Assembly (NCBI GenBank): GCA_036003045.1 | Contig: DASYSS010000098.1 | Span: forward strand, 1 to 42,529 | Direction: 5' to 3' | Length of the DNA stretch: 42,529 bases | From: Gemmatimonadaceae bacterium | Lineage (GTDB): Bacteria > Gemmatimonadota > Gemmatimonadetes > Gemmatimonadales > Gemmatimonadaceae | Shown here: in pieces, positions 1 to 42,529 of the stretch | How positions within the stretch are numbered: position 1 is the first letter of the stretch | Layout: the number at the start of each line of letters is the position of its first letter | Notes under the pieces: generated by a model | Seen by the model: the letters and a program-made list of their open reading frames with translations, nothing else | Databases searched by the model: none | Told to the model about the DNA's origin: nothing | Translations under genes and position numbers: made by a program

Positions 1-175
1 CTCAACGATTCTTCGCGACCGACGACGCGGCGGCCCAGTCGATCATCAGTTGGCAGTCGCCGACCAGCAGTCTCGTTCCCGTGAGCGGGCACATCGTGCT
101 CTCGCCACCTCCGCTTCTCTCATCTGTTCTCGACGGCGCGACGGCGTCCACGCTCTGGCGCAAAGGAGATTGATC

Positions 176-769
176 ATGCGTACCACGCTCATCCCGTTCG
201 TAGTCACGCTCGCGACGAGCGCGGCGGCCGCGCAGCAGCCCGCACCGGCGCGCCCGCCTCAGACGGGCGTGGCGGTATGCCCGATATACGTCGTCGATGG
301 GAGGCCCATCGCGCCTGCGGCGAGCGATTGCGTCCCCGTGCCGGCGCCGGCCGCCCGCAACGTTCCAGGAAACCTGTCGCCGACGGTCGCCCCGCCACCG
401 GCCGCTGACCCTCTCGCGCGTTTTCTCTATCCGCCGGAACTGGTGATGGGCAACCAAGAGGCCCTCGGGCTCACCGACAAGCAACGCTCGGCGATTCAAG
501 ACGCCGTCAAGGAGGCGCAGGCCAAGGTGGTCGACGTTCAGTTCAAGATGAGCGCCGAGGTGGAGAAGCTGCAGCGTCTCCTGCAGGTCTTCACGCCCGA
601 CGAGCCCAGCGTGCTTGACGAGGTCGGTCGCGTGTTGACGTTGGAGCGCGACATGAAGCTCACACAGATGACGCTCATGGTCCGCATCAAAAGCCAACTG
701 ACCGAGCGCCAACAAGGGCTGCTCGATCAGATGCGCGTGAGCTGGATTCCGCGCCCCGCGAAAGAGTGA
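176..769 (+). CDS. Secreted CpxP/Spy-like periplasmic protein
   Basis: This is a predicted exported helical protein of 197 residues. Residues 1-19 form a short signal peptide (Arg at position 2, hydrophobic core, Ala-rich end). A proline/alanine-rich linker follows to about residue 80, then a helical region. Two LTxxQ motifs, LTDKQ at 99-103 and LTERQ at 175-179, bracket a long amphipathic helix pair. That arrangement is the hallmark of the CpxP/Spy family of periplasmic chaperones and metal or stress sensors. The ATG at 176 was chosen over an upstream in-frame start because AAAGGAG sits at 162-168 and a signal peptide begins right there. The 175 bases before it hold no gene I can support. 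The fold assignment is by motif only, and the exact role (chaperone, metal binding or sensor) cannot be read from sequence. Confidence 0.78.
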   Translation: MRTTLIPFVVTLATSAAAAQQPAPARPPQTGVAVCPIYVVDGRPIAPAASDCVPVPAPAARNVPGNLSPTVAPPPAADPLARFLYPPELVMGNQEALGLTDKQRSAIQDAVKEAQAKVVDVQFKMSAEVEKLQRLLQVFTPDEPSVLDEVGRVLTLERDMKLTQMTLMVRIKSQLTERQQGLLDQMRVSWIPRPAKE

Positions 770-781
770 GCCGCGTCGCGG

Positions 782-1093
782 CTAGTGCGGCGTGATGACC
801 GTCGATGGCAGCGACGACGGCCGCGCGGGCGCGTCGTGACGGTCGGCGAGGATGCGCGCGGTGAACCGCTGCGCCTCCGAGATGCGCTCGACCTCGATCG
901 CGAGCGAATCCAGCGCGTCCATCACGCGTGAGTTCGGATCCTTCGCTTCGCCGCGGATCTGCTGCGTGAGCATCATGCGATCGAGCATCGTCTCGGCTCG
1001 CTGCGCGCGCTTGAGGGCCATGATCCACAGCGTCCCCAGCAGGATGGTTACGGGCGGGCACGCCAGGCCGAGCACGAGGACAATGTCCTTCAT
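782..1093 (-). CDS. Small single-pass membrane protein with coiled coil
   Basis: This is a 103-residue protein of unknown function. Residues 3-27 form one hydrophobic membrane segment (VLVLGLACPPVTILLGTLWI). A charged helical region follows, about 28-85, rich in Arg, Glu and Leu with heptad-like spacing, and the tail is Pro/Ser-rich. It converges on the CpxP-like gene with only 12 bases between the stops. A Shine-Dalgarno-like GGAGA lies about 9 bases before the ATG. It has no signal-peptidase site, so it is probably anchored in the inner membrane with the helix in the cytoplasm. It could be an accessory to a membrane complex, but nothing nearby identifies a partner. Confidence 0.65.
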   Translation of the reverse strand: MKDIVLVLGLACPPVTILLGTLWIMALKRAQRAETMLDRMMLTQQIRGEAKDPNSRVMDALDSLAIEVERISEAQRFTARILADRHDAPARPSSLPSTVITPH

Positions 1094-1228
1094 CGCCGAT
1101 TTCTCCGTTGGTGTTCGTCGCGGACCGGAGTCGCTTGACGCCTGTACGAAAGCGCCGATCTGGCGGTTTCGCCAGCCGTTCCGCCCTCGTCCTTCCGTCC
1201 CTTTCGACCGTCGGCCATACTAGCTCCC

Positions 1229-2059
1229 ATGGACTATCGAACCATTCAGGTCACGCCCTGCTCGCCGGTCATCGGCGCCGAGATTCGCGGCGTGGACCTT
1301 ACGCAGCCGCTGTCCGACGATCAGTGGAACGAGGTCCTCGACGCGTTCCACGAATACGCGGTGATCTTCTTCCGCGACCAGCGGCCGATGACCCCGGAAC
1401 AACACGTGGCGTTCGGCAAGCGCTTCGGCCCGCTGCATTTCCACCCTGCCGCGCCGCATATGGAGGGTCATCCCGAGGTCTTCGTGATCCACGCACACAA
1501 GGACTCGAAGATCGCCAACGGCGAGTTCTGGCATTCGGACGTGTCGTGCGACGTGGAGCCGCCGCTCGGCTCGATCCTTCAGATCCATCTGCTCCCGCCG
1601 TCTGGTGGCGACACGCTCTTCGCGAGCATGTACGCCGCCTACAACGACCTCTCTCCGCGCATGCAACAATACCTCGAGGGCTTATGCGCGGTGCACGAGT
1701 CCGAGCACATCTACCGGGGCCGCTACTCCGATCGGGGTGTGAAAGACGCGGGCAAAGTCTACCCAACCGCGGTCCACCCGATCATCCGGACGCACGTCGA
1801 CACGGGGAGGAAGTCGCTGTTCGTGAATCGGACGTTCACGACGCGGATCGAAGGCTTGCCGGAGGACGAGAGCAAGGCAGTTCTCCAGTTCCTGTTCAAC
1901 CACGCCGAAAGCCCCTGGTACCAGACCCGTTTTCGCTGGCGCGAGAACGACGTCGCGTTGTGGGACAATCGCTGCACGCAGCACATGGCGATCTGGGACT
2001 ACTGGCCCAATGAGAGAAAAGGAAACCGGGTCACGGTGAAAGGAGAACGGCCGGTCTGA
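1229..2059 (+). CDS. TauD/TfdA-family 2-oxoglutarate-dependent dioxygenase
   Basis: This is a cytosolic Fe(II)/2-oxoglutarate dioxygenase of 276 residues, the usual length for the TauD family. The iron-binding facial triad is visible as H102 and D104 in FWHSDVSC, with the distal H252 in CTQHMAIWDY. R263 lies 11 residues after H252, where TauD has its 2-oxoglutarate-binding arginine, and R267 falls where TauD has its second, substrate-side arginine. The GGDTLFAS segment around 126-133 is also typical. Members hydroxylate small acids such as taurine or 2,4-D, releasing succinate and CO2. No sulfonate transporter or sulfur gene is adjacent, so taurine as substrate is unproven. No Shine-Dalgarno is visible. 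A TA-rich hexamer just before the ATG could mean leaderless expression. Confidence 0.9.
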   Translation: MDYRTIQVTPCSPVIGAEIRGVDLTQPLSDDQWNEVLDAFHEYAVIFFRDQRPMTPEQHVAFGKRFGPLHFHPAAPHMEGHPEVFVIHAHKDSKIANGEFWHSDVSCDVEPPLGSILQIHLLPPSGGDTLFASMYAAYNDLSPRMQQYLEGLCAVHESEHIYRGRYSDRGVKDAGKVYPTAVHPIIRTHVDTGRKSLFVNRTFTTRIEGLPEDESKAVLQFLFNHAESPWYQTRFRWRENDVALWDNRCTQHMAIWDYWPNERKGNRVTVKGERPV

Positions 2060-2078
2060 CGGCATTGATTCGCGTCAC

Positions 2079-2585
2079 ATGAATTTCTTGTTCCGACCTC
2101 TCACGACGTCCGACGTTCCAATGCTGCACGAGTGGCTGAGCCGCCCGCACGTGGCGGCCGTGTGGACGCCGACGCCATCGATGGAGGAAGTGCGCGAAGA
2201 GTATTTGGGGAACGCGGACGACCCGTCGTTCCCGCGCGCCTACATCGCGCATCTCGACAGCACGCCGATTGGTTTCATACAGTCGTACGTCGCCGCGTAC
2301 TCAGGCGACGGCTGGTGGCCGGACGAGCGCGATCCCGGCGTTCTCGGCATCGATCAGTTTCTCGCCGACGAGGCGCGGCTGAACCAGGGAATCGGCTCGG
2401 CGATGGTACGTGCGTTCGTCGACCGATTGTTCGAGGATCCGACGACCACGCACGTGCAGACCGATCCGAGCCCGACCAACGCGCGCGCGATTCGATCGTA
2501 TGAGAAGGCTGGGTTTCGTCGCGTGGGTGAAGTCGACACGCCCGACGGACCGGCGCTGCTGATGATCCGCGAACGGCCGGCTTAA
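2079..2585 (+). CDS. AAC(6')-Ib-like aminoglycoside 6'-N-acetyltransferase
   Basis: This is a GNAT-fold acetyltransferase of 168 residues that transfers acetyl from acetyl-CoA. It closely follows AAC(6')-Ib as I remember that sequence. Shared blocks include SGDGWW (75-80), DPGVxGIDQ (85-93), QTDPSP (127-132), RAIRxYEKAGF (136-146) and TPDGPA (154-159). The acetyl-CoA loop is around 101-108 (LNQGIGSA). The tryptophans at 79-80 and Asp156 are in the forms found in ordinary AAC(6')-Ib, not the quinolone-modifying -cr variant. The gene starts 19 bases after the dioxygenase stop on the same strand and has no clear Shine-Dalgarno. There is no integron attC site, integrase or other resistance gene nearby, so it looks like an intrinsic chromosomal gene. 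Whether aminoglycosides are its real substrates is inference. Confidence 0.85.
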   Translation: MNFLFRPLTTSDVPMLHEWLSRPHVAAVWTPTPSMEEVREEYLGNADDPSFPRAYIAHLDSTPIGFIQSYVAAYSGDGWWPDERDPGVLGIDQFLADEARLNQGIGSAMVRAFVDRLFEDPTTTHVQTDPSPTNARAIRSYEKAGFRRVGEVDTPDGPALLMIRERPA

Positions 2586-2851
2586 CGCAGAAATCGGCGC
2601 GCCAGCGACTCGAGCCGGTCGTCGCCGCTCGCCTCGGCGCGCGCGCGAATCCGCCGCACGTGCTCGTGCAGTTTGGGTTCGCCCCAATAGTATCCGGTGG
2701 CTTGTTCGGCGCTGGCCGTTTCACCTTCGCGCGCGGCCTCGAGCAGCACCTCCGCCGCCACCGCGTCGAACGACGGATCGTCGCGTGTGGGAAGGACGTA
2801 CTGCTTCCCCGGCCCTCCCCCGGCGTCTTCGTTCACGAACGCGCGCGACAT
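2582..2851 (-). CDS. Small hypothetical acidic protein
   Basis: This is an 89-residue protein I do not recognise. It has no membrane segment or signal peptide. The N-terminus is Gly-rich (about 9-16) and the rest looks helical and strongly charged, with acidic then Arg-rich stretches (HEHVRRIRARAE near 62-73). GGAGAG stands about 6 bases before the ATG, which supports expression. It starts 34 bases after the HtrA-like gene and shares its strand, so it may be the last gene of the padR-ADOP-protease operon. Its stop codon overlaps that of the acetyltransferase by 4 bases, tail to tail. It is probably cytosolic, with no function to propose. Confidence 0.6.
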   Translation of the reverse strand: MSRAFVNEDAGGGPGKQYVLPTRDDPSFDAVAAEVLLEAAREGETASAEQATGYYWGEPKLHEHVRRIRARAEASGDDRLESLARRFLR

Positions 2852-2885
2852 CGTTCTCTCCGATCTCCGTCTTGTCGGCGCGAAA

Positions 2886-3932
2886 CTAGCGCGCCGGATT
2901 CTCGGCCGGAATGATCGGGAAAATCCGCCGGGCTCCGTCTCGAACGATCGTGATCGGAACCGTCTTCCCGATCCGCTCCTGCGCGAGGAGGCGTTGCAGG
3001 TCGTCGACGCTGGCGACGCTCGTGCCGGCCAGCTCGACGACGATGTCGCGCGGGCGCAGCCCCGCCGACTCGGCCGGACTGTTCGGCATCACCGCCGTGA
3101 TCAACACCCCGGCGGCACTGTCCAGATGGCTGATTTGGACCCGCCGCCGCGAGAGCGTGATCGTCTGGCCGCTCACGCCGATCCATCCGCGCTGCACACG
3201 TCCGTGGCGAATCAATTGCGGAATGACGAAGCGCGCCGTGTTCACCGGAACGGCGAAACAGATCCCCTGTGCTCCGGCGATGATCGCCGTGTTGATCCCC
3301 ACGACTTGCCCGCGCGAATCGACCAGCGGACCGCCGGAGTTCCCCGGATTGAGCGCCGCGTCCGTCTGAATCACCCCGTCGATCAGACGTCCCGACTGCG
3401 AGCGCATCGTGCGACCGAGCGCGCTGACGACGCCGGACGTCACGGTGGATGAGAAGCCGAGCGGATTGCCGATCGCGATCACGACTTGCCCCGCACGCAG
3501 GCGCGATGAGTCGCCGAGCGACGCGGCGACCAGCGACGGAACATCGACGCGAACCACCGCAAGATCGGTGTCCGGATCGACGCCGACCAACTCCGCCGTA
3601 TGGCTTTCGCCGTCGGCGAAGGTTGCACGAATCGTCGACGCGTTCTCGACGACGTGACTGTTCGTGAGAATGAACCCGTCGGGCGTCAAAACGAAACCCG
3701 AACCGGCACCAGTGCGTTCGGAATCCGGCGGTCGGCGTCCGCGCGTGCGACGACCCGGAGAAGCGTTCAACGAGATCTCGAGATGCGCTACCGCGGGCGC
3801 GACCCGATCGACCGCGCCCACGACGGCGGTCGAGTAGGCGTCCAGAAGCTCCGGGCTGTTGTCGTGCGTTTGTGCCTGTTCCGACGAAACGGCGGAGGCC
3901 GGAACCCGATTGTTCCTGAGTAGCTGCAGCAT
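2886..3932 (-). CDS. HtrA/DegP-like serine protease with one PDZ domain
   Basis: This is a trypsin-like protease of the S1C (HtrA/DegP/DegS) family, 348 residues. The catalytic triad is complete: H93 in TNSHVV, D123 in DPDTDLAVV and S199 in NPGNSGGPLV. A single PDZ domain covers about 255-340 (GVLITAVMPNSPAESAGLRPRDI). A variable Arg-rich loop precedes the protease core at 60-72. The N-terminus (MLQLLRNNRVPAS) has no convincing signal peptide or membrane anchor, which is unusual because HtrA proteins normally work in the periplasm. Either the start is misplaced or this copy is cytosolic. It begins 33 bases after ADOP permease 1 on the same strand, so it is likely co-transcribed and may handle envelope damage tied to that permease. 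Confidence 0.9.
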   Translation of the reverse strand: MLQLLRNNRVPASAVSSEQAQTHDNSPELLDAYSTAVVGAVDRVAPAVAHLEISLNASPGRRTRGRRPPDSERTGAGSGFVLTPDGFILTNSHVVENASTIRATFADGESHTAELVGVDPDTDLAVVRVDVPSLVAASLGDSSRLRAGQVVIAIGNPLGFSSTVTSGVVSALGRTMRSQSGRLIDGVIQTDAALNPGNSGGPLVDSRGQVVGINTAIIAGAQGICFAVPVNTARFVIPQLIRHGRVQRGWIGVSGQTITLSRRRVQISHLDSAAGVLITAVMPNSPAESAGLRPRDIVVELAGTSVASVDDLQRLLAQERIGKTVPITIVRDGARRIFPIIPAENPAR

Positions 3933-3965
3933 ACTCTTGGAAAATACGGATGCGGAGAAGGCCGT

Positions 3966-6638
3966 TCAGGTTCTCAGCGCTTCGAGCGGGTCGATCCTCG
4001 TCGCCCGCCTGGCGGGCACATAGCTCGCAACCGCCGCCACCAGCGCCAGGAGCGCCGCGACGATGGCGTACGTCTTCACGTCGTGCGTCGTGATTCCGTA
4101 CATCAGCGCCGCCAGAAACCTCGCGAGCCCGCTCGCGACAACCGTTCCAGCGGCGACTCCTGCGACGCCGAGCACGATCCCCTCGCGGAGCACCATCCAC
4201 TGCAACGCCCCTCCTTGCGCGCCCAGGGCCATACGAACTCCGAATTCGTGCGTGCGCTGCGCGACGAGGTACGCGATCACGCCATAGACGCCGACGATCG
4301 CCAGCGCGAGTCCCGTTCCGCCGAGCAGGATGAGTAGCCACATCGTGAAGCGCGGTTTTGCCTGCAGATCGGAGAATGCCGTCTCCATGGTCGTCGTGCC
4401 GGAAAGCGCGAGATCCGGGTCCACCGTTGCAACCGCGCGGCGGATCGACGGGAGGAGCGTCGAAACCGGGAGCGCACCGCGAATCAGATATGCCATCGAG
4501 AAGTTCTGCGGCCACTGCGCGCTCGGCATGTACATCTCACGCGGCGGATCGACGGCCTTCCCTTTCGCGTGCGTGTCGCCGACCACGCCGACGATCGTGC
4601 GCCACACCGGTCCGCTGTTGGTCGTCGACGCGCAGCTCGTGATCAGCTGCCCCACCGGGTCGGCGTCGCCGTACAGATCGTGCGCCAACCCACGCGTGAC
4701 AATCGCGACGGGCGGCCCGTCGGCCACGTCCGTATTGTTGAAGGCGCGCCCTCGAATGACGGGCTCCCCAATCGCACCGAAGTACGCCGCATTGGCGCCG
4801 CGCATGTTCGCGCCGAAGGCGCCGTCGTCGTGGCCGTTGCTCCCCGGACGCATCGCGTTGCAGTTCCACTGCCAGCCGCGCTGCACCGGTGCGAGCGACG
4901 TGCGCCCCACCGACTTCACACCCGGAATCGCGGCGAGCGCTTCATCCAGCCTGAGAAAGCCCGCCTCGAGCGCTCCGGGCGCCGTGGCGTAGCGCCGCGG
5001 CGGGAGCATGATGTTGGTGATCAACAGATTGTCGGTGGCGAATCCGGGTTGAACGGCCTGCACAAGCATCGCGCTCCGAATCAGGAGCGCAGCGCCGACG
5101 AGCAGCACTTGCACGAGACACAGCTCGCCGACGACGAGCAACCCACGCACGCGATCGCGCGCCGACACCGACGCCTCGCGGCCGCCATCCCGCAGCGTTT
5201 GTTGAAGATCGGTTCGCGCGGCGCGGAGGGCGGGCAAAAGGCCGAAGAGCACCGCGCAGGCCACCGCCACGGCGAACGTGAACGCCACGACCGCCCCATT
5301 GAGCGTTGAATCGCGCAGTCGCGCCATCCCCGCGGGACTCGTGACCAGGAATCGAACGCCGCCCCATGCGACGGCCAGACCGAGAACACCTCCGGTGAGA
5401 GCGAGGATCAAGCTCTCGACGAGCAGTTGACCGACGATGCGGCCGCGTGAGGCGCCCAGCGCACCGCGAATCGCGATCTCGGCTCGCCGCGTCTTCGCCC
5501 GCGCGATCAGCAGGTTGGCGACGTTGGCGCAGGCGATGAGCAGCACGAGCATCACCGCGCCAAGCAGCGTAAGCAGGAGCGTGCGATTGACCGGTCCGAC
5601 CATGTCGTCGGCGTAACGATGGACGTCGACGTCCTCGAACCCCGAGTTGGGATATTCTTTGGCCAGTCGCCGCTCGATCCCGGACAACTCGCTGCGCGCC
5701 TGGTCGATCGACACACCCGGCTTCACCAGCGCATGAACCGACAGCTCGTGATCGCTGTGGTCGTTCCAGCGTGCCGGCGGCACCTTCATCGGCACCCAGA
5801 CCAGCTCCGCCGGCCATCCGATGGTGTGATCATACGGCGCGACGCCGACGACCGTGTAATCGGTCCCGTCCAGCGTGATCTGTTTGCCGAGGATCGACGA
5901 GTCACCGCCGAGTCGCGTGCGCCAGAAGCTCTCGGACACAACAGCCACCGGTGTCGCGCTCTGGCGCTCGTCGTCGGCGCTGTAGTAGCGGCCGAGCACC
6001 GGCGGGATGAACTCGACGTTCCAGAAGCTGCCCGTCGTCGACAGCGTCTTGACCGGCGCCGGATCGCCGCGGCCGGTCATCGTTCGATCGCCGCCGCCCC
6101 AGAACGCGCCAATGACGGCGAGCGAGTGCGCGTTGTCGCGCCACGTGGCGTAATTCCCGAAGGTCACGGAATTGACGTTCGCGCCAGTGCGTTCACCGAC
6201 GGTGATGATGCGGTCGCTGTTCGCGAACGGCAGCGGCTTGAGCATCACGCTGTACACGACACTAAAAATCGCGCTGTTGGCGCCGATGCCGAGTGCCAAC
6301 GTTGCCAACGCGGCGGCGGTGAATCCCGGAGCCTTCCGCAGTTGTCGGACGCCGAACGCGACGTCCTGCTTGATCGTCTGCCACCACTCGGTTCGTTGCA
6401 TCGTCTTCTCCCGCTGCCGGCTGAGGGTGTACAGCGTTTCCCCGATGCGATCGACGTCGCCGAACTTTCGCTTCGCCGCGTCACGCGCGGCGTCGCGCGA
6501 CATTCCCGCCGCTATCAGCTCCTCGATCGTGGATTGCAGATGGAAGTCGAGCTCCTCGTCCACGTCGCGCGTTGGATTCCCGCGGAGGAATCGCGCATAC
6601 CGGCGCCACGCGGGAACGCGGTCGTCGCCCGGGATCAC
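3966..6638 (-). CDS. ADOP-family FtsX/MacB-like orphan permease 1 (PadR-linked)
   Basis: This is an 890-residue permease of the Acidobacterial duplicated orphan permease type, with two MacB_PCD plus FtsX units in one chain. Residues 1-100 form a soluble helical prefix (DVDEELDFHL at 25-34, then GMSRDAARDAAKRKFG). The first membrane helix is at 106-130 (LGIGANSAIFSVV). A periplasmic domain follows, then FtsX helices with LIACANVANLL and IRGALGASRGRIV, then a second periplasmic domain and a final FtsX block (FGVRMALGAQGG). The start is a GTG whose GTGA overlaps the padR stop, which is classic translational coupling. An open frame extends further upstream but lies inside padR, so I rejected it. 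No ABC ATPase is encoded nearby, hence 'orphan'. It probably moves or senses a membrane-active compound; the substrate is unknown. Confidence 0.9.
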   Translation of the reverse strand: MIPGDDRVPAWRRYARFLRGNPTRDVDEELDFHLQSTIEELIAAGMSRDAARDAAKRKFGDVDRIGETLYTLSRQREKTMQRTEWWQTIKQDVAFGVRQLRKAPGFTAAALATLALGIGANSAIFSVVYSVMLKPLPFANSDRIITVGERTGANVNSVTFGNYATWRDNAHSLAVIGAFWGGGDRTMTGRGDPAPVKTLSTTGSFWNVEFIPPVLGRYYSADDERQSATPVAVVSESFWRTRLGGDSSILGKQITLDGTDYTVVGVAPYDHTIGWPAELVWVPMKVPPARWNDHSDHELSVHALVKPGVSIDQARSELSGIERRLAKEYPNSGFEDVDVHRYADDMVGPVNRTLLLTLLGAVMLVLLIACANVANLLIARAKTRRAEIAIRGALGASRGRIVGQLLVESLILALTGGVLGLAVAWGGVRFLVTSPAGMARLRDSTLNGAVVAFTFAVAVACAVLFGLLPALRAARTDLQQTLRDGGREASVSARDRVRGLLVVGELCLVQVLLVGAALLIRSAMLVQAVQPGFATDNLLITNIMLPPRRYATAPGALEAGFLRLDEALAAIPGVKSVGRTSLAPVQRGWQWNCNAMRPGSNGHDDGAFGANMRGANAAYFGAIGEPVIRGRAFNNTDVADGPPVAIVTRGLAHDLYGDADPVGQLITSCASTTNSGPVWRTIVGVVGDTHAKGKAVDPPREMYMPSAQWPQNFSMAYLIRGALPVSTLLPSIRRAVATVDPDLALSGTTTMETAFSDLQAKPRFTMWLLILLGGTGLALAIVGVYGVIAYLVAQRTHEFGVRMALGAQGGALQWMVLREGIVLGVAGVAAGTVVASGLARFLAALMYGITTHDVKTYAIVAALLALVAAVASYVPARRATRIDPLEALRT

Positions 6639-6976
6639 GCCGGCTCTCGCCGCGCGGCCATGATCTTTCCGATCGCGCCGGTGAGCTGGGCCCACGATTC
6701 CGACTCCGCATCGAGCTGGCGCCGTCCGCTCGCCGTGAGTCGATAATACTTCGCGCGACGCCCGTTCTCGGTGAGCGCCCACTGCGCCTTGATCCAGCCC
6801 TTGTTCTCCATGCGATAGAGCGCCGGATACAGCGACCCTTCCTCGACCTGGAGAAGGTCCTCGGTCGTGTGCTGAATCCATCGCGCGAGTCCGAAGCCGT
6901 GCATCGGTCCCCAGGAAAGCGACTTGAGGACGATGAGATCGAGGGTGCCTTGAAGGAGGTCGAGGCCGCGCGTCAT
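6635..6976 (-). CDS. PadR-family transcriptional regulator 1
   Basis: This is a winged-helix DNA-binding repressor of 113 residues. It shows the typical PadR run: LLQGTLDLIVLKSL, then GPMHGFGLARWI, then the recognition/wing segment EEGSLYPALYRMENKGWI and ENGRRAKYYRLTASGRRQL. The C-terminal helix is short, as in the PadR-s1 group. PadR proteins usually repress their own operon and let go on binding a small, often phenolic or antibiotic-like, ligand. The ATG at 6976 is preferred because TAGGTGAG lies just upstream; a GTG two codons earlier is possible. Its last codons overlap the start of ADOP permease 1 by 4 bases, so regulator and permease are translated together. The target is most likely its own promoter at about 6980-7040. 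Confidence 0.92.
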   Translation of the reverse strand: MTRGLDLLQGTLDLIVLKSLSWGPMHGFGLARWIQHTTEDLLQVEEGSLYPALYRMENKGWIKAQWALTENGRRAKYYRLTASGRRQLDAESESWAQLTGAIGKIMAARREPA

Positions 6977-7017
6977 GCTCACCTAGACACTCTAATGGAA
7001 GAGAAGGTTTGGAACGA

Positions 7018-7034
7018 GTCCCGGGCTCCGGGAC
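7018..7034. repeat. Short perfect inverted repeat (hairpin)
   Basis: The arms GTCCCGG (7018-7024) and CCGGGAC (7028-7034) are perfect complements around a 3-base loop. It lies about 45 bases upstream of padR 1 and just outside the 16-bp repeat array. It could be a regulator site or an RNA hairpin on transcripts entering from either side. Confidence 0.5.
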
Positions 7035-7042
7035 GGCCATCT

Positions 7043-7156
7043 CCGAAACTGCCCGAGGCCGAAACTGCCATCGCCCGAAAGTGCCATGGCCGAGACCGCC
7101 GCAGCCTCGGAGTTCCCCAGTCTCCGGATCCGGCAGTCTCGCAGTCCGGAGTTCGG
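7043..7156. repeat. Array of ~16-bp repeats that inverts at its centre
   Basis: The core CCGAAACTGCC occurs at 7043-7053 and 7059-7069 exactly, as CCGAAAGTGCC at 7075-7085 and as CCGAGACCGCC at 7090-7100, giving steps of 16, 16 and 15 bases. From 7102 the motif continues on the other strand: CAGCCTCGG (7102), CAGTCTCCGG (7118), CAGTCTCG (7134) and a weaker GGAGTTCGG (about 7148), again about 16 bases apart. A perfect palindrome CCGGATCCGG sits at 7124-7133. The two halves can pair as an imperfect long hairpin. It resembles no CRISPR, REP or integron element I know. Confidence 0.7.
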
Positions 7157-7177
7157 TGCCGATACTATATCTCCGGA

Positions 7178-7195
7178 GGTTCTGGCCTCAGAACC
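7178..7195. repeat. Perfect 7-bp stem with 4-base loop
   Basis: GGTTCTG (7178-7184) pairs with CAGAACC (7189-7195) around GCCT. It lies about 160 bases before the ATP-grasp start, next to a very GC-rich stretch. No T-run follows on either strand, so it is not a standard terminator. It could be an operator or leader hairpin. Confidence 0.45.
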
Positions 7196-7352
7196 GCGGC
7201 CGGGGGGCCCGCGGAACCTGCCGGGACGCCGCCGACGCAATTTGTCCGCGCCGCGCGGCCGTTTGTCGTTCTTGCCTCGGTCCACCTCATCCGTCTGTGT
7301 GGTTCGCTCACCCCCCGCAGTGACCCAGTGAGCGCATAAAGGAAAGTTTATT

Positions 7353-8579
7353 TTGCCTTTCAGCGGAGTTCGCCAACCACTAAGATTCTCAGGCGTGAGC
7401 ACGCCGAGACCGCCTGTCCTGGTCCTGGGATCGGGTTTGACCGTGCTCGGTGCTATTCGCCTGCTGGGTCGCGCTGGATTTACGCCGCTCGTCGTCAGCG
7501 ACCGGCCGGGCATCGCGAAGAAATCGCGCTGGTTCCGAGCCGCCCCGCGCTCCACCTCGAGCGCCAGTCCGCGAACCGATCTTCCGGAGTGGCTGTCTGG
7601 CCTACCCCTCGACCGCGCAGTTCTGTTGCCCTGCGAGGACGACTGGGCATTGCGCGTCGCGAAGTGTGCGTCGGAAGTCGCCGAGCGTTTTCCGACGAGC
7701 CTTTCGAGCTACGCCTGCTTGGAGACCGTCATCGACAAAGGGCGCCTCGCCTGCGTGCTGGACGACCTCGCGCTTCCGCATCCCCGCACGATCCCGATCG
7801 ATGCCGACGAGGAAGGAGCCCCGCGGCCGCAGTCGGCGCTCGAGCACGTGTTCCTCAAGCCGCGCGATTCCGCCGCGTTTCACCGCCAGTTCGGCGTCAA
7901 GGCGTTTCAGGTGACGACCGACGCCGACCTCGCGGCCAGGCTGGCGGACGTCAGGCGACTCAACCTCGCGGTACAACTACAGGAGTACGTACCCGGGCCG
8001 CCGTCGAACCACTACTACGTCGAGGGCTTCATTGACCGCGACGGACGGCGGCGGGCGCTGTTCGTTCGACGTCGGCTGCGCATGTACCCGGCGGACTTCG
8101 GGAACAGCACCTTCTTCGAGAGCGTCGATCCGTCGGCCGTTTCCGACGCGGTGGCCACGGTGACGACTCTGCTCTCGCACGTCCGCTACCGCGGCATGTT
8201 CAGCGCCGAGTTCAAGCGCGACGCGCGCGACGGTATCTGCCGACTCATCGAGGTCAACGCCCGCCCGTGGTGGTACGTCGAATTCGCCGGCCAATGCGGC
8301 GTGAACGTTTGTGGAATGTCCGTGCTCGACGCGCTGGGCGAGGACGTCCCGGAGACGATCGGCTACCGCCTCGGCAAATCGTGCGTGTATCCGTACTACG
8401 ACTACTTCGCCTGCCGAGAACTGCACGCGAGAGGTGAGCTGACCACGTTCGAGTGGATGTCGTCGTGGCTGCGGTCCACCCAGCCGGTCTTGCGCTGGAG
8501 CGATCCCTTTCCCGCGTTCAGCGAAACGGCCACGCTCCTCAAGCGGCGCGTGGCCTCCTACCTGCGTCGCGCCGGCTGA
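7353..8579 (+). CDS. ATP-grasp domain carboxylate-amine ligase-like protein
   Basis: This is a 408-residue ATP-grasp enzyme of unknown substrate. The N-terminal pre-ATP-grasp domain begins PVLVLGSGLTVLGAIRLLGRAG (about 21-42), Rossmann-like. The ATP-binding part includes a lysine segment (VFLKPRDSAAF, about 167-177) and EYVPGP. The metal/catalytic strand is IEVNARPWW, with E300 and N302. Such enzymes activate a carboxylate as acyl-phosphate and join it to an amine or thiol. Related proteins occur in peptidoglycan (D-Asp ligase-like), peptide natural-product and exopolysaccharide clusters. The start is a TTG placed about 10 bases after AAAGGAAA; a GTG at 7395 would also keep the fold. Its stop overlaps the next gene by one base, making it the first gene of a three-gene operon. 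Confidence 0.82.
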   Translation: MPFSGVRQPLRFSGVSTPRPPVLVLGSGLTVLGAIRLLGRAGFTPLVVSDRPGIAKKSRWFRAAPRSTSSASPRTDLPEWLSGLPLDRAVLLPCEDDWALRVAKCASEVAERFPTSLSSYACLETVIDKGRLACVLDDLALPHPRTIPIDADEEGAPRPQSALEHVFLKPRDSAAFHRQFGVKAFQVTTDADLAARLADVRRLNLAVQLQEYVPGPPSNHYYVEGFIDRDGRRRALFVRRRLRMYPADFGNSTFFESVDPSAVSDAVATVTTLLSHVRYRGMFSAEFKRDARDGICRLIEVNARPWWYVEFAGQCGVNVCGMSVLDALGEDVPETIGYRLGKSCVYPYYDYFACRELHARGELTTFEWMSSWLRSTQPVLRWSDPFPAFSETATLLKRRVASYLRRAG

Positions 8580-9655
8580 TGGGGTGGGACGTCGAGGTCC
8601 GAGCCCTCGAGCAAGATGCGTGGCCAGCGTGGGAGAAGTTCGTGGCGAGCGCGCCCGGAGGAAGCGTCTACAGTCTTCCCGGCTACCTCGACGCGCTGTG
8701 CACCGCCGGCGGCGGACGCTTCCGAATTCTCGGCGTGATGCGCGGCGAGGAGATCGTCGGCGGGGTCGCGCTGTACGAGCGAACCTCGCGCGGCGGGCCG
8801 TTCGTCTCTCCGCGCCTCCTCTTGTACTACAACGGCGTCGTCGTCCGGCGGTATGAGACGTCGTACCCGTCCGAGGCGACCGCGCGCCATGTGAAGATTC
8901 TCACGGCGCTGGAGACGGCGCTGTCGGGAATGCAGCTCGGCAGCATCAACCTCCGCTCGCGTGGGCTGCACGACGTGCGACCGTTCGTTTCGAAGGGATG
9001 GAGCGTCGCGCCGAGCTACAGCTACGTCGTCCCGCTCGACCTCGCGGCGGCGTGGGGAAAAGTCGAACAGAATCTGCGCCGGCTCATCGATCGCGCGCGC
9101 AACGCCGGCATGACGCTGAGCGACGCCGATGATTCGTTCGACGACTTCTTCCGGTTGCACGAGGCGACGCTCGACCGCCATGGCGCGGGTGTCTATTTAC
9201 CTCGCGAGGCGTTCCGCAAGTTCTGCGGCGCGCTCGGGCGAAACGGCTTGGGCAAGCTGTATCAGGTTCGAACAAAGGACGGCGCTCCGGCCGCCGCGCA
9301 GCTGGTCCTGCTCGGACCGCACTCGGTGAGTCATACCGCGTGCGCCGGAGCGGACCCCGAGCTCAACAAACAGGGCGCATCGGCATTCCTGCGTTGGAGC
9401 GCCTTCGAGACGCTGTCCGCGCTCGGCTACAAAGGAAACGACCTCACCGACGCGTCGCTCAATCCGGTCACTCACTTCAAGAGCCAACTCGGCGGGACGC
9501 TCGAGCTTTCGCTCGTGCTCCAGAGTCCGCGCTCGCGTCGCTACGTCTGGAACGAACGGGCCGACACCGCGGTCGCGCGCGCGCGAAGCCGGGCGGGCGC
9601 GCTCGTGAGACGCATCGCGCGGCGCGGTGCAAACGGGAGCGAGGGAAGCGCGTGA
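8579..9655 (+). CDS. FemAB/BioF2-like GNAT-type acyl (aminoacyl) transferase
   Basis: This is a 358-residue protein of the FemAB-like (GNAT_6/BioF2-like) group. These carry two tandem GNAT folds and move an acyl or aminoacyl group onto an amine. Typical traits are the N-terminal W-x-x-F then GGSVYSLPGYLDAL (about 28-41), the RGEEIVGGVAL strand and a basic linker (NLRRLIDRARNAG, about 164-176). The C-terminal half contains HEATLDRHG, then PAAAQLVLLGPHSVSHTACAG, and ends in KSQLGGTLELSLVLQ. Relatives act in cell-wall cross-bridge synthesis and in exosortase-linked exopolysaccharide loci. The ATG at 8579 shares its A with the previous TGA, so translation is coupled. The Arg-rich C-terminus (about 325-352) may help membrane or nucleic-acid contact. 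The substrate is unknown. Confidence 0.8.
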   Translation: MGWDVEVRALEQDAWPAWEKFVASAPGGSVYSLPGYLDALCTAGGGRFRILGVMRGEEIVGGVALYERTSRGGPFVSPRLLLYYNGVVVRRYETSYPSEATARHVKILTALETALSGMQLGSINLRSRGLHDVRPFVSKGWSVAPSYSYVVPLDLAAAWGKVEQNLRRLIDRARNAGMTLSDADDSFDDFFRLHEATLDRHGAGVYLPREAFRKFCGALGRNGLGKLYQVRTKDGAPAAAQLVLLGPHSVSHTACAGADPELNKQGASAFLRWSAFETLSALGYKGNDLTDASLNPVTHFKSQLGGTLELSLVLQSPRSRRYVWNERADTAVARARSRAGALVRRIARRGANGSEGSA

Positions 9656-11355
9656 CTCCGCGCACGGGCGCCGAAGCATTCTGCGATGCGTTGCAACGCG
9701 ACGGCGTCGAGTGCGTGTTCGGGTTGCCCGGCACGCAAACGGTCGAGATCTACGACGCGCTGCGCTCGAGCCGCATCCGTTCCATCGTGCCGACGCACGA
9801 GTTGGCCGCCGCCTTCATGGCCAACGGCTACGCTCGCGCCTCGGGGGCGCCGGGCGTTCTGATCACGATCTCCGGCCCGGGCGTCGCATTCGCGGCCGCC
9901 GGCTTGGTCGAGGCGAAGCTGGACGGCGTTCCACTCGTTCACTTCACGATCGCGCCGGCGACGGGACCGACGGGCGAGCCGTCGTTTCAAGCGTTCGATC
10001 AGGCGGCCTTCGCCCGCCCGATCGTCAAGGCCGTGCTGCGAGCCGACGAGCGCGAAGAAATTCCGAGAGTCGTCCGCGAAGCGCTCACGATGTCGATGGC
10101 GCCGGAGCCGGGCCCGGTATTCGTCGAGTTTTCGGCGCGCGCGTTGCGCGAGCGAGCTACTGATTCAACCGCGACGATCGCCGACGCTGACGAATCGAAG
10201 AGCGCGGCGGATGATCCTTCGCTCGACGAGTTGGTGGAGGCTGTCGCATCGGCGACGCGGCCCGTGTTCTACATCGCGTGCGACTGCAGCGGATCGGCCG
10301 ACGCGCTGGCGAACGTCGCGGCGCTCGGTCGTATTCCGGTGCTCGTCCCCGCACCGTCTCGCGGCGTCATGCCGGAAGACCACGCGTGGTCGCTGTGCTG
10401 CGACGATCAGCGCACGTCGTTCGATCACATCCAGACTGTCGTTTCGAGCGCGGACCTCGTCGTCGTCGTCGGCACGCGGCTCAGCCACGTCGCGACGGCG
10501 GGCTTTCGACTGAAGCTTTCCCCCGAGCGCGTGGTCTGCGTGTCGGATTCGGGCGCGACCCTCCCGCACGGATATTCCGCGCGCGCGTACGCGTCTTCGT
10601 CGCCATCTCGGGCGTTCGCGCGTCTTTTGGCTTCGTCGCCACGCTTCGGATCGACGTGGTCGGCGAACGAGGTGGCGCAATTGCAACGTGGCTTCGGCTC
10701 GGCCACGCCAACGGATCCCCCCGAACCGGTCGTCGAGGGAGGAACGCCGGCCGCCTTCTTCGGCGCGCTGCGCGCCGCGCTCCCGCGCGACGCATTTCTC
10801 GTCACCGACTCGGGTCTCCATCAAGTGCTGGCCCGCCGGCACTACACGGTGTTGTCGCCGCGCGGGTTCTTGTATCCGAGCGACCTTCAGTCGATGGGGT
10901 TCGGGCTTCCCGCGGCGATCGGCGCCAAGCTTGCCGCTCCCTCGCGAACGGTCGTCGTCGTGATGGGTGACGGCGGACTCGCGATGACCGGACTCGAGTT
11001 GCTGACGGCGGCACGCGAGCAGATTCCGGTCGTCGTCGTCGTGTTCAACGACGGCCAGCTCAACCTGATTCGTCTTCAGCAGCTCAAGGAATTCGGACGC
11101 GCGAGCGGCGTCGAGCTGCTCGTTCCCGACCTCGAGCAGTTCGCCGACGCGGTCGGCGCGCGCTATTTCACCGCGGCGAACGATTTCGCGGAGGCGATGG
11201 CGGCCGCGATCGCGGAGAACGGACCCGCGTTGATCGAGGTCGCCGTCGGCGATTCGAGAACAATCGCGGGAGTTCGCGCGAAAAGCCTCGCCCGCGAAAC
11301 CATGCGGAAGGTCGTAGGGCCGGGCGTCGTCAGCTGGCTCAAGCGGCTGCGCTAG
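9652..11355 (+). CDS. Thiamine-diphosphate-dependent enzyme, acetolactate synthase-like
   Basis: This is a 567-residue enzyme with the full POX/IlvB three-domain layout. The N-terminal PYR domain holds FGLPGTQTVEIYDAL (23-37) and the catalytic glutamate E50 in PTHELAAAFMANGYAR. The central domain (about 190-340) is a degenerate TPP_M/Rossmann fold. The C-terminal PP domain has the GDG motif (439-441) followed by N466 in VFNDGQLNLI, which bind Mg-ThDP. Such enzymes decarboxylate a 2-oxo acid and hand on the carbon unit (acetolactate synthase, sulfopyruvate or benzoylformate decarboxylase types). It has no IlvH small subunit or branched-chain gene nearby, so housekeeping valine synthesis is unlikely. 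The GTG start overlaps the preceding stop as GTGA, so it is the third gene of the coupled operon. Confidence 0.87.
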   Translation: MTPRTGAEAFCDALQRDGVECVFGLPGTQTVEIYDALRSSRIRSIVPTHELAAAFMANGYARASGAPGVLITISGPGVAFAAAGLVEAKLDGVPLVHFTIAPATGPTGEPSFQAFDQAAFARPIVKAVLRADEREEIPRVVREALTMSMAPEPGPVFVEFSARALRERATDSTATIADADESKSAADDPSLDELVEAVASATRPVFYIACDCSGSADALANVAALGRIPVLVPAPSRGVMPEDHAWSLCCDDQRTSFDHIQTVVSSADLVVVVGTRLSHVATAGFRLKLSPERVVCVSDSGATLPHGYSARAYASSSPSRAFARLLASSPRFGSTWSANEVAQLQRGFGSATPTDPPEPVVEGGTPAAFFGALRAALPRDAFLVTDSGLHQVLARRHYTVLSPRGFLYPSDLQSMGFGLPAAIGAKLAAPSRTVVVVMGDGGLAMTGLELLTAAREQIPVVVVVFNDGQLNLIRLQQLKEFGRASGVELLVPDLEQFADAVGARYFTAANDFAEAMAAAIAENGPALIEVAVGDSRTIAGVRAKSLARETMRKVVGPGVVSWLKRLR

Positions 11356-11367
11356 ACTCGCTCGCTG

Positions 11368-11388
11368 TCACGGCCGCAGCGGCCGTGA
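11368..11388 (+). terminator. Terminator-like hairpin after the ThDP operon
   Basis: A perfect 9-bp stem, TCACGGCCG / CGGCCGTGA, with loop CAG starts 13 bases after the ThDP stop codon. GAAAATG follows rather than a T-run, so it is not a textbook intrinsic terminator. Its position and GC strength still fit transcript ending or 3' end protection. Confidence 0.5.
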
Positions 11389-11701
11389 GAAAATGCTGTC
11401 GTGCGTCGTCAGGGCCGGCTTCGGCGACACGCCTGCCTTGACGGACCCCAGCGACGCGAAGAGCGGAAGTGGCGGTCTTGCACGACGCGAGCGCGGTCAG
11501 CGCGATCGGCCATACGGCGCGCGAACAGGTCATTTGTCCAAGCCCCCAATCGGGTTTTCGGACGACGGCTAAGCAACGAGGTTGCGCAGTCAGCATCGAA
11601 ATCTCAACGCGGCCGGGTGACTGGTGTCACACTCTAATGGAAATTTCCGTATTTCTTTTGTGAAAACGCCGCCCTCCCCTCCCCCCAAGGCCGCTCACCC
11701 C
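11389..11701. other. Intergenic region upstream of the outer-membrane phospholipase-like gene
   Basis: I can support no gene in this stretch. It holds a short stem GTGAC-TGGT-GTCAC (11617-11630) and, 9 bases further on, the perfect 10-bp palindrome GGAAATTTCC (11639-11648). An AT-richer run (ATTTCCGTATTTCTTTTGTG) follows. This is the only AT-rich stretch here and the likely promoter/operator zone for the gene starting at 11702. No clear -35/-10 pair stands out. Confidence 0.5.
11639..11648. promoter_or_regulatory. Perfect palindrome, candidate operator
   Basis: GGAAATTTCC is a perfect 10-bp palindrome in an AT-rich patch 54 bases before the start of the phospholipase-like gene. Its position fits a dimeric regulator site. 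The regulator is unknown. Confidence 0.35.
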
Positions 11702-12685
11702 ATGCGCATTCGACTCGCCGCTCTCGTCATCGCGGCCGTTGGAATCTCCGGCCGGACCGCCAATGGCCAAGAGAAGCAGACGCAGTCGACCCCCGCCCTG
11801 ATCTGCGGCGCTCACGAGCCCGAGATCAAGGTCGACTCGCTGACCGATTCCGTCCGTGCCTGCATGCGCCATTTCGAGGCCGACGTGATGCGGGCGCAGT
11901 TCGAGCATTCGTACATCACGAGCACCTCACTGACCGGCAGCCAGCCCCGCCTCGTGTTCGAGGGCAACATCGCGCCGGCGTTCTCCCTCGTCACGCCCGG
12001 CAAGAACATCGCCCTCGTGCTGACTCCAAAAGTCGTGATGCGCATGTTCGCCGCGAACTCGGTTCCGGTGAAGACGCCCAGCTACATGCCGCGCATCACC
12101 CTGTATCGGTTTGCCGAGCCCACGGTGCAAAGCGTTCGAGATTCCACCGCGCGCTTCATGTTCCTCACGGTCAGCCATCATTCGAACGGCCAGAGCGGCC
12201 CGTTTCTCAATCCCGACGGCTCGGTCAACCACGACACCGGGAATTTCTCGACGAACTTCGTCGAGTGCGGCGGGGTGATTGGTGTCGCCCTGAGCCCCCT
12301 CACCAGCATCACCGGGCGATCGTCGATCGAAGTGCATGGACTCTATGACGACTCGTCGAACGTGCACTATAGCCACCTTCGGCCGCACGTCGGTTTCAAC
12401 CTCAGCCACAAGGGAGCGCACAACGGCAACGGCGAGTGGAACGCGATCTCGATCGACGTGGCCGTCACGTATCTCTCCGGCGACGTCGCGGTCCCGTTTC
12501 ACGGCCGCGGCAGATTCCCGCTCACGACGAACATCATCTACCGTCCGAGCTGGGCGCGCGAAATCGCGTACCTGGTGAGCGGCTACTGGGGTCAGGACTA
12601 CTACAACACGTATTTCGACCAGAGCCGATCGATGGTGCGCTTCGGCATATCCGCCGGCACGATCAACGGAAGCTTCGGCCGGTGA
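11702..12685 (+). CDS. Outer-membrane phospholipase A (OMPLA)-like beta-barrel protein
   Basis: This is an exported protein of 327 residues with a signal peptide at 1-22 (MRIRLAALVIAAVG...TANGQ). The rest alternates hydrophobic and polar residues as in a beta-barrel. The segment SHHSNGQSG places H159, S161, N162 and G163 exactly as the H-x-S-N-G active-site strand of OMPLA (PldA). N185 in FSTNF could be the third catalytic residue, but it is 24 residues from the serine instead of 12, with a Gly/Asp-rich insert between. In the known family the dimer hydrolyses outer-membrane phospholipids and is calcium-dependent. The start was chosen because the signal peptide begins at this ATG. It lies alone between two operons. 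The fold is fairly likely; the enzymatic activity is inference. Confidence 0.65.
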   Translation: MRIRLAALVIAAVGISGRTANGQEKQTQSTPALICGAHEPEIKVDSLTDSVRACMRHFEADVMRAQFEHSYITSTSLTGSQPRLVFEGNIAPAFSLVTPGKNIALVLTPKVVMRMFAANSVPVKTPSYMPRITLYRFAEPTVQSVRDSTARFMFLTVSHHSNGQSGPFLNPDGSVNHDTGNFSTNFVECGGVIGVALSPLTSITGRSSIEVHGLYDDSSNVHYSHLRPHVGFNLSHKGAHNGNGEWNAISIDVAVTYLSGDVAVPFHGRGRFPLTTNIIYRPSWAREIAYLVSGYWGQDYYNTYFDQSRSMVRFGISAGTINGSFGR

Positions 12686-12812
12686 GGCATCCCCGCGCTG
12701 CCTGATTGATACAATCGGCGCGCCGAGACCGTGGCCGAACCTCGTTCTAGTTCGGTGCGGCCAGTACGCGACGCGCTACCCTGCGACGTTACCCGGTCCC
12801 GCGTCGCGCCTC

Positions 12813-12841
12813 TTGACGCCGGGGAAACCCGCGGCCAACTT
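12813..12841 (+). promoter_or_regulatory. Candidate promoter of padR 2
   Basis: TTGACG (12813-12818) is followed after exactly 17 bases by CAACTT (12836-12841), a good -35 and a poor -10. It lies 28 bases before the padR 2 start and directly before the palindrome at 12847. Confidence 0.4.
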
Positions 12842-12846
12842 GATCC

Positions 12847-12859
12847 CTCACTTAGTGAG
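12847..12859. promoter_or_regulatory. Candidate PadR operator (perfect palindrome)
   Basis: CTCACT-T-AGTGAG is a perfect 6-bp inverted repeat around one base. It sits between the candidate -10 and the GGAGAG ribosome site (12861-12866) of padR 2. PadR proteins commonly autoregulate through palindromes here. Binding would block transcription from this promoter. Confidence 0.55.
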
Positions 12860-12869
12860 TGGAGAGCTG

Positions 12870-13208
12870 ATGACGCGCGACGCCAACGCGCTGCTCCACG
12901 GCGCGCTCGACGTGCTCGTGCTGCGGACCCTCGCCGCCGGGCCCATGCACGGCTACGGCATCACCCGGTCCATCGAGGAACGCACGCGGCACGAGCTCGA
13001 CATCCTCGACTCCGCCCTCTACAAAGCGCTCCAGCGTCTCGAGGCGGCCGGCGCGATCGACTCGGCCTGGGGCGTGTCGGACAACAATCGCCGCGCCAAG
13101 TATTACTCGCTCACCACGCAGGGCCGGCGGACGTTGCGCAGCGAGACCGCGACATGGAAGCGCTTCGTGGCCGCCGTGACGGGCGTGTTGGAACCCGACG
13201 AGGCGTGA
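12870..13208 (+). CDS. PadR-family transcriptional regulator 2
   Basis: This is a 112-residue winged-helix regulator. Typical PadR segments are ALLHGALDVLVLRTLAAGPMHGYGI (about 6-30), then SALYKALQRLEAAGAI (recognition helix and wing), then NNRRAKYYSLTTQGRRTL. It differs from PadR 1 in sequence but has the same short architecture. The ATG at 12870 follows GGAGAG closely and matches the family's N-terminus; an in-frame start 19 codons upstream lacks such a site. One base separates its stop from the next ATG, so ADOP permease 2 is almost certainly translated with it. A perfect palindrome sits in its leader, suggesting self-repression lifted by a small ligand that the permease may then handle. 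Confidence 0.93.
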   Translation: MTRDANALLHGALDVLVLRTLAAGPMHGYGITRSIEERTRHELDILDSALYKALQRLEAAGAIDSAWGVSDNNRRAKYYSLTTQGRRTLRSETATWKRFVAAVTGVLEPDEA

Positions 13209-13209
13209 G

Positions 13210-15861
13210 ATGCAACGCTTCTCATCGAAAGTCCCGGCAGGCGTGCGCCGCCTGGTCCGCTTGCCGTGGACCCGCGAGCGAATGAAACGCGACCTCGAGG
13301 ACGAATGGCGCTTTCACCTCGAGGCTCGAGCGGCCGAGCTCCGCACGCAGAATCCGGAACTGAGCCAATCCGACGCGATGGCCGAGGCACAGCGTCGCTT
13401 TGGGGATCTGCAGGAGCTGCGCGGCGCATTCCAGAAACTCGAAAGGGTCAGCGCGCGCCGGTTGTTCCTGGCCGAGTGGCTCGACGATTGGGCGTACGAC
13501 CTGCGCTATGCCATCCGGCAGTTCAGACGGTCCCCGGGATTCTCGTTCGTCGCCGTGTTCACTCTCGCCATCGGCATCGGCGCCAATGCGGCGATCTTCA
13601 GTGTCGTCAACCGAATCCTGCTCGATCCGGTGCCCTTCCCCGGCGGCAATCGAGTGGTCGCGCTTCGACAGGTGTCGGCGGACGGCGGCCTGATGTTCCC
13701 GATGGCCGGATCGATGGTGCGCGCGTGGGCCGGGCACGCCACGACCATCGAAGCCATCGCGAACCTCGGCGAGCGACAGGTGCATGCCGACGAAGCCGCT
13801 GACCGCGATTCGATTCAGGCTGCCGTGGTCACGTCCGAGTTCATGAGGGTGGTCGGCCTTCGGCCGGCGCTCGGACGATCATTCAACGCCGACGAAGCGC
13901 GGAGCGGGTCCGGCGTGGTGATGATCGGCCACGCGCTCTGGCGCGGCAGCTACGCGGGGCGACGCAGCGTCATCGGCTCGACGATCCATCTCAACGGCAA
14001 ACCTTACGTCATCATCGGCGTGACGCCCACGGGGATGGCGGTGCCGATGTCGCTCAGTCCTCCGCCCGACGTCTGGCTGCCGTACGACCTCAACGCGATT
14101 CAAGGCGCGACGTTTGGAGCGTTCGCGCGACTGCGCCCCGGCGTGACGACGGACGTCGCGTCCGCGGAGTTGCAAGCCGCGGTGCGCGCGCTTCCCGACT
14201 CGATCTCCGACTCGAACCTGCGCGCGCGCGTCGTCCGCCCGCGCGAGTTCGTGGAAGCGCGCGAAGCGACGACGTTGCGCGTGCTGTTCGCCGCCGTGGG
14301 GCTGCTGGTCCTCATCGCGTGCGCGAATGTCGCGAACTTGCTGCTCGCTCGAGCATGGAACCGTCGACGCGAGTTTGCGGTGCGTGTCGCGCTCGGCGCC
14401 GGGCGTTCACGCTTGGTCAGGCAAGTGATGGCGGAAAGCCTGACGCTCGCGGTCGTCGGAGGATCGCTGGGCGTGCTGCTCGCCTGGGAAGGGCTGCGCA
14501 TCATCATCGCGATGCGACCGCCTTCGCTTCAGCATCTCGTGGCCGTTCACCTTGACTCGGCCGTCGTCCTGTGGAGCGCGGCCCTCGCGCTCGGGTCGGG
14601 CCTGCTGTTCGGTGCCGCGCCGGCGATTCTGGCGACCGACTCGATCGGCGACGCCATGCGCGCGAGCGCGGGTGGTGCCGGAGGAGCCGCGAATCTCGTC
14701 GCGCGGAAAATTCGGGGCGCGCTCGTCGTCAGTGAAGTGGCGCTTGCCCTCGTGCTCCTCGTCGGTGCGGGACTGCTGGTTCGTTCCTTTGTCGCCCTCC
14801 AGCACATGGACGTCGGCTTCGACCGGCGCGGTCTCATGTCGATCGGCATCCACTTTGCTCGGGGCGTCGAGGTGCAGCAGCGGGAAGACCTGCGCGCCGC
14901 GTTCGTGGCTCGCGTCGCAGCATTGCCCGGTGTGACCGGAGCGGCAGTCGGTACACTGCCGAGCACCGGGTTCCTCGTCGGCGCCGAAGTACAGCGCGAA
15001 GGCGGGGGCGGTGGCCAGCCATCGCCCGTAAAATCGTTCACGGCGGGCCTCGTGACGCCGAACTATTTCACCGTCTCGCGCATCCCGATCGTCGAGGGCC
15101 GCACTTTCGACTCGACGATCGCCGGTGCTCACGAAGCAGTCGTCAATCGCACGCTCGCGCGCCGGCTCTGGCCCGACGGCCACGCCCTCGGCTCTCGGTT
15201 TCGGACGAGCCCGAAAGGCGATTGGACCACCGTCGTCGGTATCGCGACCGACGTGCGAGTGCCGTGGTTCGGCGGCGACCGAAGCGACCTTCAGATCTAC
15301 ACGCACCCGCCGATCAACATGTTCGCCCTCGGCCTGTTGGTGCGCTCGTCGCTGCCGATCGGCGCGTTGATGCCGATGCTTCGTCACGCCGCCGAGGAGA
15401 CCGACTCGCGGATCACGCTCGGGCAAGCGACCGACGCCGACGAGTTGGTGTCTCAGGCGCTGTCCCCATCGCGGTTCGCGACGACACTGCTCGGGGCGTT
15501 CGGCGCGATCGCGTTGCTGCTGTCCGCCGTCGGGCTGTACGGCGTGGTCGCCTATGCGGTCAGCCAACGCACGCGAGAGATCGGCGTGCGGGTCGCTCTT
15601 GGCGCGAGGCCCGAAGAGATTCGTCGATTGGTGGTGGGGCATGGGGTGCGGCTCGCGACGATCGGCATCGCGATCGGGCTGGCGGGTGCGGCGGCGGTCG
15701 TCGGCATGATGAGAGGCCTGCTCTATGGCGTCGCTCCGCTCGATGTCACGACGTTCGTCAGCATCGCCGTCGTTCTTCTCGCCGTCGCCGCGCTTGCGTC
15801 GCTCGTGCCCGCGCACCGAGCGTTGCGAATCGATCCGATGGACGCGCTCCGCGCCGAATGA
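13210..15861 (+). CDS. ADOP-family FtsX/MacB-like orphan permease 2 (PadR-linked)
   Basis: This is an 883-residue duplicated permease. The N-terminal helical prefix spans about 1-108 (RDLEDEWRFHLEARAAEL at 28-45, then AMAEAQRRFGD). The first membrane helix is at 111-133 (IGIGANAAIFSVV). After the first periplasmic MacB-like domain comes the FtsX block with LIACANVANLLLARAW and VRVALGAGRSRLV. The second periplasmic domain precedes GVVAYAVSQRTREIGVRVALG and the last helices. The pattern is full length and intact, with no ATPase domain. It starts one base after padR 2, and its stop overlaps the next gene as ATGA, so at least four genes are coupled. The two exported proteins downstream may be periplasmic or lipid-anchored partners. 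Substrate and energy source are unknown. Confidence 0.92.
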   Translation: MQRFSSKVPAGVRRLVRLPWTRERMKRDLEDEWRFHLEARAAELRTQNPELSQSDAMAEAQRRFGDLQELRGAFQKLERVSARRLFLAEWLDDWAYDLRYAIRQFRRSPGFSFVAVFTLAIGIGANAAIFSVVNRILLDPVPFPGGNRVVALRQVSADGGLMFPMAGSMVRAWAGHATTIEAIANLGERQVHADEAADRDSIQAAVVTSEFMRVVGLRPALGRSFNADEARSGSGVVMIGHALWRGSYAGRRSVIGSTIHLNGKPYVIIGVTPTGMAVPMSLSPPPDVWLPYDLNAIQGATFGAFARLRPGVTTDVASAELQAAVRALPDSISDSNLRARVVRPREFVEAREATTLRVLFAAVGLLVLIACANVANLLLARAWNRRREFAVRVALGAGRSRLVRQVMAESLTLAVVGGSLGVLLAWEGLRIIIAMRPPSLQHLVAVHLDSAVVLWSAALALGSGLLFGAAPAILATDSIGDAMRASAGGAGGAANLVARKIRGALVVSEVALALVLLVGAGLLVRSFVALQHMDVGFDRRGLMSIGIHFARGVEVQQREDLRAAFVARVAALPGVTGAAVGTLPSTGFLVGAEVQREGGGGGQPSPVKSFTAGLVTPNYFTVSRIPIVEGRTFDSTIAGAHEAVVNRTLARRLWPDGHALGSRFRTSPKGDWTTVVGIATDVRVPWFGGDRSDLQIYTHPPINMFALGLLVRSSLPIGALMPMLRHAAEETDSRITLGQATDADELVSQALSPSRFATTLLGAFGAIALLLSAVGLYGVVAYAVSQRTREIGVRVALGARPEEIRRLVVGHGVRLATIGIAIGLAGAAAVVGMMRGLLYGVAPLDVTTFVSIAVVLLAVAALASLVPAHRALRIDPMDALRAE

Positions 15862-16373
15862 GGATTCACTCGGTCCGCCTCGCGCTTACGGTCGCGCTTC
15901 TTGCGGCCGGTTGCCGCCACCACGTCGAGCCCGAGCCGCTGCCGGCGATGCGACCGCACTGTTGGTGGAACAGTCAGTATTTGGCCGTCGCGCCCGTGTG
16001 GGTGGCATCGCGGTTCGAGAGCGCCATGGAGTCCGGCGGCTATCCGAACCCCCGGATGCTGCGCGATGCCGACAGCGCGTGGGCGACCGCCAATCCGCGA
16101 CCGGCCATTTCCTCGAACGGGCCCGCGTATTCGTTTCGTGTGGTCGCCTACCCCGCGAGCGACAGCGTCGCGTGCGCTTGGCGCGGCGTGGCGGATGCAC
16201 CCATCGCGCGAAAGCCCGCCGGCGCGCTCACGTGCTTTCATGTCAATGCGTTGATCTATCGGCCGACGGGCGGCTGGACTCCCGCGGACAGTGAAGCCTC
16301 GCGCGGCCGTGTGCTCTCGCTGTGCGGCGATCTTTACAAGGAAGCGGTGGGTGACTTGGTCAAGCTCAAATGA
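15858..16373 (+). CDS. Hypothetical lipoprotein coupled to ADOP 2
   Basis: This is a 171-residue protein with a clear lipoprotein signal, MRIHSVRLALTVALLAAGC, whose lipobox LAAGC makes Cys19 the acylated residue. The mature part holds four further cysteines (in PHCWW, ACAW, LTCFH and LCGD), enough for two disulfides in the periplasm. I recognise no family. The ATG overlaps the ADOP 2 stop (ATGA) and its own stop overlaps the next ATG the same way, so its production is tied to the permease. That makes a role as accessory or substrate-binding partner of ADOP 2 plausible, though this is inference from position only. Confidence 0.75.
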   Translation: MRIHSVRLALTVALLAAGCRHHVEPEPLPAMRPHCWWNSQYLAVAPVWVASRFESAMESGGYPNPRMLRDADSAWATANPRPAISSNGPAYSFRVVAYPASDSVACAWRGVADAPIARKPAGALTCFHVNALIYRPTGGWTPADSEASRGRVLSLCGDLYKEAVGDLVKLK

Positions 16374-17134
16374 GCATCCACCAATGGTCGCGACACCTGG
16401 CGCCGTTCGGCGTGGTTGTGGCCTCCCTGTTTTGTCCGACGACCGTTCGTGCGCAAGCTGACGGCGCGCCGGGTGACTTTCTCAAAACGTCCGCTGTTCC
16501 AATCGCGACAGCGCGCCGGGGCTGTCTCGAGCTCGGCGACGGCGCCAACACCGTGGACGTTCGTCAGGTCGGTCCATGCGTCTCGCTCGGCTTCAAGGCG
16601 ATCGGGGTCGCCGATGGATCGCGCTGGTATTCATCGATCGCTCACCGCCGGTGGTTACTCACCGACCCGGCCAAAAGTTCGGCGGATACCGCCGCCGAAT
16701 CCGAGCTCGTTCTCTTCAGCGTGGACACGCAAGCGGCAACGCGCGACACGCTCGCGACGCCGGTCTGGCATTACCGGTTCGAACCCGAAATGCTTCGGTC
16801 GGTCACTCCGCAGGTCGCGGTGGTGAACGGCGCCGTACTCGTCGCGATTGACAGGTGCGTGAATGGCACGGGCGGCTGCAGCCAGAACTTTCTGCTCCGG
16901 CGCGACGCCAAATGGAGCATCGTGCGGCTGTCCTTTCTCGATTCGCTGAACCGCCAGTTCCCACAATCGGTCAACCACGGGTATCACGTCGACGTTCGAA
17001 CGTTGCGCGGCGACGCGGCGGTCTACTCACCCAACGACGCCAACTGCTGTCCGTCCCGCGTCGCCGAGATGAAGTTGCGGCTGCGCGGAAATGCGTTGGA
17101 GATCGTCGAGCTACGCGTTCGGCCCAGCAACTGA
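16370..17134 (+). CDS. Hypothetical secreted protein coupled to ADOP 2 operon
   Basis: This is a 254-residue exported protein. Residues 1-29 are a signal peptide (RHLAPFGVVVASLFC...TTVRAQ), probably cleaved after VRA. The mature part is mixed alpha/beta with repeated hydrophobic strands and six cysteines, including DRCVNGTGGCSQ (disulfide-like) and NDANCCPSR near the C-terminus. No catalytic motif is visible and I recognise no family. Its ATG overlaps the lipoprotein stop (ATGA), placing it last in padR-ADOP-lipoprotein-secreted protein. About 80 bases of non-coding sequence follow before the next promoter. It may work in the periplasm with the lipoprotein. Confidence 0.72.
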   Translation: MSIHQWSRHLAPFGVVVASLFCPTTVRAQADGAPGDFLKTSAVPIATARRGCLELGDGANTVDVRQVGPCVSLGFKAIGVADGSRWYSSIAHRRWLLTDPAKSSADTAAESELVLFSVDTQAATRDTLATPVWHYRFEPEMLRSVTPQVAVVNGAVLVAIDRCVNGTGGCSQNFLLRRDAKWSIVRLSFLDSLNRQFPQSVNHGYHVDVRTLRGDAAVYSPNDANCCPSRVAEMKLRLRGNALEIVELRVRPSN

Positions 17135-17215
17135 TTCCGCCGTTCTCCTCGTACAAATCGGCGACGCATCTCGAATAGTGAATTCGATCCGGCGGGCTCC
17201 CGTGCATCGGGCGGC

Positions 17216-17243
17216 TTGACAGTTTCTTACGCCTCCCTATCGT
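17216..17243 (+). promoter_or_regulatory. Candidate sigma-70-type promoter
   Basis: TTGACA (17216-17221) is a perfect -35 box. TATCGT (17238-17243) follows after 16 bases as a fair -10. The start of the next lipoprotein gene lies 50 bases downstream, which fits a normal leader. Confidence 0.55.
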
Positions 17244-17292
17244 GCGTGCGTAGCCTCTCCCCCACCCGTCCACACTCGCCCCCAGAGGCCCT

Positions 17293-17778
17293 ATGTCCGT
17301 CGCGCAACGAAGCAGGATCGCGCTCGTCACGGCGCTGTGCATCTCCGCCTGCGTCAAGCACGAACAGGCACAGGATACGGCCAAACTCGGCCCGGCGGCC
17401 GCACCGCCCGCGCCGGCAACGCCGGCGGTGACGCTCGCCGACTTTGCCGGCAAATGGCAGATGTCGGCCACACCGGAATCAGGCAAGGACACGACCGCGG
17501 TGAAGTTCACGATGACGGCGAGCGCCGACACGAGCGGCTGGATGGTCGAATTCCCATCAGGCGTGAAGACCCCGCTCCAGGTGCGGATGTCCGGCGACAC
17601 TCTGATGTTCAAGAGCGCGGCGTTCGCGAGCCAGCGTCGCAAGAACGCCAAGGTGTGGAGCGACGGCTGGGTGCGCCTCGACGGCGGCAAGCTCACCGGG
17701 ATCACCACGGCGCACTACGGGGGCACCGGACCGGATTCCGTTTTGAGGCAAAAGACCCAAGGCATGAAGCTGCCGTAG
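17293..17778 (+). CDS. Hypothetical lipoprotein
   Basis: This is a 161-residue protein with signal MSVAQRSRIALVTALCISAC and a lipobox-like ISAC, giving lipidated Cys20. A Pro/Ala-rich linker (about 34-46) leads to a domain rich in beta-strand patterns (FAGKWQMSATPESG, then VEFPSGVKTPLQVRMSGDTL). It resembles small lipocalin-like or 'META-like' domains that begin with GKW, but I cannot assign a family. It has its own promoter (perfect TTGACA) and is therefore probably a one-gene unit. Its stop is two bases from the stop of the ABC exporter on the other strand. Confidence 0.75.
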   Translation: MSVAQRSRIALVTALCISACVKHEQAQDTAKLGPAAAPPAPATPAVTLADFAGKWQMSATPESGKDTTAVKFTMTASADTSGWMVEFPSGVKTPLQVRMSGDTLMFKSAAFASQRRKNAKVWSDGWVRLDGGKLTGITTAHYGGTGPDSVLRQKTQGMKLP

Positions 17779-17780
17779 CT

Positions 17781-19547
17781 CTACACGAGCAGCTGCGTAT
17801 CGAAGAGCCGAGCGTAGACCCCGCGCTCGGCCATCAGCTCGTCGTGCGTTCCCTGCTCGGCAATCACGCCGCCGTCCAAGACGAAAATCATGTCCGCACG
17901 CTCGACCGTCGCGCGGGAATGGGCGATCGTGATGGACGTGCGCCCCTGCATCAGACGCGACATGCCGTCGAAGACCGCCTTCTCCGACTCCGGGTCGAGC
18001 GCCGCCGACGGTTCGTCGAGTAGGAGAATCGGCGCGTCACGGATGATCGCGCGGGCGATCGCGACGCGCTGGCGTTGGCCGGTCGACAACGTCTGACCGC
18101 GCTCGCCGAGCACGGAGTCGTAGCCCTCGGGCATTTGGCGGATGAACTCGTCCGCGTTGGCCATCGTCGCGGCGCGGATGATCTCGCCCTGCGACGCGCC
18201 GGGCTTGCCGTACGCGATGTTCTGCGCGATCGACGCGTGGAAGAGAAGCGCGTCTTGCAGCACGAAGCTGATCTGGCCGCGCAGCGACTCGAGCGTGAAG
18301 ACGCGGACGTCCTGGCCGTCGATTTTGATCTCACCCTTGAGCGAATCGTACAACCGCGGGATCAGGCCGATGAGCGTCGATTTGCCGGCGCCCGTCTGGC
18401 CGACGAGCGCCACGCGCTGGCCCGCCTCGACCACGAGGTCGATGTCCTCGAGCACGAGACCGTCCGGCTGATATCCGAACGCGACGTGTGAGAACTCGAT
18501 GCGCCCCTTGAACCGCGGCGCGCGCTTGGCGTTCGGCCGCTCGCGCACTTCGCTGTCGATCGAGAGCAGCTCGCCGACCCGCTCGAGGCTCACCGCCGCC
18601 ATCGACAGCGTGTCGCTCATCTTCGACAGGTCCTTCATCGGCTTGTACATTTTGTCGAGATAGAGCACGAAGACGAGGAGCGCCCCGGCACTCAGCTCGT
18701 TGCCGATCACGAGCCGGACACCAAACCAGAGCACGACACTGGTGCCGATGGCGACGAGCACGTCGACTTGCGGTCCGAGCCTCGCCTTGAGACTGCGCGC
18801 GCGGAGACTCAGGTCGACGATCGCCTGCGATTCCTTGTCGAGCCGCTTTTCCTCGAGCTGTTCGCCGGCGAACGCCTTCACGACCCGCGCCGACGATATG
18901 GACTCCTGCGCGACCGACGCCAGCTCGCTCTGTTTCTGCTTCACGTCGCGCGAGGCGTGCTTGATCCGGCGCGTGAAGCCGTAGATCATCGCGAACAAAA
19001 AGGGCGCCACCGACAACCCGATCAATGCGAAACGCGCGTTGAGGTAGAACATCACGCCGATCATGCCGACAATCGTCAAGGCGTCGAACAGAATACCAAG
19101 CATCGCCGAGGCGATGAAGCTCTCGATCGAGTCGATGTCGCTGGTGAGACGCACGAGCATGTCGCCGGTTTGGCGCTTGTCATAGAAGGAGAGCGACAGC
19201 CGCTGCACGTGATGATAGAGCAGATGGCGCAAGTCGAACCCGACCCGCTTGGCCACCGTCGTCGCGAGGAAGTCGTCGAAGTACGACGCGACCGCGCCGA
19301 TCAGCGCGATGACGATCACGGCGAGCGCCGCCACGTCGAGCGCACCGAGTTTGTTCGCGTCGCCGACGTGCGCCGCGAGCCAGCCGGGCATCGGCTTGGT
19401 CCCCAGGACGTAGTCGAAGATGACCTTGAGGGGCCACGGCTCGGCGAGTCCCATCCCTGCCTCGACCAACATCGCGAAGAACGCGACGGAGAGCAGCGGC
19501 CAGTACGGTCGTAGCAGTCGAGCCCGATTCAGCCGGCGCGTCGCCAT
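17781..19547 (-). CDS. MsbA-type ABC exporter (fused membrane and ATPase domains)
   Basis: This is a half-transporter of 588 residues with six membrane helices (about 20-310) followed by an ATPase domain, working as a homodimer in the inner membrane. The ATPase motifs are complete: Walker A GQTGAGKST (383-391), Q-loop Q431, signature LSTGQ (487-491, Thr instead of the usual second Gly), Walker B ILLLDE (507-512) with catalytic E512 and H-loop H543. The family exports lipids, lipid A precursors, peptides or drugs. The ATG at 19547 is chosen; a TTG eight codons upstream is possible. It follows phosphoketolase on the same strand with an 89-base gap. No partner half-transporter is near, which fits a homodimer. 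The substrate cannot be told from sequence. Confidence 0.9.
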   Translation of the reverse strand: MATRRLNRARLLRPYWPLLSVAFFAMLVEAGMGLAEPWPLKVIFDYVLGTKPMPGWLAAHVGDANKLGALDVAALAVIVIALIGAVASYFDDFLATTVAKRVGFDLRHLLYHHVQRLSLSFYDKRQTGDMLVRLTSDIDSIESFIASAMLGILFDALTIVGMIGVMFYLNARFALIGLSVAPFLFAMIYGFTRRIKHASRDVKQKQSELASVAQESISSARVVKAFAGEQLEEKRLDKESQAIVDLSLRARSLKARLGPQVDVLVAIGTSVVLWFGVRLVIGNELSAGALLVFVLYLDKMYKPMKDLSKMSDTLSMAAVSLERVGELLSIDSEVRERPNAKRAPRFKGRIEFSHVAFGYQPDGLVLEDIDLVVEAGQRVALVGQTGAGKSTLIGLIPRLYDSLKGEIKIDGQDVRVFTLESLRGQISFVLQDALLFHASIAQNIAYGKPGASQGEIIRAATMANADEFIRQMPEGYDSVLGERGQTLSTGQRQRVAIARAIIRDAPILLLDEPSAALDPESEKAVFDGMSRLMQGRTSITIAHSRATVERADMIFVLDGGVIAEQGTHDELMAERGVYARLFDTQLLV

Positions 19548-19636
19548 GTCTGCGAGCGTTGCAACGGCCAAGCCCGACCTGTCAGAGCGGGCCGAGCGTG
19601 AACGCTAACGTTTTCTCTCGGAGCTTGTGGCACTCC

Positions 19637-22096
19637 TCAGTCCGTCCAGCGCCAATCCCGAATCTGGGGGAGATCCTCGAAGTGCTCGCGCGTGTACGCG
19701 GTGGCCTGCTCGAGGTGCTTGCTCAACTCTTCGGTCAGGTCGTGCGCGCGACGCGCCGACAGCGGTGAAAATCGGATGGCGAGAGCAGCGAGATGGAAAC
19801 GGCTCATGTGGTTCAGCGCGACCATGTCGAATGGCGTGGTGGTCGTTCCCTGCTCGTTGAACCCCCTCACGTGAAAGCGCGACGGATCGGGTCGCCGGTG
19901 CACCAGCTGGTGCACGGCGAACTGGTAGCCGTGGAACGCGAAGACCACCGGCTTGTCGCGCGTGAACAGGGCGACGAACCGCTCATCCGACATTCCGTGC
20001 GGATGGATGGACGGCGCGAAGAGGCTCATGAGGTCCACGACGTTCACGACCCGCACGCGCAGCTCCGGAGCGAGGCGGCGCAGCCACCACGCCGCGGCCA
20101 CCGTCTCCAGCGTCGGCGTGTCGCCGGCACACGCGAGGACCACGTCCGGTTCGTCCTCGGTGTTCCCGGCCCATGCCCACGTCGATGCGCCGGCCGCCGC
20201 GTGCTCGCACGCCGCGTCGATCGACAACCATTGGAGCTGCGGCTGCTTGTCGATGACGATCAGGTTGACGTAGTTGCGCGAGCGCAGGCAGTGGTCGGCG
20301 ACGGACAGCAGCGTGTTCGCGTCGGGCGGCAGATAGATGCGCGCGACGGTACCGCGCTTGGACAACATCACGTCGATGAGCCCGGGCCCTTGGTGGCTGA
20401 ACCCGTTGTGGTCGTTCCGCCAGCATGTCGACGTCAGAAGGATGTTCAGCGAGGCGACGGGCGCGCGCCACGGCAGATTCACCGCCTCCTCGAGCCACTT
20501 CGTATGCTGCACGATCATCGACGCGGCGACCATTGCGAACGACTCGTAGGTCACGAACAAGCCGTGCCGGCCGGTGAGCAAATACCCCTCCAGCCAACCT
20601 TCGCAGAGATGCTCGCTCAAGACTTCCATCACGCGCCCGTCGGCGCTCACGTGATCGTCGATGGAGAGGCGTCGCTCGACGAGGCACCGCGACTCGACCT
20701 CGAACACCGCGGACAGCCGGTTCGAGTCCGTCTCGTCGGGACAGAAGAGGCGAAAGTTCGACGGGGCGGCGTTGGCGAGAAATGTGTCGCGCAACAGCTC
20801 GCCCAGCGTACGCGTCGACTCTCGCCGAACATGCGCCGGCTTCGGCACGTCGACGGCGTAGCGGCGAAAATCGGGCAGCACGAGCGGGGCAAGCAGACGC
20901 CCCCCGTTGGCGTGCGGATTTGCGCCCATGCGGCGATCGCCGCGCGGCGAGAGGGTCGCCAACTCGCCGACGAGGCCGCCCTGATCGGTAAACAACTCCT
21001 CCGGGCGGTAACTGCGCATCCAATCGTCGAGCGCCTGCAACTGGTCCGGGTCGCTTCGCGCATTCGGCAGAGGCACCTGGTGCGCGCGGAACGTGCCTTC
21101 AACCGGTTTGTCCCCGACGACTTTCGGTCCCGTCCACCCTTTCGGCGTGCGCAGCACGATCGCCGGCCAGGTGGCGCGTGCACGAATGCTCGACGCGCCG
21201 CCGATGCCCGCGCGCGCATCCGATTGAATCGCTCGAATTCGATCGAAGCATTCGTCGAGCACGGCGGCAAGACTCTGATGGACTTCGGCGGGCACGTCGC
21301 CCGACACGACGAACGGCTCATAGCCCTGGGCTCTCAACAACTCGCAGACCGCTGTGTCGTCCTCGCGGCCCAGGACGGTCGGCCCACTGATCTTGTACCC
21401 GTTGAGGTGGAGCACAGGCAGCACCGCGCCGTCGCGCGCCGGATTCAAGAAACTCGTGCACTTCCACGACCCCTCGAGCGGCGCGGTTTCGGCTTCGCCG
21501 TCGCCGACCACGGCCACCACGGTGAGGTCCGGGTTGTCGAACGCCGCGCCGAACGCGTGCACCAACACGTACCCCAACTCGCCGCCTTCGTGGATCGACC
21601 CTGGCGTGGGAACGCTGACGTGGCTCGGAATTCCGCCGGGCGTCGAGAATTGTCGAAACAACCGTCGCATCCCGGCGATGTCTCGCGTGACTTCGGCGTA
21701 GACCTCCGAGTAGGTTTCCTCGAGGTACACGTTGGCCACGAGCGCCGGACCGCCGTGTCCCGGACCGGCGAGATAAATCACGTTCGCGTCCCGCTCGACG
21801 ATCACTCGATTCAGATGCGCGTAGAGCAGGCTCAAGCCGGGCGACGTCCCCCAATGTCCGAGAAGGCGGGGCTTGATGTGCTCCCGACGAAGCGGCTCCC
21901 TGAGCAGCGGATTCTCCTGAAGGAAGATCTGCCCGACCGTCAGATAGTTCGCGGCCGCCCAATACCGGTCTATGCGGCGCAGCGCGTCGTCGCCGAGCGG
22001 GCCGCGCACGCGGCGCGTCTCCGCCACGGCCGGCTCTTCGGTCGCGAGCACGGCGCTCGAGACGCTTTCATCGAATACGAATCGTGAGTCCGACAC
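19637..22096 (-). CDS. xfp: Xylulose-5-phosphate/fructose-6-phosphate phosphoketolase
   Basis: This ThDP enzyme splits xylulose-5-P (or fructose-6-P) with phosphate into acetyl phosphate plus glyceraldehyde-3-P (or erythrose-4-P). At about 819 residues it has family length. Diagnostic blocks include [16 protein letters not shown] (44-59), GHWGTSPGL (80-88), [16 protein letters not shown] (111-126), the ThDP motif [14 protein letters not shown] (198-211) with N232 in [11 protein letters not shown], then [11 protein letters not shown] and [15 protein letters not shown]. The N-terminus is uncertain. I place the start at GTG 22096; another GTG at 22051 would also precede the conserved part. An open frame continues upstream into the acetate kinase gene and is not credible. 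It faces the acetate kinase gene head to head, 51 bases away, and that enzyme uses its acetyl phosphate. Confidence 0.95.
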
Positions 22097-22147
22097 GGCC
22101 CACCCCCGCCCTCGGCTGACGGTACCTTCTTCGTCGAATCCCTCTCC

Positions 22148-23392
22148 GTGCGCATCCTCGTCCTCAACGTCGGTTCGTCGAGCCTCAAGTTTCAGCTCGT
22201 CGAAACGGATTCCGACGCAATCGCAAACCATCACGACCGGCGGCTCGCCCGCGGGCAGATCGAACGAATTGGCGGCGAGGCAATTTGCACGCTCGCTCGC
22301 GAGGGCCAACCGGCCGCCACGACCACGGCCGCCCTTCGCGACCATGACGCCGCCATTGCCTACCTCATCAATTGGCTCACGACCGCACAGCGCGCCGCGC
22401 CGGCCGTCGTCACGCGCGTCGGCGACATCGACGCCGTTGGACATCGTGTCGTCCACGGCGGAGAGCGCTTCACCGCGTCGACCCTCGTCACCGACGAAGT
22501 CCAACGCCACATCGAAGCGCTGATCGACCTGGCGCCGCTCCACAACCCGCACAATCTGCGAGGCATTCAAGCTGCACGAGCCGTGCTCGGAGCGGGCGTC
22601 CCGCAAGTCGCGGTGTTCGACACGGCATTTCACCAGACGCTTCCCGAGCGTGCCTACCTGTACGCGATTCCCTATCAGCTCTATCGCCGCTACCGGGTGC
22701 GGCGCTACGGCTTCCATGGCACGTCGCACCGCTACGTGGCATACCGCTACCGTGAGCTGACCGGCCGCGCTCGTGACAAGACGCGCATCATCACGCTCCA
22801 CCTTGGGAACGGCGCATCGGCGTGTGCGGTCGTCCAGGGCGACTCAGCCGACACGTCGATGGGATTCACGCCACTGGAAGGTCTGGTCATGGGCACGCGA
22901 TCCGGCGACCTCGACCCTGCCGTCCTCGATTTCGTCGCGACGAAGGAAGGGCTCGACCTTCGCGAAGTGGATCTGCTGCTGAACAAACAGTCGGGCCTAC
23001 TCGGGATTTCCGGCCTCACGTCCGACATGCGCGAGCTGATCGCCGAGGAGGGCGAGAACGGCGACCGCCGCGCCGCGCTCGCCATCGAGATCTTCTGCTA
23101 CCGCGTCAAGAAATATCTTGGCGCCTATCTCGCGGCGATGAACGGCGCCGACGCGATCGTGTTCGCCGGCGGCATCGGTGAACACTCCCCGATGATCCGT
23201 GCACGAATCTGCGCGGATCTCGATTGGCTCGGCATTCGCGCCGACGGCGCCGCCAACCAGAAACTCGACGGCGGCGAGGGTCGGTTCGATGCGAGCGGCT
23301 CACGCGTCGAGCTGTGGGTGATTCCGACCGACGAAGAGTTGCTGATCGCCCGCGACACATGGCGCGTCGTGAACGGAGCGACACCGCCATGA
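22148..23392 (+). CDS. ackA: Acetate kinase
   Basis: This cytosolic enzyme interconverts acetyl phosphate + ADP and acetate + ATP. The 414 residues are normal length for the family. It begins with the phosphate-binding [14 protein letters not shown]. It carries VGHRVVHGG, the substrate/catalytic region [12 protein letters not shown], the signature [13 protein letters not shown], then [32 protein letters not shown] and [10 protein letters not shown] near the C-terminus. The start is GTG, fixed by the conserved N-terminus. Phosphoketolase is transcribed away on the other strand, 51 bases off, so both promoters must share this short gap or lie inside the partner's coding sequence. Together the two enzymes yield ATP and acetate from sugar phosphates without full glycolysis. 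Confidence 0.96.
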
Positions 23393-23402
23393 GAATTCGT
23401 TC

Positions 23403-25820
23403 TTAGCCGCCGCGGAATACCGCGGCGGGATCCGCCTTCATCGCGGCTCGCGACGGGATGAAGCACGCCAGCGCCGCCGTCGCCAACAGGAGCGTCGCGA
23501 CAGTCACGTAGGTGAGCAGGTCGGTCGGTGCCACATGAAAGAGCAGGGTGCCGACCAGGCGACTGCCCTCGAGCGCAATACCAAACCCAATCGCCAAACC
23601 GACCAGCACGAGCGTCAGGCCCTGTCGCATGACGAGGAGCAGAACGCGCTCCTGAGTCGATCCGAGCGCGAGCCGAATGGCGATCTCCGGCAGCCGATTC
23701 GCGACGCCGTACGCGATCACGCCGGCGAGTCCCGTCGCGCTGAGCACCAACGCGACGATCGCGAACGACATGAGCAGCGTCGTCGTCAAACGCGGCTCGG
23801 CGAGTTGTGCGCCGCGAACCTGCTCGAGGGTCTGCACCGACGAGACGGGCTGTTGTGGATCCACGTCGTGCACCGCGCCGCTGAGCGCTTTCGCGATCGG
23901 GGGTGTCGGGCCAGCCATGCGCAAGAACACGCGCAGATCGCCGACTCCTTGGCTCGCCAACGGGAGATACACCTCATCGGTGACGTCCTTCGCCAATCCG
24001 GCCGCGCGCACGTCGCCGACGACCCCGATGACCGAGAGCCAGTGGCGTCCGCTGTCCGGCGAGATTCGGCTGCCGACCGGATTCGCTCCGCTCCAATACT
24101 GCTTCGCCAGCCGCTGGCTGATGATGGCCGGCGGCGTGTTCGTATCCCGATCCGCCGCGCCGAACGTACGGCCGGCGAGCAGCGGCACGCCGATCGTCTT
24201 GAAGTAATCGCCACTCACCGCGGTCACGTCGCTGTGCGGCGTGCCGGCCGACGCGTTGGACCCTTCGATCTGAAACTTCACGTCCTGCGGCCGGTTGATC
24301 GTCAGCGGCAGCGCGCTCGCCATCGAGACCGATGACACACCGGGCAGCGCCTGCAGCCGGTCGATCAGCGCCGACGCGAAGTTCCGCTGGAGCGCGTTCG
24401 TGTTGTACTTCGTGAAGCTCAGCGTGAGGCGCGCGGTGAGGACGTTGTTCGTTTCCAGGCCGGCGTCGACGCGCTCGAGCGCGATGAGGCTCCGCCCGAT
24501 CAGCGCCGCGCCGACGAGCGTCACGAACGCGATCGCGACCTGCGTCGCGACCAAGGCGCCGCGCAAGCGATGCTCGCCGCGCGACGCCATCGCGCCGGTG
24601 TTCCCCTGCCGCAACGCGTCGGCTGGACTTCGCCGCGCGGCGGCGTGCAAGAACGGCGTTCCGGCCACGACGACCGTGCTGACGAGACAGAGCACGAGCG
24701 CAAAGAGAAAAACCGCGGGGCTCATCGTGATCTCCGCGGCGCGCGGCGTGAAGTGCGTCGCCGTCGTTCTGAGCAGGCCGATTCCCGCGGCGGCGAGGCC
24801 GACGCCGAGCACCCCACCGGTCGCGGCGAGGTACAGATTCTCGAGCAGAATCTGACTGAACAGCCGGCCCTCGCCGGCACCGAGCGCCGAGCGGACCGCC
24901 ATCTCTCGCGAACGGCGCAACTGCCGCGTCAGCCCGAGATTCGCAACGTTGGCGATCGCGGCCAGCAGCAAAAAGGCCGCCGTCGCGAGCAGCGTCAGCA
25001 AGATCGGCTTGGCGCGCGCCGTCATCTCGTCGCGCGCGAGCGTCGCGTCGTAGTGAAGCCGCTGTTGAGCCGGGTATGCCTCGGGGTGCGAGGCGTGATT
25101 GCGCGCGCCGAGCGTGGCGAGCTCCGATCGCGCGCGATCAAGCGACGCGCCCGGTTTGAGCACCGCGAACGCCCCCACCATCCGCATCCCGAAGTCGTTC
25201 ATCATCATCGGCGCGGAGCGGAACGGACAGGCGCCGGCGGGCATGAACATCTGGTCGTTGTTGGGATAGCTCGGCATCGGCGGTAGAACACCGACCACCG
25301 TGTGAATCTTGTCGTTCATCGTGAACTTGGCGCCGATGACCGACGAGTCGCCGTGGAACTGCTCCATCCAGAACGAGTGCGTCAGCACGACGACGGGTGG
25401 AGCGCCCACCACCTCCTCCCCCGGGCGGAACGTGCGTCCGAGCATCGGCTTCACGCCGAGCATGTCGAAGAAGCGGTCGGAGACGACCCCCGTCTGCACG
25501 CGCAGGGGCTCGCCATACCCGTACAACTGAAAGGACATGCTGTGATACTCGGCGACACCGCTCATCGACTGAGTCGCCGCGTTCAGCGCCGCGACCTCGC
25601 GCATCGAGAATCCTTCGTCGGGCGATCGCGTCGACGGTTGCGTGAGATGGACGAACCGGTCGCCGACGCCGATCGGCAGGCGGCGAAGCAGGACTCCATC
25701 GACCATGCTGAAGATCGCCGTGCTCGCGCCGATCCCCAGGCCCAAGGTCAGCACCGCGGCAATCGAAAAGGCCGGCGCTTTGATCAGCGAGCGCAGAGCA
25801 TATCGCGAATCGTCGAACAT
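23403..25820 (-). CDS. ADOP-family FtsX/MacB-like orphan permease 3 (no prefix, AraC-linked)
   Basis: This is an 805-residue duplicated permease. Unlike ADOP 1, 2 and 5 it has no soluble helical prefix. Its first membrane helix is only about 14 residues in (MFDDSRYALRSLIKAPAFSIAAVL, then LGLGIGASTAIFSMV). The two periplasmic domains and FtsX blocks are complete, with AIANVANLGLTRQLRRSREMAVRSALGAGEGRL and VANRLPEIAIRLALGSTQERVL. The ATG at 25820 is supported by GGAGGGAG five bases upstream; a start seven codons earlier lies before that site. It follows the GlxA-type regulator gene by 32 bases on the same strand, so the two are probably co-transcribed. No ATPase is nearby. It ends 10 bases from the acetate kinase stop, tail to tail. 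Confidence 0.9.
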   Translation of the reverse strand: MFDDSRYALRSLIKAPAFSIAAVLTLGLGIGASTAIFSMVDGVLLRRLPIGVGDRFVHLTQPSTRSPDEGFSMREVAALNAATQSMSGVAEYHSMSFQLYGYGEPLRVQTGVVSDRFFDMLGVKPMLGRTFRPGEEVVGAPPVVVLTHSFWMEQFHGDSSVIGAKFTMNDKIHTVVGVLPPMPSYPNNDQMFMPAGACPFRSAPMMMNDFGMRMVGAFAVLKPGASLDRARSELATLGARNHASHPEAYPAQQRLHYDATLARDEMTARAKPILLTLLATAAFLLLAAIANVANLGLTRQLRRSREMAVRSALGAGEGRLFSQILLENLYLAATGGVLGVGLAAAGIGLLRTTATHFTPRAAEITMSPAVFLFALVLCLVSTVVVAGTPFLHAAARRSPADALRQGNTGAMASRGEHRLRGALVATQVAIAFVTLVGAALIGRSLIALERVDAGLETNNVLTARLTLSFTKYNTNALQRNFASALIDRLQALPGVSSVSMASALPLTINRPQDVKFQIEGSNASAGTPHSDVTAVSGDYFKTIGVPLLAGRTFGAADRDTNTPPAIISQRLAKQYWSGANPVGSRISPDSGRHWLSVIGVVGDVRAAGLAKDVTDEVYLPLASQGVGDLRVFLRMAGPTPPIAKALSGAVHDVDPQQPVSSVQTLEQVRGAQLAEPRLTTTLLMSFAIVALVLSATGLAGVIAYGVANRLPEIAIRLALGSTQERVLLLVMRQGLTLVLVGLAIGFGIALEGSRLVGTLLFHVAPTDLLTYVTVATLLLATAALACFIPSRAAMKADPAAVFRGG

Positions 25821-25852
25821 GTGCACTCCCTCCCCCGTCACAGACAGCGTGG

Positions 25853-26845
25853 TTACGTGAATGGTTTGTCCACGAGGTTGAAGCGGCTTCTATAGTCGCG
25901 CGGCAACACGCCGAATCGCCGCCCGAACGCCCGCCGAAAGGCATCGTCGCTCGCGTACCCAACCGAGCGCGCGACGGATTCCACCGTGGTTCGCCGCAGG
26001 GCCAAACGCCGGCACGCTTCGGTGAGACGCGCCTCTTCGACGAATGCGGCCGGCGTCTTCGAGAACCGCTCTCTGAATGCCCGCGTGAAATGCCGCACGC
26101 TCAGGCACGCCCGCGCGGCGAGCGCCTCGACCGAGAGATCGGTTCGAAGATGCGCCGGAATCCATGCCGCGAGATCGGCGAAGCGATCGGTCGCCTCGAC
26201 TTGAAAGCGCAGCGGCTCCGAGTATTGATGCTGGCCCCCGGACCGCTTGAGGTAGACGACCATCTCGCGCGCCACCGCGAGCGCCCCCTCGGGGCCGATG
26301 TCGTCCTCGATCATCGCAAGCGCCATGTCGACGCCGGCCGTGACGCCGGCCGACGTGCAGAACTTGCCGTCCTTGAGATAGAGCGCATCGCTGTCGACGC
26401 GGAGCTTCGGGAACCGTCGCTGTACGTCGGCCGCGAACGACCAGTGCGTGGTCACGGCACGTCCGTCGAGAAGGCCGGTCGGTGCGAGTCCGTAGATCCC
26501 GGTGCAGACGCTGGCGATTCGCCGAATGCCCGGTGCGCGTGCCGAGATCCACGCGGCGGCTTCGTCGGCAAGCCCCGTCTTTCTCAGCCCGCTGCCGCCC
26601 GGGATGATGAGCGTGTCGAGGCGAACGTTGGACGGGACGACGTAGTGCGCGCGGAACTCGAGCCCCGACGCCGCGGCAAAGCGCTTGGCGCGAAGCCCGA
26701 CGATGACGACTTCGTACGGCGGCTCGCCATCGACCGTGTACTCCGGCGACCGCAGCGCGTCCGACGTGAACGCGTCGGACGGCCCCACGAGATCGAGCGC
26801 CTGAATGCCCTCAAAGCCAAGAAAACCGATGCGGCGTGTCGGCAT
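25853..26845 (-). CDS. GlxA-type AraC regulator with DJ-1/PfpI domain
   Basis: This is a 330-residue regulator. The N-terminal DJ-1/PfpI (class I amidotransferase-like) domain, about 4-190, carries LIIPGGSG (79-86) and the nucleophile-elbow cysteine C114 in ASVCTGIYGLAPTGLLDGR. In this group it probably senses a ligand rather than cutting one. The C-terminal AraC/XylS double helix-turn-helix is at about 225-325 (LSVEALAARACLSVRHFTRAF, then VGYASDDAFRRAFGRRFGVLPRDYR). It reads leftward into ADOP 3, 32 bases away, so it may control that permease where other ADOPs use PadR. There is no Shine-Dalgarno; TAGTTT lies five bases before the ATG, so the message could be leaderless. Confidence 0.93.
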   Translation of the reverse strand: MPTRRIGFLGFEGIQALDLVGPSDAFTSDALRSPEYTVDGEPPYEVVIVGLRAKRFAAASGLEFRAHYVVPSNVRLDTLIIPGGSGLRKTGLADEAAAWISARAPGIRRIASVCTGIYGLAPTGLLDGRAVTTHWSFAADVQRRFPKLRVDSDALYLKDGKFCTSAGVTAGVDMALAMIEDDIGPEGALAVAREMVVYLKRSGGQHQYSEPLRFQVEATDRFADLAAWIPAHLRTDLSVEALAARACLSVRHFTRAFRERFSKTPAAFVEEARLTEACRRLALRRTTVESVARSVGYASDDAFRRAFGRRFGVLPRDYRSRFNLVDKPFT

Positions 26846-27024
26846 GGCCCAAACTACGCCCGGTCAGCGGATGGCCGAAAGGACAAGTTTCCGACGATTC
26901 AGGCCATCGACCTGGCCGCCGTCCGACCGGTTCAAGAACAGCAAAGCGTTCTGTATAGGGCACCAGACGAGATCGGGGCGCGCTCGCACCTCACCGCTGC
27001 CTTGTGGTCCCCATACCTTGAGCC

Positions 27025-28044
27025 ATGCCGCCTCGCGTCAGCGTGTGCATTCCTACGTACAACGGCGCCGCGTTTCTCGCCGAAACGTTGGCCAGCGCCG
27101 TCGCGCAGACGTTCGAGGACTTCGAGGTTGTCGTCGTCGACGACTGCTCGACGGACGGGTCGGCCGAGATTGCCGAGGGGTTTGCGCGCTCCGACTCGCG
27201 CGTTCGAGTCATCCGAAACACCCAGCGCGCCGGATCGGGCGCCGCCAACGCCAGGATCTACGTCGCGCAATCACAGGGCGAGTGGATCAAGCCCCTCAAC
27301 CAGGACGACCTCATGGCGCCGACGTGCCTTGCGCGCATGCTCGAGGCGTCGGCGCGAGGACCGCTGGTCGTCTGCTGGCACGCATGCATGTTCGAGGCGG
27401 ATGTCAGCGCGCAGGTACGCGGATGGTACGCGGAGGGGCCGACGCTCGCCGGTGAGTTGCCCGGCGACTTCGCCGACGCCGACACCGTCTGCGCCGCCGT
27501 GTTGCGACGGCCGACGGAGAACTTCATCGGGCCAACGAGCTCAGGATTCATCCACCGCGGTTGCTTCGCGAAGCACGGATCGTTCGACCCCGCGTTTTCG
27601 TTCTTTCCCGACCTCGACTACTGGACTCGCGTCGGTACGCGCGAGGGAATGGCCATCGTCGCGGAACCCGCGCTCACCTTCCGCGTCCACAACGCGTCGA
27701 TCAGCGCCGGGATACGCGGCGATCCGCGACGCGCATTTCGCATGAGTCTTCAGCAATTGCGGCGCAAGCTCCAGTTCGCGCGCCAGCCGGGCTTCGAGAA
27801 CGTGCGTCGCGTCGCCGCCGGCCTTTCCCCCGCAATCGATCTCGAGGAGTGGCTGCGAACGTCCGCATTCGAGATTCGGTGGAACGCCATTGAGACGCGC
27901 TACCGAAAGCGCGATCCCTGGCCGCTCGAGCAGTGGGACGCGCTCGTCGCGGCGGAGCCCGAACTGCAAAAAGTGTCTCGCGAGCTCGACGCCGCGCTGT
28001 CGCTCTCGTCCCGCGTTCGTCAGTTCGTCAAGCGCAGATTCTGA
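27025..28044 (+). CDS. Family 2 glycosyltransferase
   Basis: This is a GT-A fold glycosyltransferase of 339 residues. It opens PRVSVCIPTYNGAAFLAETL, carries VVVVDDCSTDGS with D39-D40 contacting the nucleotide sugar, and has the metal-binding QDD at 93-95 (LNQDDLM). The acceptor-side region includes FSFFPDLDYWTRVG (about 191-204). It transfers one sugar from a nucleotide sugar to a glycan, lipid or protein on the cytoplasmic face. It has no membrane helix. A TACCTT hexamer five bases before the ATG with no Shine-Dalgarno suggests leaderless expression. Its 3' end overlaps the FAD oxidoreductase gene by 17 bases, tail to tail. Next to a sugar ketoisomerase it probably belongs to surface-glycan assembly. 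Confidence 0.9.
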   Translation: MPPRVSVCIPTYNGAAFLAETLASAVAQTFEDFEVVVVDDCSTDGSAEIAEGFARSDSRVRVIRNTQRAGSGAANARIYVAQSQGEWIKPLNQDDLMAPTCLARMLEASARGPLVVCWHACMFEADVSAQVRGWYAEGPTLAGELPGDFADADTVCAAVLRRPTENFIGPTSSGFIHRGCFAKHGSFDPAFSFFPDLDYWTRVGTREGMAIVAEPALTFRVHNASISAGIRGDPRRAFRMSLQQLRRKLQFARQPGFENVRRVAAGLSPAIDLEEWLRTSAFEIRWNAIETRYRKRDPWPLEQWDALVAAEPELQKVSRELDAALSLSSRVRQFVKRRF

Positions 28045-29242
28045 CCGCCACCTGCTCCGCCAGCCACGGCGCCATCGAATATTTGCCGGTGTCGACCGAG
28101 ATGTAGCCGCGGTCTTCGGTCATCGTGAATTGATCTCGCCTGTGCAGCGCGCTCGCGCGATCGGCCAACGACCCTCGGCCGATCGCATACACCCAACCGG
28201 CGTGGACTTCGATCGACTCTGCCGACGCCTCGACTCGCGCCACGTCCGGGAAGAACCGCGACAGCGCGGCGAACGTCTCGGCCCGCACTCGAGCGAGTCG
28301 CTCGGCTGACGTCAGCGACTCCGTGAGTGGCGGCGCGAGCTCGCTCCCTTGGGCGAGCAGTCCGGCCTCGTACCACGAGAGGTACAACCGTCCGTCGCCG
28401 TACTGCTTGATGTCGCCAAACGGTCCCGTGCACACCGTCGCTCCTCGGATCGCCGACGGTTTCGCCTTGGCGTAGATCGCCGCGCGCAGGCGGTGCGACC
28501 AGGGCGCCGGCGGCGTGATCCCCATGGCGGCGTCCACTACGGGACGTCCTTCCCACAGCGCGTTCACGACTCTGTCGAAGCGACTGAGCTCGATGCCGTC
28601 GGGTTCGGACGTCACGTCGAAACGGCCATCGTCGCGGCGGCACACGGCGCGCACCTGAACGCCGGTATTCACCTCGATGAGCGGCTCGGCGCGCACCGCG
28701 GCGGCAATCGCGTCCGCCACCGCCACCGTCGAAACGGAGCGCTCCGGCACGCGGAACCCCGCAACGACTTGGTCCGACGCCGTCAGGTCGGCCAGTTCCG
28801 ACCCCGACAGCCGGTGCACACGCGCCGACCGCAAATCGCGCAGGTATGTCTCGCCTTGGCCCGCCCGCGCCGCGTCGGCGATCATGTCGGCGATCGAATC
28901 CGCGTACTCGGCATACGCCTCCGCATCGACTACCGAGCGACGATGGATCATGTAGACGTCGTCATCGCTGGCCAGCGCGTCGAGTGAGCGTCCCGTCAAC
29001 CGCTTCACCAACGCCTTGAACGCGAGCGCACCGGGAATGAGTCGCGCCGCGGTGTTGCGGGACGGATCGGCGGGATAGAGAAAGCCGAGGTGGATCTTCC
29101 CTTCGTTCCACCGGCTCGCGCGCTGCATGACATCGTGCGCGCGATCGACGAGCGTCACACGTTGCCCGCGCCGCGCGAGCTCCAGCGCCGTGCAGCAGCC
29201 GAGCATCCCGGCGCCCAGCACGGCGATGCGGCGATCACTCAC
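28028..29242 (-). CDS. FAD-dependent oxidoreductase, DAO family
   Basis: This is a flavoprotein of 404 residues. The N-terminal Rossmann motif IAVLGAGMLGCCTALELARRG (about 6-26) binds FAD, followed by the acidic end of strand two (VTLVDRA). The C-terminal WVYAIGRGSLADRASALHRRD and DRGYISVDTGKYSM are similar in placement to the second FAD-contact region of D-amino-acid and glycine oxidases. It probably oxidises an amine or hydroxy-acid; the substrate is unknown. It lies 12 bases after the sugar 3,4-ketoisomerase on the same strand, so the two form an operon. That raises the possibility that it acts on a sugar or amino-sugar derivative or on a glycan decoration. No signal peptide is present. 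Confidence 0.82.
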   Translation of the reverse strand: MSDRRIAVLGAGMLGCCTALELARRGQRVTLVDRAHDVMQRASRWNEGKIHLGFLYPADPSRNTAARLIPGALAFKALVKRLTGRSLDALASDDDVYMIHRRSVVDAEAYAEYADSIADMIADAARAGQGETYLRDLRSARVHRLSGSELADLTASDQVVAGFRVPERSVSTVAVADAIAAAVRAEPLIEVNTGVQVRAVCRRDDGRFDVTSEPDGIELSRFDRVVNALWEGRPVVDAAMGITPPAPWSHRLRAAIYAKAKPSAIRGATVCTGPFGDIKQYGDGRLYLSWYEAGLLAQGSELAPPLTESLTSAERLARVRAETFAALSRFFPDVARVEASAESIEVHAGWVYAIGRGSLADRASALHRRDQFTMTEDRGYISVDTGKYSMAPWLAEQVAVRICA

Positions 29243-29254
29243 GATCTCGGCACG

Positions 29255-29662
29255 TCAACGCGCCGTGCGTTCCGCACGCCGCAACGCCACGAACTCGTCC
29301 CAGTCGCGCAGATAGTCCGCGTCGTCGTGCGGCGAGTCCGTCAACACGAGACAGACGGCCGACGCCGTGAAATCATGCAACCGGAGCCAGTGCATCGGCG
29401 GAACATGGAGCGCTCGGCACGAATCCAAGAGCGCGTAGTCGGCGGAGTCGCAACCGTCCGATGCGTGGACACGAAACGATCCGGCGACGGGCACGATGAG
29501 CTGGCCCGTCCTGCGATGCGCGTGACCACCCCGCTCGCTCAGGACGGAGTGCAGAAAAAAAGCATTGCGGACCTCGAAGGGCACGACGTCGAGCGACGTC
29601 AGAATGCCCCGCGCGTCCTCGAATCGCGGTAGGTCGATCCACTCGAGTTGGTTGAGACTCAT
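29255..29662 (-). CDS. FdtA/WxcM-type sugar 3,4-ketoisomerase (cupin)
   Basis: This is a one-domain cupin of 135 residues, the length of FdtA/QdtA enzymes. These convert dTDP-4-keto-6-deoxyglucose to the 3-keto isomer on the way to dTDP-Fuc3NAc or Qui3N sugars. Key marks are FEDARGILTSLD (14-25), the metal/active-site GGHAHRR (45-51), GSFRVHASDG, VPPMHWLRLHDF and the C-terminal SPHDDADYLRDWDEF, which matches the family's DESDYIRDYDEF end. It is first in a two-gene operon with the FAD oxidoreductase. The usual partner aminotransferase and acetyltransferase are not in this window, so the rest of the pathway must be elsewhere. No Shine-Dalgarno is visible before the ATG. Confidence 0.85.
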   Translation of the reverse strand: MSLNQLEWIDLPRFEDARGILTSLDVVPFEVRNAFFLHSVLSERGGHAHRRTGQLIVPVAGSFRVHASDGCDSADYALLDSCRALHVPPMHWLRLHDFTASAVCLVLTDSPHDDADYLRDWDEFVALRRAERTAR

Positions 29663-29973
29663 GACGGTTGCATCGCGGAAACTCGGTCGCCCACAAAGTT
29701 AAGCGGGCACGGCAGATGGTTTTTTCGAGCGCCTCGCCCCCGGCAAGCTCCAGGATGTCACCGATGAGTCTCTGGGTCTTTCGCCGCACCGAAACCCCTC
29801 CGGACGTCCGCGCGGTTGCCCCATCTTTGCCACTCGTGCTAGTAAGCGGCGCGTGCGGGATCGTTGAGGCCTGGGGTGGCCACGGCGAGGACCGTCTCGC
29901 GTGATGTCAGACTCAGCCCAACGAAACGCCCGACAACGCGCCTCGACCTTGAGCAGCACTGATGGAGGTACCC
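29663..29973. other. Intergenic region between ketoisomerase and WXXGXW genes
   Basis: This divergent gap has no gene I can support. Open frames exist on both strands, but they lack family resemblance and a good ribosome site. The only clear element is GGAGGT (29964-29969) serving the next gene. No convincing -35/-10 pair or hairpin stands out. Confidence 0.5.
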
Positions 29974-30294
29974 ATGACTAGACTCTCAACTCTGCGCTTG
30001 ATTGCCGGCTTTGTCACCTCGGTAGCGATCGGCGCATGCTATTCCTCTTCGGATCACCTGTACGGTGTCGCCTACGGCACGTACGAGCCGCCCCTCTCTC
30101 CCGTCGAAGTGATCCCGACGTCACCAGGCTTCAACTACGTCTGGGTTGGCGGACACTATCGCTGGACCAGCGACAGATACGTCTGGACGCCAGGATCTTG
30201 GGTCGTTCCGGCCCGTGGATACTCGGTGTGGGTGCCGGGCCGCTGGGATCACGACGGTCACGGCTGGTACTTCGTCAACGGCCACTGGCGCTAA
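29974..30294 (+). CDS. WXXGXW-repeat lipoprotein
   Basis: This is a 106-residue exported protein. The signal MTRLSTLRLIAGFVTSVAIGAC ends in an IGAC lipobox with Cys22 lipidated. The mature part carries aromatic repeats of the WXXGXW/YXW type: YVWVGGHYRW, YVWTPGSW, YSVWVPGRW and GWYFVNGHWR. These form small beta-rich modules found in cell-envelope proteins of many Gram-negatives, often stress-related. Start choice: GGAGGT at 29964-29969 sits 4 bases before the ATG at 29974, so an ATG four codons earlier is rejected. A strong intrinsic terminator follows directly, which makes this a one-gene unit. The function of the repeat is not established. Confidence 0.85.
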   Translation: MTRLSTLRLIAGFVTSVAIGACYSSSDHLYGVAYGTYEPPLSPVEVIPTSPGFNYVWVGGHYRWTSDRYVWTPGSWVVPARGYSVWVPGRWDHDGHGWYFVNGHWR

Positions 30295-30317
30295 CAACTC
30301 CGCTAGGCTGACGATCT

Positions 30318-30361
30318 GGAGCTCGGAGTCATCGCACGCCGAGGCTCCGAGCTCCTTTTTT
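30318..30361 (+). terminator. Rho-independent terminator
   Basis: A perfect 11-bp stem, GGAGCTCGGAG / CTCCGAGCTCC, with a 16-base loop is followed by six T. It begins 23 bases after the WXXGXW lipoprotein stop and is the clearest intrinsic terminator in the window. Confidence 0.9.
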
Positions 30362-30379
30362 CCGTGCGTGTCGCCAAAC

Positions 30380-30417
30380 GAGAACGCCGGAGGGGCGTTT
30401 GCCCGACCGGCGTTCTC
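30380..30417 (-). terminator. Nested hairpin, terminator for the DUF937 gene
   Basis: The arms GAGAACGCCGG (30380-30390) and CCGGCGTTCTC (30407-30417) are perfect. The 16-base loop contains a second stem, GGGC-GTTT-GCCC. Read leftward from the DUF937 gene it lies about 50 bases after the stop and is followed by GTTTGG. The weak T-run makes it less certain than its neighbour. Confidence 0.65.
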
Positions 30418-30469
30418 ATGACAACTCGAGTTGCTGCCCCCTACCCCGCCGCCCTCATCTCGATTCGAC

Positions 30470-31030
30470 TCAAGCGCGCGGCGCCTCGGCGCCTCCTCCC
30501 GAAAGCAGCTTTCCAAGCACTCCCCCGATGTTCGGCGAATTTCGCTGAGCGTTCTGCGCCTCCTGATGCAGCGCGCCGGCGAGTTGTCCCGCGTCGATCT
30601 GCGAAACGTTCTGGTTGCCGAACTGGCGCCGCGCGAGCACGCCAAGGACGACGGGCGAAAGCATCAGCAGGAGTTTGCGAGCCTTGTCGGATTCGAGCCC
30701 GCTCGCCTGCTGTACGCTCTGTTCCACTGCGTCTCGGTGCTGGCCGAAGACTCGGGCGAGCAGCCCACCGGTGCTCGCGACATCGGCCGGCGGACCGGCT
30801 TGGAAAGCGCTCGAGACGTTTTCGGTGATGTTCGCGTGAGCCGACGCGGCCTGTTTGATGGCGTCGGCACCGGTTGGGCTCGACGCGTGCCGTGCCAGGC
30901 CGCCGACGATCATCGGCAGAGCGGCAGCGATCGCGGTTCGCGCGGCGTTGGGGTTGATTCCGAGTTGCTGACTGATCTGTCCGACCTGGTTGTCCCCGAT
31001 GTACTGCTGTGCGTTGTCGAGCAGCGCCAT
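30470..31030 (-). CDS. DUF937 domain protein
   Basis: This is a 186-residue cytosolic protein of the DUF937 family. Conserved helices are LLDNAQQYIGDNQVGQISQQLG (3-24), then ARTAIAAALPMIVGGLARHA, AFQAGPPADVASTGGLLARVFG and KARKLLLMLSPVVLGVLARRQ. The tail is Gly-rich (IGGVLGKLLSGGGAEAPRA). The family is linked in the literature to bacterial housekeeping of unknown role, and no catalytic residues are evident. The ATG at 31030 has GGAGGC six bases upstream; a longer open frame begins 38 codons earlier without support. It diverges from the DUF2231 gene across a 187-base gap that must hold both promoters, and it ends before a nested hairpin. Confidence 0.85.
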   Translation of the reverse strand: MALLDNAQQYIGDNQVGQISQQLGINPNAARTAIAAALPMIVGGLARHASSPTGADAIKQAASAHANITENVSSAFQAGPPADVASTGGLLARVFGQHRDAVEQSVQQASGLESDKARKLLLMLSPVVLGVLARRQFGNQNVSQIDAGQLAGALHQEAQNAQRNSPNIGGVLGKLLSGGGAEAPRA

Positions 31031-31217
31031 TGTAGCCTCCGTTTTGTCCACGTGCTCATCTTCGATAGGCTGTTCGGCACAAACGATTGGACTGAAGTCC
31101 AATTTCTCCGACTCAGCTGTTGGACGGGTGAAGACGCATCGCAACGGCTATGGCACGTACCTCGCACAAGCGGCTCATGGACTGCAAGCCGACGCGACGG
31201 TAACGGAGCCCAACGCC

Positions 31218-31703
31218 ATGGAAGCGCGTGTCAAATTCGCCGGCCATCCGGTGCACCAGATGCTAATCGTCTTCCCACTGGGCTTATTGTCGACGGCCGT
31301 GATTTTCGACGCGATTCACCTGGCGACCGGCAGCGTCACGGCGTCGATGTCCTCGTATTGGATGATTGCCGCCGGCGTAATCGGGGGTCTGTGCGCGGCC
31401 GTATTTGGAGTCGTCGATTGGTGGGCGATTCCGAAGGGCACGCGCGCGTACCGTCTTGGCCTGTTGCATGGAATCGGCAACGTCTGTGTCGTCGCGCTTT
31501 ACGCCGTGAGTTGGTTTCTGCGTCGTCCTGACCCGGGTCATCCGTCGGCAACCGCGTTGATCACGATGCTCGTCGGCGCGATTCTCAGCCTTCTCACAGG
31601 GTGGCTTGGCGGTGAGCTGGTGGACCGCCTCGGCGTCGGTGTCGATGATGGAGCGAATCTCGATGCGCCGAGCTCGCTATCGAAAAAAACGGCGCGACTC
31701 TAG
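31218..31703 (+). CDS. DUF2231 four-helix membrane protein
   Basis: This is a 161-residue inner-membrane protein of the DUF2231 family. It begins EARVKFAGHPVHQMLIVFPLGLL, and the GHPxHxMLxxFPxGL pattern is the family signature. Four membrane helices follow at about 11-35, 46-68, 82-102 and 112-135. VDWWAIP in the second loop and TGWLGGELVDRLG after helix four are conserved too. The two histidines in the first helix could hold a metal or haem, which is inference. The start at 31218 is chosen by the family N-terminus and a GGAG 9 bases upstream. The tail (about 140-161) is hydrophilic. It converges on ADOP 4 with a 63-base gap. Confidence 0.85.
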   Translation: MEARVKFAGHPVHQMLIVFPLGLLSTAVIFDAIHLATGSVTASMSSYWMIAAGVIGGLCAAVFGVVDWWAIPKGTRAYRLGLLHGIGNVCVVALYAVSWFLRRPDPGHPSATALITMLVGAILSLLTGWLGGELVDRLGVGVDDGANLDAPSSLSKKTARL

Positions 31704-31766
31704 AGACTCACGACCCGGCGCCCTTAACACGGCGTACGAACTCACAAGTCGCGCGTTCCTTCGGGT

Positions 31767-34190
31767 CTATTCCGCTCGCAGCGCGACGACCGGATCGACC
31801 CTCGCCGCTCGGCGAGCCGGCACCACACACGCGATGACCGCCACCACCCAGAGTCCCGTCGCTGCCGCCCCAAAGGCGAGCGGATCGTACGGATTCATGC
31901 CGAGCAAGAACGATCGTATCAGCTGCGCGCCCCCGAGGGCGAGCGCGAGGCCGATCACGATGCCGATCGCGGCGACACGTACACCCTCACCTGCCATGAA
32001 CCGCGCCACGCCGTTGGGCGTTGCACCCACGGCCACACGAATCCCGATCTCGCGAGTCCGCTGGCTCACCGCGTACGCGACGATTCCATAGACACCGATC
32101 GCCGCCAGCAAGAGTCCGATGATGCCCAAGGTCGCCGACACGACACCCGCGAGCCGCTGCGGCAGGAGCGCCACCGACGTGTACTGCTCGAACGTGGTGT
32201 TGTTCATGAGAGGCAGATCCGCATCGAGCGCGCGCAGCGTGGTTCGTCCCGCCGTCGCCGCGGCCGTGACGTCGCCGCGGATCAGCGCCGAAATCTCATC
32301 GACTTTCCCCTGCCCCATCGGCAAATACACCATGAACCGCGGCGACTCGGCGAGCGATCGCACCTTCGTGTCGGCACTGACGCCGACGATCGGATAGCCC
32401 TCGTTCGCACGACCGACGATCAGCTTGCGCCCGATCGCTTTCGACGGCGACCCGAACACTCGCCGCGCCAACTCGGCGCTCACGATCGCGAACGATTCAC
32501 TGTTTGCGCGATCGTTGGTCGTGAACGCGCGCCCCGCGACGACCGGGATTCCCATCACCGTGAAGTAGTTGCTCGACACCGACGCAAAATCGGCGGTCCT
32601 GCGGTCGCGGTCCTCAGGCGTCACGCGGAACGCGATCGTCGAGTTTCCGGTGCCGAGCGGCGGCCGTGACGTGAATGCAACGGCTCGCACCCCGGGCTGC
32701 GCCAGGAGGGTCGTTTGCCATTGGTCGGCCAACTGGCGGCCGGCATCGAGTAAATAGTTGCGCATTCGGAGGTCCGTCGAGACGACACGCAAGTCCCGCA
32801 TGTCGAATCCGGGATTCACGTTCAGCGCATTGCCGAGCGCCCGCGTGACGAGCGCGGCGTCGACGAGCAAGAGCAGTGTGAACGCGAGTTGCGCTGCGAC
32901 GACGATGTTCCGTCCGCGTGACCGGCCCGACGCCGTGCGGCCTTCGGACTTGAGCATCGACATGACGCCGAGTCGCGTGCTGCGCAGCGCCGGGAGAAGC
33001 GCGAACAACACGCCGACGACGAGAGCCACGACCAGCGCGAACGCGATCACGCGTCCGTCCACGCGGATGTCGAACTCGATCGGCACTTCGATCGGCGGCT
33101 TGAACGCGACCATCGCGCGCGTCGCGATGATCGCGATGCCGATCGCGAGGACGCATCCCGCGAGGAACAGCACGACCGTTTCCGTCATCAGTTGACGCAC
33201 GATGGTCGAGCGGGCGGCGCCGAGCGCGACGCGGACGGCCAGCTCGCGCTGTCGTTGGACGCCGCGAGCCATGATCACGCCGGCGAGGTTGCCGCACGCG
33301 ACGAGCAGGATCAAGAGCGAGAAGCTCATGAGCAGCGCCATGAACACGGCGACGCCCTTTCGCGCTTCCGGCGGCATCCCGGAATACGAGAAGAGGTCGA
33401 CACCGTGCCCCTTGATCACCTCGGGATGGTCCGCCTCGATCTGCTTCGCGATCGCTTCCAATTCTCGCTCGGCCGACTGCACGGTGGCACCGTCGGCGAG
33501 ACGGCCCGTGAGCTGGAAGGAGTTGAAGTCGCGCGAGTCGAGGCGCAGATCGGGCTTCGTGACGTTCGACATCGCGATCGGCGTCCAGAGGTCCGGCTTG
33601 ATGAAGGAGATGAACGACGCCATCTCGGGCCGCGCGACGCCGATGACGGTGAAGGCATGCCCGTTCACGCGAATCGGACGGCCGATCGCGCTCGAGTCGC
33701 CGCCGAGCCGCCGCTCCCAGAACGAGTGGCTGACGACCGCCACCGGGTGCGACCCGACGTCGGGGAAATTGTCTTCTTCAGGCAAGAAGAACCGCCCGAG
33801 CTCGGGCGTCGCTCCGAAGACCTTGAAGTAGTTGCCGCTGACGTTGAACCCGACGGCGAGGCCCGCGTCGCCGGTCGTCGCGACGCTCAACGGCGTGATG
33901 TCGGCCGCGGCGAGGTCGGTGAGCGAATGCGACCGGTCGCGCAAGTCCCTGTACTGCAGGAACGAGAACGAATGGAAGCCCGATCCGTCCGGGCTCGTTT
34001 CGTACGCGTAGACCAACCGGTCGGCGCGAGGCGCGGGGATGCCGCGCAGCAGCAGCCCCTCGACCATCGAGAAGATGGTGGTCGTCGCGCCGATTCCGAT
34101 GCCGATCGAGACGATCGCGATCGCGGCATAGCTGGGAGAAAGTCGGAGTTGGCGGAGGGCGTATCGCAGGTCGCGAAGGAGGGCGTCCAT
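31767..34190 (-). CDS. ADOP-family FtsX/MacB-like orphan permease 4 (no prefix, no linked regulator)
   Basis: This is an 807-residue duplicated permease. Like ADOP 3 it lacks the soluble prefix and begins MDALLRDLRYALRQLRLSPSY, with the first membrane helix at about 21-45 (IGIGIGATTTIFSMV). FtsX signatures are ILLVACGNLAGVIMARGVQRQRELAVRVALGAARSTIV in the middle and AYAVSQRTREIGIRVAVGATPNGV near the end. No PadR, AraC or ATPase gene is attached. It stands alone on the minus strand, head to head with the eight-haem cytochrome (118-base gap). GGAG lies about 10 bases before the ATG at 34190. An open frame extends further upstream but runs into the neighbour and lacks the family's start. Confidence 0.9.
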   Translation of the reverse strand: MDALLRDLRYALRQLRLSPSYAAIAIVSIGIGIGATTTIFSMVEGLLLRGIPAPRADRLVYAYETSPDGSGFHSFSFLQYRDLRDRSHSLTDLAAADITPLSVATTGDAGLAVGFNVSGNYFKVFGATPELGRFFLPEEDNFPDVGSHPVAVVSHSFWERRLGGDSSAIGRPIRVNGHAFTVIGVARPEMASFISFIKPDLWTPIAMSNVTKPDLRLDSRDFNSFQLTGRLADGATVQSAERELEAIAKQIEADHPEVIKGHGVDLFSYSGMPPEARKGVAVFMALLMSFSLLILLVACGNLAGVIMARGVQRQRELAVRVALGAARSTIVRQLMTETVVLFLAGCVLAIGIAIIATRAMVAFKPPIEVPIEFDIRVDGRVIAFALVVALVVGVLFALLPALRSTRLGVMSMLKSEGRTASGRSRGRNIVVAAQLAFTLLLLVDAALVTRALGNALNVNPGFDMRDLRVVSTDLRMRNYLLDAGRQLADQWQTTLLAQPGVRAVAFTSRPPLGTGNSTIAFRVTPEDRDRRTADFASVSSNYFTVMGIPVVAGRAFTTNDRANSESFAIVSAELARRVFGSPSKAIGRKLIVGRANEGYPIVGVSADTKVRSLAESPRFMVYLPMGQGKVDEISALIRGDVTAAATAGRTTLRALDADLPLMNNTTFEQYTSVALLPQRLAGVVSATLGIIGLLLAAIGVYGIVAYAVSQRTREIGIRVAVGATPNGVARFMAGEGVRVAAIGIVIGLALALGGAQLIRSFLLGMNPYDPLAFGAAATGLWVVAVIACVVPARRAARVDPVVALRAE

Positions 34191-34308
34191 CGGCTCGCTC
34201 CGTGTCGGAGTGGGTGGGTCACGGAGCCTACGGCGGTGATCCGGCTGAAGTTTCCGCGGTCGCGATCGAAGAGTCGCGCGCTCGGGAACGGGCTCCGCCC
34301 AAAGTCCA

Positions 34309-36753
34309 ATGGTTCGTTTGCAGGGACAGGGGCGACCATCGATGGGTCTTCCGCCTCGAGCCGGTGTGCCGAAGAAGAGCTCTTCACGCCGCGTAGCGCC
34401 CGCGCAGAACAATCCGTCTCGTGGAACACGGGGACCACGACGCGCGACGACGCTTGGTGGGGTGGCTGTCGCGGTCCTGGTCGCTGTGGGCGCGACCGCG
34501 GGGTTGCGGGCGGTTCTCACGCACTCGCCGTTTTCCCGCACCGCCGCGACCACGGCAGCGGCGGTCTTCGTCGGCAGCGAGCGGTGCCGATCCTGTCACC
34601 GCCCCGAGAGCGATGCGTGGCGCGGTTCGCATCACAAGGCCGCGATGGCCGAGGCGACGGCGAAGACCGTGTTGGGCAGCTTTGCCGACGCCACCATCGA
34701 GTACGCCGGCATGACGAGCCGGTTCTTCAAGCGCGACGGGAAGTATTACGTGCGCACCGACGGCAGCGACGGGCGTCTCGCCGACTTCGAGATTCGTTAC
34801 ACCTTCGGCGTCTACCCGCTTCAGCAGTACCTGGTCGAGTTGCCGAACGGAGGCGGGCGCATTCAAGCCTTGCCGATCGCGTGGGACGCGCGGTCGAAAG
34901 CCGAGGGCGGCCAGCGCTGGTTCCACCTGAACGCCGACGAACGCGTGACGAGCACCGACGAGCTCCACTGGACACGCCCGTCGCACAATTGGAACTACAT
35001 GTGCGCCGACTGTCACTCGACCGCGGTGCGCAAGAACTACGACGCCGTCGCCGATCGATTCACGACGCAGTGGTCGGAAGTCAGCGTGGGGTGTGAAGCA
35101 TGTCACGGTCCGGGCTCGCGTCACGTATCGTGGGCGACCGCGGGGGGGGGCGCGTCACGATCCGATTCGACCTACGGGCTGGTCAACTTGCTCAACGAGC
35201 GCCGCGACGTCCGATGGTCCGTGAGCTCGGCGACGGGCAACGCGATCCGCTCGCATCCGCGGTCCAGCGAGCGCGAAATCCAAACCTGCGCGCAGTGTCA
35301 TTCGCGCCGCGCCCAAATCGCCGACGGCTACACGGCCGGAAAGCCCTACTACGACTATTACCGCCCCGCGTTGTTGGAATCGCCGCTCTACTACGCGGAC
35401 GGTCAGCAGCGCGGAGAAGTGTACGAGTGGGGGTCGTTCCTGCAGAGCAAGATGTACGCGCACGGCGTGACCTGCAGCGATTGCCATGATCCGCATGGCG
35501 GCGGCTTACGCAATGCGTCCCACGATCGCCCCAGCGGCGTGTGTGCGAACTGCCACTTGGCCACGAAGTACGAAACCCCTGAGCACCAGCATCACCCCGC
35601 GGCAGCCGGCGTGACGTGCGTGTCGTGTCACATGCCGACGACCACGTACATGACCGTTGACGCCCGGCGCGATCACAGTTTGCGAATACCGCGCCCCGAG
35701 CTTACGACGCGGCTCGGCACGCCCAACGCGTGCAGTACCTGTCACTCCTCGCGCCGCGCAGACTGGGCGGCCCAGCAAGTTGCGTCGTGGCGCAACGGCG
35801 ATACCGTGTTCCGCGGCCATCAGCGGTTCGCCGATGCGCTCACCGCTTCTGAACGCGGGGAGAGCGGTGCGCAGGCGTTGTTGCGCGCCCTCGTCGCCGA
35901 CACGTCACAGCCGGCGATCGCGCGAGCGACCGCGGCCTCCGACTTGGCCTCCCCGGACGATCGCGCGACGCTCATGGCGGTGGCGACGGCACTCGACGCA
36001 CCGAATCCGCTGCTGCGGCTCGGCGCGATGAGATCGCTGCTCATGTTCCCCCCCGCCCGGCGAGCGCAGCTCGTCGCCCCACTGTTGTCCGACTCGATGC
36101 GAGCGGTGCGCATCGACGCGGCGGGAATGCACCCTGGCAAAGCGTTCGTGACCGATGACAGCCAGCGGTCGGCGCTCGAGCAGGCGGCCAACGAATTCGT
36201 CGCCTCACAGCGCTACGACGCGGACAGAGCGGAAGGCCGGACCCGTCTCGGTACATACCTGGCCGTGCAAGGCGATCTGGCGGGCGCCGGTTCCGAGCTG
36301 CTCGACGCGATCAAACGCGATCCTTTTTTCATCCCGGCGTACGCCAACCTCGCCGACGTCTATCGCGCGCAGGGGCCGGCGCACGACGCGGATGCCGAGC
36401 AGATTCTGCGACGGGGGTTGTCGCTCGGACCGCAGAATGCCCCTTTGCACTACGCCCTTGGCCTCACCCTCGTGCGCCTCGGTCAAAAAAAGGCCGCGGT
36501 GGCCGAGTTCGAGCGCGCCACGACGCTCGCTCCAACCGACGCGCGCTTTCTATATACGTATGCCGTTGCGCTGTACTCGGCGGGTAACGTGAACGCGTCG
36601 CTGAAGATGCTCGAGAGACTTCTCGCAACGGACGAGAACAATCGCGACGCGCTCGGCGCGCTGGCGAGCTATCTCAAAGAGCAAGGTCATCCCGAGCTCG
36701 CAACGACATACGAGAACCGACTCCGTGCGCTGGAGCTCCAGGATCCGCGGTAA
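34309..36753 (+). CDS. Eight-haem cytochrome c fused to HEAT/TPR-like repeats
   Basis: This is a large periplasm-facing protein of up to 814 residues. One membrane helix at about 48-70 (TLGGVAVAVLVAVGATAGL) anchors it. The haem domain has eight CxxCH sites at residues 93, 232, 262, 327, 389, 412, 437 and 475, each binding one c-type haem. Helical HEAT-like segments follow at about 515-610 and TPR-like repeats at about 640-805 (YANLADVYRAQGP, LHYALGLTLVRLGQKKAAVAEFERATTLAP). The cytochrome part resembles the cytochrome c554/paired-CXXCH type of oxidoreductases, and the repeats probably bind a partner. The start is uncertain between 34309 and an ATG at 34342. No c-type maturation genes or other redox genes are adjacent. 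Likely electron donor or acceptor: unknown. Confidence 0.86.
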   Translation: MVRLQGQGRPSMGLPPRAGVPKKSSSRRVAPAQNNPSRGTRGPRRATTLGGVAVAVLVAVGATAGLRAVLTHSPFSRTAATTAAAVFVGSERCRSCHRPESDAWRGSHHKAAMAEATAKTVLGSFADATIEYAGMTSRFFKRDGKYYVRTDGSDGRLADFEIRYTFGVYPLQQYLVELPNGGGRIQALPIAWDARSKAEGGQRWFHLNADERVTSTDELHWTRPSHNWNYMCADCHSTAVRKNYDAVADRFTTQWSEVSVGCEACHGPGSRHVSWATAGGGASRSDSTYGLVNLLNERRDVRWSVSSATGNAIRSHPRSSEREIQTCAQCHSRRAQIADGYTAGKPYYDYYRPALLESPLYYADGQQRGEVYEWGSFLQSKMYAHGVTCSDCHDPHGGGLRNASHDRPSGVCANCHLATKYETPEHQHHPAAAGVTCVSCHMPTTTYMTVDARRDHSLRIPRPELTTRLGTPNACSTCHSSRRADWAAQQVASWRNGDTVFRGHQRFADALTASERGESGAQALLRALVADTSQPAIARATAASDLASPDDRATLMAVATALDAPNPLLRLGAMRSLLMFPPARRAQLVAPLLSDSMRAVRIDAAGMHPGKAFVTDDSQRSALEQAANEFVASQRYDADRAEGRTRLGTYLAVQGDLAGAGSELLDAIKRDPFFIPAYANLADVYRAQGPAHDADAEQILRRGLSLGPQNAPLHYALGLTLVRLGQKKAAVAEFERATTLAPTDARFLYTYAVALYSAGNVNASLKMLERLLATDENNRDALGALASYLKEQGHPELATTYENRLRALELQDPR

Positions 36754-36931
36754 GAGCGATCACAAAGAAATGCGTACGAGCCCTTCGTCGCATTAGTGGA
36801 GAACCCGTAGGCCGGGACCACCGGCTTGGATTCTGCCCCCACGAGGTTGGTCGGCCCGACGACAACGCAGTCGATCGCCGAGCGTCATGGCAGTTCTAAG
36901 CAGCAACCTCACGCTGAGGGGGAGGACCATC

Positions 36932-38671
36932 GTGCAAATACATCCATTCGGGCGCAACCGTGGCCGGAGAACGCGGCACGCCGCCTGTCTGGGCGCGGCG
37001 CTGTTCGTCACGGCGCTTCCGGCGCTCGCCGGTGCGCAATCATCTCACAAGCCCAACATCTTGTTCATCATGGGCGACGACATCGGCTGGATGCAACCGA
37101 GCATCTACCATCGCGGCCTGATGGTTGGTGAGACGCCCAACATCGACAAGATCGGCAACGAAGGCGCGATCTACATGGACTACCTCGCCATGCAGAGCTG
37201 CACTTCGGGCCGCAACGCGTTTTTCACCGGCATGTATCCGCTGCGCACCGGGATGATCCCGCCGCAGCTGCCGGGTAGTCCTTCGTACCTACGTCCCGGC
37301 ACGCCGGCGCTCGCCGTCTTTTTGCGCGATCTCGGATACACTACGGGCGAGTTTGGCAAGAATCACCTCGGCGATCACACCGAGGCGTTGCCGACAGCGC
37401 ACGGTTTTCAAGAGTACTGGGGCTATCTCTACCACCTCGACGCGATGCAGGGCGTGAGCTTCCCCGACATCAACTCTGCCCCGAACAGACAGGCCGTCGC
37501 GCCGCCGTGTAAGAACACGCCGATTCCCGGCGTCCCGGAAGTGGCGGGCGCGGTGGATCCGAAAACGACCATTTGTCTCACGCCGCCGCGCAACGTTCTC
37601 TACTGCAAGTCCGCCGACGGCACCGTGGCAAACCAGATGTGCCACGACGAGGGACCGCTGACGCTCGACCGCTCCAAGACCGTCGACGAAGAGATATCGT
37701 CGCACGTCGTGGACTTCCTCGACCGAAACGATCCCAAGAAGACCGGTAAGCCGTTTTTCGTGTGGTACAACCCGGCGCGCATGCATGTCACGACCGTGCT
37801 GTCCGACAAATACCAGGCGATGGTCGGCACGCGCGGCGGTAAGGACTGGGGCGTCAACGAAGCCGGCATGAAGCAGCTGGACGACAACATCGGGGTCGTG
37901 CTCAAGAAGCTCGACGACATGGGTCAGGCCGGTAACACGATCGTCGTCTTCACGACCGACAACGGCGCCGAGCAGATCAGCTTCCCGGACGGCGGGATCA
38001 CTCCCTTCAAGGGACAAAAAGGCGAAGCGTGGGAAGGCGGCTACCGCGCGCCGATGGTCGTTCGTTGGCCCGGCGTCATCAAACCGGGCACGGTGAAGAA
38101 TCAGATGTTCGCCGCGCTCGACTGGGTACCGACGCTCGTGCACGCGGCCGGCGGCCCGAAGAACAACGAGCTGCGGTCTGAGATCGAACAGGGCAAATAC
38201 CCCGGCATCGTCAAGACGACCCTCGACGGCTTCGATCAGTACGATTACCTGACCGGCGCCTGCGACCAGTCGGCTCGCGATCACTTCTTCTACTTCTCAG
38301 GCTCGACGCCGTCGGCTGTGCGCTACAAGAATTGGAAGATGTACTACACGATGTCGCAGCCGGGACCTGCCGGGTGGATCATGCCGCTGATCCCGTTCCA
38401 CTTCACGCTCGTGCAGAACATCAAGCGCGACCCGTTCGAGCAGAACGTCGGCGTCGACCAGAAGTCGGCGATGAGCCTCGGCGGCGCCCTGGGCGGCCCG
38501 TTGACCGCGTTCCAGTACGACTGGAACATGCTTCCCATCGGCCAGCAACTGTGGCTCAAGGAGCTGATGACGTACAAGGATTTCCCGCCGCTGCAGCAGC
38601 CCGAGGCCTACAACCTCGACGGCATCATTGCCGAGGTGAAGAAAGCGGCGCACAACAACCCGAGTGAGTAG
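36932..38671 (+). CDS. Secreted arylsulfatase with atypical CTSGR active site
   Basis: This is an alkaline-phosphatase-fold sulfatase of 579 residues that removes sulfate from an ester. A signal peptide spans about 1-35 (RHAACLGAALFVTALPALAGA). Metal ligands are in ILFIMGDDIGW (44-54). The catalytic cysteine C90, to be changed to formylglycine, is in MQSCTSGRNAFFTG. The motif is C-T-S-G-R, not the standard C-x-P/A-x-R. Later family marks are TTDNGAEQISFPDGG, the metal-binding DN, and KGEAWEGGYRAPMVVRWPG. The GTG at 36932 is chosen because AGGGGGAGGA lies five bases before it; an upstream ATG has no such site. It converges on a secreted HAD phosphatase with a shared hairpin between. The natural substrate is unknown. 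Confidence 0.93.
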   Translation: MQIHPFGRNRGRRTRHAACLGAALFVTALPALAGAQSSHKPNILFIMGDDIGWMQPSIYHRGLMVGETPNIDKIGNEGAIYMDYLAMQSCTSGRNAFFTGMYPLRTGMIPPQLPGSPSYLRPGTPALAVFLRDLGYTTGEFGKNHLGDHTEALPTAHGFQEYWGYLYHLDAMQGVSFPDINSAPNRQAVAPPCKNTPIPGVPEVAGAVDPKTTICLTPPRNVLYCKSADGTVANQMCHDEGPLTLDRSKTVDEEISSHVVDFLDRNDPKKTGKPFFVWYNPARMHVTTVLSDKYQAMVGTRGGKDWGVNEAGMKQLDDNIGVVLKKLDDMGQAGNTIVVFTTDNGAEQISFPDGGITPFKGQKGEAWEGGYRAPMVVRWPGVIKPGTVKNQMFAALDWVPTLVHAAGGPKNNELRSEIEQGKYPGIVKTTLDGFDQYDYLTGACDQSARDHFFYFSGSTPSAVRYKNWKMYYTMSQPGPAGWIMPLIPFHFTLVQNIKRDPFEQNVGVDQKSAMSLGGALGGPLTAFQYDWNMLPIGQQLWLKELMTYKDFPPLQQPEAYNLDGIIAEVKKAAHNNPSE

Positions 38672-38711
38672 CTGACGTCGTCGCGAATCCCTGATAGACA
38701 GCACAGTCAAA

Positions 38712-38749
38712 GCGCCCACGCGTTGGAATGAAATCCAGTGCGTGGGCGC
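38712..38749. terminator. Bidirectional hairpin between sulfatase and HAD genes
   Basis: The perfect 10-bp stem GCGCCCACGC / GCGTGGGCGC with an 18-base loop lies between two convergent stops. Read leftward it is followed by TTTGACT, read rightward by CTCGCTCATTT. It is best for the HAD gene and probably serves both. Confidence 0.7.
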
Positions 38750-38754
38750 CTCGC

Positions 38755-39792
38755 TCATTTCTGCTTCTTCGCGACCTCCCCTCCCGCGAAGATCCGATTC
38801 CAATCGCTCTTCATGCTGACCACCACCCAGCCCTTCTTCATCGCTTCGTCGTACAAAGCCTGAGTGAACGTTCCCACCTTGGTCGCCGGCAAGCCGTTCG
38901 CCGGACCGTAGGCGTACTCCCGCTGCGCGTCGTCGTGCAACACGAGCATAGCGAGCCGAGCGCCACTCACTGCTGTCGTGTACTCGAGCATCTGCCGGTC
39001 GCCGTCCGAGTTGCCGAACGCCGCGTTCGGTCTTCGGCCGATCATGAGGTGGATGCCTTCCGGCTTGCCGGCTTTGTCGTCGTTCAGAAAGAGCTTCGGC
39101 TCCTTCGTGAGCACCGGCTTCCCGGCCGCGTCGTAGCCGTACTTGATTCCGGCGGCCGTGCCGACGACCTGTTCCGGCGGTATGCCGTAGACTTCTCGCG
39201 CATACACCCGGACGAAGTCCTGTCCGCCGCCGGTCACGATGTACATCTTGAATCCGTTGGCGCGAAGGTACGTGAGGAGCTCGAGCATCGGCGCGTACGC
39301 GAGATCGACGTAGCGCTTCTTCCACCGCCCATCGGTCGCCGTGTCGATCCACCGCTTGGCGTCGGCCCGGAACTGTTCGACACTCATGCCCGTGAGCGTC
39401 GCCATGAGAATTTTCTCGAGATCGGACATCGTCAGCTTCGCGATCGCGTCGCGCTTTCCTGAGAGCACGGTCTTGAATGGCTCGACGTCCGCCAGCTCGG
39501 GCCGCGCCCTGACGACCGCGGGCACGCGATCCAGACAATAGATCACCTGCGTGTACATCGGCTGCTCGACCCAGAGCGTGCCGTCTTGGTCGAACGTGGC
39601 GATCCGCTCCTCAGGCGCAACGTACGTCGCGCTTCCTTGCGTCGTCGTGGCATTCACGAAATCGACGATGGCCTTCTTCGCGGCCCCTTCGTTCCACGAA
39701 GTCAGCGGATCGGTCTGCGCAGGGAGCGCGGATGCTCCAACGCCGCCCGCGACCATCGCCGCGAGCACGATTGCTCTGAGAATGACTCGCAC
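38755..39792 (-). CDS. Secreted HAD-superfamily phosphatase
   Basis: This is a 345-residue exported hydrolase with signal peptide 1-26 (RAIVLAAMVAGGVGASALPAQ). The HAD motifs are complete: nucleophile D68 and acid D70 in FDQDGTLW, motif II in VTGGGQDF (186-193) and motif IV acidic residues in FGNSDGDRQML (259-269). The cap region between 80 and 180 resembles phosphoserine phosphatases. It removes phosphate from an unknown periplasmic substrate. The start is GTG, placed by the signal peptide and an AGAGG-type ribosome site about 8 bases upstream. It converges on the arylsulfatase. Both secreted hydrolases may scavenge inorganic sulfate and phosphate, though they are on opposite strands. Confidence 0.9.
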   Translation of the reverse strand: MRVILRAIVLAAMVAGGVGASALPAQTDPLTSWNEGAAKKAIVDFVNATTTQGSATYVAPEERIATFDQDGTLWVEQPMYTQVIYCLDRVPAVVRARPELADVEPFKTVLSGKRDAIAKLTMSDLEKILMATLTGMSVEQFRADAKRWIDTATDGRWKKRYVDLAYAPMLELLTYLRANGFKMYIVTGGGQDFVRVYAREVYGIPPEQVVGTAAGIKYGYDAAGKPVLTKEPKLFLNDDKAGKPEGIHLMIGRRPNAAFGNSDGDRQMLEYTTAVSGARLAMLVLHDDAQREYAYGPANGLPATKVGTFTQALYDEAMKKGWVVVSMKSDWNRIFAGGEVAKKQK

Positions 39793-39975
39793 GGCTCAGC
39801 CTCTCGGTGGGGCAAGCCGTACCCTAAGTGCTCAGAGCGAAACCGCGAGATTGGACGAAGGTACGCCTACAACTCGGCGAGCCGGCCTCGACCGATCAAC
39901 CTTCCACGCAACGCCCATTCCTGACGCTACCGCCTGTCGCCGACGCTTACAGTCTCGCCCCGCTCCCAAATCCCG

Positions 39976-40039
39976 TTTAATGCGCACCGCGCCGTCACGT
40001 TCTCCTTTTTAATGCGCACCGCGCCGTCACGTTCTCCTT
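39976..40039. repeat. Perfect 32-bp tandem duplication
   Basis: The 32-base unit beginning TTTAATGCGCACCGCGCCGT occurs exactly twice, at 39976-40007 and 40008-40039, with no mismatch and no spacer. The second copy ends within the -35 box of the padR 3 promoter (its final TT are the first bases of TTGACA). The identity implies a recent event. Confidence 0.95.
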
Positions 40040-40053
40040 GACAGCCAAGGAGA
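40033..40053. promoter_or_regulatory. Candidate PadR 3 operator 1
   Basis: TCTCCTTG-ACAGC-CAAGGAGA is a perfect 8-bp inverted repeat that covers the -35 box TTGACA. Its centre is 33 bases, about three helical turns, from operator 2, with which it shares the arm core TCTCCT/AGGAGA. Confidence 0.6.
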
Positions 40054-40066
40054 GCCACCCTACTCT
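40038..40066 (+). promoter_or_regulatory. Promoter of the padR 3-ADOP 5 operon
   Basis: TTGACA (40038-40043) is perfect. Exactly 17 bases later stands TACTCT (40061-40066), a fair -10. The padR 3 start is 27 bases downstream of the -10. Confidence 0.7.
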
Positions 40067-40086
40067 CTCCTGGCCTACCTAGGAGA
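40066..40086. promoter_or_regulatory. Candidate PadR 3 operator 2
   Basis: TCTCCT (40066-40071) and AGGAGA (40081-40086) are perfect inverted arms with a 9-base spacer. The right arm includes the ribosome site AGGAG (40081-40085). The same arm core appears in operator 1. Confidence 0.5.
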
Positions 40087-40093
40087 ACATCCA

Positions 40094-40432
40094 GTGTCGC
40101 CCGTGGAGCTCCTCCCCGGCACCCTCGACTTGCTGATTCTCAAAGCCCTCTCCCTCGGCCCGCAGCACGGCTACGGGGTCCTCCTCCGCATTGGTCAGAT
40201 CTCGGCCGGGCATCTTCCGGTGCAACAGGGCACGCTCTACCCCGCCCTCTACCGTCTCGAGGATCGCGGCCTGCTCGCCACCGAGTGGGGCACGTCGGAG
40301 AACAACCGCCGCGCAAAGTTCTATTCGCTCACGACCGCGGGCCGCAAACAACTCCGCGACGAACGCTCGAGCTGGGAGCAAATCGTCGCCGGCATGACAG
40401 CGGCGCTCAAAGCCACGCCGGAGTCTTTGTGA
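40094..40432 (+). CDS. PadR-family transcriptional regulator 3
   Basis: This is a 112-residue winged-helix regulator. The family run is complete: LLPGTLDLLILKALSLGPQHGYGV (6-29), then VQQGTLYPALYRLEDRGLL (recognition helix and wing) and SENNRRAKFYSLTTAGRKQL. The start is GTG with AGGAG eight bases upstream. Its stop shares one base with the ATG of ADOP 5, so the two are translationally coupled, as in the other two PadR-ADOP modules. Two related inverted repeats in its promoter suggest cooperative self-repression. The gene is expected to be released by a small ligand. Confidence 0.94.
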   Translation: MSPVELLPGTLDLLILKALSLGPQHGYGVLLRIGQISAGHLPVQQGTLYPALYRLEDRGLLATEWGTSENNRRAKFYSLTTAGRKQLRDERSSWEQIVAGMTAALKATPESL

Positions 40433-42529
40433 TGAACCCATTCAGCCGCGCGCGCGTCCTGCTCCGCCGGGCGTTCAATCGCTCGGCGGTGGAACGCGAG
40501 ATGGACGCCGAATTTCGCAGTCACCTCGCGCATCGTGCCGACGACCTCGAGCGTCGCGGAATGTCGCGTGACGCCGCCGAGCGAGCGGCGCGCGTCGAAT
40601 TCGGCGGCATCGAAGCGCAGAAGGATGCCGCGCGTGATGCTCGAAGGTTGGGCATGCTCGGCGAGCTTCGCGCCAACATCGCGTTCGCCGCGCGCGGCGT
40701 CGGCCACCACCCGATTCAGTCGCTCATCGTCGTCGTTACGCTGTCGCTCGGACTCGGCATCAGCGCCGTGGTTTTTTCGGTGATGAACGCGCTCGCATTC
40801 CGCGCGCGCGTCGACCACAATGCGGCGTCGTTCGTACGCATCTACGCATCGTACCGCACCGATACCACCGGCCCCTCGTTCGCCGGCCCGGTTCCGCTGC
40901 GGGACTTTCTCGCGTTCGAGCGCGCGATGCGCACGCTCTCACCCCCCACGGGCTGGCAGTTCGTGCAGCTGTCGCTCTCCGACGGAGCGCACCCAACATC
41001 GGGAGCACTCGTCACCTGCACGTTTTTCGACGTGTACGGACCGGTACGCCCGATCGTGGGACGCGTGCTTCAACGCGACGACTGCGACTCGCGAGCGCCG
41101 GTGGCGGTGATTGGCGAGGCGCTGTGGCGATCGAACTTTGGCGCCGACTCGCAGATCGTCGGCCGGGTTTTGCCGATCAACGGACAGACCATCCGCGTCG
41201 TTGGAGTTGCGCCGACGTTCAGCAGTGCGTCCACCAGCGATCAAATCTGGCTGCCCTACACCCTTCGGGGCCGGCTCCATCTTGGGACCGACGACCCGGC
41301 CTCTCCGAGCGCGATATCGCTGTTTCTCGATGGCCGACTCGCCGCCGGCGCGACGCTCGGCGACGTCGCGGTCGAAGCGCGCGTGATCGCCGCACAACAG
41401 GATCAGCTCACGCCGGGCCGGCGCACCGCCGTCGTCGCGACGGACGGCTCGATCATCTCACAGCCCGGGAACGGCATGGTCGTTGGCGGCACCGTCGCGG
41501 TGGTCTTCATCGCGCTCGCCTGTCTCGCGCTCGTCGCGTGCGCGAGCGTCGTCTCGATTCTCCTCGCCATCGCCCACACCCGTCGAACGGAGATGGCGCT
41601 CCGCATGGCGCTCGGCGCAGGCGCTCCGCGGCTGGCGGCGATGCTCGGCACCGAGTCGCTGCTGCTCGCCAGTGTCGCGGGGGTGTTCGCGTCCGCGCTC
41701 ACTTTCAGGCTGCCGCGTGTGCTGATGGAGTGGCTCGTCCAGCGGCCCGTGAATTTTTCCCTGTCGCCCGATTGGCACGTCTTCGCGTTTCTGATGATCA
41801 CGACGCTGTTGGCCGCGTTCGTTGCGGCCAACGCCCCAATCCGCGCCGTGCTCTCACTCGACTTGAATTCGACACTGCGCCGCGTGCCCGATCGGACACA
41901 CGGCCGAATGAAGCGCGGGAACGCGCTCATGGCCGCGGAGATCGGCGGAGCGACGGCGCTCCTCGTCGCGACGATCGCGCTCACTCGGCTGCCCGCGCGG
42001 ATCAACGACTCACCGCCGCGGTTCGACGCGCGGCACGTGTTGGCGACGACTCTGCGCGCGCCGCAACCGGTGGGAGGTTGGCAAAGCTTTCATGACGGCC
42101 TTGGCCGGGCGTTAGCGACTGTGCCGGGCGTTCGCGGTGTCGCGTTCGCCAACGCCTCACCGGCGGGCGACGAAGGAACCGGTGTGCTCGAGGTGACGAC
42201 CGCCGAGAAGAATCGCCGCCGAATGCCGTGGGCCGAAGTGTCGCCCGACTACTTCGACGTCTTTGGTGTTCGCGTCGAACGCGGGCACGCGTTCAGCGCC
42301 ACGGATGCCGCCTGCGCGGCGCCGGTGTGCCCCGCCGTGCTCTCTCGCGAAGCTGCACGAGAGCTGTGGCGCGGCGTCGATCCACTCGGCAAGCGCCTCA
42401 CGGTGGATGCGACCCATTCGCTCGAGGTCGTCGGCATCGCCTCTGACGCGTCGAGCGAAATCGCCGAGGCGGCACAGGCGCTGATGCTCTACACGCCGTG
42501 GCGCCCAAACGCACGGTTGTATCAACCGT
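40432..42529 (+). CDS. ADOP-family FtsX/MacB-like orphan permease 5 (PadR-linked, runs off window)
   Basis: The open frame is intact from the ATG at 40432 to the last base, with no stop, so the 3' end is outside the window. About 699 residues are visible. The soluble helical prefix covers about 1-95 (VEREMDAEFRSHLAHRADDLERR at 20-42, then GMSRDAAERAARVEFGG). The first membrane helix is at 97-120 (VVVTLSLGLGISAVVFSV). The first periplasmic domain is shorter than in ADOP 1 and 2, and the FtsX block reads ALVACASVVSILLAIAHTRRTEMALRMALGAGAPRL, less canonical than the others. A second periplasmic domain begins near 600. The start shares one base with the padR 3 stop. It is divergent enough from ADOP 1 and 2 to be an old paralog. 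Confidence 0.9.
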   Translation, partial: MNPFSRARVLLRRAFNRSAVEREMDAEFRSHLAHRADDLERRGMSRDAAERAARVEFGGIEAQKDAARDARRLGMLGELRANIAFAARGVGHHPIQSLIVVVTLSLGLGISAVVFSVMNALAFRARVDHNAASFVRIYASYRTDTTGPSFAGPVPLRDFLAFERAMRTLSPPTGWQFVQLSLSDGAHPTSGALVTCTFFDVYGPVRPIVGRVLQRDDCDSRAPVAVIGEALWRSNFGADSQIVGRVLPINGQTIRVVGVAPTFSSASTSDQIWLPYTLRGRLHLGTDDPASPSAISLFLDGRLAAGATLGDVAVEARVIAAQQDQLTPGRRTAVVATDGSIISQPGNGMVVGGTVAVVFIALACLALVACASVVSILLAIAHTRRTEMALRMALGAGAPRLAAMLGTESLLLASVAGVFASALTFRLPRVLMEWLVQRPVNFSLSPDWHVFAFLMITTLLAAFVAANAPIRAVLSLDLNSTLRRVPDRTHGRMKRGNALMAAEIGGATALLVATIALTRLPARINDSPPRFDARHVLATTLRAPQPVGGWQSFHDGLGRALATVPGVRGVAFANASPAGDEGTGVLEVTTAEKNRRRMPWAEVSPDYFDVFGVRVERGHAFSATDAACAAPVCPAVLSREAARELWRGVDPLGKRLTVDATHSLEVVGIASDASSEIAEAAQALMLYTPWRPNARLYQP

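What the first reader, a model, noticed from the sequence alone, without database searches (positions are those of the whole stretch)
7353..11355. Coupled operon of ATP-grasp ligase, FemAB-like transferase and ThDP enzyme with no known pathway
Three genes overlap by 1 and 4 bases and end at a hairpin, so they act together. A ThDP enzyme can make a new carbon skeleton from a 2-oxo acid. An ATP-grasp enzyme can join a carboxylate to an amine. A FemAB-like transferase can move an acyl or aminoacyl group to an amine. This is a compact recipe for a small modified amino acid, a peptide-like cofactor or a cell-wall/exopolysaccharide substituent. No ilv small subunit, NRPS or peptidoglycan gene is adjacent. 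I do not recognise a described pathway with this trio.
Basis: partly seen in the sequence, partly recalled or inferred. Interest (0 to 1): 0.75.

Follow-up and report, generated by a model that had tools for sequence, protein, structure and literature searches.

The report
Three-enzyme kit probably decorating surface polysaccharide
Three tightly coupled enzyme genes, found together in scattered members of several bacterial phyla and often beside surface-polysaccharide genes, probably make and attach an amide-linked decoration to a cell-surface sugar polymer; the exact chemical product is unknown.

Summary
ATP-grasp (7395 or 7353–8579), FemAB-like (8579–9655) and ThDP (9652–11355) genes overlap by 1 and 4 bases and are followed by a 9-bp hairpin without a T-run. 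This is a real, conserved module: 11 of 12 genomes carrying this FemAB subfamily have all three genes adjacent, usually with the FemAB/ThDP 4-base overlap, in Gemmatimonadota, Zixibacteria, Acidobacteriota, Thermoleophilia and an unnamed phylum. It is sparse (5 of 346 and 3 of 396 genomes in two phyla). The FemAB model matches tRNA-dependent aminoacyl transferases (FemX, Sba18; Z 23–27) far better than CoA-dependent GNATs and keeps the catalytic FK motif. The ThDP protein is acetolactate-synthase-like but not a branched-chain enzyme: the host has no ilvC and no authentic AHAS, and genomes that have those also keep this gene. Elsewhere the module often sits beside exopolysaccharide genes (XrtA-like export, glycosyltransferases, deacetylases), though not in this window. 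Best reading: an accessory cassette building an amide-linked aminoacyl/acyl cap on a polysaccharide amine. Nearest characterised precedent: the FemAB + ATP-grasp pair of C. difficile type B flagellin glycan. A PKS/NRPS-linked copy keeps a small-molecule product possible.

The parts
7395..8579 (+). ATP-grasp carboxylate-amine ligase-like protein (P0001); the alternative TTG start at 7353 adds 14 residues
   Evidence: 13-member subfamily alignment with invariant K115, K155, E197, E272, E286, N288; model pLDDT 90.5 matching 2pn1 Z 25.6, PurK Z about 23-26, L-amino acid ligase 3vot Z 23.7, PylC Z 23.6
8579..9655 (+). FemAB/FemX-type double-GNAT transferase (P0002), PF13480
   Evidence: Pfam E 2e-14, best NCBIfam TIGR03019 pepcterm_femAB E 4e-11, far under its cut-off; model pLDDT 83.6 matching FemX Z 26.9, Sba18 Z 26.6, FemA Z 24.7; invariant F300-K301
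9652..11355 (+). ThDP-dependent enzyme of the acetolactate-synthase superfamily (P0003), with a C-terminal tail beyond the Pfam domains that carries an invariant Arg (R552)
   Evidence: TPP_enzyme_N/M/C; invariant E50 and GDGG at 439-442; under the NCBIfam AHAS cut-offs; trio orthologues score 595-887 bits against A3, other AHAS-like proteins at most 365
8577..8581 (+). 1-base stop/start overlap TGATG (ATP-grasp/FemAB junction)
9652..9655 (+). 4-base stop/start overlap GTGA (FemAB/ThDP junction); a 4-base overlap recurs in most orthologous trios
11368..11388 (+). 9-bp G+C-rich hairpin after the ThDP gene; no T-run

Best explanation
The trio is an accessory cassette that makes and installs an amide-linked cap (aminoacyl, or acyl-aminoacyl) on a free amino group of a surface polysaccharide or its lipid-linked repeat unit. 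Proposed order: the ThDP enzyme decarboxylates a 2-oxo acid and, like its acetolactate-synthase relatives, ligates the two-carbon or larger unit to a second carbonyl, giving a small hydroxy- or oxo-acid. The FemX-type protein transfers an amino acid, most likely from aminoacyl-tRNA, to an amine of the glycan, possibly one freed by a polysaccharide deacetylase such as those encoded beside several copies. The ATP-grasp ligase activates a carboxylate as an acyl phosphate and joins it to an amine to finish the cap. Shown: three co-inherited genes; fold and key residues of the ligase and the transferase; ThDP domain architecture and catalytic Glu; polysaccharide gene neighbourhoods in several genomes. 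Inferred: substrates, donor, order of steps, and that the glycan is an exopolysaccharide.
For: Conserved module: all three genes adjacent in 11 of 12 genomes that hold the FemAB subfamily; distance matrices correlate (FemAB-ThDP r 0.78, Mantel p 0.005; ATP-grasp-FemAB r 0.56, p 0.007). Neighbourhoods: L057 (Acidobacteria) lies next to SLBB export, Wzz/GNVR, tyrosine autokinase, XrtA-type ATPase and polysaccharide deacetylase; L060 and L092 have a divergent NodB-like deacetylase and a downstream GT4-type glycosyltransferase; L049 has an overlapping homologue of that deacetylase plus dTDP-sugar genes; L078 has GT4, GT2 and UDP-sugar dehydrogenase; L080 has GT4 and asnB. GT4 within 10 kb at 4 or more of 9 loci, p about 0.02. 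ATP-grasp-only orthologues in L054, L055 and L059 are also in EPS-like settings. The FemAB model's nearest structures are tRNA-dependent FemX, FemA and Sba18/Sbb17, Z 23-27, against 16 or less for CoA-dependent GNATs; the FK motif matches catalytic Lys305 of FemX and Lys329 of DhpH-C (PMC12945691). Precedent: in C. difficile type B flagellin the ATP-grasp mutant loses the taurine-Ala-Gly-capped Fuc3N, and a FemAB gene adjoins it (PMC5207245, PMC5207246).
Against: No polysaccharide gene was recognised in this window; L052 shows no such neighbour either, and L085 no clear one. The GT4 enrichment alone is modest. L079 (G212) lies beside a PKS and an NRPS-type adenylation protein, and the ThDP orthologue of G373 beside a phosphopantetheinyl transferase, which points to carrier-protein chemistry in some lineages. 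Six genomes have the ATP-grasp without this FemAB, so not all three steps are obligatory together. No substrate was tested.
Confidence: 0.55

Rival explanations
1. The trio makes a small, freely released peptide-like metabolite: the ThDP enzyme builds an unusual acid, the ATP-grasp ligase forms a dipeptide-like amide, and the FemX-type protein adds an amino acid from tRNA, as in dehydrophos or streptothricin-type pathways.
For: The FemAB model is close to Sba18/Sbb17, natural-product enzymes; DhpK and Orf11 are FemX-like natural-product enzymes (PMC12945691); G212 carries the trio next to PKS and NRPS-type genes; the window itself has no recognised glycan genes.
Against: Most other loci with usable context are polysaccharide loci. 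No exporter or resistance gene is consistently attached.
Confidence: 0.25
2. The FemX-type protein modifies peptidoglycan or a lipid (as FemX or MprF do), and the other two enzymes make the donor or acceptor.
For: Fold similarity to FemX and MprF.
Against: No mur, peptidoglycan or lipid-modification gene was seen beside the trio in the window or in the loci examined. The distribution is sparse (5 of 346, 3 of 396 genomes), unlike an envelope housekeeping step.
Confidence: 0.08
3. The ThDP gene is a branched-chain acetolactate synthase and its neighbours are incidental.
For: Its closest solved relatives are acetolactate synthases.
Against: Below the NCBIfam AHAS cut-offs; the host and its genus mates have no ilvC and the host has no other AHAS-like match; genomes with authentic AHAS and ilvC (G163, G212, G372) carry this gene as well; ThDP and FemAB stay adjacent across phyla.
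Confidence: 0.03
4. A neighbour of the best explanation: the cap goes on a protein-linked glycan (for example a flagellin or S-layer glycan), not on an exported polysaccharide.
For: The only characterised FemAB + ATP-grasp precedent is a flagellin glycan (PMC5207245, PMC5207246).
Against: No flagellar or S-layer gene was recognised next to any copy examined; Wzz, SLBB export, tyrosine autokinase and deacetylase genes point to exported polysaccharide.
Confidence: 0.09

Closest known systems
FemAB (CDR20291_0244) + ATP-grasp (CDR20291_0245) pair of Clostridioides difficile type B flagellin glycan
   Same: A FemAB-family acyltransferase and an ATP-grasp ligase side by side; the ATP-grasp mutant loses the peptidylamido-sugar; the cap is taurine-Ala-Gly amide-linked to an aminosugar (PMC5207245, PMC5207246).
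XrtA/PEP-CTERM exopolysaccharide loci with FemAB (TIGR03019) and deacetylase genes
   Same: P0002's best NCBIfam model is TIGR03019; L057 lies next to relatives of the XrtA chain-length, ATPase, tyrosine kinase and export proteins; a deacetylase next to FemAB occurs in a described locus (Rubrivivax, PMC3684757).
   Different: P0002 scores 42 bits against a cut-off of 260; neighbouring L057 genes are also below XrtA cut-offs; no ThDP gene was found described in that context.
tRNA-dependent FemX/FemA and natural-product transferases (Sba18/Sbb17, Orf11, DhpH-C)
   Same: Same double-GNAT fold (Z 23-27 for FemX, FemA, Sba18, Sbb17) and the FK motif.
   Different: 11-17% identity; acceptor and tRNA dependence untested; the Asn three residues before the Phe in DhpH-C is Val here.
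Acetolactate synthase / acetohydroxyacid synthase superfamily
   Same: Three TPP domains, catalytic Glu, GDGG motif, 'DxGxHQ' segment.
   Different: Separate group by score, C-terminal tail, no small-subunit gene beside it, not linked to ilv genes.
ATP-grasp ligases 2pn1, Bacillus licheniformis L-amino acid ligase (3vot), PylC, PurK
   Same: Same fold; ATP and metal residues conserved.
   Different: 10-19% identity; substrate pockets not comparable with these tools.

Membership tests
FemABX tRNA-dependent aminoacyl transferases | Tandem GNAT fold closest to FemX/FemA | tested here: met
   Z 26.9 FemX, 26.6 Sba18, 24.7 FemA; next group (MprF etc.) at 18.5 or less
FemABX tRNA-dependent aminoacyl transferases | Phe-Lys motif with the catalytic Lys | tested here: met
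   F300-K301 invariant in 7 of 7, aligned with the FK of Sba18; role from PMC12945691
FemABX tRNA-dependent aminoacyl transferases | Use of aminoacyl-tRNA as donor | not testable with these tools
   needs enzymology
XrtA/PEP-CTERM FemAB (TIGR03019) | Score above the curated cut-off | tested here: not met
   42.4 bits against 260.35
XrtA/PEP-CTERM exopolysaccharide system | Adjacent XrtA-type EPS genes in the same locus | tested here: inconclusive
   Present beside L057 as relatives below cut-offs; absent in the window; the host has an exosortase on another contig
Acetohydroxyacid synthase (IlvB, TIGR00118) | Score above the equivalog cut-off | tested here: not met
   272.6 bits against 538.35
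Acetohydroxyacid synthase (IlvB, TIGR00118) | Host has the next pathway enzyme, ilvC | tested here: not met
   no ilvC in G000 or genus mates G001-G005
ATP-grasp superfamily | ATP-grasp fold with conserved Lys and acidic/Asn metal ligands | tested here: met
   invariant K115, K155, E272, E286, N288
C. difficile type B-like peptidylamido-glycan pathway | Sequence orthology of FemAB and ATP-grasp genes and a peptide-capped aminosugar product | not tested
   C. difficile sequences were not in the collections used; product unknown

The most novel reading that the evidence does not exclude
A previously undescribed three-enzyme route that uses aminoacyl-tRNA plus a ThDP-made hydroxy- or oxo-acid to put a peptide-like cap on Gram-negative surface polysaccharide, diverting tRNA-bound amino acids and central 2-oxo acids into glycan chemistry.
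Probability: 0.3. Interest if true: 0.7.

Novelty: new variant of a known kind. Interest (0 to 1): 0.5.

Why it matters
If right, it adds a ThDP carboligase to the FemAB + ATP-grasp way of capping glycans and predicts an unusual amide-linked substituent on exopolysaccharides of soil and other environmental bacteria whose polysaccharides are barely studied. It also gives a testable role to one clade of FemAB-like genes in bacteria where FemAB is not tied to peptidoglycan cross-bridge genes.

Tried and rejected
Branched-chain biosynthesis: rejected. Phosphonate route (phosphonopyruvate decarboxylase): not favoured, because the protein has the central TPP_enzyme_M domain and its best profiles are acetolactate-synthase-like; PEP mutase was not searched for. 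Housekeeping or chance neighbours: rejected by cross-phylum conservation. Intrinsic terminator: the hairpin is real but lacks a T-run. RNA element or riboswitch: no Rfam match in the window. Papers on the trio: none found. BbmA/CsmA, ThDP relatives with solved structures: no usable paper in the library. Plasmid collection: only distant ATP-grasp hits, at most 27.5% identity among those listed. G490 is the one FemAB genome without the module: no ATP-grasp in the 16 kb fetched around the FemAB gene, only a distant ThDP gene.

Full report
Observation. Three + strand genes lie at 7395 (or TTG 7353)-8579, 8579-9655 and 9652-11355. The junctions are TGATG (1-base overlap) and GTGA (4-base overlap). 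A 9-bp G+C hairpin at 11368-11388 follows, but no T-run, and the terminator scan does not call it. P0002 is PF13480; P0003 has the three TPP domains; P0001 has only weak sequence hits to ATP-grasp families. Its predicted fold settles that: pLDDT 90.5, nearest structures PurK, 2pn1, an L-amino acid ligase and PylC at Z about 24-26, with the ATP and metal residues invariant over 13 orthologues.

It is a real module. P0001 orthologues in the species collection brought in the trio in the same order from other Gemmatimonadota, a Zixibacteria MAG, a Thermoleophilia MAG, an Acidobacteria MAG and an unplaced bacterium. Searching with the FemAB alignment found it in 5 of 346 genomes of the host phylum, 3 of 396 genomes of the phylum of the Acidobacteria MAG and 2 of 46 of the phylum of the unplaced bacterium. 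Of 12 genomes with this FemAB (host, G124, G271, G163, G212, G367, G371, G372, G375, G653, G780, G490), 11 have ATP-grasp and ThDP genes next to it; only G490 does not. In G271 the ThDP gene is cut by the contig end. G212 has the order FemAB, ATP-grasp, ThDP. The FemAB/ThDP 4-base overlap recurs in most copies. Sequence distances of the three proteins correlate over nine loci. Six genomes have the ATP-grasp without this FemAB; one of them has ATP-grasp and ThDP genes adjacent (L049). These are mostly MAGs, so the phylum labels carry the usual risk of misbinning.

The transferase. The FemAB model (pLDDT 83.6) is closest to FemX, FemA and the tRNA-dependent Sba18/Sbb17 (Z 23-27); MprF-type enzymes follow at about 17-18 and CoA-dependent GNATs at 16 or less. 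The FK motif is invariant and aligns with that of Sba18; the corresponding Lys is the catalytic residue in FemX and DhpH-C (PMC12945691). Fold and motif favour an aminoacyl-tRNA donor but do not prove it. The best NCBIfam model is the XrtA-associated FemAB, far below its cut-off.

The ThDP enzyme. It keeps the catalytic Glu and GDGG, is nearest to acetolactate synthases, but is below the AHAS cut-offs. Trio orthologues score 595-887 bits against their own profile; all other AHAS-like proteins in the same genomes score 365 or less. The host has no other AHAS-like match and no ilvC, and its genus mates lack ilvC too, whereas G163, G212 and G372 have true AHAS and ilvC besides the trio gene. So it is a separate enzyme, presumably a 2-oxo-acid decarboxylase/carboligase (inference).

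Neighbourhood. L057 lies beside export (SLBB), chain-length (Wzz/GNVR), tyrosine autokinase, an XrtA-type ATPase and a polysaccharide deacetylase, with a kinase/sigma-54 regulator pair on the other side. L060 and its relative L092 have a divergent NodB-like deacetylase and a downstream GT4-type glycosyltransferase (Pfam-tested in L060, by sequence reading in L092). L049 has a homologue of that deacetylase overlapping the ATP-grasp gene, and dTDP-sugar genes. L078 has GT4, GT2 and UDP-sugar dehydrogenase; L080 has GT4 and asparagine synthase. ATP-grasp-only orthologues L054, L055 and L059 are in EPS-like settings with deacetylase, polysaccharide export and glycosyltransferase-like genes (read from sequence, not all Pfam-tested). 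L079 is beside a PKS and an NRPS-type adenylation protein, a Gfo/Idh-epimerase fusion and a GT2-like protein. In G373 the ThDP orthologue is followed by a phosphopantetheinyl transferase. L052 and the window have no recognised polysaccharide gene nearby. A chance test on GT4 genes alone gives 4 or more of 9 loci, p about 0.02: modest support. The host itself has an EPS-type locus on contig C85 with export-like, GT4, rml-like, DUF3473 deacetylase, ATP-grasp and FemAB genes, and an exosortase on C46.

Mechanism. The nearest worked example is C. difficile type B flagellin: a FemAB gene and an ATP-grasp gene are adjacent, the ATP-grasp mutant loses the terminal sugar, and that sugar is Fuc3N carrying taurine-Ala-Gly (PMC5207246 and PMC5207245). 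By analogy the trio would put an aminoacyl or acyl-aminoacyl cap on a glycan amine, the ThDP enzyme supplying an acid. A neighbouring deacetylase could free that amine. Substrates and order of steps are inference.

Judgement. The module is real and undescribed as a trio in the papers searched, but each enzyme is of a known class and the likely purpose, decorating a surface glycan, is of a known kind. Novelty: new variant of a known kind.

Noticed in passing
3966-7040 (-), 13210-15861 (+), 23403-25841 (-), 31767-34553 (-): Four MacB_PCD/FtsX permease ORFs in one 42-kb window; a PadR-like regulator ORF (6635-6982, -) overlaps the first.
   Followed up: no
host genome G000 and genus mates G001-G005: No ilvC, and no authentic acetohydroxyacid synthase over cut-off: branched-chain amino acid synthesis by the usual route appears absent in this genus, though present in G008 and G009 of the same family.
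   Followed up: partly
19637-22801 (-): Phosphoketolase (XFP); the longest ORF has about 270 extra N-terminal residues, probably a wrong start.
   Followed up: no
34309-36753 (+): Protein combining multihaem cytochrome c motifs with TPR repeats.
   Followed up: no
1229-2059 (+): TauD-family dioxygenase about 5 kb upstream of the trio; not noticed beside the trio in other genomes examined.
   Followed up: no
L088 2995-5517: Acidobacterial ThDP orthologue (572 aa) without FemAB or ATP-grasp beside it, followed by a 4'-phosphopantetheinyl transferase.
   Followed up: partly
L079 4-7461: PKS with KS, AT, carrier protein and class-III aminotransferase domains, next to an NRPS-type adenylation protein, beside the G212 copy of the trio.
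   Followed up: partly
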